Part shown: positions 1 to 64,000 of the stretch, one piece after another
Layout: each line of letters begins with the position of its first letter
Numbering within the stretch: position 1 is the stretch's first letter
Source: Chelativorans alearensis
GTDB lineage: Bacteria > Pseudomonadota > Alphaproteobacteria > Rhizobiales > Rhizobiaceae
Direction of reading: 5' to 3'
NCBI RefSeq assembly: GCF_010993735.1
Contig: NZ_WQNI01000012.1
Coordinates: forward strand, 62,001 to 126,000
Length of the DNA: 64,000 nt
Program-made: the position numbers and the translations under genes
The notes under the pieces: generated by a model
What the model was told of the DNA's origin: nothing
Database searches by the model: none
What the model saw: the letters and a program-made list of their open reading frames with translations, nothing else

Positions 1-873
1 CTGTGGACCACCCACGAGCTCTTTAAAAGCCGATCGCATGGTCCAGTAGAAATGGAGGAGCAACCAAGGGGCGTGGCGGATGTGCTTCAGACAAAGCCCT
101 CCATTGCCAAGGCTGTAGTTTCGGTGGAGCGTCTCGATGGCTTGGCGGACGTTTCGGCCGTGGTGATGGAGAACCGTCATGTCGGGCACATATTCGACCG
201 GGATACCCAGCAGGTATGCCCGCACCAGATAGTCGGTGTCCTCCGCAGACCGCAGCGGGCCGCCGGTGCCGAAGCGCTCGTCGAAACGGCCCACAAGAAC
301 TGCAACCTCGCGATGCATCGTCATGTTGCACCCCAGTACGAAACCGCCAGGATGGACGTCGCGTGTAAGCCGTTCGCGCACCGGCGAGCGTTTGATCGTG
401 AAAGGCAGGTCCTTTGCGTCTCCGAGTTCGACGCGGCCGCCTCGGATAACGCACTTCTCGCCGCTCGCGTAGTGCCGCTCCAGGTCGCGGAGATAATCCC
501 GGTGGATCTCGCAATCATCGTCGACAAAGACGAGTATGCGGCCACGGGCGCTCTTGAGCCCGGCATTGCGAGCGGCGGCCAACCCCGGACGCGGCTCCGA
601 AACGAGCGTGACAGCGATGTTCGACGTTGCGGCGATGCGCGCCAGATATTCCGAAGTGCCGTCCGTGGATCCGTTGTCGACCACGACGAGCTCGGCCGTG
701 ACGGCGGCATGGGATTGGCATGCAGCCTGAATTGACCTGACGCATATACCAAGCGACGAAGCACGGTTGCGGGTGCAGATAATAAAGCTTGCCAGCGGCA
801 TCGGCTCGTCTGCCACCGAGGGATCGGCGGTCGCTGGGTTCCTTGGCATGGGTTGGGCAGGTCCGGCGGTCAT
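1..873 (-). CDS. Glycosyltransferase family 2, C-terminus beyond window edge
   Basis: The frame is open from an ATG at 871-873 to the left edge, so about 291 residues are visible and the 3' end is missing. It has the GT-A signature of family 2: a hydrophobic first strand with ICTRNR at residue 31, VVVDNGSTDG around 63-72, and the metal/nucleotide-sugar motif VFVDDDC at 115-121. A second start at residue 25 (MPLASF) would match the family N-terminus better. The start lies one base after the stop of the downstream-numbered glycosyltransferase (TAG-A-ATG), so the two are translationally coupled. Likely role: transfer of a sugar from a nucleotide donor onto a cell-surface glycan at the cytoplasmic face of the membrane. 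The sugar cannot be predicted. Confidence 0.88.
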   Translation of the reverse strand, partial: MTAGPAQPMPRNPATADPSVADEPMPLASFIICTRNRASSLGICVRSIQAACQSHAAVTAELVVVDNGSTDGTSEYLARIAATSNIAVTLVSEPRPGLAAARNAGLKSARGRILVFVDDDCEIHRDYLRDLERHYASGEKCVIRGGRVELGDAKDLPFTIKRSPVRERLTRDVHPGGFVLGCNMTMHREVAVLVGRFDERFGTGGPLRSAEDTDYLVRAYLLGIPVEYVPDMTVLHHHGRNVRQAIETLHRNYSLGNGGLCLKHIRHAPWLLLHFYWTMRSAFKELVGGPQ

Positions 874-874
874 T

Positions 875-1978
875 CTAGCTCATGTGATAACGCGGAAGGA
901 CAGCGGCAGCAGGCACTGACTGCAAGTATCGCGAGAGCGCGTCCAACCGCCTGGTGGCGGCGATCGAGATAAGGCTCAGCCGCGGCGCATAGGCGCCAGC
1001 GAGCAACCCGTATTTCTCGCGGCGCCGGATGAGCGCCCATTTTCGCGTTCGGGTCAGGAACTCATGCGTCAGCTCTGGCCGCTGCTCGTCGCCGATGAGC
1101 TGGTAGATGAAATAAAAGAGATTCAACGTTCCTCCCTCATAGCTTCGCCTCGTCTCCACAGGCTGGGTCGCGACCCAGTCTTCAAGCGCGAGAATGTACT
1201 CGGCCGCCCGACGGACCGTATCCTCGGTCGCCGCCTCGCCGAGGTCGCACAAGGTGCCGGGGGCGACGGCAAGAGCTTCCTGTTCAAGATTTTCGGTGAC
1301 GATCGCCAAATGCGTTCTGCGCATCTGCCGCTTGTGCCTGTTTGAGACGCTGCCGTTGTGGATACGGTAGGCAATCAGGCTGTCTTCGATCATCGTTGCC
1401 GGAAAGCGATCGGCAATCCGCCTGAAAAGATCGAAATCTTCCGCGTGTACATAGCGCGGATCATACCTCAATACGGTCTCCGGTATGACTTTCCTGTTGT
1501 AGACGACCGTCGAGTGGATGAAGATCGTGAAGAACATCGACAGTATACGCAGGCTGCAGCGCTGGTGCATCGGATCGGCCGTGCCCCTGACGATACGATC
1601 GCCGATGAGTGTGTCGACGCCCGACCCGCAGATTGCGCACTGGGGTTGTTGGGCAAATACCGCCACCTGTCGCGACAGGCGCGAAGGATAGGCAATGTCA
1701 TCGGCGTCCATCCTGGCGATGAGATCGCCCTGGGCCAAGGCAAGGCCCTCGTTCAAGGTCGCAATCAGGCCGCGGTTTTCGCGCGAGACGATCGAAATTC
1801 GACGATCGGCTTTCTGGTACCGCCGCAGGATCTCAAGCGAACGGTCGGTCGAGCCATCATCGATGGCAATGATTTCCAAACGCCCGTAATCCTGGCGCAG
1901 GATGCTCTCCAGCGCAGCGGCCAGATAAGGCTCGGCGTTGTAGATGGGTAGCAGAACGGAGACCAATGGGGCGGGCAT
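875..1978 (-). CDS. Glycosyltransferase family 2
   Basis: This 367-residue protein begins with the canonical GT-A strand (VSVLLPIYNAEPYL, residues 6-19). DDGSTD follows at 40-45 and the DxD-type motif MDADD at 90-94. The C-terminal 200 residues are less conserved and may hold the acceptor site. It lies between an acyltransferase (19 bp upstream) and another family-2 glycosyltransferase (1-bp gap), all on the minus strand. This is an operon for decorating lipopolysaccharide O-antigen or an exopolysaccharide. No signal peptide is seen, as expected for a cytoplasmic or membrane-associated enzyme. The specific sugar is not inferable. Confidence 0.9.
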   Translation of the reverse strand: MPAPLVSVLLPIYNAEPYLAAALESILRQDYGRLEIIAIDDGSTDRSLEILRRYQKADRRISIVSRENRGLIATLNEGLALAQGDLIARMDADDIAYPSRLSRQVAVFAQQPQCAICGSGVDTLIGDRIVRGTADPMHQRCSLRILSMFFTIFIHSTVVYNRKVIPETVLRYDPRYVHAEDFDLFRRIADRFPATMIEDSLIAYRIHNGSVSNRHKRQMRRTHLAIVTENLEQEALAVAPGTLCDLGEAATEDTVRRAAEYILALEDWVATQPVETRRSYEGGTLNLFYFIYQLIGDEQRPELTHEFLTRTRKWALIRRREKYGLLAGAYAPRLSLISIAATRRLDALSRYLQSVPAAAVLPRYHMS

Positions 1979-1997
1979 GGTTCAGCCTTCAATCAGT

Positions 1998-3179
1998 TCA
2001 TTGAAGATCGGGGTCCGGGATGGCCTTGGTGCGATCGATCGGACCACGCCGCGCTGCCGCGCCCCGCTGGTTCTGTGCCCTGCCTAGCCACCCCGTGAAT
2101 GCCCTCGCGGGATGGCGATCTCTCCGGGCAACGTAAGGGAAGTTGCGCTTGAGCGCGTTGATCGGCTTTTCGAAAAACTGCCAGGAAACGGCGGCAAGCA
2201 CCAGCGTCCCCGCCCCCGCGATCGCGAACCGGCCCAATCCCTGTTCCGAGACATTGACCGGGAGCCAGGGCTGCGCCTTGACGACCAGCGCCAGCACGAG
2301 AGCGTGATAAAGGTATACGCCATAGCTGACCCGCCCAAGGGCCACCAACGGCCGCGCCTCCAGCAGGCGGCCGGCATAGCCCTCAATCCGCGCCGAACAG
2401 AGCCCGACGATCATGACCAGCGGAACGAGGGGGAATACCTCCATTCCGATCCAGCGCACCCAATCCTGCGTCGGCGTCAGCTGGACCGATCTGAACCACA
2501 GCAACAGGAGGAATGCGGCCGCAAGGGGTGCCCAGCCCAACCGCATCCATTGGGGCCACCCCGCGGCCCGGGATCGATAGGCAGCCAGTAGCGCTCCGGC
2601 CCCCAGCGCATCCATCGACGCCGGAGGAAGCACATCGCGCGCTACCGAAGGCGTCCCCGTGAAGGGCCAGTAGAACCGGTACGCCAACGACAGGACGATG
2701 ACGGCTACGCAGATCCGCTCGATCCAGTGGCGCGGCGCCAGCAGGACAAGCAAGGGCCAAACGACATAGAACTGCTCTTCGATGGACAGCGTCCAGGTGT
2801 GGATCAGGACCCACGGTGTCCACTCGTTCTGGAGAGCGTACCAGAAGTTCGAAATGTAAAGCGCGTGCCAGAGGAGTATCCATCGGGACTCCTCCAGGTT
2901 GATCAGCCAGACGAGCCCCAGCATGGCGAAATATGGCGGAAAGATCCGCAGAGCCCGTCGAATGTAGAACGACTCTAGGGCGGGCAAGGCCTCAAACTCC
3001 GCCGCCGAGCGCGCGTCCAGGAGAAGGCGGGTAATCAGGAAACCGCTGAGGACGAAGAACAGGCGCACACCGACGTGGCCCCAATAAGAATCGTCTGCCG
3101 AGAAAAAATGCGCGTACAGTACCATTGTGACAGCCAAGGCCCTCAGCCCATCAAGCTGCCGGTCGCGCCCATTCGACAT
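1998..3179 (-). CDS. Membrane acyltransferase 3 family protein (OafA/YrhL-like)
   Basis: This 393-residue polytopic protein belongs to the acyltransferase-3 family, which O-acylates sugars of surface polysaccharides at the inner membrane. The N-terminus has the family motif DGLRALAVTMVLYAHF, whose His23 is the proposed catalytic residue. FFVLSGFLITRLLL follows around residue 41, and about ten hydrophobic segments come after that. A good Shine-Dalgarno (GAGGGAAC, six bases before ATG) supports the start. It is first in the minus-strand operon with the two glycosyltransferases. The tail after the last membrane segment is rich in Arg and cytoplasmic-looking. The donor (acetyl-CoA or another) and target sugar are unknown. 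Confidence 0.92.
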   Translation of the reverse strand: MSNGRDRQLDGLRALAVTMVLYAHFFSADDSYWGHVGVRLFFVLSGFLITRLLLDARSAAEFEALPALESFYIRRALRIFPPYFAMLGLVWLINLEESRWILLWHALYISNFWYALQNEWTPWVLIHTWTLSIEEQFYVVWPLLVLLAPRHWIERICVAVIVLSLAYRFYWPFTGTPSVARDVLPPASMDALGAGALLAAYRSRAAGWPQWMRLGWAPLAAAFLLLLWFRSVQLTPTQDWVRWIGMEVFPLVPLVMIVGLCSARIEGYAGRLLEARPLVALGRVSYGVYLYHALVLALVVKAQPWLPVNVSEQGLGRFAIAGAGTLVLAAVSWQFFEKPINALKRNFPYVARRDRHPARAFTGWLGRAQNQRGAAARRGPIDRTKAIPDPDLQ

Positions 3180-3455
3180 AGATTTGTTCCCTCAGCGTTC
3201 AGAACCTGACCGAAAACTCCTTGATGGCGTCAGCTCCCTGATCAGACGTGTTCTGCCGCACAATCCATCATCTGCCTTGTTCGTGGGCCTGCAATATTCA
3301 AAGGTGTCGAGAGCCGAAAATCGAGCATGCATTGTCAAATGAGCCCATGATGCGGCAAAGTTCATCATGTTTTCCGACGCGGCGAAATAGATTTTGAAGC
3401 GCACTCCGAGGGGCGTGACGCGCGGCGCGTCACACGTCGGACATTCAACCGCTTC

Positions 3456-4094
3456 TCAGCCCTGTGACGGGGGTGGCCCGATCCGGTCAGGATGGGCCGC
3501 TGCGAAGGCGGCGATCTCGGAGCAGTTCCGGGCGATCCTCTGGATCCGCGCCAACCCGGACAGGTCCACCGCCCAGCGGTGGGCGTTGTAGAGCTGCGGC
3601 ACGAGGCAGAAATCCGCCATGCCCGGCCTGTCGCCGTGGCAGAAGTCGCCAGTGCCCAGCATGGCCTCGAAGGCGCGCAGGCCCTCGGCGATGAACTTCT
3701 GCATCCAGGCCTTGCGCCCCCCCTCCCCTCCACCGGTCAGTTCCGCCACATGAGCGACGATGCGCAGATTGCATACGGGGTGGATTTCCATGACGATGGC
3801 ACCCGCCAGCGCGCGGACACGGGCGCGCCCCGCGGCATCCTTGGGCAGGAAGCCGGCCGAACGGGTCTCGTCGAGATATTCGATGATGGCGAGCGACTGG
3901 GTGAGCATGCGCCCGTCAATGTCGAGCGCTGGCACCAGCCCCTGCGGGTTGCGCGCCAAGTGCTCCTCGCTCCTGTGCGCCCGCGCCAGGAGATCGACGG
4001 GCACGATCTCATAATCCTCGCCCAGCATGTTGAGCGCGATGCGTACGCGGTAGCTCGCGGAAGACCGCCAGTAATCGTAGAGGACCGTCGCCAC
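3456..4094 (-). CDS. maiA: Maleylacetoacetate isomerase / zeta-class glutathione S-transferase
   Basis: This 212-residue protein has the zeta-class active-site motif SSASYRVRIAL (residues 11-21, usually SSCSYRVRIAL, so the cysteine is replaced by alanine). The thioredoxin-like domain includes NPQGLVPALDIDG, and the helical domain ends with CLVPQLYNAHRW. The family isomerises maleylacetoacetate to fumarylacetoacetate, or maleylpyruvate to fumarylpyruvate, using glutathione. It starts with GTG. That codon overlaps the stop of the DUF2783 gene by one base (TAGTG), so the two are coupled. With the FAD hydroxylase upstream, it points to catabolism through homogentisate or gentisate. The ring-cleaving dioxygenase and the hydrolase are not in this window. 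Confidence 0.88.
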   Translation of the reverse strand: MATVLYDYWRSSASYRVRIALNMLGEDYEIVPVDLLARAHRSEEHLARNPQGLVPALDIDGRMLTQSLAIIEYLDETRSAGFLPKDAAGRARVRALAGAIVMEIHPVCNLRIVAHVAELTGGGEGGRKAWMQKFIAEGLRAFEAMLGTGDFCHGDRPGMADFCLVPQLYNAHRWAVDLSGLARIQRIARNCSEIAAFAAAHPDRIGPPPSQG

Positions 4095-4291
4095 TATTCC
4101 CCGCTCCTACGCGCGGCGGCGAGCGCCGCCTTGAGGGTTTCGAGATCGCCTATGCGGTTGGCGAGGATCAGCACCAGACGCGCGTTGAGGGCCGCACTCT
4201 CCTCGAAGCTCAAGCCCTTATGCGCCTCGAGCAGCGCTTCGTAGAAATCGTCGCCCACTGTCCCGAGCCGGTCGTCCGCGAGTTCTTTCAT
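4094..4291 (-). CDS. DUF2783 small protein
   Basis: A 65-residue acidic/helical protein (MKELADDRLGTVGDDFYEAL at the start) that I recognise as DUF2783. It sits between the FAD-dependent hydroxylase (7 bp upstream) and maiA (1-bp overlap). The reading frame extends further upstream, but that part lies inside the hydroxylase gene and is not protein-like, so the ATG at 4289-4291 is chosen. The DUF2783 function is unknown to me. Its fixed position between hydroxylase and isomerase suggests a small partner or stabilising subunit of the hydroxylase. That role is inference. Confidence 0.85.
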   Translation of the reverse strand: MKELADDRLGTVGDDFYEALLEAHKGLSFEESAALNARLVLILANRIGDLETLKAALAAARRSGE

Positions 4292-4298
4292 AGCCGCC

Positions 4299-5885
4299 TC
4301 ACCTGCCAAGTTCCTTGTCGACCGAGGCCCGGACACCTTCCGCCGTCGGCTCGCGGAAGACCGCGCAAATGTGCTGGTCCGGCCGGAAGAGATAGGAAAA
4401 GCCGGTGCCGTAGCGTTCGAGGGCGAACCCTTCGCGGTCAAGAAGATCACCACCATTTGCGCCGACACGGAGGTGCCTGACACCGGCGATTTCGCGCTTG
4501 GCCTCCTCGCCGAAGGCAACCAGCGTGAACCCGTCGTCGAGTTCGTTCAAGAGCCATGTGCTCTCGCCGCGCTTCTCCAGCGGCGCGTCGACCGCGACCC
4601 GGCCGGGCGGAAGCGGTGGGTTCGCGATGCCTCCGCTGTCGTAGAACCGTTCCAGCGAGCATGGCACCGAAAGGCGCCCGGAATTGATGAGCCGGCGCGC
4701 GAATGGCATCTCGGCGGCAAGGTCCAGCACCGCCCGGCGCATCATCTTTTCCATGTCCGATTTCGGCGTCATGAAGGTGGTGGTGCGCGCCGAATTCCTG
4801 ATGTTCTCGTCGGCGCCATGCACGCGCTCGGCGTTGTAGCGCTCCAGAATGCCTTCCGGCGCCTCCCCCTTCACCACCGCCGCAAGCCGCCATCCGAGGG
4901 CGTCTACATCCTGGATGCCGCCATTGCCGCCGCGCGCACCGAACGGCGAGACGACATGCGCGCTGTCGCCGGCGAAGATCACGCGCCCGTGGACAAAGCG
5001 CTCCAGTCGGCGACACTGGAAGGTGTAGACCGAGACCCAGTCGATCTCGAAGGGCCGCTCGCCGACGACGGCCTTGATGCGCGGGATGACATTCTCCGGC
5101 TTCTTCTCTTCCTCCGGGTCCGCGTTCCAGCCGAGTTGAAGGTCAATGCGATAGATGTTGTCAGGCTGCTTGTGCAGGAGGGCGGATTCCCCATTATGGA
5201 AGATCGGCTCGAACCAGAAGCGCCGGTCGGGCGGGAAATCCGCCTGCATCTCGATATCGGCGATGAGGAAGCGCTCTTCGAAGAGCTGGCCGCGGAACTC
5301 CAGCCCCAGCATGGAGCGGATGGGCGATTTCGCACCGTCGCAAGCGGCCACGTAGTCGGCATGCAGGTCATAGGCGCCATCGGGCGTCTCCACCTTGAGC
5401 GTGGCGCCGCGGCTGCCGTCCTCGATGCCGACGACCTTGTTCTTGAAGCGCAGGTCGATCAGTTCGGGGAATTGGCGCGCGCGCTCGACCAGATAGTCCT
5501 CGACATAGTATTGCTGCAGGTTGATGAAGGCCGGCATCTTGTGCCCCGCCTCCGGCAGGAGGTCGAAGGTGTAGAGTTCACGCTCGCGGTGGTAGACCCG
5601 GCCAACCTTCCAGGTGACACCCTTTTCCACCATGCGCTCGCCGACGCCCAGCCGGTCGAAGATCTCGAGTGTCCGCTTGGCCCAGCAGATGGCCCGCGAG
5701 CCGATCGAAACGACATCGTTGTCATCGAGCACGACCGAGGCCACGCCCCTGAGCGCCAGGTCTATGGAAAGAGAAAGGCCTATGGGCCCCGCGCCCACGA
5801 TGGCAACCTTGCAGTCGCGCCGGGGCCCGCCGGAAAGCTCCGGCGGAACCGTGTATCCGAAGTGCCTGTACCGGTAGCGCGGCAT
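4299..5885 (-). CDS. FAD-dependent aromatic hydroxylase (MhpA/PheA-type monooxygenase)
   Basis: This 528-residue class A flavoprotein monooxygenase has a dinucleotide fold VAIVGAGPIGLSLSIDLALR (residues 27-46). A second FAD motif is VIFAGDSAHVVSPFGARGGN, about residue 305. A C-terminal thioredoxin-like region fits the phenol/3-hydroxyphenylpropionate hydroxylase group. These NAD(P)H-dependent cytoplasmic enzymes hydroxylate phenolic rings. The gene heads the block hydroxylase-DUF2783-maiA, which suggests that it makes the substrate of a homogentisate- or gentisate-type pathway, for example from a 3-hydroxylated aromatic acid. The exact substrate cannot be read from sequence. The MarR regulator at 7036 probably controls it. 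Confidence 0.87.
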   Translation of the reverse strand: MPRYRYRHFGYTVPPELSGGPRRDCKVAIVGAGPIGLSLSIDLALRGVASVVLDDNDVVSIGSRAICWAKRTLEIFDRLGVGERMVEKGVTWKVGRVYHRERELYTFDLLPEAGHKMPAFINLQQYYVEDYLVERARQFPELIDLRFKNKVVGIEDGSRGATLKVETPDGAYDLHADYVAACDGAKSPIRSMLGLEFRGQLFEERFLIADIEMQADFPPDRRFWFEPIFHNGESALLHKQPDNIYRIDLQLGWNADPEEEKKPENVIPRIKAVVGERPFEIDWVSVYTFQCRRLERFVHGRVIFAGDSAHVVSPFGARGGNGGIQDVDALGWRLAAVVKGEAPEGILERYNAERVHGADENIRNSARTTTFMTPKSDMEKMMRRAVLDLAAEMPFARRLINSGRLSVPCSLERFYDSGGIANPPLPPGRVAVDAPLEKRGESTWLLNELDDGFTLVAFGEEAKREIAGVRHLRVGANGGDLLDREGFALERYGTGFSYLFRPDQHICAVFREPTAEGVRASVDKELGR

Positions 5886-5921
5886 GCATCCTCCCCGAAA
5901 ACCGGCCTGCGCCGGCGCATG

Positions 5922-6875
5922 TCAGCCCTGCAACGCCTCCCACATTTCTTTGTCCCGCGCCGCGGTCCAGATGCGGGGCGTATCGATGCCCTGCGCCTCG
6001 TCATAGGCGCGCGCGACATTGAAGGGCAGGCAATGCTCGTAGATTGCGTAGCGCGAGAATTTCGGGTCGCAGGCGGCGCGGCAGGCCTCCCACGCTTCCT
6101 TGAGCGGGCCACCACGCACCGCCACCTGGGCCACCGGGCGATATGTGGAGCGAACGAAGTCCGCGGTGAGATCGAGAGCGCTGTCGACCTTTTCGCGGCC
6201 GACCAGTGCATCCCCCCTGCCAGGCGCGATGGCGTCAAGATCGAAGGCGCGGATGGCCTCCAGCGTCGCCGGCCAGTCGCCAAAATGCCCGTCGCCGCAA
6301 TAGCAGGCGGAATGGTACTCGACGATGTCGCCGGTGAACATCACATTCGCGTCCGGCACATGGGCGACGATGTCGCCCGCCGTGTGCGCGCGTCCGAGGA
6401 ACATGAGGTCGACCCGGCGCTTGCCAAGATAGACGCTCATGCGGTCGCTAAACGTGGTGGTCGGCCAGGTTAGCCCGGGTATGCTCTCATGCCCCTGGAA
6501 GAGGCGCGGGAAACGCCCGAACTCCGAATCCCAGTCCTCCTGCCCGCGTTCCGCAACCATGGCGCGCGCCTTCTCGCTCATGACGACGTTCGGCGCATCG
6601 AAAGCCGAGGCGCCGAGCACGCGCACGGCGTGATAGTGGCTGAGGACGAGATGGGTGATCGGCTTGTCGGTCACCGAGCGGATTTTCTCGATCACCTTGC
6701 CGGCGAGCCTCGGCGTGGCCTGCGCCTCGATGACCATCACGGCGTCATCGCCGATGATCACGCCGGAATTTGGATCGCCCTCCGCGGTGAAGGCCCACAA
6801 GTCACGGCCGATCTCGGTGAAGGAGATCGCCTTTTCCGTCAGGTCTCCCTGGGATGCAAATTGTTTCGCCATCAT
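5922..6875 (-). CDS. MBL-fold metallo-hydrolase with variant HxHxVR motif
   Basis: The metallo-beta-lactamase fold is clear: LSHYHAVRVLGAS in the first metal-motif position, GRAHTAGDIVAHVP for the second His motif, and FTGDIVEY for the bridging Asp. In the usual HxHxDH motif the Asp-His pair is here Val-Arg, so one metal site is altered. I chose the ATG at 6873-6875 (317 residues), which follows GGGAAGGA closely. A GTG at 6950 would add 25 low-similarity residues. It is 36 bp upstream of the hydroxylase gene in the same direction and divergent from marR. Probable role: hydrolysis of a lactone or thioester intermediate of the aromatic pathway (inference). Confidence 0.8.
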   Translation of the reverse strand: MMAKQFASQGDLTEKAISFTEIGRDLWAFTAEGDPNSGVIIGDDAVMVIEAQATPRLAGKVIEKIRSVTDKPITHLVLSHYHAVRVLGASAFDAPNVVMSEKARAMVAERGQEDWDSEFGRFPRLFQGHESIPGLTWPTTTFSDRMSVYLGKRRVDLMFLGRAHTAGDIVAHVPDANVMFTGDIVEYHSACYCGDGHFGDWPATLEAIRAFDLDAIAPGRGDALVGREKVDSALDLTADFVRSTYRPVAQVAVRGGPLKEAWEACRAACDPKFSRYAIYEHCLPFNVARAYDEAQGIDTPRIWTAARDKEMWEALQG

Positions 6876-6980
6876 TCCTTCCCGATTGTCGCCGGCCTTG
6901 GCTTCTGTGCTCGCCGCAACCCTGTCCGCTTCGTCCAGCGTGGCTTGCACCTCTCATGCAATCTCGATAATGCAGGTTTC

Positions 6981-6994
6981 GTTACGGTCGTAAC
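6981..6994. promoter_or_regulatory. Candidate MarR operator in divergent promoter
   Basis: GTTACGGTCGTAAC is a perfect inverted repeat (GTTACG/CGTAAC around two bases). It lies between the minus-strand MBL gene and the plus-strand marR gene, where a MarR dimer that represses both transcripts would bind. Confidence 0.6.
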
Positions 6995-7035
6995 GGTTGA
7001 TTTTGCAACTATCAAGACTAGGAAATGGGGCTGGC

Positions 7036-7533
7036 ATGAGCGAGGATTTCGACCTTGGAGCCTTTCTCCCCTATCGGCTCAACAGGGCGGCGGAGCTGGT
7101 CAGTCTCCGCTTCGCCGCCCAGTACAGGGCAAGGTACCAGATGACGCGGCCGGAGTGGCGCGCCCTTGCGGCCCTCGGCTTCCACGGCCGCATGACGGCA
7201 ACCGAGATCGGCGCGCATTCGACCATGCACAAGACCAAGGTCAGCCGAGCGGTCAAGGCTCTGGAAACGCGGCGCTGGCTGCGCAGGATCGAGGACAGGA
7301 ACGACCGGCGGACCGAGCATCTGGAGCTAACCGCTCTCGGCCTACGCAGCTATCGCGACCTGGCGAAAATGGCCCAGGACTACGAAGGGGAACTCGCGTC
7401 CCTTCTCGGCGCAGGCGGCCTGAAGCAGCTTGAACGCGGCCTGACCGCGCTCGAAGACGCAATGTTGAGCGGGACGGGAGACCGGCAGCCAAATTCTCAG
7501 AGCAAGCCCGTCGCCAAGCACGGCGAGAGATGA
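7036..7533 (+). CDS. MarR-family transcriptional regulator
   Basis: This 165-residue regulator has a MarR winged-helix domain. The recognition region is TATEIGAHSTMHKTKVSRAV (about 55-74), followed by the wing with LRRIEDRNDRRTEHLELT. It starts at ATG 7036, preceded by a weak GGGG. The open frame upstream to 6997 runs through the putative operator and is not used. It is divergent from the MBL-hydroxylase-DUF2783-maiA block. MarR regulators of this type normally bind a phenolic ligand that releases repression, so it is likely the aromatic-acid sensor of the block. The ligand is unknown. Confidence 0.88.
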   Translation: MSEDFDLGAFLPYRLNRAAELVSLRFAAQYRARYQMTRPEWRALAALGFHGRMTATEIGAHSTMHKTKVSRAVKALETRRWLRRIEDRNDRRTEHLELTALGLRSYRDLAKMAQDYEGELASLLGAGGLKQLERGLTALEDAMLSGTGDRQPNSQSKPVAKHGER

Positions 7534-7666
7534 AGGCGAGCCGCCGATGCCTATCATGGCACAGGCGGTGCCACGGCACGTCAGGATATCAGTTTAGGTT
7601 CCGGACCCATTAGCGTAGCGTAGTTGATCCGCGACGATCGCCTTTGCGGGAGGGTATTTCCTGGTA

Positions 7667-7996
7667 TTATTCTTCAACGAACGCCTTCAATCTTCCAATG
7701 TTTTTGTCCCATTGAAGCGAGGCGCGGGTCAAGAAGTCTCTGGCTTTTGAGATTGGATCAGGCTTGATAGTGAACCGTGTTTCTCTTCCGGTGCGCTTAG
7801 AGTGGACAATGCCGGCCTGCTTCAGAACTCGCAGGTGCTTTGTCACCCCCTGACGCGTCAGCTTCAGGCCGTCCGCAAGTTCCGTAATCGAATGTTGCTG
7901 TCCATCGCTCAGCCGGGAAACGAGCTCCAGGCGGGTGACATCTCCCAAAGCCGAAAATACTGGTGCTGATTCAATACCGTCGCTAGCTTTCAACAT
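7667..7996 (-). CDS. ArsR-family transcriptional regulator
   Basis: This 109-residue winged-helix repressor has the ArsR core (FSALGDVTRLELVSRLSDG, residues 14-32; recognition helix TRQGVTKHLRVLKQAG). It lacks the ELCVCDL metal-binding cysteines, so it is probably not a metal sensor. The gene overlaps the end of the SRPBCC gene by 14 bp. Such ArsR-AHSA1/SRPBCC pairs are common in Rhizobiales. Two identical-type palindromes lie in the promoter of the pair and are its likely operators, which implies autorepression. Confidence 0.9.
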   Translation of the reverse strand: MLKASDGIESAPVFSALGDVTRLELVSRLSDGQQHSITELADGLKLTRQGVTKHLRVLKQAGIVHSKRTGRETRFTIKPDPISKARDFLTRASLQWDKNIGRLKAFVEE

Positions 7997-8444
7997 GAGA
8001 TTTCACGTTATCGACCTGCGTATCCCAACCCTCAGAGCTTGAACGCAGGATTTCCAACCGCTTTGATTCTGGAAATTGTTGAAAGCCGGATTCTGTGATG
8101 ACGAGCCGTGTGCCGGACTCGATTGGGTTCAGACGAAATTCGACCAGCACTTTCGCCTTCTCACCATACTCCGTATCCGGATCCACAGCTGAAGGAGACC
8201 AAGAAAAAGAAAACAAACGCTCATGGTCCATAGCTTCTGTTACCGACACCCATTTCACATGCTCATGCCCGGGATAAGTCATCGTCCCCGTTGTCGTCTC
8301 TCCAACGGCGAATCCGTTATCGAGTCGGACTCGAAACCACACTCCAAATTCACTTGGATCAGTGAGGGCTCGCCACACCCGCGCGACGGGCGCAGCGAGA
8401 TCGACAGTTTTTTCAATTCGGTCTTGATCTTTATGGATTGGCAT
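7983..8444 (-). CDS. SRPBCC / AHSA1-domain protein
   Basis: This 153-residue START-like protein (activator of Hsp90 ATPase homologue-1 domain) shows IEKTVDLAAPVARVWRALTD at residues 9-28 and the strand TWVRVTEAM-like segment (HVKWVSVTEAMDHERLFSF). A C-terminal helix, SSEGWDTQVDNVKSH, closes the hydrophobic cavity. The fold binds lipids or small hydrophobic ligands; no enzyme activity can be predicted. It is the first gene of a two-gene operon with the overlapping ArsR regulator, behind the twin palindromes at 8448-8508. Confidence 0.9.
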   Translation of the reverse strand: MPIHKDQDRIEKTVDLAAPVARVWRALTDPSEFGVWFRVRLDNGFAVGETTTGTMTYPGHEHVKWVSVTEAMDHERLFSFSWSPSAVDPDTEYGEKAKVLVEFRLNPIESGTRLVITESGFQQFPESKRLEILRSSSEGWDTQVDNVKSHVES

Positions 8445-8447
8445 TTG

Positions 8448-8508
8448 GCAACCTCTTGGTTGCTAGTATGGTATCGGGCGGGCGCATTAAACGCAACCCC
8501 TTGGTTGC
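8448..8508. promoter_or_regulatory. Two palindromic operators for the ArsR/SRPBCC operon
   Basis: GCAACCTCTTGGTTGC (8448-8463) and GCAACCCCTTGGTTGC (8493-8508) are near-identical palindromes with 45 bp between their starts. The first lies four bases upstream of the SRPBCC start. The spacing is about four helical turns, so two repressor dimers would bind on the same DNA face. Confidence 0.75.
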
Positions 8509-8670
8509 TTTTTTAGCGTCCGAACTTTCAAGCTTCTGGAAATGGCCAGTACGTAACTCAAGCTCGTTACAAGGCAGTCAATTGGGCCTCAATTCCCGTT
8601 TGAAAAGGCGAATCCCGATCGTTGGTCCCTTTCGCAAACGATGATTCATGGGTGCCGAAAGGAGCCCGTC

Positions 8671-8726
8671 ATGTTTGATCATCTGTTTTGGTTGACCGAG
8701 AAGCAGTTCGCACGGCTTAAGCCACG
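8671..8726 (+). pseudogene. N-terminal fragment of an IS5-type transposase
   Basis: ATG at 8671 opens MFDHLFWLTEKQFARLKP, which resembles the first residues of IS5/IS1031-group transposases. It is cut after about 18 codons by the left end of the IS256 element. No other part of this transposase is found on the far side, so the IS256 insertion was accompanied by a deletion or rearrangement. Confidence 0.5.
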
Positions 8727-10152
8727 GTCGTGTCCCAGCCCGTGGTGTAGGTGCGGCGGTGACGAAGCCGCTCGCGCGCGCGCCCTCAACCGCGCTGTAG
8801 CGAGCGAGCGGCGTTAGGGCGGTCATCGATGTTCTCCAGTAAAGGTCGGGTTGCGAAGACCAACCTGATTCGAAGGAAGCATCGATGACCAACGACATAA
8901 TGGACCTGCGCGCGCTCGTGGAGAAGACCCCCGACGCCGATATTCTGCGCGACATGATCGGCTTTGCCGCCGAACGGCTGATGGAGTTGGAGGTGGGCGC
9001 GGCGACCGGCGCAGCCCATGGCGAGAAGAACCCGCTGCGGCTCGTCCAGCGCAACGGCTATCGCGATCGCGACTGGGAGACGCGGGCCGGCACCGTCGAG
9101 CTGCGCATTCCGAAGCTGCGGAAGGGCTCCTACTTTCCGAGCTTCCTGGAGCCGCGGCGCATGGCCGAGAAGGCGCTGACAGCGGTGATCCAGGAGGCGT
9201 ACATCCAGGGCATCTCGACGCGCTCGGTCGACGACCTGGTCAAGGCCATGGGCATGAGCGGCGTGTCCAAGAGCCAGGTGTCGCGGCTGTGCGAGGAGAT
9301 CGACGGCAAGGTGAAGGCCTTCCTCGATCGGCCGATCGAGGGCGACTGGCCATACCTATGGGTCGATGCCACCTACCTGAAGGTGCGCCGCGGCGGGCGC
9401 ATCGTCTCGGTCGCCGTCATCATCGCCATCGGCGTCAATGCGGACGGTCGGCGCGAAGTGCTCGGCATGGAGATCGGCACGTCGGAAGCCGAGCCGATCT
9501 GGACCGAGTTCCTGCGCAAGCTGACCCGGCGCGGCCTGCGCGGCGTCAAGCTGGTCGTCTCCGACGCCCACGAAGGCATCAAGGCGGCGGTGTCCAAGGT
9601 ATTGTGCGCCACCTGGCAACGCTGTCGAGTTCATTTCGCCCGCAATGTGTTGGCGCATGCCGGCAAGAGCGGGCGCCGCGTCGTCTCGGCCTTCATCGCC
9701 ACCGCCTTCGCCCAGGAGACGGCGGAAGCGGCCAGCGTGCAGTGGCGCGCCGTTGCCGACCAGATCCGGCCCAAGGTGCCGAAGCTTGCCGCCATCATGG
9801 ACGAGGCCGAACACGACGTGCTCGCCTACATGAGCTTTCCCAAGGAGCATCGGACCAAGCTGCACTCGACCAACCCGATCGAACGGCTCAACGGTGAGAT
9901 CAAGCGGCGCACCGAGGTCGTGGGCATCTTCCCCAACGATGACGCCATCGTCCGCCTCGTCGGCGCCTTGCTGCTCGAACAGAACGATGAATGGGCCGTG
10001 CAACGCGCCCGCTACATGACACTGGAAACCATCAGCCAGATGAGCGATGATCCACTCATCAGCCTGCCGGCAGTGGCACGCTGATCAGCCCGGCCCATGC
10101 CGGAGAGCATGGCGACCAATGCCGTCACCTACACCACGCCTGGGGGCACGAT
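8727..10152 (+). mobile_element. IS256-family insertion sequence, complete
   Basis: The element is about 1.43 kb with imperfect terminal inverted repeats. The left end (8727-8753) and the complement of the right end (10126-10152) match at 21 of 27 positions and share the inner block CGTGGTGTAGGTG. It contains one transposase gene. No 8-9 bp target duplication is evident at these boundaries: the left flank ends in AAGCCACG and the right begins CATCGGCG. The two sides also carry unrelated gene fragments (IS5-type on the left, a DUF6894 gene on the right), so the locus was rearranged after or during insertion. A truncated copy is at 46314-46677. Confidence 0.88.
8885..10084 (+). CDS. IS256-family transposase
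   Basis: This 399-residue DDE transposase of the Mutator/IS256 type has its catalytic motifs in order: [10 protein letters not shown] (first Asp, about residue 161), [13 protein letters not shown] (second Asp, about 227), and [20 protein letters not shown] (Glu, about 334). The C2H-like segment [14 protein letters not shown], typical of the family, is also present. Length and frame are intact, so the element may be active. It starts at ATG 8885, 158 bp inside the left terminal repeat. It carries out cut-and-paste or copy-out transposition of its own element. Confidence 0.93.
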
Positions 10153-10321
10153 CATCGGCGAAGCTATTAGGAAGGTCTGCGTGCAACCTTGGATCCCGAA
10201 GCGCTTCCAGGATGAACAGGTATGCATGGATTATTGCGTTCTCCAGGTCGTCGCACACGACCTTCCTGACGGCGAAGATTCCACTGATTTCCGACCGCAG
10301 ATGAAAGCAATACTTGGACAC
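10085..10321 (-). pseudogene. DUF6894-like small protein, 3' end replaced by IS256
   Basis: The N-terminal 56 residues (from GTG at 10319-10321: MSKYCFHLRSEISG, then CDDLENAIIHAYLFILEALR) resemble DUF6894 proteins, which are short Y/F-F-H-x-R proteins of unknown role. The frame then enters the right end of the IS256 element at 10152 and stops at 10085 with a nonsense tail. The gene is read toward the IS and was cut by it. It lies 7 bp after another small minus-strand gene. Confidence 0.5.
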
Positions 10322-10327
10322 GGCAGC

Positions 10328-10609
10328 TCACAAAATGACAATCGCTCTGGGGCCATGATACTCGATCGTGAGCCCCTGACGCTTCGCAAGGCGCGCATAT
10401 TCGTTGATGTCGCGCAGGTCTGTCGCAATGACACACTTGTTCGCCATTCCACGCCTCCTGACTTCGGCCAGGAGATTCTTCCCGCGACTGGACACCGCAC
10501 GCACTTCCCATCGGCGATGGTGAAGCTGTCGAATGTAAAGATCGGCGGAAGCGGTGCGGGTCAAAGTCGAAGGCCGATGACTGTCCGGCCAGTGGTCTGG
10601 TTCCGACAA
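10328..10609 (-). CDS. Hypothetical small protein
   Basis: A 93-residue frame; an internal ATG would give a 39-residue protein beginning MANKCVIATDLRDINEYARL. I do not recognise it. It is placed as a possible operon partner of the DUF6894-like gene (7-bp gap, same strand). The N-terminal third is Arg/Ser-rich and looks less protein-like, so the shorter form is the safer reading. Confidence 0.35.
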   Translation of the reverse strand: MSEPDHWPDSHRPSTLTRTASADLYIRQLHHRRWEVRAVSSRGKNLLAEVRRRGMANKCVIATDLRDINEYARLAKRQGLTIEYHGPRAIVIL

Positions 10610-10705
10610 ATTGCTTCCCTCCGCGATGTCGAAAATGGAACTATTGAGCCATTTACATTGCAGGGAACGTTATCCTCTTTGCGCTGCGTCAAAGCGGTGC
10701 GGTAG

Positions 10706-11548
10706 TATGCGCCAGCCCGACACCGGACCTGATGCGCCTGAACGCGGCTCCTATGGGGGACTGGGTGCCGCTGCCGGCACGGCTTCTCGAAGTCTTGCGC
10801 CTCGGGCTCAAGATCGGGGCGAGCTTCCGGCGGAGCGTTCGACATCGGCAAGGGTGATGCCGTCACCGCTTGGGGCTTCGGTCCCGGAGTGGCGGATCCG
10901 ATGCGCATTTGCGCGGCGATGGCAGCGAACCGGCGGCCGGCGCACGATCTGCTTGCGGGTGGATGCGCCGGGCAGACGCGCGCAAGTTTGCGCCGTTCTC
11001 AATCGACCTCACGGGATCGCCAAGGGTTACGGCGCGGATCGACTGGCCGAGATACTCGGCGCTTTCGGTATCGGGTCGGCACTCGTCGGCATAGACGGAG
11101 AGATGCGGGCGGCAGGTCTTCGCCCGCCGCGCCCCGCACTCGATCCTCGCGCTTCAGAATGCGGCCGTCGCGACGTCCGGAGACTATCGTCATTGGGTCG
11201 AGGTCCAGGGCCGGCGTCTGTCGCACACGATGAACCCTCACCGCGGCATGCCCCTTACGGAAGCACCCGCCTCGGTCACCGTCGTCGCGAGAACCTGCGC
11301 CGAGGCGGATGCTTGGGCGACCGCTGATGGTACTTGGACCCGACTCCGGTGCCGCCCACGCTCTGAAGCATGGGCTCGACACACTGTTTCTGGTGCGCGA
11401 CGACGAGGGTGGTATCAGCGCGCACCCGGTAGGACAGCTTTTCTCCAAAGAGCATGCGGCGGTCGCCACACACGGCACCCCGATTGACCGGCATCAAGGC
11501 CGAGAACGCCGATCCATGGGCAGGTTTTCAGGCGGAAAGCCTTGTCAA
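10706..11548 (+). pseudogene. ApbE-family FMN transferase pseudogene (several frameshifts)
   Basis: Pieces of an ApbE-type FAD:protein FMN transferase follow one another in changing frames: LMRLNAAPMGDWVPLP near 10730, GGAFDIGKGDAVTAWGFGPG near 10820, FSIDLTG near 10995 and GIAKGYGADRLAEILGAFGI from 11020. Then come AVATSGDYRHWVEVQGRRLS near 11160, HTMNPHRGMPL near 11227 and VLGPDSGAAHALKHGLDTLF near 11335. At least four indels separate them; one is a missing base in ACGG-ATC and another a two-base loss in ACCGC-TGATG. The N-terminal start is not visible. ApbE attaches FMN to redox proteins in the periplasm; this copy cannot be functional. The last segment is in frame with the following ATPase gene. 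Confidence 0.8.
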
Positions 11549-13471
11549 ATGGAACAGACCCGAATGGATCATCTAAGCAGCGATCGCTTCAAGACGGCCC
11601 TTCTGCTGGTGGCACTGACGGGCCTCATGCTTGGGCTCGTGCTACACTTATCCGGCCGGACCGAGGCCCCCGCTATCGCCTGGACCGTCGGCGTCATCCC
11701 CGTCCTTGCCGCGCTCCTGCTGGAAATCCTCCGCAGCCTGTGGCGCGGCGAAGTCGGACTCGACATCGTCGCAGCCCTGTCCATGTCAGCCGCACTCACG
11801 TTTGGCGAAACGCTGGCCGCGGCGGTCGTCGCGGTGATGTATTCGGGCGGCACCTTTCTCGAGAGCTTCGCCGAAGGCCATGCACGGCGGGAGATGCAGG
11901 ACCTGCTCTCGCGTGTACCACGTACCGCCACCCGGCACCGCAACGGCGAACTCGAGGATGTGCCGCTCGACGAGATCCGACCGGGCGACTGCTTATTGAT
12001 CCGCCAGGGTGATGTCGTGCCCGTGGATGGCACGATCGCGTCCGAGGCGGCTTTCCTCGATACCTCGGCGCTGACCGGAGAATCCCTGCCGGTTCGCCTT
12101 GCTCGCGACGCGGAGGCCATGAGCGGCTCGACCAATGCGGGCGATGCTTTTGACCTGAAGGCAATCCGCCGGGCTAAGGAGAGCACCTATGCCGGGATCG
12201 TTCGGCTGGTCGAAGAAGCGCAGAGGTCGAAAGCGCCAATGTCCCGGCTGGCTGACCGCTGGTCCCTCGGCTTTCTCGTACCAACCGTCGCGCTGGCCTT
12301 CGCTGCCTGGTGGTTCACGGACGATCCGATCCGGGCCGTCGCGGTTCTGGTCGTGGCCACCCCCTGTCCCCTGATCCTGGCCGTGCCGGTGGCATTGGTG
12401 GCGGGGTTGTCGCGGGCGGCGCATTTCGGGGTTCTCATCAAAGGGGCGAAGCCACTCGAGGCGATGGCACGCATCCGAACGCTGATCCTCGACAAGACGG
12501 GCACATTGACCGAAGGGCGCCCGCAGATCGTCTCGATCGACAGCCACGACGGCATGGCCGAAGACGACATCCTGCGCCTTGCCGCAGCGCTTGACCAGGC
12601 ATCAAAGCATCCCGTCGCCCAAGCCATCGTTGCGGCCGCGAAGGAACGCGGCCTCGCCCTGCCGGTGCCTTCGGAGGCGGCCGAAGTACCGGGTGAGGGG
12701 GTCGTGGGAAGTGTCGATGGCCGCAAGGTCGTTGTAGGTGGCGATGGATTTGTGGCCCGGCGCGTCGGGCGAAAAAGGGGCGACCATCCGGCTCTCGCAG
12801 CCGGATCTGTCCTCGTCGCCGTTGCGGTGGACGGCCATATGGCGGGCCATCTCGTCATGGCCGATCCCCTGCGCGACGGAACGGAAGCCATGCTCACGGG
12901 GCTGCGGCGGGAAGGTGTCTCGCGCATTCTTCTGGCGACGGGCGATCGTGCCAAGGTAGCCGAACGCGTGACAGAAGGTCTTGGGTTCGACGGCCTTCGG
13001 GCGGGACTGACACCGGACCAGAAAGTCCTGCTGGTCCTGACCGAACGCAAGAACGGCCCAGTGATGATGGTCGGCGATGGCGTGAACGATGCTCCGGCGC
13101 TCGCCGCCGCCGATGTGGGCGTGGCCATGGGCGCGCGGGGCGCCGCCGCCTCTGCCGAGGCCGCCGATGTCGTGCTGCTCGTCGACCGGGTCGACCGCCT
13201 TGGACCGGGGATCGAGATCGCCCGACGTTCCAAGCGTATCGCGGTCGAAAGTGTCGTGGCCGGGATCGGCCTCTCGGTGCTCGGAATGGTGGCCGCGGCT
13301 TTCGGCTATCTTACACCTGTGCAGGGCGCTCTCCTTCAGGAACTTATCGATGTGGCCGTGATCCTGAACGCGCTGCGTGCCCTGCGCATCAAGCCGCATG
13401 AACCTTCTGCTTCGGCGGTTGCGATCGAACCGAGGGCGCGAATTTCAGAGTTAAAGGAATACGCATCATGA
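11549..13471 (+). CDS. Heavy-metal translocating P-type ATPase (P1B, TPCP type)
   Basis: This 640-residue P1B ATPase lacks an N-terminal metal-binding domain. It has the actuator loop [13 protein letters not shown] and the membrane motif [11 protein letters not shown] (Cys at about 273). The phosphorylation site is DKTGTLTEG (Asp at about 315), the nucleotide-domain HP motif is SKHPVAQAI, and the hinge is [20 protein letters not shown] from about 509. The frame is open back to 11309 because the ApbE relic upstream is in frame. I chose ATG 11549 as the start; ATG 11564 is an alternative. TPCP in the fourth core helix is unlike the CPC of Cu/Zn pumps and resembles the P1B-5 group linked to Ni/Fe. 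The metal is therefore uncertain. Its stop overlaps a VIT-family pseudogene (ATGA), which suggests an ancestral metal-homeostasis operon. Confidence 0.88.
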
Positions 13472-13842
13472 GCCGCCTCTCGCACTCCGAGATCCACATG
13501 GTTCATCGGATCGGCTGGCTCCGCGCGGCGGTGTTGGGCGCGAACGACGGGATCGTCTCGACGTCAAGCCTTGTCGTCGGCGTTGCCGCAGCTGGTTCGA
13601 GACAGACCGAAAGTCCTGATAGCCGGCCTCGTGGCAGGCGCCATGTCCATGGCAGCGGGCGAATATGTCTCGGTCAGCTCCCAAACAGACGTCAAAAAGG
13701 CGGACCTTGCACGAGAGACGCGCGAACTCGCGGAAACGCCCGAGGCGGAGCTGGAAGAGCCCCGCACATCCGTGACGAGGTGGAAGAACGGATGCGTAGC
13801 GCAATCTACTAGGCCAGTGGTTGGACATGGGTTTGGAGCCTG
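13468..13842 (+). pseudogene. VIT1/CCC1-family Fe/Mn transporter, frameshifted and truncated
   Basis: It opens with ATG at 13468, overlapping the ATPase stop (ATGA). The text is clear VIT family: [20 protein letters not shown], then [20 protein letters not shown]. After about 44 codons the homology jumps one frame ([40 protein letters not shown]) and ends near 13780 after AELEE. The C-terminal membrane half is missing. VIT proteins move Fe or Mn across the membrane; this copy is dead. It supports a metal-related role for the neighbouring ATPase. Confidence 0.82.
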
Positions 13843-13872
13843 ACCTGCCATTCCGGCATATAGCTGGAACGC

Positions 13873-14283
13873 CTAGTCACGACGCCGTTCGGTCAACAGC
13901 TGGTCGAAGGAAGCCAGCGGGACAACACCTTTGACGGAACGAGCAAGATCATCGTCGAGTGTCACGAAAGCATCAGCCTGCAACTTCGCAAGCGCCACGT
14001 ACTCGGCTGCAAAGGTATCCTTCCATCGGAGTTGCTCTGCGATGTCCCACGCAACCTACTGAAGAACCCGATCGCCGAGCAGCCTGATCTTGAGCGATCT
14101 CATGTGATCGAGCTGGGAGGCGGCCTCTTTCCGGACGATTTCCCCGCGAAGTACTGAAGCATAGAGATGAGAAAGCGCTTGGGATCTCAGCAAGGTGGGC
14201 GCGACCAAGCTATTTTGGACGGGGACGTCGATCCGTTCGCGAAATAGTCGAAGTGCTGTGTCCAGCGCAATCACATATCGCAT
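13873..14283 (-). pseudogene. PIN-domain nuclease (VapC-like) with one in-frame amber codon
   Basis: Read from ATG 14281-14283, 75 codons give a PIN N-terminus (MRYVIALDTALRLFRERI, with the first acidic metal ligand; LRLLGDRVLQ-type helix at the end). A TAG stands at 14056-14058. Translation in the same frame then continues without any shift as VAWDIAEQLRWKDTFAAEYV, followed by ADAFVTLDDDLARSVKG with the second acidic cluster, to a TAG at 13873. The whole is 137 codons, a normal PIN length. A single stop codon has therefore split an otherwise intact ribonuclease toxin. No cognate antitoxin gene is recognisable upstream. Confidence 0.72.
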
Positions 14284-14652
14284 GTGCCGCTCCCGCGTTT
14301 TTCGAAGCCCGAGTCAGTGGATACCAGCTCATCGCACAGAATTTCCGGTTTGTCCGCGCACCAGCCATTGACAACGCTGGTCGTGGACGACTGTTCTCCA
14401 CCCGTAAAGTGCACTGATGGATATTCCAGTTTGGGGCCGGGAGTTGTTCGTCCGCTATAAAGAAACCGGCGCGCCATTCGTGAGCGCGGATCCGTAGCGC
14501 CGCTCAGCTCAAATCATTACCGCGGTCATTGGCGATCGGACGACGCTTCCTCGCCACAGAGAGAAAGCGCCGCCACGTCACCGATTGAGTCTCAATCGGC
14601 TCCTGTCCACCTGAGATCTGCCTCTTCTGCTCTGCTTCGCGGGGCTTGAAAT
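14284..14652. other. Intergenic region, no gene recognised
   Basis: This stretch separates the PIN-domain gene from the MFS exporter. A minus-strand frame at 14271-14477 overlaps the PIN start, where an antitoxin would be expected, but the 68-residue product is not recognisable. Nothing else is supported. Confidence 0.5.
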
Positions 14653-15861
14653 TCAGCTGCGCGCCTGCAGCAGCGCCAGGACGATCGTCGAGGCCGCCAG
14701 GACGGCGGTAAGGGTCAACGGCCCGGAAGCGCCATAGTGATCGACGATATAACCGCCGAACACCGCGCCTATGCTGATGGCGACCTGGAACGATACGACC
14801 ATCAAGCTGCCAGCAGCCTCCAAGGCGTCCGCAGCGCCCCGGGACAAGTTGGTCGGCAACACCACCGGAGCCATCCCAAAAGCGAAACCCCAAAGTGTAA
14901 CCAGGGAAAACGCGATGGCGCTATATGCGCCCCAGAATATGAGAGCAAGCGCAGCGAACGCCATCAATGCGCTGGTGACAGCGAGTGCCATGCGAATATT
15001 GGCATCTGCCAGTCGGCCGCCGGCGACGTTGCCGATCACAGCGGCAACACCAAACCCGAGGAGCGCCAATGCAATCGGCCCCGTGTCAAGGAGCGTCACT
15101 TGTTCGAGGAAAGGTCGCACGTAGACCGAGCCGGCAAAATGTCCCGTCATCAGCAACAGGATGGCAAGCATTCCGAGTTGAACTGCGCGCCGTTTCATCA
15201 GCTGGAAGACGTCAACAAGACTGTTGCTTGTGCTTGCGGGTAGCCTCGGCAAACTAAGTACCTGCAGCAGCATCGCAAGCGCTGCGAGCCCTGCAGTGAT
15301 CGCCGTGGCGGCACGCCAGCCGAGCCAATCGCTGATCAAAGCACCCATTGATGGTGCAGCTATGGTGGCAAGAGAGACGCCGAGGGTGACTATAGCCATC
15401 CCTCGACCTGTCGCATTGGTGCCAACCAATCTCGCCACGACCGCAACTGAAAGCGCCCAGAAACCACTCAGCGCGACGCCGAGCCCGGCGCGGCCCAACA
15501 ACAATAGCCAAAAATCGGTCGCGAGCGCCGCCAGGAGATTGGAGCCAATAGCCAAGGCACTTAGGCCAACCAAGACAGTTTTCCGGTTCAGTTTGCCGAT
15601 GAGGACATTGCTCAACAAGGCCGCCACCGCGCCGACAGATGCCGTGGCGGTGACAACCTGACCGGCGGTTCCCTCGCTGATGCCGAGGTCCCGCGCCATT
15701 GGCGTTAACAAGCCTGCCGGCAGAAATTCAGCTGACACCAGCGCAAAGCTTGTGGCTGCCATTGAAATAACGGCAAACCACGTGTTGGGGCTCCATGTAC
15801 TGGGAACGGTAGAATCAAGGCCAATCGCGGGGCCGTCAGGCTGTGATGTTGTGTCCGTCAT
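14653..15861 (-). CDS. MFS exporter, DHA1 type (NepI/AraJ/YdhP-like)
   Basis: This 402-residue protein has twelve hydrophobic segments. The DHA1 features include the N-terminal LVSAEFLPAGLLTPMARDLG motif after a 30-residue cytoplasmic tail, the loop-2/3 motif GKLNRKTVL and the antiporter-type segment LLGRAGLGVALSGFWALSV. The closest described members export purine nucleosides, arabinose-type sugars or drugs by proton antiport. The substrate here is unknown. A strong GGAGG lies 7 bases before ATG but is buried in an inverted repeat. An AraC regulator gene is 59 bp upstream on the same strand and probably controls it. Confidence 0.9.
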   Translation of the reverse strand: MTDTTSQPDGPAIGLDSTVPSTWSPNTWFAVISMAATSFALVSAEFLPAGLLTPMARDLGISEGTAGQVVTATASVGAVAALLSNVLIGKLNRKTVLVGLSALAIGSNLLAALATDFWLLLLGRAGLGVALSGFWALSVAVVARLVGTNATGRGMAIVTLGVSLATIAAPSMGALISDWLGWRAATAITAGLAALAMLLQVLSLPRLPASTSNSLVDVFQLMKRRAVQLGMLAILLLMTGHFAGSVYVRPFLEQVTLLDTGPIALALLGFGVAAVIGNVAGGRLADANIRMALAVTSALMAFAALALIFWGAYSAIAFSLVTLWGFAFGMAPVVLPTNLSRGAADALEAAGSLMVVSFQVAISIGAVFGGYIVDHYGASGPLTLTAVLAASTIVLALLQARS

Positions 15862-15868
15862 TGAAGTA

Positions 15869-15920
15869 CCTCCAAGGATTGGAGGTCTTTATAGCGGGGT
15901 CTTTCAGGATTATATGTATC
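15869..15920 (-). promoter_or_regulatory. Leader/promoter of the MFS gene with SD-masking inverted repeat
   Basis: CCTCCAAGGATTGGAGG (15869-15885) is a perfect inverted repeat with a 3-base centre whose right arm, in the transcript, is the Shine-Dalgarno GGAGG of the MFS gene. Just upstream (about 15907-15920) the minus strand reads AGGATACATATAATCCT, a near-palindrome containing a TATAAT-like -10. The hairpin could either lower translation or be a DNA operator; which of these it is cannot be decided here. Confidence 0.5.
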
Positions 15921-16901
15921 CTAAAGTCCGAATTCTATGTCTGTTCGTCCGGAAATGGTGCGGCGCACAACGCCAGGGGAAGCGCCGGTGATCCGCTTGA
16001 AGGCGCGAGCGAAAGAAGCTTCAGACTTGTAACCCAAATAAGAAGCGATCTCGGCAATCGACATGTTTTGAACGAGCAACTCTCTTGCAAGCTGCATGCG
16101 CAGACGGGCGAGATAGCGTGCCGCGCCTTCCCCTAAGATGGCGCTAAAGCGTTCCGCGAAGATCGAGCGCGATTGACCTGCCACGCCAGCAAGGGTTTCG
16201 AGCGTCCAGTCACGGCCGGGATCTCTATGCATGGCTGCGAGCGCGCGACCGATATGATGATCACGGATCGCGGCGAGCCAGCCGCTGGTGGAGGCTCCGC
16301 TGCAGTTGACCCAGCAGCGAATAAGCCGCGCGACGAGTACGTCCGCCATACGTGACAAGACTGTGGCGCTGCCCATCTGGGGCTGCGACGCCTCTGCCGT
16401 CATGGCGGCGAGGAGGGGGCCGACGATCGGATCATTGCCATCAACATCACAGCCCTTGATGATCGGTGGCATCAGAGCGATCAGCGGGTTGAGGGCATTC
16501 GCACCCAAAGCCATGGAACCGCAGAACAGGGTGCTCGTTGCTCCTGTTCCTTCCTTCACCACTTCACAGACATTGCCCCCCAACTTGGTGATATGGCAGC
16601 TCTTGAGCGAGTCCCCCACAACATCCGGCGTACTGGCTAGTCGGTGTTCGACACCTTGTGGCAACAACACCAGATCGCCGTCTTGCAATTCCTGCCATCC
16701 CTGGGCCTCGGTATGGATCCAGCATGGCCCTTCACTGACGAAATGAAAGCGAAGCAGCTGCTGCTGCGGAAAGGTGATGCTCCATGGATGACGTAGCTCG
16801 CAGCGGCCGTAGTTGACTCCACTCAGGCGAAAGTCCTGTAGAACTTCGCTTAGTGCGTCGGTTGGAATACGTGTCGGAGACTGGGATGAACGATCAAGCA
16901 T
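15921..16901 (-). CDS. AraC-family regulator with cupin sensor domain
   Basis: This 326-residue protein has an N-terminal cupin-like sensor (LLRFHFVSEGPCWIHTEAQG, then LQDGDLVLLPQGVEHRLAST). A C-terminal double helix-turn-helix follows: TLETLAGVAGQSRSIFAERF about residue 240, and IAEIASYLGYKSEASFARAF with the family signature GASPGVVRR. It is transcribed toward the MFS exporter, 59 bp away, and probably activates it in response to a small ligand. Many AraC regulators with this architecture sense antimicrobial or aromatic compounds. That is family knowledge, not proof for this gene. Confidence 0.9.
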   Translation of the reverse strand: MLDRSSQSPTRIPTDALSEVLQDFRLSGVNYGRCELRHPWSITFPQQQLLRFHFVSEGPCWIHTEAQGWQELQDGDLVLLPQGVEHRLASTPDVVGDSLKSCHITKLGGNVCEVVKEGTGATSTLFCGSMALGANALNPLIALMPPIIKGCDVDGNDPIVGPLLAAMTAEASQPQMGSATVLSRMADVLVARLIRCWVNCSGASTSGWLAAIRDHHIGRALAAMHRDPGRDWTLETLAGVAGQSRSIFAERFSAILGEGAARYLARLRMQLARELLVQNMSIAEIASYLGYKSEASFARAFKRITGASPGVVRRTISGRTDIEFGL

Positions 16902-17585
16902 TAGGCTAATTTATATGCCAGGCGTCCGGCATGCAAGTAATGCATCTGTGCCATGGTCGCCGCCGGCGCCATCAATGAGAATGGAAACAACTGACCCCTC
17001 TCATTGTAGAAGTTTATATCACAGCCTAGCTGACACTGTGACCCGGCTCATTAATGGGATAAGAGCCGACCAGGGCTTCATCCAAGACGCGCGGGCGCAG
17101 TTCCGCATCGGCTTTGTCCGAATTTGAAGTGATGACCCGTATTGCCGCACGGATGTCGTCATGAGCTATGGCCGCTTTCGGGCAGCAGCAACGACTGCCG
17201 CTATGACCGAGGTTGGGGCGCCTTGCCGACAAGTAGTCTAGGGCCGGACGTTGACGGGCGGCTTTCGGGGCGAACTCATCAAAAACTGCTGTTCCGCTCG
17301 CGACCATTCGAGACCTTCCGGGACTCATATCCGTTTCCAAGACCGGCCATTGAGCGCAACCAGCGCTCGGGACAAACCCACACATTTACGGGCGGGAGGT
17401 TACCTTTCAAATCTGCTTTCAGTGCAACCAGCACTGATGACCCCGAGCCGGCTCGCGATCCGGATGCGATTGCCGAGATCGGTAGGGCCGCTTGCCCATG
17501 GCAGCACAATTATTGTTGACATTTATGATCAAGTTTGTGATTCCACCTAGAATATTCTGATTTCACTCCAGTTTTAGGTGCTTAG
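16902..17585. other. Long intergenic region before the ABC importer operon
   Basis: No gene is recognised in these 684 bases. The last 80 bases before the importer operon are A+T-rich and carry TTGACA at 17516-17521, which has no well-placed -10 partner. I found no cobalamin-riboswitch core and no clear Fur/Irr-type box. Frames on the minus strand (17026-17385, 17279-17509) encode nothing I know. Confidence 0.5.
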
Positions 17586-18674
17586 ATGTCCGTTTGGCAT
17601 GTCCCGCTGAGGGCTTCCTTCTCGCTTGCCACTGCATTCGCAGCGGGCACGGCACTTGCCGATCCGATCACCATCACTGATCACGAAAACCGCACTATCA
17701 TGCTCGAAAGGCCTGCCGAGCGGATCGCCTCGATCCCCATCCCCGTGGCATCGACAATCATCACCATGGACGGCGGCACGTCTAGGCTGGTTGGCATGAA
17801 CCCGACGGCCAAGAGCGCCATCATGGAAGGCATTCTCGGCAAGATCTTCCCGGAAGCCCGGGAGATCCCCTCTGACATCACTGCTCCGAACTTCATACCG
17901 AATGTCGAGGAGCTTGCCACCACCAATCCCGAGCTTGTCGTGCAGTGGGCAGATCGCGGATCGGATTACCTCGACCCGATCGTCAACGCGGGTCTGAACG
18001 CGCTGCTGATCTCCTACGGCACCGAGGAAAAGACGCGAGAGTATCAAACAATGATCGCGACCGCGATGGGCAAGCCCGAGCGCGCCGAGATGATCAATGG
18101 CTGGCGCGAGGAAGTGGCCGCCGAGATGGCCGAAAAGGCCAAGTCCATTCCCGCCGAAAGCAAACCAAAGGTGCTTTATCTCCTGCGTGCGCTCGAGGCG
18201 ATGACCGCCTCCGGCGCGAAGGGCAACTACAATACCTACTACATCGAGCTTGCCGGTGGCGTCTCCGCCTCCGCCGATCTCGAGGGCAACGGCGTTACCA
18301 TCAGCCGCGAGCAGATCGCTGCCTGGGACCCGGACGTCATCCTGCTGAACAGCTTCGAGCCCCAGCTCGACGCCGGCCGCATCCATGACGACCCAATCCT
18401 ATCGCTCACCAAGGCGGCGCAGAACAACAGGGTCTACAAGATGCCGCTGGGCGGCTATCGCTGGGACCCGCCGAACCAGGAAAGCCCGCTGACCTGGATG
18501 TGGCTCGCCAACCTGCTTCATCCCGACGTCTTCCAGTACGACCTGCGCGCCGAGATGCGGCAGGCCTACAGGCTGCTCTACAATTACGACCTGACCGACG
18601 AGGACATCGACGGCATCCTTTGGCAGGACAAACAGGGGGATACCGCCAACTACGCGCAGTTCAAGGCCCGCTAA
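17586..18674 (+). CDS. ABC importer substrate-binding protein, iron-siderophore/cobalamin (FepB/BtuF) type
   Basis: This 362-residue protein has a signal peptide (cleavage near ALADPITIT, residue 24). A cluster-A2/periplasmic-binding domain follows: ITDHENRTIMLERPAERIAS, then LATTNPELVVQWADRG and AAWDPDVILLNSF. There is no lipobox Cys, so it is a free periplasmic protein. The C-terminal portion with many Trp/Tyr (YRWDPPNQESPLTWMWLANL) is the ligand-facing lobe. It is first in a five-gene operon with FecCD permease and ATPase. The family carries Fe-siderophore, haem, cobalamin or molybdate complexes. The ligand is not identified and no riboswitch helps. It starts at ATG 17586 with weak SD. Confidence 0.88.
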   Translation: MSVWHVPLRASFSLATAFAAGTALADPITITDHENRTIMLERPAERIASIPIPVASTIITMDGGTSRLVGMNPTAKSAIMEGILGKIFPEAREIPSDITAPNFIPNVEELATTNPELVVQWADRGSDYLDPIVNAGLNALLISYGTEEKTREYQTMIATAMGKPERAEMINGWREEVAAEMAEKAKSIPAESKPKVLYLLRALEAMTASGAKGNYNTYYIELAGGVSASADLEGNGVTISREQIAAWDPDVILLNSFEPQLDAGRIHDDPILSLTKAAQNNRVYKMPLGGYRWDPPNQESPLTWMWLANLLHPDVFQYDLRAEMRQAYRLLYNYDLTDEDIDGILWQDKQGDTANYAQFKAR

Positions 18675-18675
18675 G

Positions 18676-19728
18676 GTGAGCACGGCGGCAGCAGAACGCC
18701 CGGTCTGGAACCGCGTCGGGCTGCGTATCGGTGCCTTCGGTGCGATGGCGATCCTGCTGGGTGCCTCGATTCTGTTTGCCGTCGGCGCCGGTCGCTTCTC
18801 CATCGACGTGCCTCGGATCGGCGAGATCCTGTTTGCGGCCGTGATGAACCCCGATGCGCCTCTCGAACAGATGGACGAGCGCATCGTGCTGCTCGTCCGC
18901 CTGCCGCGCGTGCTTCTGGCTGCCCTGTCCGGAGCCGCGCTCGCGGTGGGCGGTGCAGCGCTTCAGGGCGTCTTCCGTAATCCGCTGGTGTCTCCCCAGG
19001 TGCTCGGCATCAGCCAGGGAGCGGCCTTCGGCGGCGCGCTCGCCATCCTGTTTGGCTATGCCGGCCTGGTGCTGCTCGGCATGGCGTTCGTGCTTGGCCT
19101 TGCGGCGCTGGTGCTGGTGGGGCTGCTGTCCCGGATCGACGGGCGCACGGAAGTGATCACCGTCATCCTCGCTGGAATGATCGTCGGGGCCCTCTTCGCC
19201 GCGCTCGTCTCCATCGTCCAGTTCATCGCCGACCCGAATACCTCACTGCCAGCCATCGTCTACTGGCTGATGGGTTCGTTCTCGACCGCCACCTGGCCGC
19301 GCCTGTGGCTGGCTGTGCCCGGCATGGGTCTGGGGCTCCTCACTGTTTGGCTTTTGCGCTACCGGCTGAACTTGCTCGCGCTCGAAGAACAGGAGGCGCG
19401 GTCGCTGGGCGTCAATCCGGACCGCGAGCGCTGGTACGTCTTCATCGCGATTTCGCTGATGACCGGCACCTCGGTCGCGGTCGCCGGGATCATCGGCTGG
19501 ATCGGCCTCGTCGTACCGCATGCCGCGCGCATCCTGGTCGGCGAGGATCATCGCGCGCTGATTCCCGCATGCGCCCTGCTGGGGGCTGCCTATCTCACCT
19601 TCATCGACACGTTGGCGCGCACGATGACGGCGGCGGAGATACCGCTCGGCGTGCTGACCGCGCTGATCGGAGCGCCGGTCTTCGCCTATCTGCTGCGCCG
19701 CCACTTCACGGAGGCGAACCGCGCATGA
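18676..19728 (+). CDS. FecCD/BtuC-type ABC permease
   Basis: This 350-residue inner-membrane protein has about ten hydrophobic helices. The family motifs are GAALAVGGAALQGVFRNPLV, PQVLGISQGAAFGGALAILF, and near the C-terminus GIIGWIGLVVPHAARILVGE with DHRALIPACALLGAAYL. It starts at GTG one base after the binding-protein stop and overlaps the ATPase start by 4 bp (ATGA), so the three subunits are translationally coupled. It forms the homodimeric translocation channel of an importer for a metal chelate or corrinoid-like ligand. Confidence 0.93.
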   Translation: MSTAAAERPVWNRVGLRIGAFGAMAILLGASILFAVGAGRFSIDVPRIGEILFAAVMNPDAPLEQMDERIVLLVRLPRVLLAALSGAALAVGGAALQGVFRNPLVSPQVLGISQGAAFGGALAILFGYAGLVLLGMAFVLGLAALVLVGLLSRIDGRTEVITVILAGMIVGALFAALVSIVQFIADPNTSLPAIVYWLMGSFSTATWPRLWLAVPGMGLGLLTVWLLRYRLNLLALEEQEARSLGVNPDRERWYVFIAISLMTGTSVAVAGIIGWIGLVVPHAARILVGEDHRALIPACALLGAAYLTFIDTLARTMTAAEIPLGVLTALIGAPVFAYLLRRHFTEANRA

Positions 19729-20486
19729 TCGGTCTGGAAAACGCCTCCGTTTCCTTCGGCAGCCGCACGCTCTTTTCCGGTGTCAGTTTCACCGTGTCGG
19801 TCGGCCGCTCCATGGCCATTCTCGGGCCCAACGGTCGTGGCAAGACGACGTTGCTGCGGGCACTGCTTGGCTTCCAACCTCTGGCCAAGGGCAGCCGGCA
19901 GGCACCCCGGGTCGCGGGCTACGTGCCGCAGCACGGCGCCTCGCAGGCCAAGCTTACCGGGCTCGAGGTCGTGATCATGGGGCGCGCCGCAAGGCTTGGC
20001 CTGTTCGGTCAGCCGAGCGCCGAGGATCGGGCGGCCGCGGAACAGGCCCTTGTGGAGGTTGGCGCCTGCCACCTCGCCGAGCTGCGCTACGACCGCATGT
20101 CCGGGGGGCAGCGGCAGATGATCCTCATTGCGCGCGCGCTTGCGACCGGCTCTCCGACGCTTGTCTTCGACGAGCCCACATCCGCCCTCGACCTTGGCAA
20201 TCAGGCCCGCACGCTCCAACTACTCAATGCGCTCAGGCTGCGCCGCGATAAGGCCATTCTCTTCACCACCCACGACCCGAACCACGCGCTGGCGGCCGCC
20301 GACGACGTGCTCATGATGATGCCCGGGGGGCGGGAGATCCATGGCCCCGTTGCGGAGATGATTGATCCGGACAAGCTTTCCGAGCTCTACGGCGTCGCCA
20401 TGAGCTGGGTCGGGGTCAGCGGTCCCACGGGAGAAACGCGGCGCGCCATCGTGCCGGCCTTCTCGGGAATAGAAGCCGTGGCATGA
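19725..20486 (+). CDS. ABC importer ATPase (FecE/BtuD type)
   Basis: This 253-residue protein has Walker A GPNGRGKTT (about residues 34-42) and a Q-loop in GYVPQHGASQAKLTG. The signature MSGGQRQMILIARAL, Walker B LVFDEPTSALDLG and H-loop TTHDPNHAL follow. The start is ATG 19725 inside the permease stop (ATGA); the longer upstream frame lies within the permease gene. Its own stop overlaps the next gene by 4 bp (ATGA). Coupling through five genes argues that the two proteins after it belong to the transport system. Confidence 0.93.
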   Translation: MIGLENASVSFGSRTLFSGVSFTVSVGRSMAILGPNGRGKTTLLRALLGFQPLAKGSRQAPRVAGYVPQHGASQAKLTGLEVVIMGRAARLGLFGQPSAEDRAAAEQALVEVGACHLAELRYDRMSGGQRQMILIARALATGSPTLVFDEPTSALDLGNQARTLQLLNALRLRRDKAILFTTHDPNHALAAADDVLMMMPGGREIHGPVAEMIDPDKLSELYGVAMSWVGVSGPTGETRRAIVPAFSGIEAVA

Positions 20487-21787
20487 GCGTCATCTATCTG
20501 CAATCCGCCTATGACGGCCCGTCCGAAACCGTCCGCCGCGCAGCGGCACAGGGCAAGCTGAAGATCGTCAGCCAGTCGGAGCTGACACCGGATATCCTTC
20601 TCGCCCACAGCGGGCTGATCACCGGCAACCAGCTCGACCAGAACGCCATGCTGGCCATGAAGGGCGCGCTCGCCGCTTTTCTCGACGCCGGCGGCCAATG
20701 GTTCTTCAATGGCCATATGCTGCGGCCTCTCGTCGATGGCATGGCGCAGTACCGGCCGATAGCTGCGCCCACACGCGCCGATTTCGTTCTGAGCTCGGTG
20801 AATGCCCATCCGATCTTTCAGGGCATCGACTTGAAGAAGCTGGAGACCAACAGGGGGGTGGCCGGCTTCTACGGCCGTGGATGCAATCCGCTGCCCGAAG
20901 GCGCCGTGGCCGTGAACGGGCTCGGCGAGACCCTGGTGCCGGTCGACTGGGTATGGGCCCGACCGGGCGGCGGCCGCATATTCTCCCATTCCGGCAACGA
21001 CCTCGGCTCCATAGGCCTCGAATGGGACCTGGCGCCGGAGCTTTCACGGCGGATCATCGACTGGGCAGATGGTGGCGCGTGCCTCGATCCTTGGCCCCAC
21101 ACCGCCGGCCGAGCGGGCGACGATCTGCCACTTGCCGGAGCGGAGCGCTACGGCGGCGGGAAGTCCTTCGCCGGAGCGGGCAAGCGCATCGTCGCACCTT
21201 CCTCCGGCACCTATTATCACATCCGCAGCCTCGAGGGTCCGGGCTGCGGCAAGGCCTTCGACGTCATTTGCGCGCCCGAGGCGCTTGGCGAGACCCTGCG
21301 GCCGAACGACGTCCTGTGGGTTCCCTGCCGCACGCCTGCCCAAAGGATGATCGCGCTGAAGGAAGCGGTCGCCCGCCACCTTGAAGCCGGCGGAACGGTC
21401 GTCGCGCTCGGCGAGAGCCGCTCCGATCTCTGGCTCCCGGCCATCCGGTTCACCGGCACGCCGACAAACTGGTGGTGGTGGCTGGATCCGGCAGCCGATC
21501 TCGGCGTCTCCATCGCTGCGCCGGACCACCCTCTAATGGCCGGCATGGAAAAGAAGGACGTCACCTGGCACCTGCATGGCTGGTTTCAGCCGCCGGAGGG
21601 CGCGACTGCATTGGTCACGGACAGGGAGGGCCGGGCGATCCTCTATGAAGATACCGTCTCGACGCCGGGGCGGATGATCATCTCCTCGCTCGATCCGATG
21701 TACCATCACGGATCGCATTTCATGCCGGCCACAACGCGTTTCCTTTACCGGTTCATCCCTAATCTTAAGGCCTATCTCGATGCATGA
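20483..21787 (+). CDS. Two-domain glutamine-amidotransferase-like (ThuA/GATase1-fold) protein of unknown function
   Basis: This 434-residue cytoplasmic protein has no signal peptide. It seems to be an internal duplication of a flavodoxin/GATase1-like fold. In the first half LLAHSGLITGNQLDQNAMLA precedes AAFLDAGGQWFFNGHMLRPL. In the second, LRPNDVLWVPCRTPAQRMIA precedes ARHLEAGGTVVALGESRSDL. Both halves end with a G-R-(I/M)-I/F-S segment and a C-terminal helix. Cys296 (VPCRTP) is not in the usual nucleophile-elbow context. I know no function. Its ATG overlaps the ATPase stop and the following gene overlaps it by 8 bp, so it is part of the importer operon. It may process the imported ligand. 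A single-domain relative is at 39065. Confidence 0.8.
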   Translation: MSVIYLQSAYDGPSETVRRAAAQGKLKIVSQSELTPDILLAHSGLITGNQLDQNAMLAMKGALAAFLDAGGQWFFNGHMLRPLVDGMAQYRPIAAPTRADFVLSSVNAHPIFQGIDLKKLETNRGVAGFYGRGCNPLPEGAVAVNGLGETLVPVDWVWARPGGGRIFSHSGNDLGSIGLEWDLAPELSRRIIDWADGGACLDPWPHTAGRAGDDLPLAGAERYGGGKSFAGAGKRIVAPSSGTYYHIRSLEGPGCGKAFDVICAPEALGETLRPNDVLWVPCRTPAQRMIALKEAVARHLEAGGTVVALGESRSDLWLPAIRFTGTPTNWWWWLDPAADLGVSIAAPDHPLMAGMEKKDVTWHLHGWFQPPEGATALVTDREGRAILYEDTVSTPGRMIISSLDPMYHHGSHFMPATTRFLYRFIPNLKAYLDA

Positions 21788-22289
21788 TTCGATTGCCGTC
21801 AGTGAAGCGGGCAGGATGCTCACTTTCACCTTCGACCAGATACTTGCTTATCACGGCGGCGGCTTCCCAGGAGGCGTCGTACATGGCCTCAAGGCCATGC
21901 AGGCGGGTTTTCCGCTCCTTTTCGACACGCCGCCCGAGCGGCGCGAAATTTTGGTACTGACGGCCTTTTCGGGCCCCGGCGGTCGCGACGCGCTGGAAAT
22001 GGTGACGCGCGCGGTGACCGACGGCCGGTTCACCATAGACAAGACGATCGGCGGCAAGGACGTCATCTCCCAACCGCCCGGCCCCTACGTCTTCCGCTTC
22101 AGCTATCGCGGCAGGACGGCCGAGGCCGCAATCAGGCCCGGCCATGTGCGCGAGGAATTCGTTGCGCTGGGCGCGAAGAAGGACAAATCGCCAGAGGAGC
22201 TCGCACGCCTTGAGGAGCTGAAGTCGGAAATGGCGGGCCGGCTTCTGCCGCTACCGGCGAGCGAGATCTACACGGCGGGGCTCATCTGA
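21780..22289 (+). CDS. FmdE-like protein lacking metal ligands
   Basis: This 169-residue cytoplasmic protein starts at ATG 21780, overlapping the preceding gene by 8 bp. The segment FDQILAYHGGGFPGGVVHGL (residues 18-37) aligns by eye with the FmdE/FwdE family motif HGHxCPG. The second His and the Cys are replaced (H-G-G-G-F-P-G), so the usual metal site is degenerate. The middle (GRDALEMVTRAVTDGRF) fits the same fold. FmdE proteins accompany molybdenum/tungsten formylmethanofuran dehydrogenase and occur near metal-chelate transporters. The assignment is tentative. It is the last gene of the operon. Confidence 0.55.
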   Translation: MHDSIAVSEAGRMLTFTFDQILAYHGGGFPGGVVHGLKAMQAGFPLLFDTPPERREILVLTAFSGPGGRDALEMVTRAVTDGRFTIDKTIGGKDVISQPPGPYVFRFSYRGRTAEAAIRPGHVREEFVALGAKKDKSPEELARLEELKSEMAGRLLPLPASEIYTAGLI

Positions 22290-22858
22290 AACCGCGGGCG
22301 GAGTATTCCGGCAAAGACTGCACCCGCAGGTTCTCCAATCCCCTCCGTCGGATTGGTGGAGCACTCGGAAGTCCTGGAGCGAGTGTCCGCAACGCAGAAG
22401 TTTCCGTGAATGCCAACTTGTGGCGCATTACTGCCTAGCAGCAGGGGGCCGAAGGCAGACTGGCTGCTTTGGGATGGAACCAGCAGCAAGCTGCCCTTTG
22501 TTCATTGATCGGCTTGTGCGTCAAGCACCATCGCGCTCGCATCGGCTGTCGCGGATTGGGCCAATGGTATCCGCCCGCTACCAGGATGTTGTGGGCTTTC
22601 TCGGGCTCGGTCATCTTGGCCTGCAGGAGATGAGTGGCATTTTCGCCAACAGGTGGCGACAGAAGGCGGGCGGGCATCTCCAGCCACCAGCGATAGTTAT
22701 CTTGCTCGCCGTCGAAGTCCGAAAGAGCATGTCCAACGTATTTCCAAGGAATTGTAAAGCGCAGCTATACATGCAGTTCAACATTGGCATGTTTATCTCG
22801 GTCACTAAAATAATCCATCTTCGGCCGACCGTTAGAGGTCGAAAATCGGAGTACACGG
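22290..22858. other. Intergenic region, no gene recognised
   Basis: These 569 bases between the importer operon and the molybdenum-hydroxylase genes contain frames on both strands without recognisable products. One on the minus strand around 22435-22700 (NYRWWLEMPARLLSPPVGEN) looks protein-like but was not identified; it could be a gene relic. Confidence 0.4.
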
Positions 22859-23311
22859 ATGGCATTCTCGCTGCAGATCAATGGCCGCGCCTACACGGTG
22901 GACGTAGACGGCGACACTCCACTCCTCTGGGTCCTGCGCGACGTGCTTGGCATGACCGGCACAAAGTTCGGATGCGGACAGGGACTTTGTGGAGCCTGCA
23001 CCGTCCACGTTGATGGCGTTGCCACTCGTTCCTGCGTCACTCCAATCGAAAGCGCCGCGGAAAGCCAGGTCACGACGATCGAAGCCCTCCATACCGTTGC
23101 CCATGGGAAGGCGCTGCAGGATGCGTGGGTCGAGCTTGAAGTGCCTCAATGCGGCTACTGTCAGTCGGGACAGCTGATGTCTGCCGCAGCATTGCTAAAG
23201 GAAACCCCGAGACCGACCGATGACGACATAGACAATGCAATGTGGGGGAATGTCTGTCGCTGCGGGACGTACCAGCGGATACGTGCCGCCATCAAGCGTG
23301 CCAGCGCATAA
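22859..23311 (+). CDS. iorA: [2Fe-2S] subunit of isoquinoline 1-oxidoreductase-type molybdenum hydroxylase
   Basis: This 150-residue protein has two iron-sulfur domains. The N-terminal plant-type cluster uses [18 protein letters not shown] and a further Cys (TRSC). The C-terminal helical domain has [10 protein letters not shown] and [15 protein letters not shown]. This is the small electron-transfer subunit of the xanthine-oxidase family, IorA type (two-subunit enzymes without FAD subunit). It lies 14 bp before the large-subunit gene. The enzyme passes electrons outward, here probably to the adjacent cytochrome c. Confidence 0.92.
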
Positions 23312-23325
23312 CGGGAGACAAGATC

Positions 23326-25485
23326 ATGTCAAAAAGTGCTCTCGCTCCGCAGTTGAGCCGCCGCCATTTCCTCAAGGCCAGCGTTGCGGTGGGGGGTGGT
23401 CTCGTCGTCAATCTCGCCCTTGGATCAGGCTTCTCGGCCGCAGCCGCGGACTTCGCCCCCAATGCGTTCATTCGTATCGACCGGAAAGGCCTTGTCACGC
23501 TCGTTATGCCGCAAGTGGAAATGGGCCAAGGCATCTACACGGCCCAGGCAATGCTGCTCGCCGAAGAGCTGGAAGTCGCACTTGACGACGTCAAGCTCGA
23601 ACATGCGCCCGTGGACGAGTCTCTGTACGGTCATCCGATGCTTGGGCGTCAGATGACGGGCGGTTCCACGTCGATACGAGCGTTCTGGTCACCCTTGCGC
23701 ATGGCCGGTGCGACGGCCCGCGCCCTGCTCATCCAGGCAGCAGCGCAGGAGTGGAATGTTGATCCTGCCAGCTGTCGCGCCGAAGATGGCTTCGTTCTCG
23801 ACGAAAGCGGCACCAGGGCTCTGGCCTATGGCGAATTGGTGGACGTTGCTGCCTCCCTTCCTGCTCCTGCCCCGGAAACCTTGATCCTCAAGTCTCCGGA
23901 GAATTTCAGACTCCTGGGAACCCCCGCAAAGCGGCTGGATACCCCGGGTAAGGTCAATGGGGCGCTAAAATATGGCATCGATGCCTTTCCCGACGGGACC
24001 AAGATTGCCGCAATAGCCATATCTCCGGTTCTCGGCGGCAAGCCAAAGTCGGTGAACGAGCAGTCTGCGCTTGCAGTCAACGGGGTGCGCCAGGTGGTGC
24101 TGACGGATGACGCCGTGGCGGTCGTGGCGGATCACACCGGAGCGGCCAAGAAGGGGCTTGAGGCAGCTTCGATCGAATGGGACGACGGTCCCAACGCGCA
24201 GGTGTCCAGCACCGACATCGTCCGACATCTGGAGCAGGAATCACAAAACCCCGGCGCCATAGCCCGTAGTGAAGGTGATGTGACAACGGCGCTGGCGGGC
24301 GCAGCGCAGCGGATCGACGCCGTCTATCAATTGCCTTTTCTTTCCCACGCGGCAATGGAACCGATGAATTGCACCGTGCATGTGCGCGAGGATGCGTGCG
24401 AGCTCTGGGTCGGTACCCAGAACCTCTCTGCAGCCAAGCTGGCTGCCGCGACAGTCACCGGCCTAGAGCCGGAGAAGATCATTATCAACAATCACATCGT
24501 CGGCGGCGGTTTCGGCCGCCGCCTCGAAGTCGACGGCATCAGCCACGCTGTTAAAGTTGCGATGCAGGTCGACGGCCCGGTCAAGGTGATCTGGAGCCGC
24601 GAGGAAGATATTCAGCACGGGTACTACCGTCCGTACTATTATGATCGGATGTCAGGCGGGATTGACGAGGAAGGAAACCCTGTCGCCTGGATGCATCGTG
24701 TCTCCGGATCGTCGATTTTCGCCCGGATCGCGCCACCCGTAATGCAGAACGGCGTGGATCCCGACGGAGTAGAGGGGGCGGCCCATCCGCCATACAAGCT
24801 TCCGGCAATCCAGGTCGAGTTCAACCAGGTCGAGCCACAAGGTGTTCTCACGAGTTGGTGGCGCGGTGTCGGACCCTCCCACAACGTGTTTGTGGTTGAA
24901 AGTTTCATTGATGAACTCGCCGCTGCGGCGAAAGCCGATCCGGTCGACTACCGCAAGCGACTGCTGTCGGAAAATCCTCGTGCGTTGAGGGTTCTGGAAC
25001 TGGCCGCAGAGAAGGCCGAGTGGGGCAAGCCGCTGCCGGCCCGGCAGGGTCGCGGCGTTGCCGTGCAGTTCGCGTTCGGCTCCTACCTCGCAATAGTTGC
25101 CGACGCCACTGTCGAGGCTGACGGCGCGGTCAGGGTCACGCGCATCGTGACGGCCGTGGACTGCGGACTGACAGTGAATCCCGATACGATTGCGGCCCAG
25201 ATGGAAGGCGGCGCGTTATACGGCCTGACGGCGGTTCTGTATGGCGCGATTACCCTCAAGGACGGCCGGGTCGAGCAAAGCAATTTCGACAACTACCTGC
25301 CGCTTCGCATCGACGAGGCACCGCACGTTGAAACTCATATCGTTCCGACCGCCGAACCGCCGGGAGGCATAGGTGAAGCGGCGACCTCAGCGGTGTTTCC
25401 AGCCGTTACCAATGCGATCTTCTCGGCAACAGGGAAGCGTGTGCGAACACTGCCGGTCAATCCCGAAGACCTGCGGGAAACCTAG
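23326..25485 (+). CDS. iorB: Molybdopterin subunit of isoquinoline 1-oxidoreductase-type dehydrogenase
   Basis: This 719-residue protein starts at ATG 23326 with a twin-arginine signal (SRRHFLKAS at 11-19), so the folded enzyme goes to the periplasm. Family motifs include QVEMGQGIYTAQAMLLAEEL, GGSTSIRAFWSPLRMAGAT, IVGGGFGRRLEVDGISHAV, WWRGVGPSHNVFVVESFIDE and, near the C-terminus, EPPGGIGEAATSAVFPAVTN with the catalytic Glu. IorAB-like enzymes hydroxylate N-heterocycles or oxidise aldehydes at a molybdenum-cytosine-dinucleotide site. The substrate is not predictable. The partner cytochrome c gene follows after 3 bp but is frameshifted. Confidence 0.92.
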   Translation: MSKSALAPQLSRRHFLKASVAVGGGLVVNLALGSGFSAAAADFAPNAFIRIDRKGLVTLVMPQVEMGQGIYTAQAMLLAEELEVALDDVKLEHAPVDESLYGHPMLGRQMTGGSTSIRAFWSPLRMAGATARALLIQAAAQEWNVDPASCRAEDGFVLDESGTRALAYGELVDVAASLPAPAPETLILKSPENFRLLGTPAKRLDTPGKVNGALKYGIDAFPDGTKIAAIAISPVLGGKPKSVNEQSALAVNGVRQVVLTDDAVAVVADHTGAAKKGLEAASIEWDDGPNAQVSSTDIVRHLEQESQNPGAIARSEGDVTTALAGAAQRIDAVYQLPFLSHAAMEPMNCTVHVREDACELWVGTQNLSAAKLAAATVTGLEPEKIIINNHIVGGGFGRRLEVDGISHAVKVAMQVDGPVKVIWSREEDIQHGYYRPYYYDRMSGGIDEEGNPVAWMHRVSGSSIFARIAPPVMQNGVDPDGVEGAAHPPYKLPAIQVEFNQVEPQGVLTSWWRGVGPSHNVFVVESFIDELAAAAKADPVDYRKRLLSENPRALRVLELAAEKAEWGKPLPARQGRGVAVQFAFGSYLAIVADATVEADGAVRVTRIVTAVDCGLTVNPDTIAAQMEGGALYGLTAVLYGAITLKDGRVEQSNFDNYLPLRIDEAPHVETHIVPTAEPPGGIGEAATSAVFPAVTNAIFSATGKRVRTLPVNPEDLRET

Positions 25486-25488
25486 AGC

Positions 25489-25867
25489 ATGGCGCAGATC
25501 CTGCGAATCCTTGCCACGGCGTCCATCGTCTTCGTCGTCTGTTCCGGCTCCGCATTTGCGGACGGAGACGCCGTTCGCGGCGAACAGCTCTTCAATCGAT
25601 GTACAGCGTGCCACTCGGTCGAGGGCCAGAACAAGTCGGGACCTGCTCTGAATGGAGTGTTCGGTCGGAAAGCCCGGGGCGGTAGAGGGGTATCGATATT
25701 CCGCGGCCGTCGTGAATTCGGACGTAGTGTGGACTGATGAAACACTCGATACCTACTTGACGGCTCCTGCCAGGATGTTGCGGGGCACGCGCATGACCAC
25801 AGGCGTTGTCAGGCCCGACGATCGCGCGGACATCATCGCGTATCTTAAAACGCTTGCTGCCCCGTGA
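25489..25867 (+). pseudogene. Cytochrome c, class I, with a single frameshift
   Basis: ATG at 25489 opens a signal peptide (ILATASIVFVVCSGSAFADG) and the haem motif CTACHSVEGQNKSGPALNG. The homology then moves one frame at about 25672-25676 in the run GCCCGGGG and continues as GAVEGYRYSAAVVNSDVVWT, TAPARMLRGTRMTTGVVRPD and a C-terminal helix to TGA at 25867. Removing one C restores a normal cytochrome c of about 125 residues with its axial Met (GTRM). It would be the electron acceptor of the IorAB enzyme. The frameshift could be a true mutation or a base-calling error in a homopolymer run. Confidence 0.8.
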
Positions 25868-25938
25868 GGGCCCGCACGGTGCAACGCCTCGCGGTGCAGC
25901 GCTTACACACTTGGCCTTTTGGGCAGTTACCCTTGCCG

Positions 25939-26850
25939 TTAAGCGGCTAACGGGCGCCTGAGTTGGGAACAGGCGTCAATGAACGCGCGGAGCTTTGGCA
26001 AATTTTGCGCTGTCTTTGTAAAGTATAGAAAGAGCCCATCGCTGCCCGGTGAATAGTCGAGCAGGACGGGTTCAAGCTGGCATTCGGCAATCTTTCCCGA
26101 TGCGTGGAATGTCGATGAATAGATCAGGCCCAAGCCCTGCGAGGCAAGGTTCTGCATGAGTTTGCCGTCGTTCACTGTCAGCGCCCCACTGGGCTCGATG
26201 CTGACAGTTTGCCCATCTTCGAGGAATTCCCACCGATAGATATCGCCCTTCCCCGGCCGGCGATAGCGGATACATTGATGTCTAGCCAGGTCACTCGGCA
26301 CCTGAGGACGCCCATTTTTCCTGAAATAGTCAGGTGATCCGAAGACCGCCCATTTGAAGGGCGGCGAGAGCTTTACCGCGATCATCTCCTTGGCGATGTA
26401 TGATCCGATGAGGATGCCTGCGTCATAGCCTCCGGCGATGAAGTCATCATGTTTATTGCTTACGGTTATGTCGATCTTCACGTTCGGCCAGGCTTCGCGA
26501 AAAACCGGTAGTATCGGCTCTATGACATGGGGCAACGCGAGACGCTCGACAACGAGTTTCAACGTGCCGGACGGTTCATTCGACGATTGGAGCGTCTCCT
26601 CGAGGCTCGTCTCGATGAGTTGCGCTGCAGGTGCAATTTTTGCAAGCAGGGTCTCCCCTGCCTCCGTCAAGGATATGCGTCGTGTCGTGCGGTGGAAGAG
26701 CGGGGCTCCTAGACGCCGCTCAAGCTTCTGCAGCGCCTGGCTGACCGCACCCGGCGTCACTTCAAGGTCAAGCGCAGCTTTTCGAACGCTCTGCCGCCTT
26801 GCAATAGCCAAAAACTCGGACAAACCATCGAATGTGTCTTGGCGGCCCAT
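25939..26850 (-). CDS. LysR-family transcriptional regulator
   Basis: This 303-residue regulator has an N-terminal winged helix (KAALDLEVTPGAVSQALQKL, residues 21-40, then APLFHRTTRRISLTEAG) and an effector-binding domain (GTLKLVVERLALPHVIEPIL). It is convergent with the cytochrome c gene (71-bp gap) and faces an A+T-rich region upstream. It belongs to the CrgA/PA-type subgroup that usually controls a neighbouring oxidoreductase. The target is not evident since no divergent gene starts within 600 bp. Confidence 0.9.
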   Translation of the reverse strand: MGRQDTFDGLSEFLAIARRQSVRKAALDLEVTPGAVSQALQKLERRLGAPLFHRTTRRISLTEAGETLLAKIAPAAQLIETSLEETLQSSNEPSGTLKLVVERLALPHVIEPILPVFREAWPNVKIDITVSNKHDDFIAGGYDAGILIGSYIAKEMIAVKLSPPFKWAVFGSPDYFRKNGRPQVPSDLARHQCIRYRRPGKGDIYRWEFLEDGQTVSIEPSGALTVNDGKLMQNLASQGLGLIYSSTFHASGKIAECQLEPVLLDYSPGSDGLFLYFTKTAQNLPKLRAFIDACSQLRRPLAA

Positions 26851-27459
26851 TTCATTCCCTTTTTCGAAAATCCCCTTGCGGCATTACCGCACTTAGAGCG
26901 AACTGTTCTATTTAATACTGCTGGATAAGGATGCAAATTTAAACAAACAGGCGGGCTCCGGGCACAGTTTGCGAATGCCGGAATTATTCAGGTTGGCACA
27001 ATCGAAGGAGTGAAGGCTCAAATCGACACCTTCAAATCGGTGCGGACCGTCAACTCGCCGTACGATGTCTGCTTCCGGGCGGGTCATCATGACGCCCTCT
27101 ACGGCCGACACGCGGGCGCGGAATCGAAGATCAAAAAATTGCGATTGTTTTTCAATTATTTGATGGTCTTTTCGGTAAAGTCGAAACCAACAGAAATACC
27201 AACAAAATATTTCTGTGTATTGGTTCGGTTCCCGCATATACTTCAATCGGCTTCATCCTACCGCACTGGCGCGAGACTTCAACCCGCTTGGGCCGAAAGG
27301 TGCCGGGCCGCTACACGGCTTGTTGCTCACATTCCAGCCGTCACATTGTGCTGCATTCGCGTTTTCATGGCTGCGACTGTCGTGTCAGCGCTTGGCTGAT
27401 CGTCCTCTGGGTACCAGCAGGGATATGACCAACGGCCAAAGATTTGCAGGTCTGGTGAG
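26851..27459. other. Gene-free A+T-rich region carrying dispersed repeat 3
   Basis: No gene is recognised between the LysR gene and the AraC gene. From about 27120 to 27250 the base composition is clearly more A+T-rich than the surroundings, and the segment 27185-27304 is repeated at 45115. Confidence 0.6.
27185..27304 (+). repeat. Dispersed repeat 3, copy 1, with conserved hairpin
   Basis: About 120 bases match 45115-45229 in the same orientation, with the first 70 nearly identical. The 5' part is an inverted repeat: AACCAA plus CAGAAATA (27185-27198), a 9-base loop, TATTTCTG (27208-27215), a 4-base bulge, then TTGGTT (27220-27225). The only clear change in the hairpin between copies is in the bulge. 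Its function is unknown: structured RNA, protein-binding site or end of a small mobile element. Confidence 0.85.
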
Positions 27460-28143
27460 ATGCAACGAGCACAAAAGCTGTTTGATATTGAAGAGCGGTC
27501 AGCCGATTCCCCCTTTGTCGACAAGGTCTGGCGTGCGCGGAGTGTCCCTTCCAAGGCGTTCATCTCGGTCGCCGCAAGTCACTGGGAGATCGTGATCTGG
27601 CAGCAAGCCGGGAACACGCACGTCACGATACGAGGACCGGAAACCAGGGCGACTGCAATGCCAATCCCCGTGGATGCGGAGTTCTTTGGGGTCCAGTTCA
27701 AGCTTGGTGCGTTCATGCCCGATCTGCCCGTCCCGATGCTCGTTGACCGCGACTTGACGCTTCCTTTGCGTGGAAACACATTCCGCCTCGGTGGTTCGGT
27801 TTGCGAGATTCCCAACTACGAAAACGTGGAGGTTTTCTTGGGGCGGCTCGCGCGAAAAGGGCTTATTACCTTTGATCCCATGGTCGTAGAGGTCATGGAG
27901 GGTGGGCCGATAGACCTGTCCCAACGCTCGATAGAACGCCGCGTTCGACGAGCGACGGGTTTGACCCTTGGCGCGATCAAACAGATCTACCGGGCGTACA
28001 AAGCGACGGCGTTGCTGGATGCAGGCGCCACCATTTCAGATGTCGTCGTCGAGGCCGGTTACGCCGACCAGGCACACCTCACGCGATCGCTGAAACGCTT
28101 CATGGGGCAGACGCCGGGTCGGATTTCGCAGGAGGCTCGCTGA
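27460..28143 (+). CDS. AraC-family (helix-turn-helix) regulator
   Basis: This 227-residue protein has a C-terminal AraC domain: SQRSIERRVRRATGLTLGAI and ISDVVVEAGYADQAHLTRSL, with GQTPGRISQ at the end. The N-terminal part (AASHWEIVIWQQAGNTHVTI) resembles the DUF6597-type sensor found in regulators of this size. It is followed after 185 bp by a RibD-C/dihydrofolate-reductase-like gene, a pairing frequent in proteobacteria, so regulation of that gene is plausible. Confidence 0.85.
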   Translation: MQRAQKLFDIEERSADSPFVDKVWRARSVPSKAFISVAASHWEIVIWQQAGNTHVTIRGPETRATAMPIPVDAEFFGVQFKLGAFMPDLPVPMLVDRDLTLPLRGNTFRLGGSVCEIPNYENVEVFLGRLARKGLITFDPMVVEVMEGGPIDLSQRSIERRVRRATGLTLGAIKQIYRAYKATALLDAGATISDVVVEAGYADQAHLTRSLKRFMGQTPGRISQEAR

Positions 28144-28221
28144 GCCACTGTCGTTTTCGTTCAATACAGGAAATACGCCGTCGACTATTTTGCGATCGCC
28201 CTCTGCTAAAGGGTCGATTCC

Positions 28222-28320
28222 GTGCCAAGAAGACAGCCTGCGACCGAATACGTTTCGCTCGACGGGGTCATCGACCCTGTCAGAATGGAAAAGTTGGCAT
28301 TGAGAACTGGATATCAAAGG
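28222..28320 (+). pseudogene. Relic of a second dihydrofolate-reductase-like gene 5' end
   Basis: The frame reads TEYVSLDGVIDPVRMEKLAL just upstream of the intact gene, whose start reads SVYSSLDGVVQDPVGMENSG. The two DNA segments are alignable, so this is the decayed start of a tandem paralogue. It ends abruptly before the ATG of the intact copy. Confidence 0.55.
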
Positions 28321-28328
28321 AAACCTGA

Positions 28329-28904
28329 ATGCCGCGCAATCTGGTTGTGAGCGTCTATAGCTCTCTCGACGGTGTCGTGCAGGACCCCGTCGGAATGGAA
28401 AACTCCGGCCTTGGCAACTGGGTCGGCCCCTTCAGCCGTGGCCCCGAGGGCGATGACATCGTGCATGAGGAGCTTTGGGCGGCCGACATCGTGCTATTGG
28501 GCCGCACCACCTATGAGGGGTTCGCCCCGGTGTGGCCCACCATCGACGACCCGGCCGGATTCGCGCGCAAGCTGAATGCCATGCGCAAATACGTCGCCTC
28601 GAACACGCTCGAGGAGGCAACCTGGACAAACACAACCGTCCTTTCCGGCGACGTGATCGGCGCCGTCCGCGACATCAAGGCCGAGGGCGGCGGAGACATC
28701 GTCGTCTATGGCAGCGCCGGTCTCGTCCATTCTCTGCTGCCGCACGGCCTCGTCGACAAGGTGCACATGTTGATCTACCCGACCGTGCTTGGACGCGGCA
28801 CCCGTCTCTTTCCGGCCGGCTATGCCTCGGATTTCAAACTGGGAGACCTCAGGCGCCTGGGCTCCGGCATTGTCCATGCCGAGTATCTTCCCAAATCTGC
28901 GTGA
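28329..28904 (+). CDS. Dihydrofolate reductase family protein (RibD C-terminal domain)
   Basis: This 191-residue protein has the RibD-C/DHFR-like fold: VSVYSSLDGVVQDPVGMENS at 7-26, ADIVLLGRTTYEGFAPVWPT at about 50-70, GDIVVYGSAGLVHSLLPHGL, and LLIYPTVLGRGTRLF-type C-terminal strands (MLIYPTVLGRGTRLFPAGYA). These small proteins bind NADPH and reduce unknown substrates; folate activity is not established for the family. AAGGAAACCTG precedes the ATG. Downstream the strand is empty for 230 bp. Confidence 0.88.
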   Translation: MPRNLVVSVYSSLDGVVQDPVGMENSGLGNWVGPFSRGPEGDDIVHEELWAADIVLLGRTTYEGFAPVWPTIDDPAGFARKLNAMRKYVASNTLEEATWTNTTVLSGDVIGAVRDIKAEGGGDIVVYGSAGLVHSLLPHGLVDKVHMLIYPTVLGRGTRLFPAGYASDFKLGDLRRLGSGIVHAEYLPKSA

Positions 28905-29135
28905 GATGTGGCCGCAGGCAAGCGTTCGTTCACCGGAAGGCCGCTGCACGGATCCTTCAAAACACGCCCGTTGGTGTTATCGTGCACGAAAAATGGCTCG
29001 ATTGGGGCCTTTGTTGCTTAGCCACCGGCCGATCATCATCGGGTCTGTGTCGCGAATTCAGGCGCCGCGTATGTCGGTTTAGGTTGACGGAGGATATCTG
29101 GTCCGGAGTGCGACGGACTATCCGAATATCTGCTA

Positions 29136-30164
29136 TCAGCGTGCAAACTCCGGAATCTGGAACCGTCGCCGATAAGCGCCCGGCGTCATTCCGGTAGTGC
29201 GCTTGAACAGACGGCGGAAGAACGCAGCGTCTTCGTAGCCCACCCGCCAACTGATTTCATCCACGGGTGAATCGGTACGCTCCAGCCGCCGCTTCGCATC
29301 CTCGATCCGGAGGCGCTGCACATATGCGAGAGGCGCGATCCCGGTTGCATCGGCGAAGCGCCGCTTGAACGTGCGTTCGGCAAGTTTCGAGCGCCTGATC
29401 ATCTCATCGACGGGATTGGCGATCGAGAAGTTGGTCGACAGCCACTCCTGCGCATTCAGGATTTCGGCATCACCGTGGTCGTTCCTACCCTCGAAGATCA
29501 TGTAGGGGGTCAGCCCGTCCCGATGCCATTGCAGCGCGAACATGCGCGCCACCTCCTGTGCGACGGTCGCTCCGATATGATGGGCGATGAGGTAGAGCAC
29601 CAGGTCGTGCCAGGTGTTCGACGCGCCCGAACTGATGAGGTCTTCGCGCGTTCCCGAGATTACCAGCACGCGCTCGGGATGGATCTGTATGGCGGGGTAG
29701 CAGGCGGCGAACTGGTCCGCGTAGCCGAAATGGACGGTCGCGTCCCTGCCGTCGAACAGCCCCGTCTCGGCCAGCAGAAAGACCCCCGAGCAAGCCGAGC
29801 ACAGCCTCGCACCGCCGTCGTGCATGCGCACAATCCAGTCCACCAGACGCGGGTAGCGACCCGTTTGCCATCCGCCCGGTCTGAGCAGGACCGACGGGAC
29901 GATGAGGATGTCACACGCCGGGATTTCGTCGATCGAGCACTGGACCTCGATGGGAACGCCGCTGGCCAGCCGCAACAGGCCCGCTTCCTCGCCAACGATC
30001 TCGACCTTGAATGGATACTCGGTTCCGGGGCAGGCGATCCCCATCATCGAGACCCCGTTCATGACATCGTAGATTCCGGCCAGCGTCGAGATGACGGCAT
30101 CCGGCAGCGCCAAGAGGCAGACCCGCAGCGGGACAGATCCGTTCTGGTTCGCCTGTCTAGACAT
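29136..30164 (-). CDS. GlxA-family regulator (DJ-1/PfpI domain plus AraC HTH)
   Basis: This protein is 342 residues from ATG 30162-30164. The N-terminal DJ-1/PfpI-like domain (RVCLLALPDAVISTLAGIYD; CSACSGVFLLAETGLFDGRD with a Cys at the elbow) is followed by an AraC double helix-turn-helix (RSKLAERTFKRRFADATGIA; VDEISWRVGYEDAAFFRRLF, TGMTPGAYRRRF). GlxA regulators control catabolic operons in response to metabolites such as nitrogen compounds. It is divergent from the methyltransferase gene (150-bp gap) and may regulate it. An in-frame upstream start at 30207-30209 adds 15 residues with no family resemblance. Confidence 0.9.
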   Translation of the reverse strand: MSRQANQNGSVPLRVCLLALPDAVISTLAGIYDVMNGVSMMGIACPGTEYPFKVEIVGEEAGLLRLASGVPIEVQCSIDEIPACDILIVPSVLLRPGGWQTGRYPRLVDWIVRMHDGGARLCSACSGVFLLAETGLFDGRDATVHFGYADQFAACYPAIQIHPERVLVISGTREDLISSGASNTWHDLVLYLIAHHIGATVAQEVARMFALQWHRDGLTPYMIFEGRNDHGDAEILNAQEWLSTNFSIANPVDEMIRRSKLAERTFKRRFADATGIAPLAYVQRLRIEDAKRRLERTDSPVDEISWRVGYEDAAFFRRLFKRTTGMTPGAYRRRFQIPEFAR

Positions 30165-30314
30165 CGTGGCCCTTCGCGCCGCGCCACGAGAAAGCGCCCA
30201 GCATGGCACGTTTGGACCGATTGCGGGCGATAGCGGCTCTGTCGCGCTGGCTACCCAACGCCCTACACCAGAGCCGCATCCAAGTGCAACTCAACTCCAC
30301 GAAGGAATATCGCG

Positions 30315-31385
30315 ATGCTAGATACACCGAAGATCGATCAGGCAAGGCTCGAAACCTTCGCCACGCGTGCCATAGGCGACCTCACAGCCGGGTATACCGG
30401 CGTGATGGTGAGCCTCGGCAGCAAGCTCGGGCTCTACAGCGCAATGGCCGGCGCCGGTCCGCTGAGCGCCAAAGAAGTCGCCAAGCGCGCTGGCTGCGCC
30501 GAGCGTTATGTCAGCGAATGGCTGAATGCCCAGGCCGCCGGCGGCTACATCGCCTATCACGGGCTGAGCGACACCTACGAACTGCTGCCCGAACAGGCGA
30601 TGGTGCTGGCTGACGAGGACAGCCCCGTCTACATCCCACATGCCTGGAACGTGCCGGCATCGATGTGGTTTGATGAAGCCAAATCGCTTGAGGCCTTCCG
30701 AACCGGCAAGGGCGTCGCCTGGGGCGAACATGACAGGCGACTCTCGTGCGGCTCGGCGGCGTTCTTCCGCAACGGCTACCGCGCCGCCCTCGTGCCGCAA
30801 TGGCTGCCGGCGCTGGATGGTGTGGTCGAGCAGCTTGAGGCTGGCATCGCGGTCGCCGATGTCGGCTGCGGCTACGGCCACTCGACGCTGCTTATGGCGC
30901 AAGCGTTTCCGAATTCACGTTTTTTCGGCTTTGACACGCATCTCGGCTCACTCGACGAGGCGCAGCGTAATTCCGAGGCCGCCGGCCTGTCGGACCGGAT
31001 CGAATACGGACTTGCACGCGCCGACGACTATCCGGACGGGCAATACGGCCTGATCTGCTTCTTCGACATTCTTCACGATCTCGGAGACCCGGTCGCGGCC
31101 GCCCGCCATGCGGCGAAGACCCTCGCACCGGGCGGCACGGTGCTGCTGGTCGAGCCGTTCGCGCACGACCACGTCAAGGACAACCTCTCGCCAGTGGCGC
31201 AGCTCTATTACTCGGCATCGACCGTGATCTGCACGGCGCACGCCATCTCCGAGGGCGGGCACATGGTGCTGGGAGCACAGGCAGGCGAGGCTCGCCTGGC
31301 CGAGGTTTTCCGCAAGGCGGGCTTCACGCATTTCCGCCGCGCCGTGGAAACGCCATTCAACCTCATCTTCGAGGTGCGGCGCTGA
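30315..31385 (+). CDS. SAM-dependent methyltransferase with N-terminal winged-helix domain
   Basis: This 356-residue protein has a dimerisation/winged-helix region (PLSAKEVAKRAGCAERYVSE, residues 54-73) and a Rossmann methyltransferase domain with motif I VADVGCGYGHSTLLMAQAFP at about 179-198. An acidic loop (FGFDTHLGSLDEAQ) and FFDILHDLGDPVAAARH follow. This is the architecture of small-molecule O-methyltransferases and of a widespread rhizobial group of unknown substrate. GAAGGAATATCGCG precedes the ATG. The GNAT gene follows 41 bp later on the same strand. Confidence 0.88.
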   Translation: MLDTPKIDQARLETFATRAIGDLTAGYTGVMVSLGSKLGLYSAMAGAGPLSAKEVAKRAGCAERYVSEWLNAQAAGGYIAYHGLSDTYELLPEQAMVLADEDSPVYIPHAWNVPASMWFDEAKSLEAFRTGKGVAWGEHDRRLSCGSAAFFRNGYRAALVPQWLPALDGVVEQLEAGIAVADVGCGYGHSTLLMAQAFPNSRFFGFDTHLGSLDEAQRNSEAAGLSDRIEYGLARADDYPDGQYGLICFFDILHDLGDPVAAARHAAKTLAPGGTVLLVEPFAHDHVKDNLSPVAQLYYSASTVICTAHAISEGGHMVLGAQAGEARLAEVFRKAGFTHFRRAVETPFNLIFEVRR

Positions 31386-31426
31386 GGCGCCGCATCCCTT
31401 CGGCGCAACTCGGGAAGGCAAACGCG

Positions 31427-31990
31427 ATGAAACCGATCACGGACAGACCCGACACCTTCATTCGCCATGCCCGACCGGTCGACATCCCGGCAATCCGGGT
31501 CATGCAGCGATGGTCGATGTGGGTCCTGGGCGGCCGGTTCTATTCGGACGACGAGGTCGCCGGCTTCCTCATACGGTACGGGACGATGGACGACGCGGTC
31601 GTCGAGGAGGGCCATTTCTTCGTTGCCGAGAACCGCGCCGGGACGATTCTCGGCAGCGGAGGCTGGACGCGCGGGCAGCCGGGCTACGCAAGCGGGCTCG
31701 GCGACAGTCCCCAAGCGGAGGCCTTGCCCACCGTTCGCAGCGTGTTCGTCGCCCCCGCAGCGGCCCGGCGCGGCGTCGCATCGTCGATCATGGCGCGCGT
31801 CGAGCGGGACGCCCTCGATCATGGCGTGCGGGAACTCGCGCTGACGGCGACGCTTCCCGGCGTCGCGCTCTACGAGCGGCTCGGATACCGGGCGTCGGCA
31901 AGCGAACTACTGGCGCTGGACGATGGCTGCAGTTTCGCCTGCGTCAGCATGACGAAGCGTCTCGGGGCTGCCGGCAGGGCCGCGGCATGA
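31427..31990 (+). CDS. GNAT-family N-acetyltransferase
   Basis: This 187-residue protein has the acetyl-CoA-binding motif A as VRSVFVAPAAARRGVASSIM (about 105-124) and ELALTATLPGVALYERLGYR at the C-terminal half. The N-terminal half (FIRHARPVDIPAIRVMQRWS) fits the first helix and strand of the fold. The substrate is unknown. Spacing to the methyltransferase gene (41 bp) and to the beta-propeller gene (192 bp) suggests an operon with the former only. Confidence 0.88.
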   Translation: MKPITDRPDTFIRHARPVDIPAIRVMQRWSMWVLGGRFYSDDEVAGFLIRYGTMDDAVVEEGHFFVAENRAGTILGSGGWTRGQPGYASGLGDSPQAEALPTVRSVFVAPAAARRGVASSIMARVERDALDHGVRELALTATLPGVALYERLGYRASASELLALDDGCSFACVSMTKRLGAAGRAAA

Positions 31991-32182
31991 GCTAATGGTC
32001 CGGTCATCGGTCGCCACGGAGACGGGATGCCCCGCGCCCGGGAGCCGCGCCAAACGGATACCCGATCACTGACCGCCCGTTCGGACCCAAGACCCGGGTG
32101 GTTCCCCACTTCGCGCGTGAAGGGCGTGCGGAGGTGGCAGTTCCTTCCCTTCGCCAAAGACGGAAAGACAAGGAAAACGACC

Positions 32183-33238
32183 ATGAAGAAGACATTGGCA
32201 ATCGCCGCGATCACCGCGGCCACCACGCTTGCCGGGCCCTTCGCCCCTGCGCAGGCGGAGCAACCGGCCCTCGTCCTGTACGAAACCAAGGGCCAGCAGA
32301 CGATCCGCCAGGAGGGCATCGCGTTCGTCGAACTCGACCCGGACGCGCCGGACTATGGGCAGATTCTCGCCCAGATGCCGCTGCCGCCTAACCTGATCTC
32401 GCATCACATCTTCTACAATCCCGCGCGCGACCGAGCCTACCTCACCTCGCTTGGCCGTTCCGAACTGCGGGTTCTCGACGTGACAAGCTTCCCGTTCCGG
32501 ACCAAGGTCGTACCGGTTCCCGGCTGCGATGAGGTGCTCGATACGATCGCAATGCCCGTGCCTTATCCGCACGGCATCACCGTTCATGACGGCATCGACC
32601 GGATGCTTGTGACCAGCACCATCAACCCGAAGGACCCCACGGATCTCGGCGAGTCGATCGTGGTTATCCAGCCGAGCACCGGCAAGGTGCTGTCAACGCA
32701 CAAGGTCTCCGACAAGCCGTCGCCGTCGGGCACGGCGCCCGTCGAGGCGTTTTTCGTCCCGGGAGTCGAGCCGCCGGTCGCCTACATCACCAACATGGCC
32801 GAGGGCCGCATCTGGATCGCCGAGTGGCAGCCGGAATCGAAGACGTTCTCGTTCCGCGGCGATTTCGACTTCGCCGCGACCGGTCAGGGCATGGCGCTCG
32901 AGGTCTATTTCAATGCAGCGGGCGACCGGGCCTACGTGACCACGGCGCTGCCGGGGCATCTCAACGCCTTCGACATCTCCGATCCACGTGCGCCCAGGCA
33001 CCTCTACGCGGTCGAGGCGGCGGGCGGCGCCCACCACCTGGTGTTCTCGCCCGACGGCAACCGCGCCTATGTGCAGAACAGCCTGATCAACATCCCGGGC
33101 ATGAACGACGGCTCGATTTCCGTGATCGATCTGGTGGCAGGCAAGAAGCTCGGCACCATCGACACATTCAAGGACGCGGGTCTGACGATCAACACGATCA
33201 TGCTGACGCCCGAGGCAGAGGACTTTCACGCCCACTGA
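32183..33238 (+). CDS. Periplasmic seven-bladed beta-propeller (YncE/lactonase-like)
   Basis: This 351-residue protein starts at ATG 32183 with AAGGAAAACG upstream. A cleavable signal peptide (KKTLAIAAITAATTLAGPF, cleavage near AQAEQ) is followed by repeated four-stranded blades: ISHHIFYNPARDRAYLTSLG, YPHGITVHDGIDRMLVTSTI, GMALEVYFNAAGDRAYVTTA and HHLVFSPDGNRAYVQNSLIN. The repeats have the (F/L)SPDG..(A/L)YV pattern of YncE/40-residue YVTN proteins. It may bind or hydrolyse a ligand in the periplasm; no catalytic residues are clear. A G+C-rich inverted repeat after the stop (33247-33275) without a T-run may slow transcription. Confidence 0.85.
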   Translation: MKKTLAIAAITAATTLAGPFAPAQAEQPALVLYETKGQQTIRQEGIAFVELDPDAPDYGQILAQMPLPPNLISHHIFYNPARDRAYLTSLGRSELRVLDVTSFPFRTKVVPVPGCDEVLDTIAMPVPYPHGITVHDGIDRMLVTSTINPKDPTDLGESIVVIQPSTGKVLSTHKVSDKPSPSGTAPVEAFFVPGVEPPVAYITNMAEGRIWIAEWQPESKTFSFRGDFDFAATGQGMALEVYFNAAGDRAYVTTALPGHLNAFDISDPRAPRHLYAVEAAGGAHHLVFSPDGNRAYVQNSLINIPGMNDGSISVIDLVAGKKLGTIDTFKDAGLTINTIMLTPEAEDFHAH

Positions 33239-33289
33239 CGCCACCGCTGCCGGCGGGGCCATGGGCTCCGCCGGTGCGAGACACCCAGT

Positions 33290-33406
33290 GACGCGGTCGC
33301 CGACGCGGTCGCCCAGGCCGCCTCATATCCACACCACTGGAGCACCGTGATCAACGGCAGGCAGATCGACTTCGAAACCTTCAAGACCGAATTCGGCGGC
33401 GACTGA
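33290..33406 (+). pseudogene. C-terminal fragment of an unidentified protein
   Basis: The frame reads VAQAASYPHHWSTVINGRQI and ends DFETFKTEFGGD-TGA. The text is protein-like with low-complexity-free codon use, but no start exists and I cannot name the family. It directly abuts a MATE fragment, so both are debris. Confidence 0.4.
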
Positions 33407-33573
33407 CCGTCATCGGCATCGCTACTGTCGCGGAGGTTGGTGTCTTTCTCGCCGCAACGATCTACGCAGCATCCTTGAGCGTAGCCGATGTCGCGGCCCA
33501 CACACTTGCACTGCGGGCGGCCGGTGTCGCCTATGCCATATCTGCAGCAATGCTTCAGGCTTCAATGGTCCTG
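33406..33573 (+). pseudogene. MATE-family efflux pump fragment
   Basis: About 55 codons (VIGIATVAEVGVFLAATIYA, then VADVAAHTLALRAAGVAYAI, SAAMLQASMV) match the middle of MATE/NorM multidrug exporters by eye. There is neither start nor stop of the original gene. The homology ends where unrelated sequence leading to dispersed repeat 1 begins. Confidence 0.65.
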
Positions 33574-33770
33574 TTGGCTGGCTGCGATACCATCAGGTGC
33601 CAACTACCAACGGAAATACCACCCCTCCGCCTCGTTGGATCAAGTTCGCTCGAGCCTGCTGAAACGCGCCCAATCGCGCCGAAAGTACCTGAAAATCAAG
33701 TGAATTCAGACACTTGCTTGGATTTCTGCGTAGAAGCTTCGGTGGAAGGGAATGTCGGGAGAAGAGGGGA

Positions 33771-33882
33771 TGGTGCCAGGGACGGCAAAGGCTTACGCCC
33801 TGGTGGGAAACCCGGAACGCCTCGTTGTATTTCGTAGCTTTTTGCCTGCGTCTTTCCCACTTCTGGCTTTCTGCTTCAGGCC
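33771..33882 (+). repeat. Dispersed repeat 1, copy A, preceded by tRNA 3'-end-like sequence
   Basis: TGGTGCCAGGGACGG (33771-33785) resembles the complement of a tRNA 3' end. It is followed by AAAGGCTTACGCC and about 95 bases (TGGTGGGAAACCCGG, then GCCTCGTTGTATTTCGTAGC and onward to CTGCTTCAGGC) that recur at 44170 and 60403 in the same orientation. On the minus strand all copies encode AESQKWERRRQKATKYNEAF, but no complete gene contains it. Confidence 0.85.
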
Positions 33883-34030
33883 ACGAGATACCGGTCTCGT
33901 CCTCAAGCGCAATGGACATGGCGCTTTTGGCCGCGCCGGGAGTTTGGCACACGAGCACAATGTCGGCGAGCCAACGGCCGTCGCAGGCACCATGGTATCT
34001 GCACAGGGACACGATGCTGCGCCAGCACAT
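33883..34030 (-). pseudogene. Probable fragment of error-prone DNA polymerase DnaE2
   Basis: On the minus strand the frame reads ADIVLVCQTPGAAKSAMSIA followed by LEDETGIS. This resembles the OB-fold segment of DnaE2 (LVLVRQRPGTAKGVMFxTLEDETG). It is cut at the repeat-1 boundary. There is no start, no stop and only about 50 codons. Confidence 0.5.
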
Positions 34031-34080
34031 AAGGTGCAATCTCATGCGCCCATTGACTTGCAGGTTTGTTTCAGTCATGT

Positions 34081-34109
34081 AGTAAAGCGGTTTACTAAAC
34101 CGCTTTACT
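34081..34109. promoter_or_regulatory. Perfect 29-bp palindrome, operator of the LacI regulator
   Basis: Arms AGTAAAGCGGTTTA and TAAACCGCTTTACT are exact complements around one central C. Each arm also contains a LacI-type half-palindrome (TAAA-GCGG-TTTA and TAAA-CCGC-TTTA). It ends seven bases before the start of the LacI gene, so binding would block its own transcription and perhaps that of the operon behind it. Confidence 0.8.
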
Positions 34110-34116
34110 AAGTGAA

Positions 34117-35160
34117 ATGGCAATGGTGCAACCGAGCAAGCCCAGTCTGAAGAATGTGGCGCAGCGAGCGGAGGTTTCCGTCGCAACGGTATCCCGGATG
34201 CTGAATGGTTCGCTCGAGTTGCCGGATCAAACCCGGCAGCGGATCGAAGACGCCATTCGCGCGCTGAACTATCAGCCAAATCCCCACGCAAGGCGGCTCA
34301 GCCGCGGGCGTTCCGACACGATCGGCCTTGTTGTCCCCGACATTGCCAACCCCTTCTTCGCGATGCTGGTCGCCGCAGTAGAGGAGGCCGCGGACGAGCA
34401 GAAGCTGGCCTTGTCGCTCTACGCCACGCTCAACCGCCAGGGCCGGGAAGTGGCATATCTCGAATTGATCGAGCGCAACCATGTGGACGGTCTGATCTTC
34501 ATCACCAACCACCCTGACGACGGGAGTCTGGGAGACCTGATCAATCGCACGGGCAATGTGGTTGTCGTGGATGAAGACGTGCCAAATGCGCATGCGCCGA
34601 AGCTCTTCTGCGATAACGAGCAGGGTGGCCGCCTTGCAGGGGAACTGCTTGCCGAAAACGGTCACAGGAATGTGTTGTTTGTTGGCGGACCAGACCAAAT
34701 GATCAGCGCGCGCAGGCGCTACAAGGGACTCGCGGATTCGCTCAGCAATCATTTCAGGACCGAGATCCGGCCGCAGCGCTACGAGGGGGACTACACCGAG
34801 GCGTTCGGCCGTGAGGCGGCGCAGCGCTACATTGCGGAAGGCGCAGTTCCCACCGCCATATTCGCGAGTTCGGACGAAATAGCGATCGGTCTGATTGAGG
34901 TTCTGCGCGCCCAGGGCATATCCATTCCCGGAGACGTGTCGATCATCGGCTTCGACGATGTCGGGCCGCTCCACCTGTTTGCGCCGCCCTTGACCGCAAT
35001 ACGGCAGCCCGTCCGCTCCATCGGACGGCGCGCCCTGTCGCTACTCACCGAGACCGACTGGAAGACACGGGGCAATGTGCCCTCAGAAGAACTGCTTCCG
35101 GTCGAAATCGTCGTACGGGAATCCGTTGCCCCGTGCGCGAAACCCCAACCGCAGCGGTAA
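34117..35160 (+). CDS. LacI-family transcriptional regulator
   Basis: This 347-residue regulator has the LacI headpiece (SLKNVAQRAEVSVATVSRML at 9-28) and hinge helix (ALNYQPNPHARRLSRGRSDT). A type-1 periplasmic-binding-like sensor follows (GLVVPDIANPFFAMLVAAVE, FASSDEIAIGLIEVLRAQGI, IIGFDDVGPLHLFAPPLTAI). It is 19 bp upstream of the sugar-type ABC importer genes and is the evident local regulator. The inducer is presumably the transported compound or a breakdown product. Confidence 0.93.
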   Translation: MAMVQPSKPSLKNVAQRAEVSVATVSRMLNGSLELPDQTRQRIEDAIRALNYQPNPHARRLSRGRSDTIGLVVPDIANPFFAMLVAAVEEAADEQKLALSLYATLNRQGREVAYLELIERNHVDGLIFITNHPDDGSLGDLINRTGNVVVVDEDVPNAHAPKLFCDNEQGGRLAGELLAENGHRNVLFVGGPDQMISARRRYKGLADSLSNHFRTEIRPQRYEGDYTEAFGREAAQRYIAEGAVPTAIFASSDEIAIGLIEVLRAQGISIPGDVSIIGFDDVGPLHLFAPPLTAIRQPVRSIGRRALSLLTETDWKTRGNVPSEELLPVEIVVRESVAPCAKPQPQR

Positions 35161-35179
35161 ACCGAAAGAGGAGAACTCC

Positions 35180-36142
35180 ATGAACACGAAATTCACCCTC
35201 AGAAGACGCATGCTTTCTCTCGGGCTGGGCGCGGCCCTGACCCTGCCGCTCGGCATGGCCATCGCGAAAGCGCAGGATGAAAAGACCTTCGCCCTTGTCC
35301 AGATCAATCAGCAGGCGCTGTTCTTCAACCAGATGAACGAGGGCGCGCAGAAGGCGGCCGACGAGGCCGGCGTGAACCTGGTCATCTTCAACGCCAACAA
35401 CGACCCGGCGGCACAGAACAGCGCCATCGAGACCTACATCCAGCAGGGCGTTGACGGTCTGGCCGTGGTGGCAATCGACGTGAACGGCATCATGCCGGCG
35501 GTGAACCAGGCGGCCGAAGCCGGCATTCCCGTCGTGGCGATCGACGCGATCCTCCCGGATGACGGTCCGCAGAAGGCACAGATTGGCGTCGACAACGGCG
35601 CGGCGGGTGCCGACATGGCTACCTATTTCCTCGACTACGCAAAGGCCAATATGGGCGGCAAGGCCAAATACGGCGTTGTCGGTGCGCTCAACTCCTACAT
35701 CCAGAACGTTCGCCAGAAAGGCTTCGAGGACGTCGTCGATGCTGCCGACGGTATCGAGAAGGCTGGCGTCGTCGATGGCCAGAACATCCAGGACAATGCG
35801 CTCTCGGCCGCCGAGAACCTGATCACCGGCAATCCCGACATGAACGCGATCTATGCAACAGGCGAGCCGGCGCTGATGGGCGCAATCGCCGCCGTCGAAA
35901 GCCAGGGCAAGCAGGAAGACGTGAAGATCTTCGGCTGGGATCTGACCGCGCAGGCGATTGCCGGCATCGACGCGGGCTATGTCACCGCGGTGATCCAACA
36001 GGATCCGGCCGCGATGGGTGCCGCGGCAGTCGAAGCGCTCAACACGCTGGCCGGCGGCGGCGAGGTGGACAAGACCATCTCCGTGCCAGTGACCATCGTG
36101 ACCAAGGAGAATGTCGACCCCTACAGGGCGATCTTCCAGTGA
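35180..36142 (+). CDS. Sugar-type ABC importer substrate-binding protein (CUT2/RbsB-like)
   Basis: This 320-residue protein starts at ATG 35180 with GAGGAGAAC before it. The signal peptide (RRRMLSLGLGAALTLPLGMA, cleavage near AKAQDEK) is followed by a type-1 periplasmic-binding fold: FALVQINQQALFFNQMNEGA, IQQGVDGLAVVAIDVNGIMP and IYATGEPALMGAIAAVESQG. It delivers the ligand to the permease/ATPase encoded downstream with a 4-bp overlap. CUT2 proteins bind pentoses, inositols, autoinducer-2 and other polyols. The ligand cannot be deduced. Confidence 0.92.
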   Translation: MNTKFTLRRRMLSLGLGAALTLPLGMAIAKAQDEKTFALVQINQQALFFNQMNEGAQKAADEAGVNLVIFNANNDPAAQNSAIETYIQQGVDGLAVVAIDVNGIMPAVNQAAEAGIPVVAIDAILPDDGPQKAQIGVDNGAAGADMATYFLDYAKANMGGKAKYGVVGALNSYIQNVRQKGFEDVVDAADGIEKAGVVDGQNIQDNALSAAENLITGNPDMNAIYATGEPALMGAIAAVESQGKQEDVKIFGWDLTAQAIAGIDAGYVTAVIQQDPAAMGAAAVEALNTLAGGGEVDKTISVPVTIVTKENVDPYRAIFQ

Positions 36143-36960
36143 TGTCGGACAGACAGCAGGAAAACGCTGTCGCTGTCGGTTCCGGACGGGTCAACCCCGC
36201 CCGGAACGGCACGGCCAACGGCGGGCGGGTCCCGCGTATCGCTCTCAGGGACATACGCAAGAACTTCGGATCGCTCCAGGCATTGCGCGGCGTCGATCTG
36301 GACATCTATCCGGGAGAATGCCTGGGGCTGGTCGGCGACAACGCGGCCGGCAAATCGACGCTCACGAAAATCATCTCGGGAACCTATATTCCCGACGACG
36401 GAACGATGCATCTCGATGGCGAGCCGGTGCGCTTCAGCGGTCCGGCGGATGCCCGGCGACGCAACATCGAAATGGTGTTCCAGGATTTGAGCCTGTGCGA
36501 TCACATCGACGTGGCCGGCAACCTGTTTCTCGGTCGGGAGGTCACCAAGGGGCCGTTTCTCGACCGCAAGACGATGCTGTCGGAAGCGCGTAAGATGCTC
36601 GATGCGCTGGAGATCCGCATCCCCCGCCTGACCGGCAAGGTTGCGCAGCTCTCCGGCGGCCAGCGGCAGGCCATCGCCATTGCCCGCGCCGCTTCCTTCG
36701 ATCCCAAGGTGCTGATCATGGACGAGCCGACCTCGGCGCTCGCCGTGGCGGAGGTCGAGGCGGTCCTGTCGCTGATCAACCGCGTCAAGGCGACGGGGGT
36801 TTCCGTCATTCTCATCACGCACCGCCTGCAGGATCTGTTTCGCGTCTGCGACCGGATTGCCGTCATGTATGAGGGCACCAAGGTGGCGGAACGCTCGATC
36901 GCCGAAACCGATCTCGAGGATCTCGTCAAACTCATCGTCGGCGAAAAGGACGAAAGATGA
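36139..36960 (+). CDS. Sugar-type ABC importer ATPase, single nucleotide-binding domain
   Basis: This 273-residue protein has Walker A GDNAAGKST (about 74-82), signature LSGGQRQAIAIARA, Walker B VLIMDEPTSALAV and H-loop LITHRLQDLF. Unlike RbsA it has one ATPase domain, as in the FrcA group of rhizobia. The N-terminal 30 residues are polar and outside the fold. It overlaps both neighbours by 4 bp (ATGA), so translation of the importer genes is coupled. Confidence 0.93.
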   Translation: MMSDRQQENAVAVGSGRVNPARNGTANGGRVPRIALRDIRKNFGSLQALRGVDLDIYPGECLGLVGDNAAGKSTLTKIISGTYIPDDGTMHLDGEPVRFSGPADARRRNIEMVFQDLSLCDHIDVAGNLFLGREVTKGPFLDRKTMLSEARKMLDALEIRIPRLTGKVAQLSGGQRQAIAIARAASFDPKVLIMDEPTSALAVAEVEAVLSLINRVKATGVSVILITHRLQDLFRVCDRIAVMYEGTKVAERSIAETDLEDLVKLIVGEKDER

Positions 36961-37967
36961 CCGCCTATACCGAACGAGGCCAGGGCTCCCCATGGGCAGA
37001 CTTCCTGTCGGAACAGGCCCAGGTACTCTCGATCGCTTTCTTCTTCCTGGTCTGCGTCGTGTTTTTCGCGGTGACGACCGACACCTTCATGACGCTCGGC
37101 AACCAGTTGAACGTGATCCGGCAGGCAGCACCCATCCTCATTGTCGCCGTGGCCATGACATTCGTCATCATCACCGGCGGCATCGACCTTTCGGTCGGCT
37201 CGCAGGTGGCGCTGGTGAATGCCGTTGCCGCCATTACGCTCGCTGCGGGGCTGCCCTGGCCCGTGGTCGTCGTGGCGATGCTGTGTTTCGGCGCGCTGAT
37301 CGGTCTCGGCCAGGGCTGGTTCGTCGCCTATCAGGGCATACCGGCCTTCATCGTCACGCTTGCCGGACTGTCCATGCTGCGGGGCATCGCGCTCTACCTG
37401 ACGCAGGGCTATTCGATTCCCATCAAGGGCGTGCCGGGCTTCTTCGCCCTCGGGCGTGGCGAACTCTTCGGCATCCCCGTGCCGGCTCTTATCGCGATCG
37501 CCGTTGCCATACTGGGCTATGTGGTGATCACCTCCACCCGCTATGGGCGCCAGGTGGTCGCGGTGGGCTCCAACATGGAGGCGGCGCGCCGCGTCGGCAT
37601 GCCGGCCCGCTGGGCAATTGCTTCGGTCTATGTGGTGGCCGGCGTCGCATCTGCCTTGGCCGGTCTCCTGATCGCCGCGCGCCTGGGGTCCGGTTCGTCC
37701 AATGCGGCCGTCGGCTTCGAGCTTCAGGTGATCGCTGCCGTCGTGCTTGGCGGAACCTCGCTGATGGGCGGGCGGGGCACCATCGTCGGGACCATTCTCG
37801 GCACGCTCACCATTGCGGTGATCGGCAACGGGCTGATCCTGATGCACATCTCGCCGTTCTTCACGCAGATCGTCACCGGTGCGATCATCCTGATCGCCAT
37901 CTGGCTGAACACGCGCATCTTCACGGCCAATTTCCGCTTCGGATTCGCAAGGGGAAACAGGCCATGA
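36957..37967 (+). CDS. Sugar-type ABC importer permease (RbsC-like)
   Basis: This 336-residue membrane protein has about ten hydrophobic segments and the RbsC-family block TGGIDLSVGSQVALVNAVAA (about 79-98). The loop TSTRYGRQVVAVGSNMEAAR and AAVVLGGTSLMGGRGTIVGT near the end complete the CUT2 pattern. It overlaps the next gene, the phosphotriesterase-like hydrolase, by 4 bp, which ties transport to catabolism. Confidence 0.93.
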   Translation: MTAYTERGQGSPWADFLSEQAQVLSIAFFFLVCVVFFAVTTDTFMTLGNQLNVIRQAAPILIVAVAMTFVIITGGIDLSVGSQVALVNAVAAITLAAGLPWPVVVVAMLCFGALIGLGQGWFVAYQGIPAFIVTLAGLSMLRGIALYLTQGYSIPIKGVPGFFALGRGELFGIPVPALIAIAVAILGYVVITSTRYGRQVVAVGSNMEAARRVGMPARWAIASVYVVAGVASALAGLLIAARLGSGSSNAAVGFELQVIAAVVLGGTSLMGGRGTIVGTILGTLTIAVIGNGLILMHISPFFTQIVTGAIILIAIWLNTRIFTANFRFGFARGNRP

Positions 37968-39028
37968 CCGACGAGCGTTCTGAAGCCCATGTGGGGTCCG
38001 GAAAGGTAATGACGGTGGCCGGCGACATCCCGGTCGAAAGGCTCGGCATCACGCTGATGCACGAGCACATCCTGAACGACTGCCGGTGCTGGTGGAACGA
38101 GCCCAAGGAACCGGAGCGTCGCTATCTGGCCGACCAACCGGTCAGCATCGAGATACTCTCGGAACTGCGCCAGGATCCATTCGTCAACAAGCACAATATC
38201 GCGCTGGACGACGAGACGCTGGCGATCGAGGAACTGCTTCGGTTCGCAGAGGCGGGCGGGCATACGGTCGTGGACCCAACCTGCCGCGGCATTGGGCGCG
38301 ATCCGCTTGCCTTGCAGCGGATATCGGCGGCGACCGGCCTTCAGATCGTGATGGGGGCGGGCTATTACCTGCAATCCTCGCATCCGCCGGAGGTTGCCGG
38401 CATGTCGGCGGACGATATCGCAGACCAGATCGTCGGTGAGGCGCTGGAGGGCGTCGACGGAACCGGAGTGCGCATCGGTCTCATCGGCGAGATCGGCGTT
38501 TCGTCCGATTTCACCGGCGACGAGGAGACATCCCTGCGCGGTGCCGCGCGGGCTCAAGTGCGCACCGGCCTGCCGCTGATGGTGCATCTGCCAGGCTGGT
38601 TCCGGCTTGGCCACAAGGTGCTCGATATCGCCGCGGAGGAGGGCGCGGATCTGCGCCACACGGTGCTTTGCCACATGAACCCCTCGCACGACGACCTCGC
38701 CTATCAGAGCGAATTGGCGGCGCGCGGCGCCTTCATCGAGTACGACATGATCGGCATGGATTTCTTCTATGCGGATCAGCAGGTGCAGTGCCCGAGCGAT
38801 GAAGAAGTGGCGCGCGCCATCGTCCGGCTGATCGAGGCGGGACATCTCGACCGCATCCTGCTGTCGCATGACGTGTTCCTGAAAATGATGCTGACCCGCT
38901 ACGGCGGCAATGGCTACGCCTTCGTGCTGCGCCATTTCCTGCCCCGGCTCATGCGCCATGGCGTCGACAAGGCGGCGCTGGAAACGCTGATGCGCGGCAA
39001 TCCGATGCGTGTCTTTCACGCCGGCTGA
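37964..39028 (+). CDS. Phosphotriesterase-family metal hydrolase (Php-like)
   Basis: This 354-residue amidohydrolase-superfamily protein has the binuclear-site ligands in order: MHEHILND (HxH), GEIGVSSDF (Glu as bridging ligand, instead of the carboxylated Lys of true phosphotriesterase), MVHLPGW, LCHMNPSHDD and LLSHDVF (final Asp). Glu at the bridge is the Php/lactonase-like type, so lactone hydrolysis is more likely than phosphotriester cleavage. The start ATG 37964 overlaps the permease stop (ATGA). A cytoplasmic enzyme, it would open a lactone derived from the imported compound (inference). Confidence 0.88.
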   Translation: MTDERSEAHVGSGKVMTVAGDIPVERLGITLMHEHILNDCRCWWNEPKEPERRYLADQPVSIEILSELRQDPFVNKHNIALDDETLAIEELLRFAEAGGHTVVDPTCRGIGRDPLALQRISAATGLQIVMGAGYYLQSSHPPEVAGMSADDIADQIVGEALEGVDGTGVRIGLIGEIGVSSDFTGDEETSLRGAARAQVRTGLPLMVHLPGWFRLGHKVLDIAAEEGADLRHTVLCHMNPSHDDLAYQSELAARGAFIEYDMIGMDFFYADQQVQCPSDEEVARAIVRLIEAGHLDRILLSHDVFLKMMLTRYGGNGYAFVLRHFLPRLMRHGVDKAALETLMRGNPMRVFHAG

Positions 39029-39064
39029 GGCTGGCCCATTCCTGGGAAAAAAAGAGAAAATGCA

Positions 39065-39841
39065 ATGACGAAAAAAGTGCTTCTCGTGGGCGAAAGCTGG
39101 TTCAGTTCGGCGACCCATTTCAAGGGCTTCGACCAGTTTGGAAGCGTAACCTTTCACCTGGGCGCCGAACCACTGGTGAAGGCGCTGGAAGGCAGCGAAT
39201 ATGAGCTTACCTACATGCCGGCGCACGAGGCGGTGGAGAAATTCCCATTCGAGATGAGTGGCCTCGACGCTTACGACGCCATCATCCTGTCGGACATCGG
39301 CGCCAATTCGCTCCTCCTGCCGCCGGCCGTCTGGCTTCACTCACGCACAGTCCCGAACCGTCTGAAACTCATCCGCAGCTGGGTCGAAAAGGGCGGCAGC
39401 CTGTTGATGGTGGGCGGCTACTTCTCGTTCCAGGGCATCGACGGCAAGGCACGCTGGCGGCGCACGCCGGTCGAGGATGTGCTGCCGGTGACCTGTCTTC
39501 CCTATGACGACCGCTTGGAAATCCCCGAAGGAACGGTTCCCGACATCGTGCTTTCCAATCACGCTACCATTGCGGGCCTGGAGGGCGAGTGGCCGGTGCT
39601 GCTCGGCGTCAACGAAGTGGAACTGCGTGACCGCGACGATGTCGAGCTTGTCGCTCGGCTGCCGGAGGACCAGGGCGGGCATCCGCTGCTCGTCACCGGC
39701 CGCTACGGCAAGGGGCGCTCTGCGGTCTGGACCTCCGACATCGGCCCGCACTGGCTATCGCCCGCCTTCTGCGAATGGAAAGGCTACGGCATTCTCTGGA
39801 AGAATATCCTGGGCTGGCTCACGGAAACGGCCGGGCGCTAA
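39065..39841 (+). CDS. ThuA/GATase1-like protein of unknown function
   Basis: This 258-residue cytoplasmic protein starts KKVLLVGESWFSSATHFKGF. Segments IILSDIGANSLLLP, SWVEKGGSLLMVGGYFSFQG and RYGKGRSAVWTSDIGPHWLS belong to the glutamine-amidotransferase-like/ThuA fold, but the catalytic Cys-His pair of amidotransferases is not evident. ThuA relatives act on sugars or in trehalose catabolism in rhizobia. It follows the hydrolase by 36 bp and is convergent (20-bp gap) with the PfkB kinase gene. Function unknown. Confidence 0.8.
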   Translation: MTKKVLLVGESWFSSATHFKGFDQFGSVTFHLGAEPLVKALEGSEYELTYMPAHEAVEKFPFEMSGLDAYDAIILSDIGANSLLLPPAVWLHSRTVPNRLKLIRSWVEKGGSLLMVGGYFSFQGIDGKARWRRTPVEDVLPVTCLPYDDRLEIPEGTVPDIVLSNHATIAGLEGEWPVLLGVNEVELRDRDDVELVARLPEDQGGHPLLVTGRYGKGRSAVWTSDIGPHWLSPAFCEWKGYGILWKNILGWLTETAGR

Positions 39842-39861
39842 TGAGCGCCGGTCGACCGGTC

Positions 39862-40761
39862 TCAGCCGGCGGCGAGGATGGCTCGCAACTCGCCGGCGGA
39901 GGGAAACGCCGAATGCGTGCCGCGGCGGCTGACGGTGATTGCCGCGGCCTTGCCGGCGTCGCTGATCGCGCGCCGGTCGAGCGTCGTTGCGCGCAGGACG
40001 GCCGAAGCAAGCGCCACGGCCATGAATGTGTCACCGGCCCCGGTCGTATCCACCACGTCGCATTCCATGCCCGGCACATGCAGAGCGCTTTCCGCATCCA
40101 CCAGAAGCGCGCCATTCGCGCCAAGCGTTACCACGACGCTGCGCACGCCTTGGGCGATCAGCCGCCTGGCGGCCTTGGCGTCGTCGTCGGCGGTCAGTGC
40201 CCGTGCTTCGCCCTGGTTGAGGAAGGCAATGTCGATGAGCGGCCACAGCCCGCCGAAATAAGGCCTGAGCGGCGACGGATTGATTGCCGTCGTCATGCCC
40301 TTTTCGCGCGCCGCCCCGAGCGTTGCGGTTGCGGTCTCCTCGCTAAGATTGCCCTGCAGGATCGCAATATCCCCGGCGGCGGCCTCGTTCAGCCCGGCAT
40401 GCACCTTGGCGGCACTCAAATGGCTGGCGCAGTCGGTGGTGGTGACGATAGCGTTCTCCCCGTCCGGTGTGGTGAGGATCGTCGAGAAATCGCTGGCACG
40501 GCCGTCGAGCTGGATCAAATGGCAGGCAACGGGCTCGTAGCTGAGCTGCTCGCGGATCGTGGCGGCGCGGAAATCATCTCCGATGGCCGCCACGAGCGTT
40601 GTCGGCACGCCGCAGCGCGCCATGACGATCGCCTGGTTGCAGCCTTTGCCGCCCAGGCCCCGCCCCGTCTGCGCGCCGAGGATCGAAGCGCCAGGCTGCG
40701 GCCAGTCGTCGATGGCGATGGTTTCGTCGACGGTGACATTGCCGATCACAAACGCCTGCAT
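39862..40761 (-). CDS. PfkB-family carbohydrate kinase (ribokinase-like)
   Basis: This 299-residue kinase has the N-terminal motif GRGLGGKGCNQAIVMARCGV (about 34-53) and the C-terminal signature DVVDTTGAGDTFMAVALASA with the catalytic Asp (about 242-261). It phosphorylates a sugar or nucleoside-like alcohol with ATP. It stands alone on the minus strand inside a plus-strand cluster, convergent with the ThuA-like gene (20 bp) and divergent from the BtpA gene with only 25 bp between starts. The plus-strand promoter for BtpA-TenA must therefore overlap the pfkB 5' region. Confidence 0.92.
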   Translation of the reverse strand: MQAFVIGNVTVDETIAIDDWPQPGASILGAQTGRGLGGKGCNQAIVMARCGVPTTLVAAIGDDFRAATIREQLSYEPVACHLIQLDGRASDFSTILTTPDGENAIVTTTDCASHLSAAKVHAGLNEAAAGDIAILQGNLSEETATATLGAAREKGMTTAINPSPLRPYFGGLWPLIDIAFLNQGEARALTADDDAKAARRLIAQGVRSVVVTLGANGALLVDAESALHVPGMECDVVDTTGAGDTFMAVALASAVLRATTLDRRAISDAGKAAAITVSRRGTHSAFPSAGELRAILAAG

Positions 40762-40786
40762 AACGTGCTTTCAAAAGGGTGACACA

Positions 40787-41629
40787 ATGACACAGATAGC
40801 GAATACGTCCTCAAACGCCATAAGAGACATATTCGGGACTGGCAAGGTTCTGATCGGGATGATCCATTGCCCTGCCTTTCCCGGTGCGCCCCGCTATGCC
40901 GGCGGCGGCACGGACGCGATCTATGATGCCTGCATGCGCGACGCAGAGGCGCTGGTCGAGGGCGGCATGCATGGCCTGGTGATCGAGAACCATGGTGATA
41001 TCCCGTTCTCGAAACCGGAGGATATCGGGCATGAAACAGCGGCCTTCATGTCCGTCGTGACAGATCGAATCAATCGCGCTTTCAGCGTGCCGCTCGGTGT
41101 GAATGTCCTGGCCAATGCCCCGATCCCGGCCTTTGCAATCGCCATGGCGGGCAGCGCCAAGTTCATCCGGGTAAACCAGTGGGCCAACGCCTATGTCGCC
41201 AATGAAGGATTCATGGAAGGCCGCGCGGCCGAGGCGATGCGCTATCGCTCGCTCCTGCGGGCCGAGCACGTCAAGGTCTTTGCCGACAGCCACGTGAAGC
41301 ATGGCAGCCACGCCATCGTTGCCGACCGTTCGATCACGGAACTGACACGCGATCTCGCCTTCTTCGATGCGGATGTCGTCATCGCCACCGGTCAGCGGAC
41401 CGGGAATACGGCCACCATCGAGGAAATCGATGAGATTGGTTCGGCCACGGATTTGCCGGTGCTGGTCGGTTCGGGCGTGACCAGGGACAACATTGCCGAG
41501 ATCCTCAAGCGCACAAGCGGTGTCATCGTCGCATCTTCTCTCAAGGAAGGTGGAGTCTGGTGGAACCCGGTGGATGTCGAGCGGGTGCGCATTTTCCGAG
41601 CGGCAGCCGAGCCCGCGCTGGAGGCCTGA
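40787..41629 (+). CDS. BtpA/SgcQ-family protein
   Basis: This 280-residue TIM-barrel-like protein starts at ATG 40787 with AAAAGGG upstream. Family text: LIGMIHCPAFPGAPRY, EALVEGGMHGLVIENHGDIP, LGVNVLANAPIPAFAIAMAG, KFIRVNQWANAYVANEGFME and LVGSGVTRDNIAEILKRTSG. SgcQ belongs to a poorly understood E. coli sugar operon, and BtpA was linked to photosystem I assembly; the enzymatic reaction is not established. Its place next to a kinase, a lactonase-like hydrolase and a TenA protein makes it part of a catabolic route. It is 3 bp before the next gene. Confidence 0.9.
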   Translation: MTQIANTSSNAIRDIFGTGKVLIGMIHCPAFPGAPRYAGGGTDAIYDACMRDAEALVEGGMHGLVIENHGDIPFSKPEDIGHETAAFMSVVTDRINRAFSVPLGVNVLANAPIPAFAIAMAGSAKFIRVNQWANAYVANEGFMEGRAAEAMRYRSLLRAEHVKVFADSHVKHGSHAIVADRSITELTRDLAFFDADVVIATGQRTGNTATIEEIDEIGSATDLPVLVGSGVTRDNIAEILKRTSGVIVASSLKEGGVWWNPVDVERVRIFRAAAEPALEA

Positions 41630-41632
41630 CGC

Positions 41633-42289
41633 GTGGCTGCCGAAACGCTCAGCGGGCAGATGCTGCGCGAGAATGCTGCGGTATTCGAGGCGATGGTCAA
41701 CCACCGCTTCGTGCGGGAAATCGAGCAGGATCGTTTGGATGCACGGGTCTTCGATCGCTACCTCGTCTACGAGGGCGCATTCGTGGAGACGGCCATTTCA
41801 ATCTTCGCCTACGCGGCGGCGAAGGCGGAAACGATCGCGCAGAAACGTTGGCTGATTGCTGTTCTGGACGTGCTGGCAAACCAGCAAATCGCATATTTCG
41901 AGCGAACCTTTACCGCGCGCGGCATCGATCCGTCCTGCCATATCCCGAACTGGTCCGAGACGGAAGCATTTCGCGCGGGCATGCTCGATATAGCCCGAAA
42001 GGGCACGTTTCTGGACATCGTGGCGGCGATGTTCGCGGCCGAATGGATGTACTGGACATGGTCGAAACGCGCCGCCGTGACCGCGATATCGGACCCGCTT
42101 GTGCGGGAATGGGTGGAGATGCACGCAAACGAGACCTTTGCCGCTCAGGCCCTTTGGCTCAAAGCGCAACTGGATGAGGCGGGCGAGACGCTGCTTCCTG
42201 CGGAACGATCCCGGTTGAGCGGGATCTTCGGCGGTGTGCAACGGCTCGAAATCGCCTTTCACGATGCGCCATACGACAGGAGCAAATAA
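41633..42289 (+). CDS. TenA/PqqC-superfamily protein without active-site cysteine
   Basis: This 218-residue all-helical protein starts at GTG three bases after BtpA. TenA-like helices: HRFVREIEQDRLDARVFDRY, LVYEGAFVETAISIFAYAAA and MFAAEWMYWTWSKRA. In TenA_C the last of these would carry the catalytic Cys; here Ala-Glu-Trp resembles the TenA_E class, which lacks it. TenA_E proteins act on formyl-aminopyrimidine in thiamin salvage together with an M20-type deformylase, and an M20 gene follows here. That pairing is suggestive only, because the transporter is of sugar type. Confidence 0.82.
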   Translation: MAAETLSGQMLRENAAVFEAMVNHRFVREIEQDRLDARVFDRYLVYEGAFVETAISIFAYAAAKAETIAQKRWLIAVLDVLANQQIAYFERTFTARGIDPSCHIPNWSETEAFRAGMLDIARKGTFLDIVAAMFAAEWMYWTWSKRAAVTAISDPLVREWVEMHANETFAAQALWLKAQLDEAGETLLPAERSRLSGIFGGVQRLEIAFHDAPYDRSK

Positions 42290-42309
42290 TCCCATGCAGG
42301 TGGAGATCA

Positions 42310-43131
42310 ATGCGCTTGCTCGAGCGCATCGACGAATTCGCGCGCATCGGAGCAACGCCGGCTGGCGTGAACCGCCAAGCGCTTTCGGGAGAGGATCGTC
42401 AGGCGCGTTGCCTGTTGGCCAGCTATGCCAAGGCGTGCGGATTTCGTGTGTTCCAGGATCCGATGGCCAACCTCTTCGTGCGCCATGAAGGGCGTTCTCC
42501 CGAACGCGCCCCTTTCCTGATTGGAAGCCACCTGGACAGCCAGCCGACCGGAGGCCGGTTCGATGGGGCTCTGGGAGTCCTTGCCGCGTTCGAGGTGATG
42601 GAGAGCCTTGAGGATGCGCGGGTGGAAACCGATCTGCCCGTGGAAGTCGTTGCCTGGACAAACGAAGAAGGCAGCCGCTTCGCCCGGAACCATGGGGTCC
42701 ATGGCGTTTTCCCTGGAGCATATACCGCCGGAGGGGAATGGTTTGTGTGGGACGGCGCATCCTTTGCCGACGAAGTGAACGCGACGCTAGATGCACTGAA
42801 GGGCGTCGAAATGCGCAGCTCGGCTTTCCGATCTCAGGCTATCTGGAACTCCACATCAAGCAGGGACCGGCGCTCGAACGCGAGGGAATCCCGATCGGCA
42901 TCGTCCATGGGATTCAGGGCACACGATGGCTTGAGGTTGTCCTGAGGGGGCAGGCCGCGCATGCCGACACCACGGCGCTCGCCTTTCGCCGCGACCCGAT
43001 GGTCGCCGCCACGGTCGCGCTCGACAGGTTGTACGAGAGCACAATACCGGAGGACGAGCATGCTCGCTTTACGGTCGGGCGCTTCGGCCTCGAGCCGGGA
43101 TCGATCAACGCCATTCCGGAAACGGTGACGG
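42310..43131 (+). pseudogene. M20-family amidohydrolase (hydantoinase/carbamoylase type), frameshifted and cut
   Basis: Metal motifs are intact: LIGSHLDSQPTGGRFDGALG (HxD and Asp) and WTNEEGSRFARNHGVHGVFP (Glu-Glu). At about 42815-42830 the frame shifts by one base and continues as LGFPISGYLELHIKQGPALE, IPIGIVHGIQGTRWLEVVLR and AAHADTTALAFRRDPMVAAT to NAIPETV at 43128. There the sequence changes directly into a VOC protein, and about 100 C-terminal residues are missing. Related enzymes hydrolyse carbamoyl, ureido or formyl groups (allantoate, N-carbamoyl amino acids, formyl-aminopyrimidine). Confidence 0.88.
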
Positions 43132-43555
43132 GTGCCGATCGAGGATTACCGCTATGATGGCGAGCCCTACGAGGTCCACAACTCCGTCGCGCTGGCCAAC
43201 AGCGGCCCCCATGCAAGTCGAGTTGATCCAGATACGCAACGACGCTCCCTCCATGTACTGCGACTTCGTGCGTGCCGGGCACAAGGGGCTGCAGCATATT
43301 GCCTATTGGACGCAGGACTACGATGCCGACCTTGCCCGCATGGAAGCGGAAGGCTTCAGGCAGAAGATGAGCGGCAAGGTCGGCGCCAATGGCCGCTTCG
43401 TCTATTTCGACCGGGAAGCCCATCCCGGCACTGTCATCGAACTCTCCGAGGTCGTAGGGCCGAAGGGGCGGCTGTTCGATCTGATCCGCGAATCTTCCGA
43501 AGGCTGGGATGGCGCGGAGCCGGTCCGCCCTTTCCGCGACCTGTCCACCTTGTGA
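43132..43555 (+). pseudogene. VOC-family (glyoxalase fold) protein, N-terminally truncated and frameshifted
   Basis: The text begins mid-protein (PIEDYRYDGEPYEVHNSVAL) exactly at the M20 break. A single extra C in the run GGCCCCC at about 43205-43211 shifts the frame. It then reads MQVELIQIRNDAPSMYCDFV, GHKGLQHIAYWTQDYDADLA and HPGTVIELSEVVGPKGRLFD to a TGA at 43553. The His and Glu positions of VOC metal sites are visible (HIAYW, VIELSE). The first 40 or so residues are lost, probably in the deletion that also took the end of the M20 gene. It lies 7 bp upstream of the RuBisCO-like gene. Confidence 0.85.
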
Positions 43556-43562
43556 GGCGCCG

Positions 43563-44156
43563 ATGAAGGCCGGGACGCTGGAAGCGCAATACCTGATCGA
43601 GACTCCGTTCGAGCCTGAGAAGGTGGCGGCGATCATGGCCGGCGAGCAGAGCAGCGGAACGTTCGTTCGCGTGGCGGGCGAGACGGATGCGCTGCGTGAG
43701 CGCGCCGCAGCCGAGATCCTGTCCGTGGAGGAACTGGAGCCCGTGACCGCGCGCAGCCTCGCAAGCGCCTATCTGCAGCGCAAGGGCCGCCGGCCCTGCG
43801 GGCGAGCGTGAAGGTCGCCTTTCCGCTCGCCAATATGGGCGCCAACCTGACCACCCTGGCCGCGACGGTGGCCGGTAAATCTCTATGATCTCGGCGAGGT
43901 TACCGGCCTGCGTCTGGTGGCATCGCTCTCCCGCGGACCTATCGCGACCGCTTCGACCGCCCGCCTCTCGGCGTTTCGGGAACGCGCCATTGGCTCGGCA
44001 TCGGCGACCCGTCGTTCTTCGGCACGATCATCAAGCCCAATGTCGGCATGGCCGCATCGGAGATTGCGGATCTCGTGGGCCTGCTTTGCGAGGTGGGGGT
44101 CGACTTCATCAAGGACGACGAGGTTTGCGCCGATCCGGATCATGCACCGCTTGCCG
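43563..44156 (+). pseudogene. RuBisCO-like protein (form IV type), three frameshifts and C-terminal loss
   Basis: From ATG 43563 the frame reads TLEAQYLIETPFEPEKVAAI and continues to about residue 80. The homology then moves frame to ASVKVAFPLANMGANLTTLA, shifts again near 43875, and once more near 43925 to DRFDRPPLGVSGTRHWLGIG. The motifs GTIIKPNVG and VGVDFIKDDE correspond to RuBisCO loops with the catalytic Lys and the carbamylated-Lys region. It breaks at about 44156 after some 200 of about 410 residues, inside an inverted duplication. Characterised RuBisCO-like proteins act in methionine salvage or in branched-sugar-acid (isoapionate) degradation. Confidence 0.88.
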
Positions 44157-44173
44157 AGCGGTGCATGATCCGG
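44135..44173. repeat. Perfect 17-bp inverted repeat at the RuBisCO-like gene break
   Basis: CCGGATCATGCACCGCT (44135-44151), loop TGCCG, then its exact complement (44157-44173). The left arm and loop are ordinary RuBisCO-like coding sequence (DPDHAPLAE). The right arm is not expected there and leads straight into repeat 1. Confidence 0.92.
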
Positions 44174-44283
44174 AACGCCTCGTTGTATTTTGTAGCTTTT
44201 TGCCTGCGTCTTTCCCACTTTCGGCTTTCTGCTTCAGGCGAGCGCCGGTCTGAATGATTCGGCCGAAGCTCAAATTGATTAAA
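44170..44283 (+). repeat. Dispersed repeat 1, copy B
   Basis: It starts CCGGAACGCCTCG and matches copies at 33810 and 60430 through GCTTCAGGC. With the 60-kb copy it shares about 45 more bases (AGCGCCGGTCTGAATGAT, GGCCGAAGCTCA, ATT-ATTAA). The 5' part present in the other copies (tRNA-like end and AAAGGCTTACGCC) is missing, replaced by the inverted duplication of the RuBisCO-like gene. Confidence 0.88.
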
Positions 44284-44313
44284 CTCGCCGCCTGCTGTGC
44301 GCGTCGCGATGGA

Positions 44314-44538
44314 ATGAAAGACCTATGTGGGCGAGTCACGCCAGAATCCGTCTTTGCCGAGACATCTCGAAATGTCGCGTTTGGGGCCGTCACCAGCGTC
44401 AAAAGGCTCGAGACAGGGGAGACGATCGTCCAGGTGACCTGGCTCGACAAGAACGAGAACTGCTTCGAGATCGAAGCAGTGAGGAAAGTCCACCAGCCGA
44501 CGCACGTACCAAATGACGAAAGGGCGCCGAAATTGTGA
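44314..44538 (+). CDS. Hypothetical 74-residue protein
   Basis: From ATG 44314 the frame reads MKDLCGRVTPESVFAETSRN, then VTSVKRLETGETIVQVTWLD, and ends VPNDERAPKL. The frame is also open upstream to ATG 44254 inside repeat 1, but that stretch is repeat sequence. The alternating hydrophobic pattern suggests a small beta-rich (SH3-like) protein. The family is not recognised and no operon partner is seen. Confidence 0.45.
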   Translation: MKDLCGRVTPESVFAETSRNVAFGAVTSVKRLETGETIVQVTWLDKNENCFEIEAVRKVHQPTHVPNDERAPKL

Positions 44539-44609
44539 GAGAGCTGCATCGGATATTCCGTCGGGCACCGGTTTGCTGTCAGGTACAACAGGAAGGACAA
44601 ACATCTGTG

Positions 44610-44696
44610 ATGATGCGCTCGTCCTGCGCAATCGCGGCAGTCGTTGCGGCATTCATGGTGCTCGCCAGTTGCCAGACCGCGCCGAAGTGCTCGTGA
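44610..44696 (+). pseudogene. Small lipoprotein, probably frameshifted
   Basis: ATG 44610 (or 44613) after AAGGACAAACATCTG opens a 28-residue lipoprotein signal, MMRSSCAIAAVVAAFMVLAS followed by CQTAP, with lipobox LASC. It stops at 44694 just after the mature Cys. One frame over the text continues EVLVTPNNTVECY to a TAG at 44722-44724, which looks like the true end. Either a real frameshift or a very short lipopeptide. Confidence 0.4.
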
Positions 44697-44899
44697 CGCC
44701 GAACAACACCGTCGAGTGCTATTAGCGTTTTGGAAGGTAGGCGCAAATCAGCACCATGCCGAGCGTGTAAGTAGGTCATTGGATGCCCCGAGGGTCAGCA
44801 AAGTTCGCGAGTGCGACCTCCGTGACAGATTCTGCACCGTCCGCTTTTGGGGAACGTCGAAGCCGGCTCTATGGCTGGATTGGAGGCGCACTACGGTCA

Positions 44900-45055
44900 T
44901 TGCAACGCTGACAATGTCGGTCTCCGACGGGTCAACAGTGCCGGTTGCCGGAGCGAGCACGCTGCTTTTTCCCCAAGGATGCGATTCCGAGTGAGAAAGA
45001 GCAAAAAATTCAATGATTTCAACATGTTATAATGCATGGTGCCCAGGGGCGGAAT
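44900..45055 (+). repeat. Dispersed repeat 2, copy 1, ending in a tRNA-Phe-like 3' end
   Basis: About 156 bases starting TTGCAACGCTGACAA match 60230-60389 in the same orientation at roughly 80% by eye (shared blocks include AGTGCCGGTTGC and GATTCCG-GTGAGAAAGA). The 3' end is the tRNA-like sequence described separately. The block precedes repeat 3 by 60 bp. Confidence 0.85.
45037..45055 (-). other. tRNA-Phe-like 3' end (19 nt), possible attachment site
   Basis: On the minus strand ATTCCGCCCCTGGGCACCA reads as the T-arm 3' strand CCGCC, acceptor strand CCTGGGC, discriminator A and CCA of an alphaproteobacterial tRNA-Phe. The rest of the tRNA is absent. Tyrosine integrases commonly use this part of tRNA genes as att core, so this is a candidate att remnant. 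Related pieces are at 60367-60389 and, weaker, 33771-33785. Confidence 0.6.
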
Positions 45056-45114
45056 ATAAGAATAGAAAATTTTGCTTCTTTTCCAAGTAGTTGGAGGCTG
45101 ATCGTTGGAATCTG

Positions 45115-45229
45115 AACCAACAGAAATACCAACAAAATATTTCTGTGGATTGGTTCGGTTCCCGCATATACTTCAATCGGCTTGATCGTACCGCATTGGC
45201 GCAAGGCTTCAACCTGCTTTTTGGGCCGT
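45115..45229 (+). repeat. Dispersed repeat 3, copy 2, with conserved hairpin
   Basis: Same orientation as 27185-27304. The arms AACCAA/TTGGTT and CAGAAATA/TATTTCTG and the 9-base loop are identical to copy 1; the bulge reads TGGA instead of TGTA. The following 45 bases (CGGTTCCCGCATATACTTC, AATCGGCTT) are also identical, and then similarity fades. Confidence 0.85.
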
Positions 45230-45340
45230 TTGCGGAATGTCGGGTCTCGGTCGACCCTTTCCGGTAAGCTGACGTTCCGAAACGACCCCGTTCAAGCCAT
45301 TCGCATCATGCAAGGTGTCGCCGAAAGCGGACCCTTTCGC

Positions 45341-46153
45341 TTAGATATCGACCAGCAGTTCGCGCTCATAGGCAGCCCGAAGGATTTCGATGAAGGTCGG
45401 TGATAGGGGGACAGACGTGGAGTCGAGGGCGCTGACGGGAACGCCCGGCGTCCAGGAGTTCATAACCGCCGCGCCCTTCATATCGATCACACGAGCGGGA
45501 GTGATCGGTTCCTCCCGCTGAGCGATGCCAAGCGCTTCGAGTCGACGGCGAATGATTTGCATCGTAACACCGGGTAGAAGCGCTGCCTTTGGCCAAACCA
45601 CTGCTTCGCCATCCCAGAAGGCGAGGTTCCAGATGGTGGCTTCGCTTATACGTCCATGGGTGTCGATGAATGCCGCGTCGTTATACCCCTCTTTCACGGC
45701 TTGCCGGAGGTAGTGGGTCTTCGATGCTTCGCCGACATGTTTGATCGTCGGGAAGGGTCTCTCATGGTGGACTATGGCCAAACGCAAAGGCCCTTCAGGA
45801 CCATCGAATGGAGGTGCCGTGCGTACTAGGATGGCAGGGTCGTCCTCTGCCCCAGTCGAGGTGAACTCGCCATTGCTTGAGAACATCGTGGCCGTCAGAG
45901 ATAGAGCCGAACGCCCAGCATGGATAGCGCTTCGTAAACGTTCGCGCACCACTGCGTCGGGCAGAGCCTGACCGAAGAACTCAGCCGACGCCGACCTCAG
46001 CCTCGATAGGTGAAGGTCAAGCCCGCGTACGGCACCGTCTCGCACCTGCATAGCCGTAAAGTGCGCAAAGCCTGCGAAGGCAAGCGAGGAGAGGTCTTCA
46101 GCTGTCGCCGATTGCCCATTGATCTGGGTCCGAAAGTCCGATTTGCCGGTCAT
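45341..46153 (-). CDS. Class IV aminotransferase (branched-chain / ADC-lyase fold)
   Basis: This 270-residue PLP-fold-type-IV protein has a small N-terminal domain (FAGFAHFTAMQVRDGAVRGL). KHVGEASKTHYLRQAVKEG carries the presumed PLP lysine, and IDTHGRISEATIWNLAFWDG and ALLPGVTMQIIRRRLEALGI hold the cofactor-phosphate loop. Members transaminate branched-chain or D-amino acids or cleave aminodeoxychorismate; this one is of the uncharacterised group. It is divergent from a MerR gene whose promoter element lies in the shared intergenic region, so MerR control was the ancestral state. That regulator is now broken. Confidence 0.87.
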   Translation of the reverse strand: MTGKSDFRTQINGQSATAEDLSSLAFAGFAHFTAMQVRDGAVRGLDLHLSRLRSASAEFFGQALPDAVVRERLRSAIHAGRSALSLTATMFSSNGEFTSTGAEDDPAILVRTAPPFDGPEGPLRLAIVHHERPFPTIKHVGEASKTHYLRQAVKEGYNDAAFIDTHGRISEATIWNLAFWDGEAVVWPKAALLPGVTMQIIRRRLEALGIAQREEPITPARVIDMKGAAVMNSWTPGVPVSALDSTSVPLSPTFIEILRAAYERELLVDI

Positions 46154-46201
46154 TGCTACGCTCCCTTGCGCATTTACATATTGGAGCGTTCTTCCTACGG
46201 T

Positions 46202-46223
46202 CTGACAGCACTGTCAGAGTCAA
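46202..46223 (-). promoter_or_regulatory. MerR-type promoter/operator
   Basis: CTGACAGCACTGTCAG (46202-46217) is a perfect palindrome. On the minus strand it directly follows a TTGAC -35 box (complement of 46219-46223). A TAGGAA -10-like element is spaced by about 20 bp, the stretched spacing that MerR activators correct. It would drive the aminotransferase gene. Confidence 0.65.
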
Positions 46224-46232
46224 GGGCTTCGA

Positions 46233-46773
46233 ATGAAGATCGGCGAACTTTCCCAAAAAACCGGCGTCAGCGTTCGAATGCTCCGCTATTATGAAGCTGA
46301 GGGGCTCCTCGCGCCGGTCCGCGTCTCCCAGTCGCGATCGCGATAGCCGTTGCGCTGGACGAGCCGCAGCGGGTTCTTCTCGCCATGGGCTGCGCCGGTC
46401 GCCGCGCCCACCTCCAACTCCATCAGCCGTTCGGCGGCAAAGCCGATCATGTCGCGCAGAATATCGGCGTCGGGGGTCTTCTCCACGAGCGCGCGCAGGT
46501 CCATTATGTCGTTGGTCATCGATGCTTCCTTCGAATCAGGTTGGTCTTCGCAACCCGACCTTTACCGGAGAACATCGATGACCGCCCTAACGCCGCTCGC
46601 TCGCTACAGCGCGGTTGAGGGCGCGCGCGCGAGCGGCTTCGTCACCGCCGCACCTACACCACGGGCTGGGACACGACCATGAGCAGATCCGAAAACTTTC
46701 GGAGAGTAGGAAGCTGCTGACTGAACTTCTCGAAGCATTCGAAGCTTCGATGCCCACTTCAGCGCGCTTGTAG
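46233..46773 (+). pseudogene. MerR-family regulator interrupted by an IS256 remnant
   Basis: The N-terminus is intact ([30 protein letters not shown]) until about 46312. IS256 sequence in reverse orientation follows up to 46677. The MerR C-terminus then resumes (EQIRKLSESRKLLTELLEAF, EASMPTSARL) and stops at 46771-46773. About 65 central residues are missing, so insertion was accompanied by deletion. The divergent aminotransferase has lost its regulator. Confidence 0.88.
46314..46677 (-). mobile_element. IS256-family remnant (left end only)
   Basis: The sequence is the reverse complement of the left about 365 bases of the element at 8727 and is almost identical. It has the same left terminal repeat ending at 46677, the same leader and the first 67 transposase codons ([20 protein letters not shown] and so on). 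It breaks inside the transposase gene at GAGACGCGG. One base in the leader (codon Y to R in a shadow frame) differs, so it is a recent relative. Confidence 0.92.
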
Positions 46774-47232
46774 CGGCAACCTTTCTCCGCTGGAACCTCA
46801 GCGATCCACTGCTTCGAACGAAAAGCAGACCGTCGCGTTCCCACCCCAACCGGGGCGTTGGCGTCTGCCCGATACGCGGATATTTGCAGATCGTCTGCTG
46901 CGGCAGTCTTGGGGCCGCAAGGCGACTGTCGGCTTCTGATCCTCGCTCGTCAGAAAGCAGCTGTTCCGCTGCCGCCCCCAAAGCCTCTCGATCATTCGTT
47001 TTCCCTTTGTCCAATGGTGGCCGAAGGAGAAATACGATGGGACTTTCACAGTGCGACCCGGCTGCGCAAGATCGAAGGGCTCGGCATGCGGGCAAAGAGG
47101 TACTTGTCTGATCGTTCCTGGTCGGCATCGGCGTTCCTGCAAATCCTTCGGAGCGAAACACCGATTTGGACAACTGCGACGGCACGTAAACATCAGCTCG
47201 ACCGGTGATGACTGCCGGTCGAGCTGATAAAT
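46774..47232. other. Intergenic region, nothing recognised
   Basis: These 459 bases between the MerR relic and the MBL hydrolase contain long minus-strand frames with Arg/Ser-rich products that I take as chance frames. No repeats or RNA features are recognised. Confidence 0.5.
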
Positions 47233-48204
47233 TTAGCCCGCCCTGTAGTTTGCGGGCACCCAGTCATACTCGGTGCTGTCGGTCCGCACGTGCCCGATCC
47301 CCGGGAACGCGATGTGAGCTCCAGCTACCCAATAGCGCTGTTCGACGGCTTCTGCGAATGCGACTTTCCGGCTGTTTGCCGCCTGGGCCGGATCCTCATC
47401 GAAATCGATGGTGATTTTCGGTTCATCGAACTGCAGCACGTCTCCATGCGTAATGTCGCCCCAGGCAACGAATGTTTCGCCGCCGCTTTCCGCGACGATC
47501 GAGCTGTGGCCGGGTGTGTGTCCAGGGCGCCAGATGCTCCGAAAACCGGGAATCGGGCCTTCATTGTCGCCAAATGTATCGAGACGCCCAGCCTCCGCGT
47601 AGGGATTTACGGATGCGACGGCTTCGTCAAACAGGTTTTGCTTGGCTTCCGGGGCGGCAGCGCGGTGGGCTGGATCGAGCCAATAGTCCACTTCACGCTT
47701 GTTGACGTGTAGGGTTGCGTTGGGAAAGAGCCGCTTGCCGTCGAACATCAAGCCCCCTGAATGATCTGTGTGAATGTGCGTCAGGATGACCGCATCGACC
47801 TGTTCGGGCTCATACCCGGCTGCGGCCAATGCTTGCGGAAGCTTTCCAAGGGAGGGGCCGAGCAAAGGTCCCGTCCCTGCATCGATCAGCACGAGCCTGT
47901 CGCCCATGTTCACCAGATAGGCGTTAACTGAGACCATGGCCGGCAGCTTGAGGAATGTCGCCTCCAGCGCCTCTTTCACATGCGCAGCCGTGGTTTCGCG
48001 GTAGAGCTCATCGAGCGGGAGGGGAATTGTGCCGTCCGACAGAGCGGTGATTTCGTAGTCGCCGAGCGGCATGCGGTAGAACCCCGGTGCCTGGTACTTG
48101 GCGAAAGGGGCCGCCGCCTTTGCGGCACTGTTGTTCAACAGGGCCGGCCCACTGAAAGCGAGGGCTGCGGCCGGAATCGTTCTCAGGAAATTGCGTCTGT
48201 CCAT
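47233..48204 (-). CDS. Tat-exported MBL-fold hydrolase (AHL-lactonase / methyl-parathion-hydrolase group)
   Basis: This 323-residue protein has a twin-arginine signal (DRRNFLRTIPAAALAFSGPA at 2-21) and the full metal motif ILTHIHTDHSGGLMFDGKRL (about 139-158). The second His is in WRPGHTPGHSSIVAESGGET and the bridging Asp in VAWGDITHGD. Relatives are periplasmic lactonases or organophosphate hydrolases; the substrate here is open. It is divergent from a LysR gene across 79 bp, the usual arrangement for LysR-controlled single genes. Confidence 0.9.
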   Translation of the reverse strand: MDRRNFLRTIPAAALAFSGPALLNNSAAKAAAPFAKYQAPGFYRMPLGDYEITALSDGTIPLPLDELYRETTAAHVKEALEATFLKLPAMVSVNAYLVNMGDRLVLIDAGTGPLLGPSLGKLPQALAAAGYEPEQVDAVILTHIHTDHSGGLMFDGKRLFPNATLHVNKREVDYWLDPAHRAAAPEAKQNLFDEAVASVNPYAEAGRLDTFGDNEGPIPGFRSIWRPGHTPGHSSIVAESGGETFVAWGDITHGDVLQFDEPKITIDFDEDPAQAANSRKVAFAEAVEQRYWVAGAHIAFPGIGHVRTDSTEYDWVPANYRAG

Positions 48205-48283
48205 CGGTTGTCTCTACTGTTGGTTTCAGCGCGGCTTGCGCTGCCCGCTTCAGCTACGTATCTGTGCGTTAGTGTTCAAATCG

Positions 48284-49249
48284 ATGCCAATCATGAGCTC
48301 CATCGATCATTTCGATTTAAGGTCTTTCGATCTCAATCTGCTCGTTGCGTTCGACGCGCTTATGCAGGAGGGGAACGTCACGCGCGCCGCAGCCCGCCTC
48401 AAGATTCGCCAGCCGGCGATGAGTCACAGCCTCGCTACCTTGCGCGTGCTCCTGCAGGACGAACTGTTTGTGCGCGTCGGGCAAGCCATGCAGCCGACGG
48501 CACGTGCGCGCATGCTCGCGCCCAGGGTGCGTTTGGCGTTGCAGCAGATGCAGGACGTGCTGCATTGGGAGGAGAGTTTTGATCCGGCGGTTCATCAGCG
48601 CACCTTCCGGCTGGGCTTCTCCAGCGAGCTTGAGCTGCTTGTGCTGCCGGAGCTTACTGCCATACTCCGGCGGATTGCGCCGGGCATCAGGCTGCAGGGC
48701 CGGCCGATCGCTGACGGGGAAGTTCATGATTTGCTCGACAACGGCGCCATAGATGTTGCCGTGGGGTGCTTCGACTATTCGGCGACCCGGCATCGCGGGC
48801 GGAAGTTGTTCGATCAGTCGCTTGCATGCTGCTTCAACCGTGATCTTCTGGATTTGGAGGTGCCAATCGGCACCGATGCCTATCTTCAGACCGAACATGC
48901 CCTCATCAGCCTAAACAACACATTGCAGGGCTGTCTCGAGGATGCACTTGCCAGGGCGGAAGCGCGGCTTAACGTGGTCATTGCCGGCTCGGAGTTCCTC
49001 ACCGTGTTTGCCGCCGTCTCGTCAGCACCGTTGATCATGACGGTGCCCACCCGTCTTGCTTCGCGCTATGGGCGAATGTTTGGACTTACGCTGAGCCCCG
49101 TGCCGCTCGACCTCGATATACCGCCCGTATCGATGGTCTGGTCCGCGCAGAGCGATCGCGACCTGGGCGTCGTATGGCTTCGGGAGAGGATCGAGCGGAT
49201 CATAGAACGCCAAGAGCCAATACCGCTGCTCAAACTGGGAGCAAGTTGA
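48284..49249 (+). CDS. LysR-family transcriptional regulator (NodD/LinR-like)
   Basis: The protein is 321 residues from ATG 48284 (ATG 48293 equally possible). The first helices read FDLRSFDLNLLVAFDALMQE and GNVTRAAARLKIRQPAMSHS, then FVRVGQAMQPTARA. This is the NodD/NahR-type LysR headpiece. The effector domain contains FRLGFSSELELLVLPELTAI and SMVWSAQSDRDLGVVWLRER. It is divergent from the MBL hydrolase, which it probably activates in response to the hydrolase substrate. Confidence 0.9.
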   Translation: MPIMSSIDHFDLRSFDLNLLVAFDALMQEGNVTRAAARLKIRQPAMSHSLATLRVLLQDELFVRVGQAMQPTARARMLAPRVRLALQQMQDVLHWEESFDPAVHQRTFRLGFSSELELLVLPELTAILRRIAPGIRLQGRPIADGEVHDLLDNGAIDVAVGCFDYSATRHRGRKLFDQSLACCFNRDLLDLEVPIGTDAYLQTEHALISLNNTLQGCLEDALARAEARLNVVIAGSEFLTVFAAVSSAPLIMTVPTRLASRYGRMFGLTLSPVPLDLDIPPVSMVWSAQSDRDLGVVWLRERIERIIERQEPIPLLKLGAS

Positions 49250-49689
49250 CGCCCAATCCGATTGAATATGCGGGTAAAGCAGCTGGAACGTTGAGTTATC
49301 ACGGGGACGCAGAGCCGGCGCGCCAAGCAGCTTCGCGACTGCGGAAGCAAAAAAAAGATGACCACAAAGGGGCCGTCAGCGGACTAGAAACTTCCAGGCG
49401 GGCTCGTTGAATTGCGGACATTCCTGGCGGCATGGGCATCGTCGTGATTGAGCCCGGTCCGGTCGTTCCCGCCACACCTTACGAACGGCGGCTTCGCGCC
49501 GCATGTCGGTCGTAGAGCCCAGCCTATCACTTTCTGTAAGCAGACATTCCCTATGACGACGCTTGAGGTCGCGGTTGCGGACCATTAAGACGTTCGCATC
49601 GCCAGGCGGGAACGTCCGCTTCGGCGCATCGCCACACGTGGCACGCGAATGGAGGGCGAAGCGCGTTCATTGCGTGGCACAATGCGAAA
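49250..49689. other. Intergenic region with one arm of a long-range inverted repeat
   Basis: No gene is recognised. The 40 bases at 49446-49485 (containing CCGGTCCGGTCGTTCCCGCC) recur as reverse complement at 53665-53704 with about five differences. The rest shows no structure that I can support. Confidence 0.55.
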
Positions 49690-50799
49690 TCAATGGACCT
49701 CAAGCGGTCTGGCGATCTGCGCGATACGCTGGAACTTCCTCCTGTAGGCAGACGGCGACAACCCCACGCCACGCCTGAAGACCCTGCGAAACGAGGCCGG
49801 GTCGTCATATCCGACCGAAGCGCCGACCTCGTCGACCGACAGGGTGTCGGTCTCCAGCATTTGCTTCGCTTCTTCGATCCGCATTGCCTGCACGTATTCT
49901 ATCGGCGCAAAGCCCGTGGCCGCCTTGAAACGACGCGAAAAGGTGCGCGCATTCAGACCGGATCGCGCGACCATTCGCTCCACCGGTTTGGCCATTGCGT
50001 AGTTGTCGGCGATCCAGGCTTGGCAATCCGATATCGGCCCGTCTTCCGACGTCATTGGACGGGTCATCACCGCGTAGGGGGATTGGCCCTCGGAATGCCC
50101 GCTGATCAGGTACACTTTCGCAGTCTCGATCGCCTGCCGATATCCGCAGTACCTGGCGATCAGATAGACCGCCAGATCGTGCCATGCGCTGACCCCGCCG
50201 GCGGTTACGATGCGGTCGCCTTCCGCCTCCAGACAAAGGACGGACTCGTTGCGAAATGCGATTTTGGGGTAGTTGCGCTGGAACATGTTTCGATAGGCCC
50301 AATGGGCCGTCGCCCCATGCCCGTTCAACAGGCCGGTTTCCGCGATCAGGAGAGCCCCGGAACAGACCGAGCAGATAAGCGCCCCATCTCGATGGTGTCT
50401 CTTCAGCCAGGCCACCTCTCGCGGGTATCGGCCCGTGGGCACATCATGGATCGACGTATACATGTCGCAGACGATCACCGCGTCCGCCTTGTCCAGATCG
50501 TCGATCGCCGCGTGCGGCTCGACCGGGATATTGCCCAAACAGTGAAACGCCTTGCCGTCCATCGAGACGATCTTGACTTCCAGCAATTCTCGCCCCGGTG
50601 TGCCGGCGACCATATCGGTGTACACCGCCCCGGCTGACAGCAATACGTCATAAAGGCCATAGAGGACGGAGGCCGAGGTTTCCGGCTCCGCCAGCAACAC
50701 GATCAATGGCTTTTTCGAACTCTTCACAGCAGTCTCTGACCATTTTGGCACGGTTTTGGCGCGTATGCCCCAGCCGCCTGTCCAGTATGACCTGTTCAT
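49690..50799 (-). CDS. GlxA-family regulator (DJ-1/PfpI domain plus AraC HTH)
   Basis: The protein is 369 residues from ATG 50797-50799. An upstream in-frame extension to 50961 overlaps the divergent oxidase gene and is not used. The DJ-1-like domain has VLLAEPETSASVLYGLYDVL and the elbow CSVCSGALLIAETGLLNGHG. The AraC domain has SGLNARTFSRRFKAATGFAP, VDEVGASVGYDDPASFRRVF and GVGLSPSAYRRKF. It is divergent from the FAD-dependent oxidase across 71 bp and is its likely regulator. It is a distant paralogue of the GlxA gene at 29136. Confidence 0.9.
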   Translation of the reverse strand: MNRSYWTGGWGIRAKTVPKWSETAVKSSKKPLIVLLAEPETSASVLYGLYDVLLSAGAVYTDMVAGTPGRELLEVKIVSMDGKAFHCLGNIPVEPHAAIDDLDKADAVIVCDMYTSIHDVPTGRYPREVAWLKRHHRDGALICSVCSGALLIAETGLLNGHGATAHWAYRNMFQRNYPKIAFRNESVLCLEAEGDRIVTAGGVSAWHDLAVYLIARYCGYRQAIETAKVYLISGHSEGQSPYAVMTRPMTSEDGPISDCQAWIADNYAMAKPVERMVARSGLNARTFSRRFKAATGFAPIEYVQAMRIEEAKQMLETDTLSVDEVGASVGYDDPASFRRVFRRGVGLSPSAYRRKFQRIAQIARPLEVH

Positions 50800-50870
50800 G
50801 ACCAAATCGCCACTGCCCAGACCACTGAGGCTGTCGTAGCTCCATCGCAACGCTGCAATGGAGTTTTGAA

Positions 50871-52265
50871 ATGAACGATCTGAGAACGGCTCTCGACCCG
50901 ATCGCTGAAGATTTTCGCGGAGAGATGTTGCTACCCGGCGCCCCCGGGTTCGACGAGGCAAGAATGGTCTGGAACGCCATGATCGACCGGCGCCCGGCGC
51001 TTATCGCGCGCTGCAAGGACGTGGATGACGTGATAGCGGCGGTATCGCTGGCTGTGGCGCGGGATCTGCCCATCGCAATCCGTGGCGGCGGCCACAATGT
51101 GGCGGGTCACGCAGTCTGCGACGAAGGCGTCATGATCGACTTGTCGCTTATGCGCGGCGTCACGGTGGATGCCGAGGCGCGTGTCGCCGTCGTTGAAGGC
51201 GGCGCTCTGTGGCGCGATGTCGATAAGGCCAGCCAGGCGCACGGCCTTGCGACGCCCGGCGGTCTCATTTCGGAGACCGGCGTGGCCGGGTTGACACTGT
51301 CCGGCGGGATCGGATGGCTGCGCGCCAAGCACGGACTTTCGGTCGACAATCTGATCGCGGCAGATGTGGTCACGGCAGACGGCATGCTTGTCCGTGCCAG
51401 TGACGATGAAAACCCTGACCTGCTCTGGGCGCTCAAGGGCGGGGGCGGTAATTTTGGTGTCGTCGTCCAGTTCGAATTCGCGCTTCACCCCATCGGCCCT
51501 GAAGTGATGTTCGCGGCCCCCATATATGCCCTCGACGACGGCCCTGGCCCGATCCGCGCGTGGCGCGACTTTCTGGCCAAGCATGGTGATCGTGTCGGAT
51601 CGCTCTGCGAGTTCTCCACTGCCGGCGGCGAGGATTTCCCCGAAAAGTATCGGGGAAAGCGCATCTATACGCTGGCTTGCGTCTATAACGGCGATGCCGC
51701 GGAAGGCGAGGCGTTGCTTCAGCCCTTGCGCGAACTCGGGCCCATGGTCGCCGATTTTTCCGGCCGGATGGACTACTGCGATGTGCAGCAGCTCTTCGAT
51801 GCGCTGATGCCGTCAGGCGATTTCCGTTGCTACTGGAAAGCGCGATATTTGACCGGCCTGACCGACGAGATGATCGACCTTGCAATGCAGTACGCCAAGT
51901 CTGCGCCCTCGGACAATACGCTGTCATCTCTGTGGAATTTCGGTGGGGCGACGGCGCAGGTCCCGGCTGAGGCTACGGCTTTCGGCGACCGGTCCATGGG
52001 GTGGATGTATTCTCTGGACAGTGTCTGGTCCGATCCTGGCGAAGATGCCGCGAACATTGCCTGGGCCCGCGATGGTTGGAAGGCGTCGGAGCGCTTCGGC
52101 CATCACGGCCGCGTCTATCTCAACTTCCCCGGCCACGGCGAAGACGGTGCCGCTCTGACCCGCACCAGTTTTGGATCGAATTACCAGCGTCTGGTGGACA
52201 TCAAGACGAAGTATGACCCTGAAAACCGGTTCCGCTTCAACCAGAATATCGCGCCGGGGGCTTGA
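50871..52265 (+). CDS. Berberine-bridge-type FAD-dependent oxidase/dehydrogenase
   Basis: This 464-residue protein has the PCMH FAD-binding domain: IAIRGGGHNVAGHAVCDEGV (about 65-84, His for covalent flavin linkage), GLATPGGLISETGVAGLTLS and GGIGWLRAKHGLSVDNLIAA. The C-terminal BBE motif reads KYDPENRFRFNQNIAPGA. No signal peptide. Such enzymes oxidise sugars, lactones or alkaloid-like amines with O2 or another acceptor. It is divergent from the GlxA regulator and followed at once by a homocysteine-methyltransferase relic. The decayed end of a second copy lies at 53330. Confidence 0.92.
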   Translation: MNDLRTALDPIAEDFRGEMLLPGAPGFDEARMVWNAMIDRRPALIARCKDVDDVIAAVSLAVARDLPIAIRGGGHNVAGHAVCDEGVMIDLSLMRGVTVDAEARVAVVEGGALWRDVDKASQAHGLATPGGLISETGVAGLTLSGGIGWLRAKHGLSVDNLIAADVVTADGMLVRASDDENPDLLWALKGGGGNFGVVVQFEFALHPIGPEVMFAAPIYALDDGPGPIRAWRDFLAKHGDRVGSLCEFSTAGGEDFPEKYRGKRIYTLACVYNGDAAEGEALLQPLRELGPMVADFSGRMDYCDVQQLFDALMPSGDFRCYWKARYLTGLTDEMIDLAMQYAKSAPSDNTLSSLWNFGGATAQVPAEATAFGDRSMGWMYSLDSVWSDPGEDAANIAWARDGWKASERFGHHGRVYLNFPGHGEDGAALTRTSFGSNYQRLVDIKTKYDPENRFRFNQNIAPGA

Positions 52266-52266
52266 T

Positions 52267-52377
52267 ATGCATGCGCCGTCACCGCTTCCCAATGCCGGAT
52301 CGGGCACCATCTTCTTCACCGAAGGCGGGTCCGAAACTGAAATCATGTATCGCTCGGCAAGAGGGAGGCGTTCCTGA
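52267..52377 (+). pseudogene. N-terminal relic of a homocysteine S-methyltransferase-like gene
   Basis: ATG 52267 follows the oxidase stop by one base. The frame contains IFFTEGGSETEIMYRSARG, which resembles the first strand of homocysteine S-methyltransferases (LxTDGGxETxLxY). It ends after 36 codons, its TGA overlapping the DUF1127 start. Only the beginning of the original gene remains. Confidence 0.5.
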
Positions 52378-52559
52378 TGAAACGCTCCCTTCTGCGGCTG
52401 GTCGCGCGGATGCAGGCTCGGCGGCGACGTGCCGCCGAGACCGCCTGCCTCAAGGACCTCAATGACCATCTACTGGCCGACATCGGCCTCAGGCGCGACG
52501 GGATCGCGACTGCCGTCGCGCGGGCTTCTGCGTTCCCCGATTGGTGGCATCAAAACTGA
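52377..52559 (+). CDS. DUF1127 small protein
   Basis: This 60-residue basic protein has MKRSLLRLVARMQARRRRAA and the DUF1127 core LKDLNDHLLADIGLRRDGIA, ending FPDWWHQN. ATG 52377 overlaps the preceding TGA by one base (TGATG) and has GGAGG upstream. DUF1127 proteins are Arg-rich small proteins in alphaproteobacteria, some of them implicated in phosphate or RNA-linked regulation. No specific role can be given here. Confidence 0.88.
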   Translation: MKRSLLRLVARMQARRRRAAETACLKDLNDHLLADIGLRRDGIATAVARASAFPDWWHQN

Positions 52560-52638
52560 GAAATGCGCGCGCCACGATCAGCAGCCCGGGCCGCGCGATC
52601 CCCTCAACATTAGGGCTGCTTATACTCGGAGCACTACA

Positions 52639-53202
52639 ATGATGAAACTACTCTCTACTGCGGCCGCGGCCGCAATCCTGCTCGGGCACGCCGCTTCGGC
52701 CGCTCCGCTGGTGAGCTTCGACGTGGCCGAAGACCACACCCGCTTCGTCTTTGCGCCCGCGCCGGTGCATGATGATGGCTTGCCTGCCTATGGTAACCCC
52801 TTCGTAACCCAAGGCTATATCTACGAGGCGGGCACCCTCGACGGCGGCGTCGAGGGCGTGAACCCGGACGGCTCGCCGGTCTTTCCCGACAAAGTCATCG
52901 GAACTTGGACATGCGACGGCACGTATGTCGCAGACGGTGGCCACACCACCAACGGAACGATCATTATCAGCAGCCAGGTCTTCCAGTTCGACGGCGGAGA
53001 CATGATCGTCACCGAGGGCTCCGAACTGGCCGATTACAATGTCGCCATGCCGCGCCTCATCACCGGCGGGCTCGGAGACTATGCCGGTGTCGAGGGCGTG
53101 ATGTACCAGACGAATCTCGGCATGTCCGAAGGCTTCGGCGTGCGCGCCCAGTTCGAGATCGAGAACGCCGGCGATTATGCGAAACTCGAAGACGAGAATT
53201 GA
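52639..53202 (+). CDS. Exported beta-barrel-like protein (allene-oxide-cyclase/dirigent-like), function unknown
   Basis: This 187-residue protein starts at ATG 52639 (ATGATG). The signal peptide KLLSTAAAAAILLGHAASAA is followed by a beta-rich domain: VIGTWTCDGTYVADGGHTTN, TIIISSQVFQFDGGDMIVTE and MPRLITGGLGDYAGVEGVMY. The strand pattern and the GTGxYxxxxG-like GGLGDYAGVEG fit the allene-oxide-cyclase/dirigent barrel. No catalytic function can be assigned. It sits alone, 80 bp after DUF1127. Confidence 0.78.
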   Translation: MMKLLSTAAAAAILLGHAASAAPLVSFDVAEDHTRFVFAPAPVHDDGLPAYGNPFVTQGYIYEAGTLDGGVEGVNPDGSPVFPDKVIGTWTCDGTYVADGGHTTNGTIIISSQVFQFDGGDMIVTEGSELADYNVAMPRLITGGLGDYAGVEGVMYQTNLGMSEGFGVRAQFEIENAGDYAKLEDEN

Positions 53203-53329
53203 TGGCTTCCTGCTCGCACGATACCCGCCGGGCCGCCTCACAAGCGGTCCGGCAGCACCCGGTGATTTCGATCCTCGCGCCGCTTTTGCCATGGATCTGC
53301 GCGATCCGTGCTGCCGTTGGAACGGCCGA

Positions 53330-53520
53330 TGGCGCCGGAAGGCGAGGGTTTCCCCGAAAGTATCGGAGAAAGCGCGTCTATACGCTTCAACAAGAACATC
53401 GCACCGGAGACTTGATATGCGCGCCCCGTCACCACTTCCCGTAGCCGGTTTCGGTCGGGCGACGCTGAGGCGTGTACGGCAGGTATGCTCTACTCATTTC
53501 CGAGACCCGCCCGTCAGGTG
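53330..53520 (+). pseudogene. Decayed 3' end of a second oxidase-methyltransferase pair
   Basis: GTTTCCCCGAAAGTATCGGA and the following bases match the oxidase around 51631-51670, then jump directly to its C-terminus (TTCAACAAGAACATCGCACC, stop TTGATATGCG). After that comes a second version of the methyltransferase start (ATGCGCGCCCCGTCACCACT, compare 52267). So the unit oxidase-methyltransferase was once duplicated, and this copy carries an internal deletion of about 550 bp and further decay. Confidence 0.75.
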
Positions 53521-53875
53521 ACGGCCCCGAACACGTCATTCGGCAATCGGCTTGGCGACGACCGCTTGGTCCGCAACCGCGACCGACGCTTCACCCTCGG
53601 CAGTGGCAGCTATCAGGCGGTGGCATAGACAGTTCGAACAGCTGAATTGGCGGCGCTAAGCTGTCGTTCGCAAGGCCTGGCGGGAACGACCGGACCGGAC
53701 TCAACCAAGGCGTCTCCGGAAGCCTCTCAATAGGCTAATTCGCGGTTGGTACAGATCCTTTCAAGTCATTCGCACCGTTTTCCGAGAATAATCGCCGCAG
53801 CGCCTTCGGTGATCTTTGCGATTTGCGACTGGGGGTGTTGCTGCCCCGCTCCATTTCCTGCCGAACTCATTCCGC
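53521..53875. other. Gene-free debris after the duplicated unit
   Basis: No gene is recognised. It contains the second arm (53665-53704) of the long-range inverted repeat with 49446-49485. Confidence 0.5.
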
Positions 53876-54328
53876 TCATTCCCCTTCCGGGATCTTCAAC
53901 AGCATCGTGTCGTCAGGGCCGATGGTTCGGCCATCCTGCGTGTGGATATCGAGGTGGACCGGTAACCCCTTCTCGCGATCGACCAGAACTGAATGCTTCT
54001 CACCCGGTCCAAAAAGGTGGCGTTCGCCGAATTGCCGCAGTGCAACCATCACTGGAAACAAATCCCGGCCCACCGCAGTCAGGCGATATTCCACGCGCGA
54101 CCCACTGTCACCGGTCGGGACGGCCTCCAGTATGCCGCGTGAAACAAGCGTGCGCAGGCGATCCGTAAGAATGTTCTTGGCGATGCCGAGACTCTTCTGA
54201 AACTCGCTGAAGCGTGTGAGGCCATCAAAGGCGTCACGCACGATCAACAGCGACCACCAGTCGCCAATCACGTCCAGCGAGCGGGCGCTGGGGCAGTAGT
54301 CTCCCTTGAGGCTCTTTCGACCGACCAT
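53876..54328 (-). CDS. HxlR-family transcriptional regulator
   Basis: This 150-residue winged-helix protein has CPSARSLDVIGDWWSLLIVR (residues 12-31, the HxlR signature Cys at 12), FSEFQKSLGIAKNILTDRLR and the wing SRVEYRLTAVGRDLFPVMVA. The first Cys can act as a redox or electrophile sensor in this family (known for YodB/HypR). It is divergent from an MFS exporter with two paired operators between them, so it probably represses the exporter. Confidence 0.9.
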   Translation of the reverse strand: MVGRKSLKGDYCPSARSLDVIGDWWSLLIVRDAFDGLTRFSEFQKSLGIAKNILTDRLRTLVSRGILEAVPTGDSGSRVEYRLTAVGRDLFPVMVALRQFGERHLFGPGEKHSVLVDREKGLPVHLDIHTQDGRTIGPDDTMLLKIPEGE

Positions 54329-54368
54329 TGACTCGGCTCCAACATAAGGAACGCACCATCATCGAGTT

Positions 54369-54429
54369 TTGGTTGCGTTATAAAACCAAATAAGATATTT
54401 GGCGAATTGGTTTCGTAATACAACCAAAT
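54369..54429. promoter_or_regulatory. Two tandem HxlR-type operators
   Basis: Two 23-bp direct repeats (54369-54391 and 54407-54429; starts 38 bp apart) differ at three positions. Each is an inverted repeat TTGGTT-nine bases-AACCAA, and the core CGT-ATA is common to both. They lie between the divergent HxlR and MFS genes; the second ends 16 bases before the MFS start. Confidence 0.8.
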
Positions 54430-54445
54430 ATGACGGGAGTTTGCA

Positions 54446-55768
54446 ATGGATTCGGTGAGGGATGCAGCGCCGGGTGGTGCTGCGAACGGCGTCCTGCGCC
54501 CGAATGAAGCGGGAAGGCAGGATGATACGAACAGATCATCAGGATCAGTCTCCGGGCCAGATACTCAGGTGCCGGTGCTCACCCGACCGGTCACGCTGCT
54601 GTTCGCCGTTGCGAGCGGTCTCGCGGTAGCCAACGCCTATTTTGCTCACCCGCTGCTTGACGTGATGGCCGACGATCTCGGGCTTACGCGCACGATGGCG
54701 GGCCTGATTGTGGGGGCCACCCAGTTGGGCTATGCACTTGGTTTAATCCTGCTGGTGCCGCTCGGTGATCTCATCGATCGTCGCAAGTTGATCCTTGCTC
54801 AATCGCTGCTGTCCGTTCTGGCACTAGGATGCGCGGGACTTTCTACCACGGCAGCAGTGCTGCTGGCCTCGATGGCGGCGGTCGGGCTCCTGGCCGTGGT
54901 CACGCAGGGCCTTGTTGCGTATGCCGCGAGCCTGGCCCGACCTGCCGAGCGCGGACAGGTGGTTGGGGTGGTAACGAGTGGCATCGTACTCGGCATCCTG
55001 CTGGCGCGGACCGCCGCCGGAATTCTGACCGACCTTTCCGGGTGGCGAACGATCTATCTCCTTTCCGCTGTTCTGACACTTGTGATCGCCGGGCTCCTCT
55101 ACAAAGCTCTCCCGCGCCAGGAGAAGCCGAAGGCTGCAATCTCCTATCCGCGCCTGATCCGTTCTTTGTTGACGCTCTTCATCGAGGAACCCGTGCTGCG
55201 CATCCGCGCTGTCATCGCCATGTTGATCTTCGCCAACATCACAACACTGCTTGCGCCCCTGGTGTTGCCGCTGAGCGCGCCGCCCTTTTCACTATCTCAT
55301 ACTCAGGTCGGGCTCTTCGGCCTCGCCGGCGCGGCCGGCGCGCTCGGAGCTGCACGCGCTGGGCGGGGGGCCGACCGAGGACATGGGCAGCGGACAACGG
55401 GGATCGCGCTCACTCTCATGCTAATTGCATGGTTGCCGATCTCGATGCTGTCACATTCGATCCTGTGGCTCATCGTCGGCGTGTTCATCATCGATTTCGG
55501 CTTGCAGGCAACGCATGTGACAAACCAGGGCATGATTTACCGGGTGCGGCCGGAAGCACAGAACCGTCTAACCGCTGCCTACATGATCTTCTACTTGATT
55601 GGCAGTGCGATTGGCTCCTCGATTTCGACAATCGTCTATGCGCATGCTGGCTGGAACGGCGTCAGCCTGATGGGAGCGGGCATCAGCATCCTGACGCTCG
55701 TTTTCTGGGCCCTGACGATGCGGGCAACACCTGTTGCCGCCACGCGGCGAATAGTCGCGGCGGAATAG
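54446..55768 (+). CDS. MFS exporter, DHA1 type
   Basis: This 440-residue protein has a 50-residue polar N-terminus and twelve hydrophobic segments. LLFAVASGLAVANAYFAHPL, the loop motif GDLIDRRKLILAQ and the motif-C-like GVVTSGIVLGILLARTAAG indicate a proton-driven exporter. Position after HxlR operators suggests inducible efflux of a toxic or electrophilic compound. GGGAGT lies seven bases before ATG. The substrate is unknown. Confidence 0.92.
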   Translation: MDSVRDAAPGGAANGVLRPNEAGRQDDTNRSSGSVSGPDTQVPVLTRPVTLLFAVASGLAVANAYFAHPLLDVMADDLGLTRTMAGLIVGATQLGYALGLILLVPLGDLIDRRKLILAQSLLSVLALGCAGLSTTAAVLLASMAAVGLLAVVTQGLVAYAASLARPAERGQVVGVVTSGIVLGILLARTAAGILTDLSGWRTIYLLSAVLTLVIAGLLYKALPRQEKPKAAISYPRLIRSLLTLFIEEPVLRIRAVIAMLIFANITTLLAPLVLPLSAPPFSLSHTQVGLFGLAGAAGALGAARAGRGADRGHGQRTTGIALTLMLIAWLPISMLSHSILWLIVGVFIIDFGLQATHVTNQGMIYRVRPEAQNRLTAAYMIFYLIGSAIGSSISTIVYAHAGWNGVSLMGAGISILTLVFWALTMRATPVAATRRIVAAE

Positions 55769-55998
55769 TTGAAGACTGCCCCGGGTGAGGAGATCATTTA
55801 ACAGCGACGAACCTTCGGGCCATTTTGAGTGCTATCCACGTGTTCTCGAGCATCACATCGACATGTTTTCACCCGATCACGAATGGACCACAACGTGAAC
55901 AGCGCTAGCCTATGAATGGGCACATTTCGGGGAGCACGTCAGTCGCCCAAAAAATGGCCTCCTCATCCGAGGTCCAGTGAGTTGACTGCTGACGGTTC

Positions 55999-57306
55999 TC
56001 ATCGCGTTGACAACCGCCGTAGACGCTGCTCGAAGCCTCCGAGGATCGACGTGGCGATCTCTTCGGGAAAATCGGCTGGAAGCGTTTGCTTGACCTCCTC
56101 CATTGCGGCCGGCGCGCGTGTCCGGATGCCCTCGAATACGCGCTCGACGATCGAGGCGCCGATGCCGACCCTGGCCGCCGTCTGGAGAAAATGGCGCGGC
56201 ATGATTGTCTCGACCACATAATGCCGACTATCGCCAACGGCCATTGCGAGCTTCATCTGTTTGCGCTTGAGCTGTCCTGCGTCCGCGCTGGGCTGTGCGG
56301 AAACCACGTCATAGAGGGGCGCGAGGTGGAAATGCTGACCGGGATATAGAAAGACGCTGAAGTTCTTGGCGTGGCCGTCCGTCGCGCCGAGAAGCCAAAA
56401 TGTCACGAGCGCCCCGAGGAACATTGCCCGGTCGTCATCGGGTGCGTCGCTGCCCATCAGCAGATTCAGTATGGCGGGAATGCCCGGTCCGCCCTCGGCT
56501 TCATATTTGAGCGTGGGCGGCACGGAGAGCGCTTGGCAGCAGTCCTCTTGCGGCAGGCGCAGAAGGCGCCCGTTGCGCGTCCACCGCCGGTCGAAGCGCT
56601 CGACGACCAGCACTCGCTTGCCGCCGAACTCCGCGATGTCGACTCCGGCGCTCGGAATGCCCAAGGCCGCCATGAGCTTCAGACACAGATATTCGTTCTC
56701 GACGCTGTATGAGAGGTCGATCCCGTTCGGCAGCCGCCCAATCTGGGGCTTCAGGATATGCGTTGTTGCCGTCGTGCCGGCCGGCTTGTGCCAGCGTCCG
56801 TTCCAGAGCAGCAACGCCGTCTTCTCCTGTGCCCCGGCAATTGAAATGCGGAAGTCCTCGTCCTCACCAAGACCGAGCGGGGCTGATGCGAGGTTGCCGA
56901 GGATATGGACAATCTCGTCCTCATCCACCGGCTTGCCGTTCACAGCACCGGCCGTGCCCGGCTCCTCGCCGTCGGGCAGGAACTGGAGCGCACCGACGCA
57001 GTCGTGACCAATGGTGCTGAGCAGGCTATAAGCATCCACCCCTTCGGCATGCACGCGCTCCGCCACGCGTCGGCGTATGGCCTCGCTGTCCGGCAACAGG
57101 TTGTCGAATACGGCGATGACGGGCGCGCCGATGTAGCGTTCCTCGCGAAGCGGCAGAGACAGCGAGACGGGCAGCGCGTGCTCCCATGCCAGCCATGAGG
57201 GGGCATACCGAAAATCGATGGCACCGGTCGATTGCCGGTTCAAGCGGCCGACCAGGCGGCTGTTGAGGAAGACATTGAGCGGCACATGCTGGCGCGGTCG
57301 GGCCAT
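55999..57306 (-). CDS. hipA: HipA-family serine/threonine kinase toxin
   Basis: This 435-residue protein has N-terminal subdomain-1 (VFLNSRLVGRLNRQSTGAID), the ATP-binding loop AGAQEKTALLLW (about 155-166) and the catalytic loop LLGATDGHAKNFSVFL with Asp and Asn. APLYDVVSAQ carries the metal-binding Asp. Start ATG 57304-57306 overlaps the hipB stop (TGATG). HipA phosphorylates glutamyl-tRNA synthetase or related targets and causes dormancy unless bound by HipB. Length and motifs are complete, so the toxin should be functional. Confidence 0.93.
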   Translation of the reverse strand: MARPRQHVPLNVFLNSRLVGRLNRQSTGAIDFRYAPSWLAWEHALPVSLSLPLREERYIGAPVIAVFDNLLPDSEAIRRRVAERVHAEGVDAYSLLSTIGHDCVGALQFLPDGEEPGTAGAVNGKPVDEDEIVHILGNLASAPLGLGEDEDFRISIAGAQEKTALLLWNGRWHKPAGTTATTHILKPQIGRLPNGIDLSYSVENEYLCLKLMAALGIPSAGVDIAEFGGKRVLVVERFDRRWTRNGRLLRLPQEDCCQALSVPPTLKYEAEGGPGIPAILNLLMGSDAPDDDRAMFLGALVTFWLLGATDGHAKNFSVFLYPGQHFHLAPLYDVVSAQPSADAGQLKRKQMKLAMAVGDSRHYVVETIMPRHFLQTAARVGIGASIVERVFEGIRTRAPAAMEEVKQTLPADFPEEIATSILGGFEQRLRRLSTR

Positions 57307-57557
57307 CAAAAGATATCCTCGATCTCATCGGGCGTGGCCTTCGAGCGCGGACGGATGACGAACTCTAGGTCGAGCGCTGCAAGCACGTCGCAGAGGGTGC
57401 TGAGCTGGGTTCCTGGCGCGCCCGACTCGACTGCCGAGATCGTCGCCTGTCGCAGCTTTGTGCGCTCGCCCAAGGTAGCTTGGTTGAGGTCGAGCTTGCG
57501 GCGTTGACGGCGTATTGCGTCACCGATCTGTTTCGGAGTTCGGGCAATTTGGTCCAT
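57306..57557 (-). CDS. hipB: HipB-type antitoxin, XRE-family DNA-binding protein
   Basis: This 83-residue protein has a Cro/XRE helix-turn-helix: IGDAIRRQRRKLDLNQATLG, RTKLRQATISAVESGAPGTQ and LSTLCDVLAALDLEFVIRPR. It precedes hipA in one operon with a one-base overlap. It neutralises HipA and represses the operon; three matching palindromes lie upstream. The C-terminal tail (SKATPDEIEDIF) is acidic, typical of HipB. Confidence 0.92.
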   Translation of the reverse strand: MDQIARTPKQIGDAIRRQRRKLDLNQATLGERTKLRQATISAVESGAPGTQLSTLCDVLAALDLEFVIRPRSKATPDEIEDIF

Positions 57558-57610
57558 AACGAAGCCTCAAACAGTTTCGCCGTCATATGCGCGAACGCGG
57601 ATATTTGTCA

Positions 57611-57684
57611 ATATGCGCTGTAGCGTATATCTATATTTTATACGCCAAAGCGTGTAAGTCTCACCAACACGCCATAGCGTATAG
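57611..57684. promoter_or_regulatory. Three HipB operator palindromes
   Basis: ATATGCGCTGTAGCGTATAT (57611-57630), TTATACGCCAAAGCGTGTAA (57638-57657) and CAACACGCCATAGCGTATAG (57665-57684) share the pattern TATnCGC-four bases-GCGTATA. They are spaced exactly 27 bp apart, about two and a half helical turns, so successive dimers face alternating sides. They lie 54-127 bp upstream of the hipB start. Confidence 0.85.
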
Positions 57685-57904
57685 ACTTGCCCCTATAACG
57701 AGCCCGTCCCCGACACGCTGATGATTTGTCGCACTGCTAATGCCGGGGATCGGCGCAACGGAGGTGGCGATTTCGACATCCCGACGGCCTGCCACGACCT
57801 GATCACTACGCGCCGGATACACGAAGGTGGGCGAAGCGACGCCTTCTGGACGCGGCCGCAAGCCTGGCCGACCAAGCGACGGCGAGAGCCCTGCCTCCGG
57901 CCCC
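57685..57904. other. Intergenic region before hipBA
   Basis: No gene is recognised. A minus-strand frame (57661-57912) includes FVYPARSDQVVAGRRDVEIA, which looks protein-like, but it runs through the HipB operators and was not identified. Confidence 0.4.
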
Positions 57905-58216
57905 TTATTCACGGCGATAGAGAATCATGCCCCCGTGATGGAGCACGCCGTCGATGAAGTCACCATCGGCAGTAAATCCTGTGTCATCCCAGTATTCGAT
58001 GTGATCACCCGTGACTTCGTAGCGCCCCTGGTAGGCGCTTTCGCGGTCGCCCCGGGCTTCATCATATCGGCCACTGGGCAAGAGTTCATGACGGACATAG
58101 CCGTCCGCCGTCATCCACATGCCGACATAGGGGTGGCTCTGACCACTCATGGTTTCCTCCGCATTCGAAAGCGCCAGTACGATCCCGGCTATTGCGGGTC
58201 CAAGCAGTGTCTTCAT
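57905..58216 (-). CDS. Atu4866-domain protein
   Basis: This 103-residue protein has a weak N-terminal hydrophobic stretch (LLGPAIAGIVLALSNAEETM) and the Atu4866 domain: HPYVGMWMTADGYVRHELLP, GRYDEARGDRESAYQGRYEV and HIEYWDDTGFTADGDFIDGV. The domain is a small beta-barrel of unknown function, common in rhizobia. It follows the SDR gene with a one-base overlap of stop and start, so the two form an operon. Confidence 0.88.
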   Translation of the reverse strand: MKTLLGPAIAGIVLALSNAEETMSGQSHPYVGMWMTADGYVRHELLPSGRYDEARGDRESAYQGRYEVTGDHIEYWDDTGFTADGDFIDGVLHHGGMILYRRE

Positions 58217-58938
58217 CAGTGCGCTGCCCGGGTCGGGCGAACGACGATCTCGTTCACGTCGACATCTTCCGGCTGCTCGATGGCATAGCGGACGGCGCGG
58301 CCAATGGCGTCGGGTTGGAGCGCGATGGCGCGATAGGACTTCATCATCTCGGTTGTCGCCGCATCAGTGATGCTGTCGGCAAGCTCGCTTTCCACCACCC
58401 CGGGGTGAATGCAGGTCACGCGCAGGCGCTCGTTTTCTTGGCGCAGCCCGTCCGAGATCGCCCGCACAGCATATTTGGTCGCACAATAGACTGCCGCGGT
58501 CGGCGAAACCGTGAGCGCGCCGACCGAGGCGATGTTTATGACGTGGCCGGATCCCTGCGCCAGCATGCCCGGTAGCACGGCGGCGATGCCGTGCAGGACC
58601 CCCTTGATGTTGACGTCCACCATTCGGTCCCAGTCATCCGCCTTCATGGCGGCCATCGGGGAGAGCGGCATGATGCCGGCATTGTTGACGATCACGTCGA
58701 CGCGCCCGAAGGTTTCGCGCGCAGCCTCCGCGAAGGCTGTAACGTCGTTCCGGTCGGTGACATCGAGGCTCCGTGTCAGCACCTCGCCGCCGTCCTTGCG
58801 AATTTCTTGCGCCAGCGCGTCCAGCCGATCGGTGCGGCGCGCACCGAGCATGAGCTTTGCGCCGGCCTTGGCGAGTTCGCGCGCGATTCCGGCGCCGATG
58901 CCGCTCGATGCGCCGGTGATGAGGATCACCTTGTCCAT
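58216..58938 (-). CDS. Short-chain dehydrogenase/reductase
   Basis: This 240-residue classical SDR is chosen from ATG 58936-58938 because the nucleotide-binding motif TGASSGIGAGIARELAKAGA starts at residue 8. Further motifs: VNNAGIMPLSPM, INIASVGALT with the catalytic Ser, and YCATKYAVRAISDGLR with the Tyr-Lys pair. C-terminal text VDVNEIVVRPT is typical of the YdfG/clavulanate-type group. The likely reaction is NADP(H)-dependent oxidoreduction of an alcohol/carbonyl. It is divergent from a LysR gene and upstream of the Atu4866 gene; the three often occur together. Confidence 0.93.
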   Translation of the reverse strand: MDKVILITGASSGIGAGIARELAKAGAKLMLGARRTDRLDALAQEIRKDGGEVLTRSLDVTDRNDVTAFAEAARETFGRVDVIVNNAGIMPLSPMAAMKADDWDRMVDVNIKGVLHGIAAVLPGMLAQGSGHVINIASVGALTVSPTAAVYCATKYAVRAISDGLRQENERLRVTCIHPGVVESELADSITDAATTEMMKSYRAIALQPDAIGRAVRYAIEQPEDVDVNEIVVRPTRAAH

Positions 58939-59050
58939 AGTTCGTCTCCTCTTGCTGAACCGCTTCACGGCGGTTGCGAAGGAGATAGACCCGCGCCATT
59001 GTAGCGATAAGCCGCTCATTCCTTCACACGTTGGAAAGTTTTGCTAACCA

Positions 59051-60013
59051 ATGCAGCCGGATTTCAACGCCCTTGCCGTATTCGCCCTAGTGGCCGAGGA
59101 ACGGAGCTTCCGCGCCACAGCCGACCGGCTCGGCGTGACCCGCTCGGCGGTCAGCCAGACGATAAGTCGGCTCGAAGAGACATTGGGCACTGCGCTGGTC
59201 CGGCGAACGACGCGCAGCGTCAGCCTTACCGAGGCCGGCGAACACCTCCATGCGCAGATAGCACCAGCCATTGCCGAGATGCGGGCAGCGACCGAGACAA
59301 CCGGGAGCCTGGGCGGGCGCCCGCACGGGCAATTGCGGCTGGCGGTCTCGTCGATCGCCGAGCGCTTCCTGTCAGGGCCCTTCCTGGCAAGTTTCGCCGA
59401 GGCCAACCCCGGGGTCCAGCTTGACATCGTGGTGACCGACGAGGAGTTCGACATCGTCGCCGAGGGCTACGACGCCGGCGTCCGCCTCGGCGAGGTTATC
59501 GAGCAGGACATGATCGCGGTGCCAGCCGGCGGAGATGAACGCCAGCTCGCGGTCTGCTCGCCTGCCTACCGGGACAGCTTCGGCGTGCCTTCGCATCCGC
59601 GGGAGCTCGCCGCCCACCGCTGCATCGGCTGGCGGCCGGCGCCCAAAGCCGCGCCGTACCGCTGGGAATTCGCCGAGAACGGCAAGGAGTTCAGCGTCGC
59701 GGTCGAACCGGAGATCACTACCAACGACATGGCGCTGATGATCAAGCTGGCCGTCGCCGGCGCCGGTATCACCTTCGGGATGGAGGAGAGCTTTTGCGCA
59801 CCGATCGACCGGGGCGAGCTCGTTCCTCTCCTGCAGGACTTCTGCCCGCGCTTCGCCGGCTTCTATCTCTACTATCCGAGCCGCCGGAATATTGCCCCGA
59901 AGCTGCGCGCGCTGATCGACCATCTACGAGGCTTCCACGTGACGGCCAAGCGGCCTGACGGAGCTTCTTCGGGGAGCCATGCGGCTCGGCAACGTGAGAT
60001 CACGCCGCGGTAG
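59051..60013 (+). CDS. LysR-family transcriptional regulator
   Basis: This 320-residue regulator has the headpiece FNALAVFALVAEERSFRATA, DRLGVTRSAVSQTISRLEET and TTRSVSLTEAGEHLHAQIAP. The CrgA-like effector domain follows (LDIVVTDEEFDIVAEGYDAG, GAGITFGMEESFCAPIDRGE). It is divergent from the SDR/Atu4866 operon across 112 bp and is most likely its regulator. The C-terminal 30 residues are polar and may be an extension. Confidence 0.92.
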   Translation: MQPDFNALAVFALVAEERSFRATADRLGVTRSAVSQTISRLEETLGTALVRRTTRSVSLTEAGEHLHAQIAPAIAEMRAATETTGSLGGRPHGQLRLAVSSIAERFLSGPFLASFAEANPGVQLDIVVTDEEFDIVAEGYDAGVRLGEVIEQDMIAVPAGGDERQLAVCSPAYRDSFGVPSHPRELAAHRCIGWRPAPKAAPYRWEFAENGKEFSVAVEPEITTNDMALMIKLAVAGAGITFGMEESFCAPIDRGELVPLLQDFCPRFAGFYLYYPSRRNIAPKLRALIDHLRGFHVTAKRPDGASSGSHAARQREITPR

Positions 60014-60229
60014 CTTCGACGGAAATCGTGGCGTTCTTGGAAGTCTGGTCTCCTGCTAACCGGGGGAGCCCGAATGCACCGAGAGCATCATCCGGCGCCT
60101 GCATGCCCCGGCGCTCCTTTTCCGTGTCGTCGGGCTCCGGCTGCCCGAGCAGTATGCGCAGGGCGTTGCTGTCGACCACCCGGTCGACGAAGGCCTGGGC
60201 TGCCGCAGCTACTCTCGCCTCCTCGCGGC

Positions 60230-60389
60230 TTGCAACGCTGACAACCTCGGTCTCCAACGGGTCACAAGTGCCGGTTGCTTGAGCGAGCGCGCCGCCTTTT
60301 TCCCACGGGTGTGATTCCGGTGAGAAAGAGGTAAAAAGGTAAATCATTTCAATAACTTATGTCGGATGGTGCCAGGGGCGGAATCGAAC
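60230..60389 (+). repeat. Dispersed repeat 2, copy 2, ending in tRNA 3'-end-like sequence
   Basis: It matches 44900-45055 in the same orientation. The last 23 bases (60367-60389) on the minus strand read GTTCGATTCCGCCCC then TGGCACCA, the T-loop, T-stem and acceptor end of a tRNA. One G of the acceptor strand is missing compared with the 45-kb copy. Repeat 1 follows after 13 bases. Confidence 0.85.
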
Positions 60390-60402
60390 AAGTGGGTAAA
60401 AT

Positions 60403-60541
60403 CAAAGGCTTACGCCTTGGTGGGAAACCCGGAACGCCTCGTTGTATTTCGTAGCTTTTTGCCTGCGTCTTTCCCACTTTTGGCTTTCTGCTTCAGGCAA
60501 GCGCCGGTCTGAATGATCCGGCCGAAGCTCACATTGGTTAA
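60403..60541 (+). repeat. Dispersed repeat 1, copy C (most complete)
   Basis: It begins AAAGGCTTACGCCTTGG, containing a small hairpin AAGGC/GCCTT. It continues through the block shared with 33.8 and 44.2 kb and ends ATTGGTTAA, where the AraC fragment starts. It is the only copy with both the tRNA-like end and the 45-base 3' extension. Confidence 0.88.
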
Positions 60542-60985
60542 TCGCGCACCCGCGCTGCGGTGGCTGTGGAAAGTCCGCCGCTTTTGGCATCCGCGGCGTT
60601 CGAATAGTGGCGGAGGGCATGAATCCCAAGGATCGTTATCAGCGAATCGAGGTAGAGCTCGTTTGCAAGATTCGGCTGGGCCAGTTCCGCCTTTATGAGC
60701 TTTGCATACTTTGGAGCAGTGTGGTCGATGATTCGATTCGTTGGCCTGAGATCAAGGTTTGCACAATCAAGCTCATTTGCCGCCAGTTCCAGCATGCCTT
60801 CGGGCGTGATCGCCACCACAACGCTTCCATTGTGGCGCGCTATGTCACCTCGCAGTCTATTCCAGTGGGGGACGACCGTAATCATGCCCGGCGTCGCGTC
60901 GTATGTTTTCGATCGATCACCGCCGAATGCGAAGCTTGTTCCAGGTGACGGGGCCAGTATGTGCGATGCAGTGCCCGTTCGAGAT
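60538..60985 (-). pseudogene. AraC-family regulator fragment without DNA-binding domain
   Basis: The frame can be followed on the minus strand from about 60985 (ILAPSPGTSFAFGGDRSKTY) through MITVVPHWNRLRGDIARHNG, LDLRPTNRIIDHTAPKYAKL and NELYLDSLITILGIHALRHY to GGLSTATAARVRD. It ends where the first AraC helix would begin. The 3' part is replaced by repeat 1 and the 5' part by an IS3 fragment, so both ends are broken. Confidence 0.72.
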
Positions 60986-61400
60986 AAATTTCTGAGGCTC
61001 GCTTGCGGCCGCCGCGCTTCTTCACGGTCAGCCGCTCCTCCTTGTAGAGCCGATAGAGCTTCTTCCAGTTCACCGCCACGCCCTCCTGCCTCAACAGCAG
61101 GTGCAGGCGGCGATAGCCGAAGCGCCGCCGCTGCGCCGCCAACTCGCGCAGCCGCTGGCGCAGGCCGGCATCGTCCGGCCGCGGTGAGCGGCAGCGATAG
61201 ACGCGCGGTGCAATGCCCACCCGACCGCAGGCACGGCGTTGGGAATATCCTCTCTCTTCAATGGCCCAGTCCACGGCCTGTCTCCTCGAACCCGGCGTCA
61301 GAAGTTTTTTACCAGCATCTCGCGCAGCGTCGACACCTCCATCATCGACTCCGCCAGAAGCCTTTTTCAGGCGCGCATTCTCCTCCTCCACTGGTTTCTA
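60986..61400 (-). mobile_element. IS3-family fragment (orfA end and orfB start)
   Basis: On the minus strand the orfB start reads KKLLTPGSRRQAVDWAIEER, GYSQRRACGRVGIAPRVYRC, then LRELAAQRRRFGYRRLHLLL and VNWKKLYRLYKEERLTVKKR. It breaks after RKRA, before the DDE domain. The end of orfA (EVSTLREMLVKNF-stop) lies one frame over just upstream, with an extra base in its AAAAAGG run. The AAAAAAC overlap is the kind of slippery site IS3 elements use for OrfAB fusion. Confidence 0.8.
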
Positions 61401-61537
61401 CGCAGTTCAGGCAGCATTCGAAGTTATTACATGCACGACAGACGTGCTATTCCCGCAAGGAATGATTGCGTGAGGCCGCACGGGCAGCATAGATCCCGCG
61501 CCAAAAGCAGCCGGTATTCCCGGAGCGCCCGAGGACC

Positions 61538-62464
61538 ATGAATTCAGAGCAACTGACAAAATCACTGACCCTTCGGCATCTGCGCATCATTGCAGCGCTG
61601 GCCGAGTTCGGTCTGGTGGCGAAAGTTGCCGACTCGCTGAACGTGACGCAGCCGTCGGTCTCCAAGCAGATCAGCGAATTGGAGCGGCTCGTCGAGACGC
61701 CGATCGTGACACGCGACCGCAACCGGCTCTATCTCACACCGGTGGGCCGACGGCTTGCCGATCATGCACGGCAGGTGCTGGCACAGATCGACCGTGCGGC
61801 CTTTGATCTCAACGCCATGGCCCAGGGCGTGACGGGGGCGGTTTCAGTGGGCGCGGTCAGTTCGGTGGCGCCGATCCTTTTGCCCGGCACGATCGCGCTG
61901 ATGAAACGCAGCGCGCCGGAAGCCAGCATTTCGGTGACCGAGGGGCATTTCGTGTCCCTGTTCCCGCGGCTTGAGAGCGGTGCGATCGATATTCTCATCG
62001 CCCGCGTCTGGCACCCGCAGGAACTGCCGGGGGTTGAGCAGAAGGCTCTGTTTCAGGAACAGATCGTTGTCGTTGCCGGATGCGAGCATCCCCTGGCAGC
62101 GGCGGCAACACTGGATTGGCCGGAAGCGAGAGAATGGCCTTGGCTGCTGCCCCTGGCGAATTCGGTGGCGCGCCGCGCCATAGAGGCGCTGTTTGCCGAA
62201 TTCGGCTTTGCCCCACCGGTCAATCTGATCGCCTCGGCCTCGCTGCCGCTCAACATCGGCGTGATGCGGGAAATGCCTGCCTTGGGGCTGTTTCCGCAAA
62301 GCCTTGCACAGGTTCATGCAAGCCGCGGTGAGCTTGTTATCCTGCCGCTCGACACCCGCGGCCTCCTGTCTGAAGTGCGCTGTTTCTGGCGCACCGGCCA
62401 ATACGAAGCCAACAGCTCGTTCGATCTGTTCATGCAGTGCCTTGATCAGGCGCGCAGCGCTTAA
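61538..62464 (+). CDS. LysR-family transcriptional regulator
   Basis: This 308-residue regulator has the headpiece LTLRHLRIIAALAEFGLVAK, VADSLNVTQPSVSKQISELE and TRDRNRLYLTPVGRRLADHA. The effector domain (VGAVSSVAPILLPGTIALMK, VVAGCEHPLAAAATLDWPEA) resembles GbpR/CbbR-like regulators of sugar or aromatic uptake. It is 144 bp upstream of an amidase on the same strand and may control it. The region before it (61401-61537) is empty. Confidence 0.92.
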   Translation: MNSEQLTKSLTLRHLRIIAALAEFGLVAKVADSLNVTQPSVSKQISELERLVETPIVTRDRNRLYLTPVGRRLADHARQVLAQIDRAAFDLNAMAQGVTGAVSVGAVSSVAPILLPGTIALMKRSAPEASISVTEGHFVSLFPRLESGAIDILIARVWHPQELPGVEQKALFQEQIVVVAGCEHPLAAAATLDWPEAREWPWLLPLANSVARRAIEALFAEFGFAPPVNLIASASLPLNIGVMREMPALGLFPQSLAQVHASRGELVILPLDTRGLLSEVRCFWRTGQYEANSSFDLFMQCLDQARSA

Positions 62465-62608
62465 GACCATTCATTTTGGTTATAGTTCTAGAGGAATAAG
62501 TAAATATTCACGGCCGGTCTTCCCAGCTATCGTAGCCGGAAAACCAAAAAATACTGGGAGCCGGCGCTTTGCCGGATAACAGCGATCGCCACAATCTCTT
62601 TGCCAGAA

Positions 62609-64000
62609 ATGTCTGCGACCCGGCTGATCGAAGGGTTTGCAAAAGCAGAGTTTACCCCAAGCGAGCTTCTCGAAGCCTGTCTTGAGCGCATAGCGCGCTT
62701 CAATCCGTCCATCAACGCGTTGACTGCTTTTTCCACTGAGCGAGCCATTGTGGAAGCCAGCCGGGCTACGCAGCGCTGGAAGGCAGGCGCGCCGATCGGG
62801 CCGCTGGACGGATTGCCCGTCGGGGTGAAGGACCTGCAAGATGCAGAGGGTTTGCCGACTACCCATGGAAGCCCGCTCTTTCGCGGCAATGTGGCCGAGC
62901 GCGATATGCAGATCGTCGCACGGCTGCGCCGGGCAGGGGCAATCGTTCTGGCCAAAACGAACGTGCCTGAATTCGGCGCCGGCGGCAACACACGCAACCC
63001 GGTCTGGGGTGCCACGGGCAACCCGTACGACCCGCGCCTGACGGCCGGCGGGTCGTCCGGCGGCTCGGCCGCGGCGCTGTCGGCCTCGCTCGTGCCGCTC
63101 TGCACCGGTTCGGATACCGGCGGGTCGCTTCGCCTGCCCGCAGCGCTGTGTGGAATATTGGGCTACCGGCCCTCGGCGGATGTGGTGGCGCATCCGACCC
63201 GGCCCGTGGGCTGGTCGGTCATTTCGGTGCTCGGGCCGATGGCGCGGAACATGGACGATCTGCTGCTGATGTTGCAGACGATCCACGGATTCGACGCGGG
63301 CGATCCGCTTTCCTCTCATGCCGATCCCGCGCGCTTCGACAATATGCCGCCGGTTTCTCTGGACCGGCTACGCATTGGTTTCAGCGAAGATTTCGGCGGT
63401 GCGCCAGTCGACCGCCGGGTACGCGCGGCATTCCGTGAACGGGTGGCGGCCATCGCTCCGCATGCCGCTACCTGCCGCCCGGTAGATTTGAATCTCGGCG
63501 AGATGGATCGCTGTTTCGACATCTTGCGCGCCGAAAGTTTTGTCGCCGCCTTCGACCCCGCAGGAGACCGGCCGGTCGAGCAATTCGGACCCCATGTAGC
63601 CGCGAATGTCGAGCTAGGCCGCCGCCTGAGCTTTCACGATCGCGCCTGGGCTCACCTGGAACAGACCCGCATCCTGCGTGCCTTCAACAGACGAATGGCC
63701 GATTTCGATATTCTTCTGCTACCGACCGCGCCGGTACCGGCCTTCCCGTGGGAGCAGCCCTATCCGGAAGAGATCGACGGGCAGAAGATGGATATCTATT
63801 ACCGTTGGCTGGCACTGACCTATCGCGGCTCGCTGATGGGGGGGCCTTCGATCACGCTGCCTGCAGGGACCCTCGGCGATGGTCTTCCCTTCGGTCTGCA
63901 GGTGCTGGGACCCCTGCGTGGCGATCGGGGTTTGCTGGGCGCGGCGCGAGCCATCGAAATGCTGCTCGCGCGCGATCCTGCAACAGCTCCCGCGAAACCG
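62609..64000 (+). CDS. Amidase (amidase-signature family), 3' end beyond window
   Basis: The frame is open from ATG 62609 to the right edge (464 codons visible), close to the whole protein. The Ser-Ser-Lys triad is present: LPVGVKDLQDAEGLPTTHGS (Lys), GGSSGGSAAALSASL (cis-Ser region) and CTGSDTGGSLRLPAALCGIL (nucleophile Ser). The C-terminal motif FDILLLPTAPVPAFPWEQPY is also present. The family hydrolyses amides, including aryl and nitrile-derived amides; substrate unknown. The frame is open further upstream but without ATG or GTG, so this start is preferred; TTG at 62600 is an alternative. Confidence 0.9.
   Translation, partial: MSATRLIEGFAKAEFTPSELLEACLERIARFNPSINALTAFSTERAIVEASRATQRWKAGAPIGPLDGLPVGVKDLQDAEGLPTTHGSPLFRGNVAERDMQIVARLRRAGAIVLAKTNVPEFGAGGNTRNPVWGATGNPYDPRLTAGGSSGGSAAALSASLVPLCTGSDTGGSLRLPAALCGILGYRPSADVVAHPTRPVGWSVISVLGPMARNMDDLLLMLQTIHGFDAGDPLSSHADPARFDNMPPVSLDRLRIGFSEDFGGAPVDRRVRAAFRERVAAIAPHAATCRPVDLNLGEMDRCFDILRAESFVAAFDPAGDRPVEQFGPHVAANVELGRRLSFHDRAWAHLEQTRILRAFNRRMADFDILLLPTAPVPAFPWEQPYPEEIDGQKMDIYYRWLALTYRGSLMGGPSITLPAGTLGDGLPFGLQVLGPLRGDRGLLGAARAIEMLLARDPATAPAKP

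What the first reader, a model, noticed from the sequence alone, without database searches (positions are those of the whole stretch)
34117..44156. Candidate undescribed catabolic pathway: ABC importer, lactonase-like, ThuA-like, PfkB, BtpA/SgcQ, TenA-like, M20, VOC, RuBisCO-like
Genes of at least three protein families with no settled reaction (BtpA/SgcQ, a ThuA-like protein, a cysteine-less TenA) stand together with a CUT2 importer, a Glu-bridged phosphotriesterase homologue, a sugar kinase and a RuBisCO-like protein. Start/stop overlaps link importer to hydrolase, and BtpA to TenA is 3 bp. Seen: the genes and their coupling. Family knowledge: TenA_E plus M20 deformylase form a thiamin-pyrimidine salvage pair, while RuBisCO-like proteins and lactonases serve branched-sugar-acid routes. 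Inference: an imported sugar-like compound, possibly an N-glycoside or a thiamin/nucleoside relative, is phosphorylated, ring-opened and split. I know of no described pathway with this set.
Basis: partly seen in the sequence, partly recalled or inferred. Interest (0 to 1): 0.85.

Follow-up and report, generated by a model that had tools for sequence, protein, structure and literature searches.

The report
Undescribed sugar-amide catabolic operon, partly decayed
A block of nine genes that probably imports and breaks down some unidentified sugar-containing compound is kept together in many soil and plant-associated bacteria, and it puts four enzyme families of uncertain function into one testable pathway.

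Summary
The core observation holds; the edges do not. A LacI regulator, a ribose-type ABC importer, a phosphotriesterase-family (PTER-like) hydrolase, a PF07090 protein, a ribokinase-like PfkB, BtpA and a Glu-type TenA form one unit: 78 of 80 loci found with TenA hold all nine genes, the other two lying on short contigs. A LacI operator precedes the regulator in 77 of those 78 and occurs nowhere else in this genome at up to one mismatch. The VOC and RuBisCO-like genes do not belong: VOC is in none of the 80 loci, and window 43129-44164 is a 92% identical piece of a separate RuBisCO-like operon joined to a truncated M20 pseudogene. The kinase is antisense, embedded between PF07090 and BtpA. I found no described pathway; the nearest print is the Salmonella rikA locus, also of unknown substrate (PMC13432705). 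Best reading: an imported sugar-containing amide or amine is hydrolysed, phosphorylated, then split by BtpA, whose model resembles TrpF and HisA, with TenA or M20 handling nitrogen. That chemistry is inference. New variant of a known kind; interest 0.6.

The parts
34081..34109 (.). Overlapping pair of LacI operators AGTAAANCGNTTTACT (34081-34096 and 34094-34109), a 29-bp near-perfect palindrome
   Evidence: at least one site before LacI in 77 of 78 complete loci, two in 72; only place in the 5.7 Mb genome at up to 1 mismatch
34117..35160 (+). LacI-family regulator
   Evidence: PF00356, Peripla_BP_3; 78 of 80 loci
35180..36142 (+). Ribose-type (CUT2) periplasmic binding protein
   Evidence: PF13407; best solved relative 5hsg 395 bits, next four (ribose- or sugar-binding proteins) 92-103 bits
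36139..36960 (+). Single-domain ABC ATPase, GTG start
   Evidence: PF00005; matches positions 5-242 of the 501-position RbsA model
36957..37967 (+). CUT2 permease
   Evidence: PF02653
37964..39028 (+). Phosphotriesterase-family metallohydrolase of the 3K2G/PTER type
   Evidence: PF02126; 609 bits to 3k2g; six metal-ligand positions invariant in 19 of 19
39065..39841 (+). PF07090 class-1-amidotransferase-like protein without Cys at the nucleophile elbow
   Evidence: PF07090 416 bits; relatives 3soz, 2gk3; elbow GGYFSFQG or GGYYSFQG in 101 of 101 proteins (elbow position recalled)
39862..40761 (-). PfkB (ribokinase-like) kinase, antisense and embedded in the unit
   Evidence: PF00294; ribokinase model 195 bits, below its cut-off of 300; 3i3y 246 bits
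40787..41629 (+). BtpA/SgcQ-family TIM-barrel protein
   Evidence: PF03437, TIGR00259 above cut-off; model pLDDT 86.5; first Foldseek rows TrpF, HisA, RPE, HisF
41633..42289 (+). TenA-family protein of the Glu (TenA_E) type, GTG start
   Evidence: PF03070; E137 invariant in 18 of 18; AEWMY motif in 94 of 94, preceded by Cys in 2, L154 and L168; model pLDDT 95
42310..43129 (+). Remnant of an M20 (hydantoinase/carbamoylase-type) hydrolase: frame change, 3' truncated
   Evidence: an intact relative, L024, scored
43129..44164 (+). NOT part of the unit: joined debris of another operon (5'-truncated VOC gene, start of a frameshifted RuBisCO-like gene)
   Evidence: 92% identical to L174 and L175 from 43129 on; PF00016 hit at G000:C4:105973-106164 = window 43973-44164

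Best explanation
One LacI-controlled catabolic unit for an imported sugar-containing amide or amine (an N-glycoside-like or acylated amino compound). Shown by sequence: a ribose-type importer, hydrolase-type proteins, a ribokinase-like kinase, BtpA and TenA encoded together, with a LacI operator in front. Inferred steps: (1) the CUT2 importer takes up the compound; (2) the PTER-like dimetal hydrolase, PF07090 and, where present, an M20 hydrolase open amide or acyl bonds of a conjugated form; (3) PfkB phosphorylates the sugar; (4) BtpA, a phosphate-binding TIM barrel resembling TrpF and HisA, cleaves or rearranges the phosphorylated sugar-nitrogen compound to a pentose-phosphate-like product; (5) TenA_E, or M20 in other lineages, hydrolyses the released nitrogen compound. 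It works like the pseudouridine (PsuK/PsuG) or fructoselysine (recalled) routes: phosphorylate first, split second. In this genome the M20 gene is lost. I put about 0.9 on one co-regulated unit and 0.25 to 0.3 on the chemistry as written.
For: All nine genes in 78 of 80 loci, the eight other than PfkB in one order in all 78. Operator. All 10 TenA places of at least 45% identity in 297 Hyphomicrobiales genomes (this genome included) lie within 5 kb of a BtpA of at least 57%, 9 of them within 100 bp; none of the 19 weaker TenA places does. A smaller set LacI-SBP-ATPase-permease-TenA-BtpA-PfkB without PTE, PF07090 or M20 in the 19 kb fetched suggests the core (L168). BtpA beside a sugar kinase also in Haloferax and Thermus. 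M20 proteins of three subfamilies stand in or beside the cluster in different lineages, pointing to an amide step. PTE nearest to 3K2G, the top structural match of PTER. BtpA model nearest to TrpF, HisA, RPE, HisF, ThiE. The SBP keeps two Phe, two Asp and a Gln at positions recalled as ribose contacts, but Asn13, Arg90, Asn190 and probably Arg141 are replaced.
Against: No substrate, activity or expression data. The TIM-barrel similarity is general (TMq 0.47-0.59, 10-18% identity over the 50 rows listed). RikA, the kinase of the related Salmonella locus, phosphorylates plain ribose, less well than RbsK. The TenA of the smaller cluster (L154/L168) has a Cys two residues before the Glu, which one search aligns with the Cys of P. 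furiosus TenA but one off that of H. pylori, so the Cys-less state is not universal here. Ten of 20 BtpA places of at least 55% have no such TenA nearby. Clusters without TenA, and one without PTE and PF07090, show that no full set of steps is obligatory. The role of PF07090 is not explained.
Confidence: 0.4

Rival explanations
1. A sugar-lactone or branched-sugar-acid route: the PTE opens a lactone and a RuBisCO-like protein splits the product.
For: Some PTE-family enzymes are lactonases (recalled); a RuBisCO-like fragment lies downstream.
Against: VOC is in none of the 80 loci and the RuBisCO-like pieces in none of the 117 searched; both come from a separate operon. Lactonase model 57.6 bits against cut-off 630; nearest solved relative 3K2G is the top structural match of PTER.
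Confidence: 0.1
2. Thiamin pyrimidine salvage: TenA_E and M20 process formylaminopyrimidine, the rest is incidental.
For: TenA fold and Glu motif; an M20 gene follows in 44 of 80.
Against: No Rfam match in 30000-48000; LacI operator; no thiamin gene other than TenA named in the annotated regions (gene tables incomplete); M20 type varies or is missing; TenA lies near BtpA. In a marine study strain E-37, expected to use FAMP, did not grow on it (PMC10470507, passages; whether its TenA is of this type was not tested).
Confidence: 0.07
3. Plain pentose utilisation: the kinase is a ribokinase and the hydrolases feed it ribose from various conjugates; BtpA and TenA are accessory or protective.
For: Ribose-type importer and kinase; RikA of the Salmonella locus supports growth on ribose.
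Against: Kinase scores below the ribokinase cut-off (195 against 300); SBP far closer to 5hsg than to ribose-binding proteins; PfkB, BtpA and TenA are what the smaller cluster keeps.
Confidence: 0.2
4. Two pathways sharing one importer: PTE-PF07090-M20 handles one compound, PfkB-BtpA-TenA another.
For: Streptomyces L180 has PTE-PF07090-M20-LacI with a DMT transporter and no BtpA or PfkB hit; L168 has the other half alone.
Against: The two halves stand together in 78 of 80 loci, with one operator site or pair in 77 of 78.
Confidence: 0.2

Closest known systems
Salmonella rikA-STM3548-STM3549-STM3550 locus (PMC13432705, passages and conclusions read)
   Same: PfkB kinase, a predicted glutamine amidotransferase and a phosphotriesterase together; its authors suggest a pathway for an unknown carbon source
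   Different: DMT transporter instead of a CUT2 importer; no BtpA, TenA or M20 in the four-gene set described; kinase shown to act on ribose
PTER, N-acetyltaurine hydrolase (PMC11374699, passages and one section read)
   Same: Its top structural match, 3K2G, is the nearest solved relative of the window protein (609 bits); a Glu among the metal-binding residues
   Different: Mammalian, no operon; activity of the bacterial protein untested
Pseudouridine catabolism PsuK/PsuG (abstract of PMC9247573)
   Same: A kinase phosphorylates, then a second enzyme splits the phosphorylated glycoside; PsuK is PfkB-like (recalled)
   Different: PsuG is unrelated to BtpA as far as recalled; substrate here unknown
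E. coli sgc operon with SgcQ (recalled)
   Same: BtpA/SgcQ-family protein in a sugar operon with a Zn peptidase
   Different: PTS import and an epimerase instead of the genes here
Noncontiguous operons (PMC7154746, passages read)
   Same: A gene on the opposite strand lies inside an operon
   Different: There co-transcription across the gene was reported; here only the arrangement is seen

Membership tests
BtpA/SgcQ family | PF03437 / TIGR00259 above curated cut-off | tested here: met
   231.6 and 220 bits against cut-offs 30 and 153.4
PTE superfamily, PTER-like | PF02126 and the dimetal ligand set with a Glu | tested here: met
   216.8 bits; H33 H35 E176 H208 H237 D303 invariant in 19 of 19 (ligand roles recalled)
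PTE superfamily, PTER-like | N-acyl amide hydrolase activity | not testable with these tools
   Needs an enzyme assay
PTE-like phospho-furanose lactonase | NCBIfam NF045706 above cut-off | tested here: not met
   57.6 bits against 630
Class 1 glutamine amidotransferase | Nucleophile Cys at the elbow | tested here: not met
   GGYFSFQG in 86 and GGYYSFQG in 15 of 101 proteins; no invariant Cys in 21 rows
ThuA family | ThuA profile match | tested here: not met
   Only PF07090 listed at E up to 0.01
TenA_E | TenA fold, Cys replaced, Glu in the motif | tested here: met
   Window: FAAEWMY, E137; TMq 0.84-0.90 to TenA structures in the first 27 rows. Two of 94 relatives (L154, L168, one genome) have MCAEWMY
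Thiamin pyrimidine salvage (TenA_E + M20) | Thiamin control or neighbours | tested here: not met
   No Rfam match at gathering scores in 30000-48000; no thiamin gene other than TenA named in seven annotated regions
RuBisCO-like branched-sugar-acid route | RuBisCO-like gene in the unit | tested here: not met
   RuBisCO-like pieces without a hit in 117 loci; VOC in none of 80; junction at 43129
sgc operon | PTS components with SgcQ | tested here: not met
   ABC importer instead
Ribokinase (equivalog) | TIGR02152 above cut-off | tested here: not met
   194.9 bits against 299.65; it may still phosphorylate ribose
Noncontiguous operon | Opposite-strand gene inside an operon, with transcription across it | tested here: inconclusive
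   Arrangement in 65 of 80 loci; gaps of median 20 and 25 bp in the 60 measured; no RNA data

The most novel reading that the evidence does not exclude
BtpA/SgcQ proteins are sugar-phosphate enzymes that cleave or rearrange phosphorylated N-glycosides, TrpF/HisA-like in fold, and with a PfkB kinase they form the core of a widespread, undescribed catabolic route. In it a TenA_E clade has left thiamin metabolism to process the released nitrogen compound, and a PTER-like amidohydrolase opens conjugated forms.
Probability: 0.25. Interest if true: 0.8.

Novelty: new variant of a known kind. Interest (0 to 1): 0.6.

Why it matters
Four families without a settled bacterial reaction, as far as I know (BtpA/SgcQ, PF07090, TenA_E outside thiamin metabolism, PTER-like PTE), are placed in one compact pathway with a binding protein that can be screened for its ligand. 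If right, alphaproteobacterial TenA_E genes should not be read as thiamin-salvage markers without checking for a BtpA neighbour, and the unknown pathway proposed for the Salmonella rikA locus gains a larger relative.

Tried and rejected
RuBisCO-like/VOC as pathway members: rejected. In one search my VOC query was out of frame past about 43211, so the VOC absence rests, not on 35. Thiamin control: no Rfam match. A LacI operator elsewhere in the 78 complete loci, the PfkB/BtpA start region included: no site at up to 2 mismatches. Solved structures by sequence for BtpA: nothing convincing (best E 0.017; I take the MHC rows as chance). E. coli genomes with DNA of the Pantoea-like cluster L165: no match. 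PF07090 in 197 genomes of the order of G467: 4 matches at E up to 1e-30, so I could not place 5hsg and 3i3y (Klebsiella by recall) in a cluster. Literature searches gave no description of this set, and 18, 58, 82 and 89 were on single parts; the library lacks most subscription papers.

Counts that cut against the reading: M20 next to TenA in only 44 of 80; PfkB co-directional after TenA in 15 of 80; 21 of 80 with neither. BtpA of at least 55% without a nearby TenA in 10 of 20 places (in one search at most 8 first-look candidates per genome were scored). Operator: one site only in 5 of 78, none in L100; four other sites in the genome at two mismatches, against 2 per strand for the reversed control pattern. 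Five of 80 loci were dropped from the gap measurement for failed start calls or short contigs.
Full report
What is there. The window lies in a 5.7 Mb genome (contig C4); the best named hits of the TenA search are Nitratireductor luteus and Chelativorans xinjiangense. ORF and family searches give LacI, a CUT2-type binding protein, a single-domain ATPase, a permease, a PTE-family protein, a PF07090 protein, PfkB on the minus strand, BtpA and TenA. Three joints from SBP to PTE overlap by 4 bp, and BtpA and TenA are 3 bp apart.

The unit is real. A search of genome contigs with TenA kept 80 of 113 relatives. All nine genes are present in 78 of 80, and the eight other than PfkB stand in one order in all 78; the other two, L091 and L099, lie on contigs of 7.5 and 4.6 kb. 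This set is chosen for TenA. A wider check used 297 Hyphomicrobiales genomes, this one included: all 10 TenA places of at least 45% identity lie within 5 kb of a BtpA of at least 57% identity, 9 of them within 100 bp and G496 at about 4 kb, and none of the 19 weaker TenA places does. BtpA of at least 55% occurs in 20 places, 10 of them with that TenA.

Regulation. Upstream of LacI stands an overlapping pair of 16-bp operators, together a 29-bp near-palindrome. At up to two mismatches at least one site precedes LacI in 77 of the 78 complete loci and two sites in 72; L100 has none, and no such site lies elsewhere in those loci. In the two named Pantoea clusters (L101, L102) and two unnamed relatives (L165, L167) the same motif stands between LacI and the ATPase gene. 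In the whole genome it is found at up to one mismatch only here; four other sites have two mismatches, and the reversed control pattern gives 2 per strand. So the regulon is probably this unit alone.

The embedded kinase. PfkB is antisense between PF07090 and BtpA in 65 of 80 loci and co-directional after TenA in 15. In the 60 antisense loci measured, the gap at its stop end has median 20 bp (-4 to 189) and the gap between its start and that of BtpA has median 25 bp (-23 to 57). This leaves little room for divergent promoters and resembles a noncontiguous operon (PMC7154746, passages). Transcription was not tested.

Variation tells the modules apart. After TenA, 44 of 80 loci have a hydantoinase/carbamoylase-type M20 gene. 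Two Pantoea clusters have an ArgE/DapE-type M20 beside PF07090, two Rhodobacterales loci (L099, L100) have one after TenA on the other strand, and Paracoccus aminophilus has an amidohydrolase-type M20 after BtpA and no TenA hit. Eight loci (L104, L105, L109-L112, L171, L172) have a cupin-domain protein, the importer, PTE, PF07090, co-directional PfkB, BtpA and M20, without a TenA hit. L168 has only LacI, importer, TenA, BtpA and PfkB. Streptomyces L180 has PTE, PF07090, M20 and LacI with a DMT transporter. Roseomonas L106 pairs LacI, PF07090, BtpA and PfkB with a dipeptide-type ABC importer. So PfkB-BtpA with TenA or M20 looks like the sugar half, and PTE-PF07090-M20 like a hydrolytic half.

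What does not belong. The window M20 is homologous to intact M20 in two frames, and its match to N. luteus DNA stops at 43129. N. luteus also has it in several frames, and the Chelativorans match ends just past TenA. From 43129 to 44164 the DNA is 92% identical to L174 and L175, other contigs of two congeners that hold a RuBisCO-like gene with the VOC gene. VOC hits none of the 80 loci; the RuBisCO-like pieces hit none of the 117 loci then held. A 70-nt repeat, 96% identical, stands at 33812 and 44170. The VOC and RuBisCO-like genes are thus broken ends of another operon.

Clues to the chemistry. The PTE gives 609 bits to 3k2g, the top structural match of PTER, which hydrolyses N-acetyltaurine. 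PF07090 lacks the amidotransferase Cys in 101 of 101 proteins. PfkB scores below the ribokinase cut-off. The binding protein resembles 5hsg far more than ribose-binding proteins and differs at several recalled ribose contacts. The BtpA model (pLDDT 86.5) is nearest to TrpF, HisA, RPE, HisF and ThiE, enzymes of phosphorylated compounds, of which TrpF and HisA rearrange N-phosphoribosyl amines (recalled); H27, N68, R128, R152, R181, D196 and K253 are invariant in 36 of 36. TenA has the Glu motif and a TenA fold, but 2 of 94 relatives, both from the genome of L168, have a Cys before it. From these I infer a phosphorylate-then-split route for a sugar-nitrogen compound. No step has been shown.

Print. 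The closest account is the Salmonella rikA locus: PfkB, predicted glutamine amidotransferase, DMT transporter and phosphotriesterase, with ribose kinase activity and a suggested pathway for an unknown substrate (PMC13432705; passages and conclusions). A paper on a cyanobacterial BtpA in tetrapyrrole synthesis was seen only as a citation. In a marine study a strain expected to use FAMP did not grow on it (PMC10470507, passages). My searches found no description of the unit studied here.

Verdict. A conserved unit that I could not find described, new variant of a known kind, with a decayed 3' end in this genome.

Noticed in passing
39862-40761 and 80 related loci: The kinase is antisense and embedded with small gaps in 65 of 80 loci, a possible conserved noncontiguous operon whose embedded gene seems to belong to the same pathway.
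   Followed up: partly
33812-33881 and 44170-44239: Two 70-nt direct repeats, 96% identical, flank the whole region; one lies where the RuBisCO-like fragment ends.
   Followed up: no
L117 (G000:C1:248000-265000), BtpA at 7994-8830: A second BtpA (34%) in the same genome stands near CUT2 permease genes, an SMP-30-like protein and an FGGY-like kinase (last two names from reading the translations).
   Followed up: partly
G000:C1:430219-430966: Another RuBisCO-like match in this genome is split into two pieces.
   Followed up: no
L115 (G006), TenA near 8848-9300: In a congener the TenA match comes in two pieces, so the unit may be decaying in this genus.
   Followed up: no
46237-46561: What looks like the start of a MerR-type regulator runs into an antisense piece of a mutator-type transposase (read by eye; names recalled).
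   Followed up: no
L102 13495-18490; L032, L082: A second CUT2 importer with an ArgE/DapE-type deacylase stands downstream in some loci; a second PF07090 hit is seen in L032 and L082.
   Followed up: partly
L154/L168 (genome G344): The TenA of the smallest cluster has MCAEWMY, a Cys beside the Glu motif, so it may bridge the Cys and Glu types.
   Followed up: no
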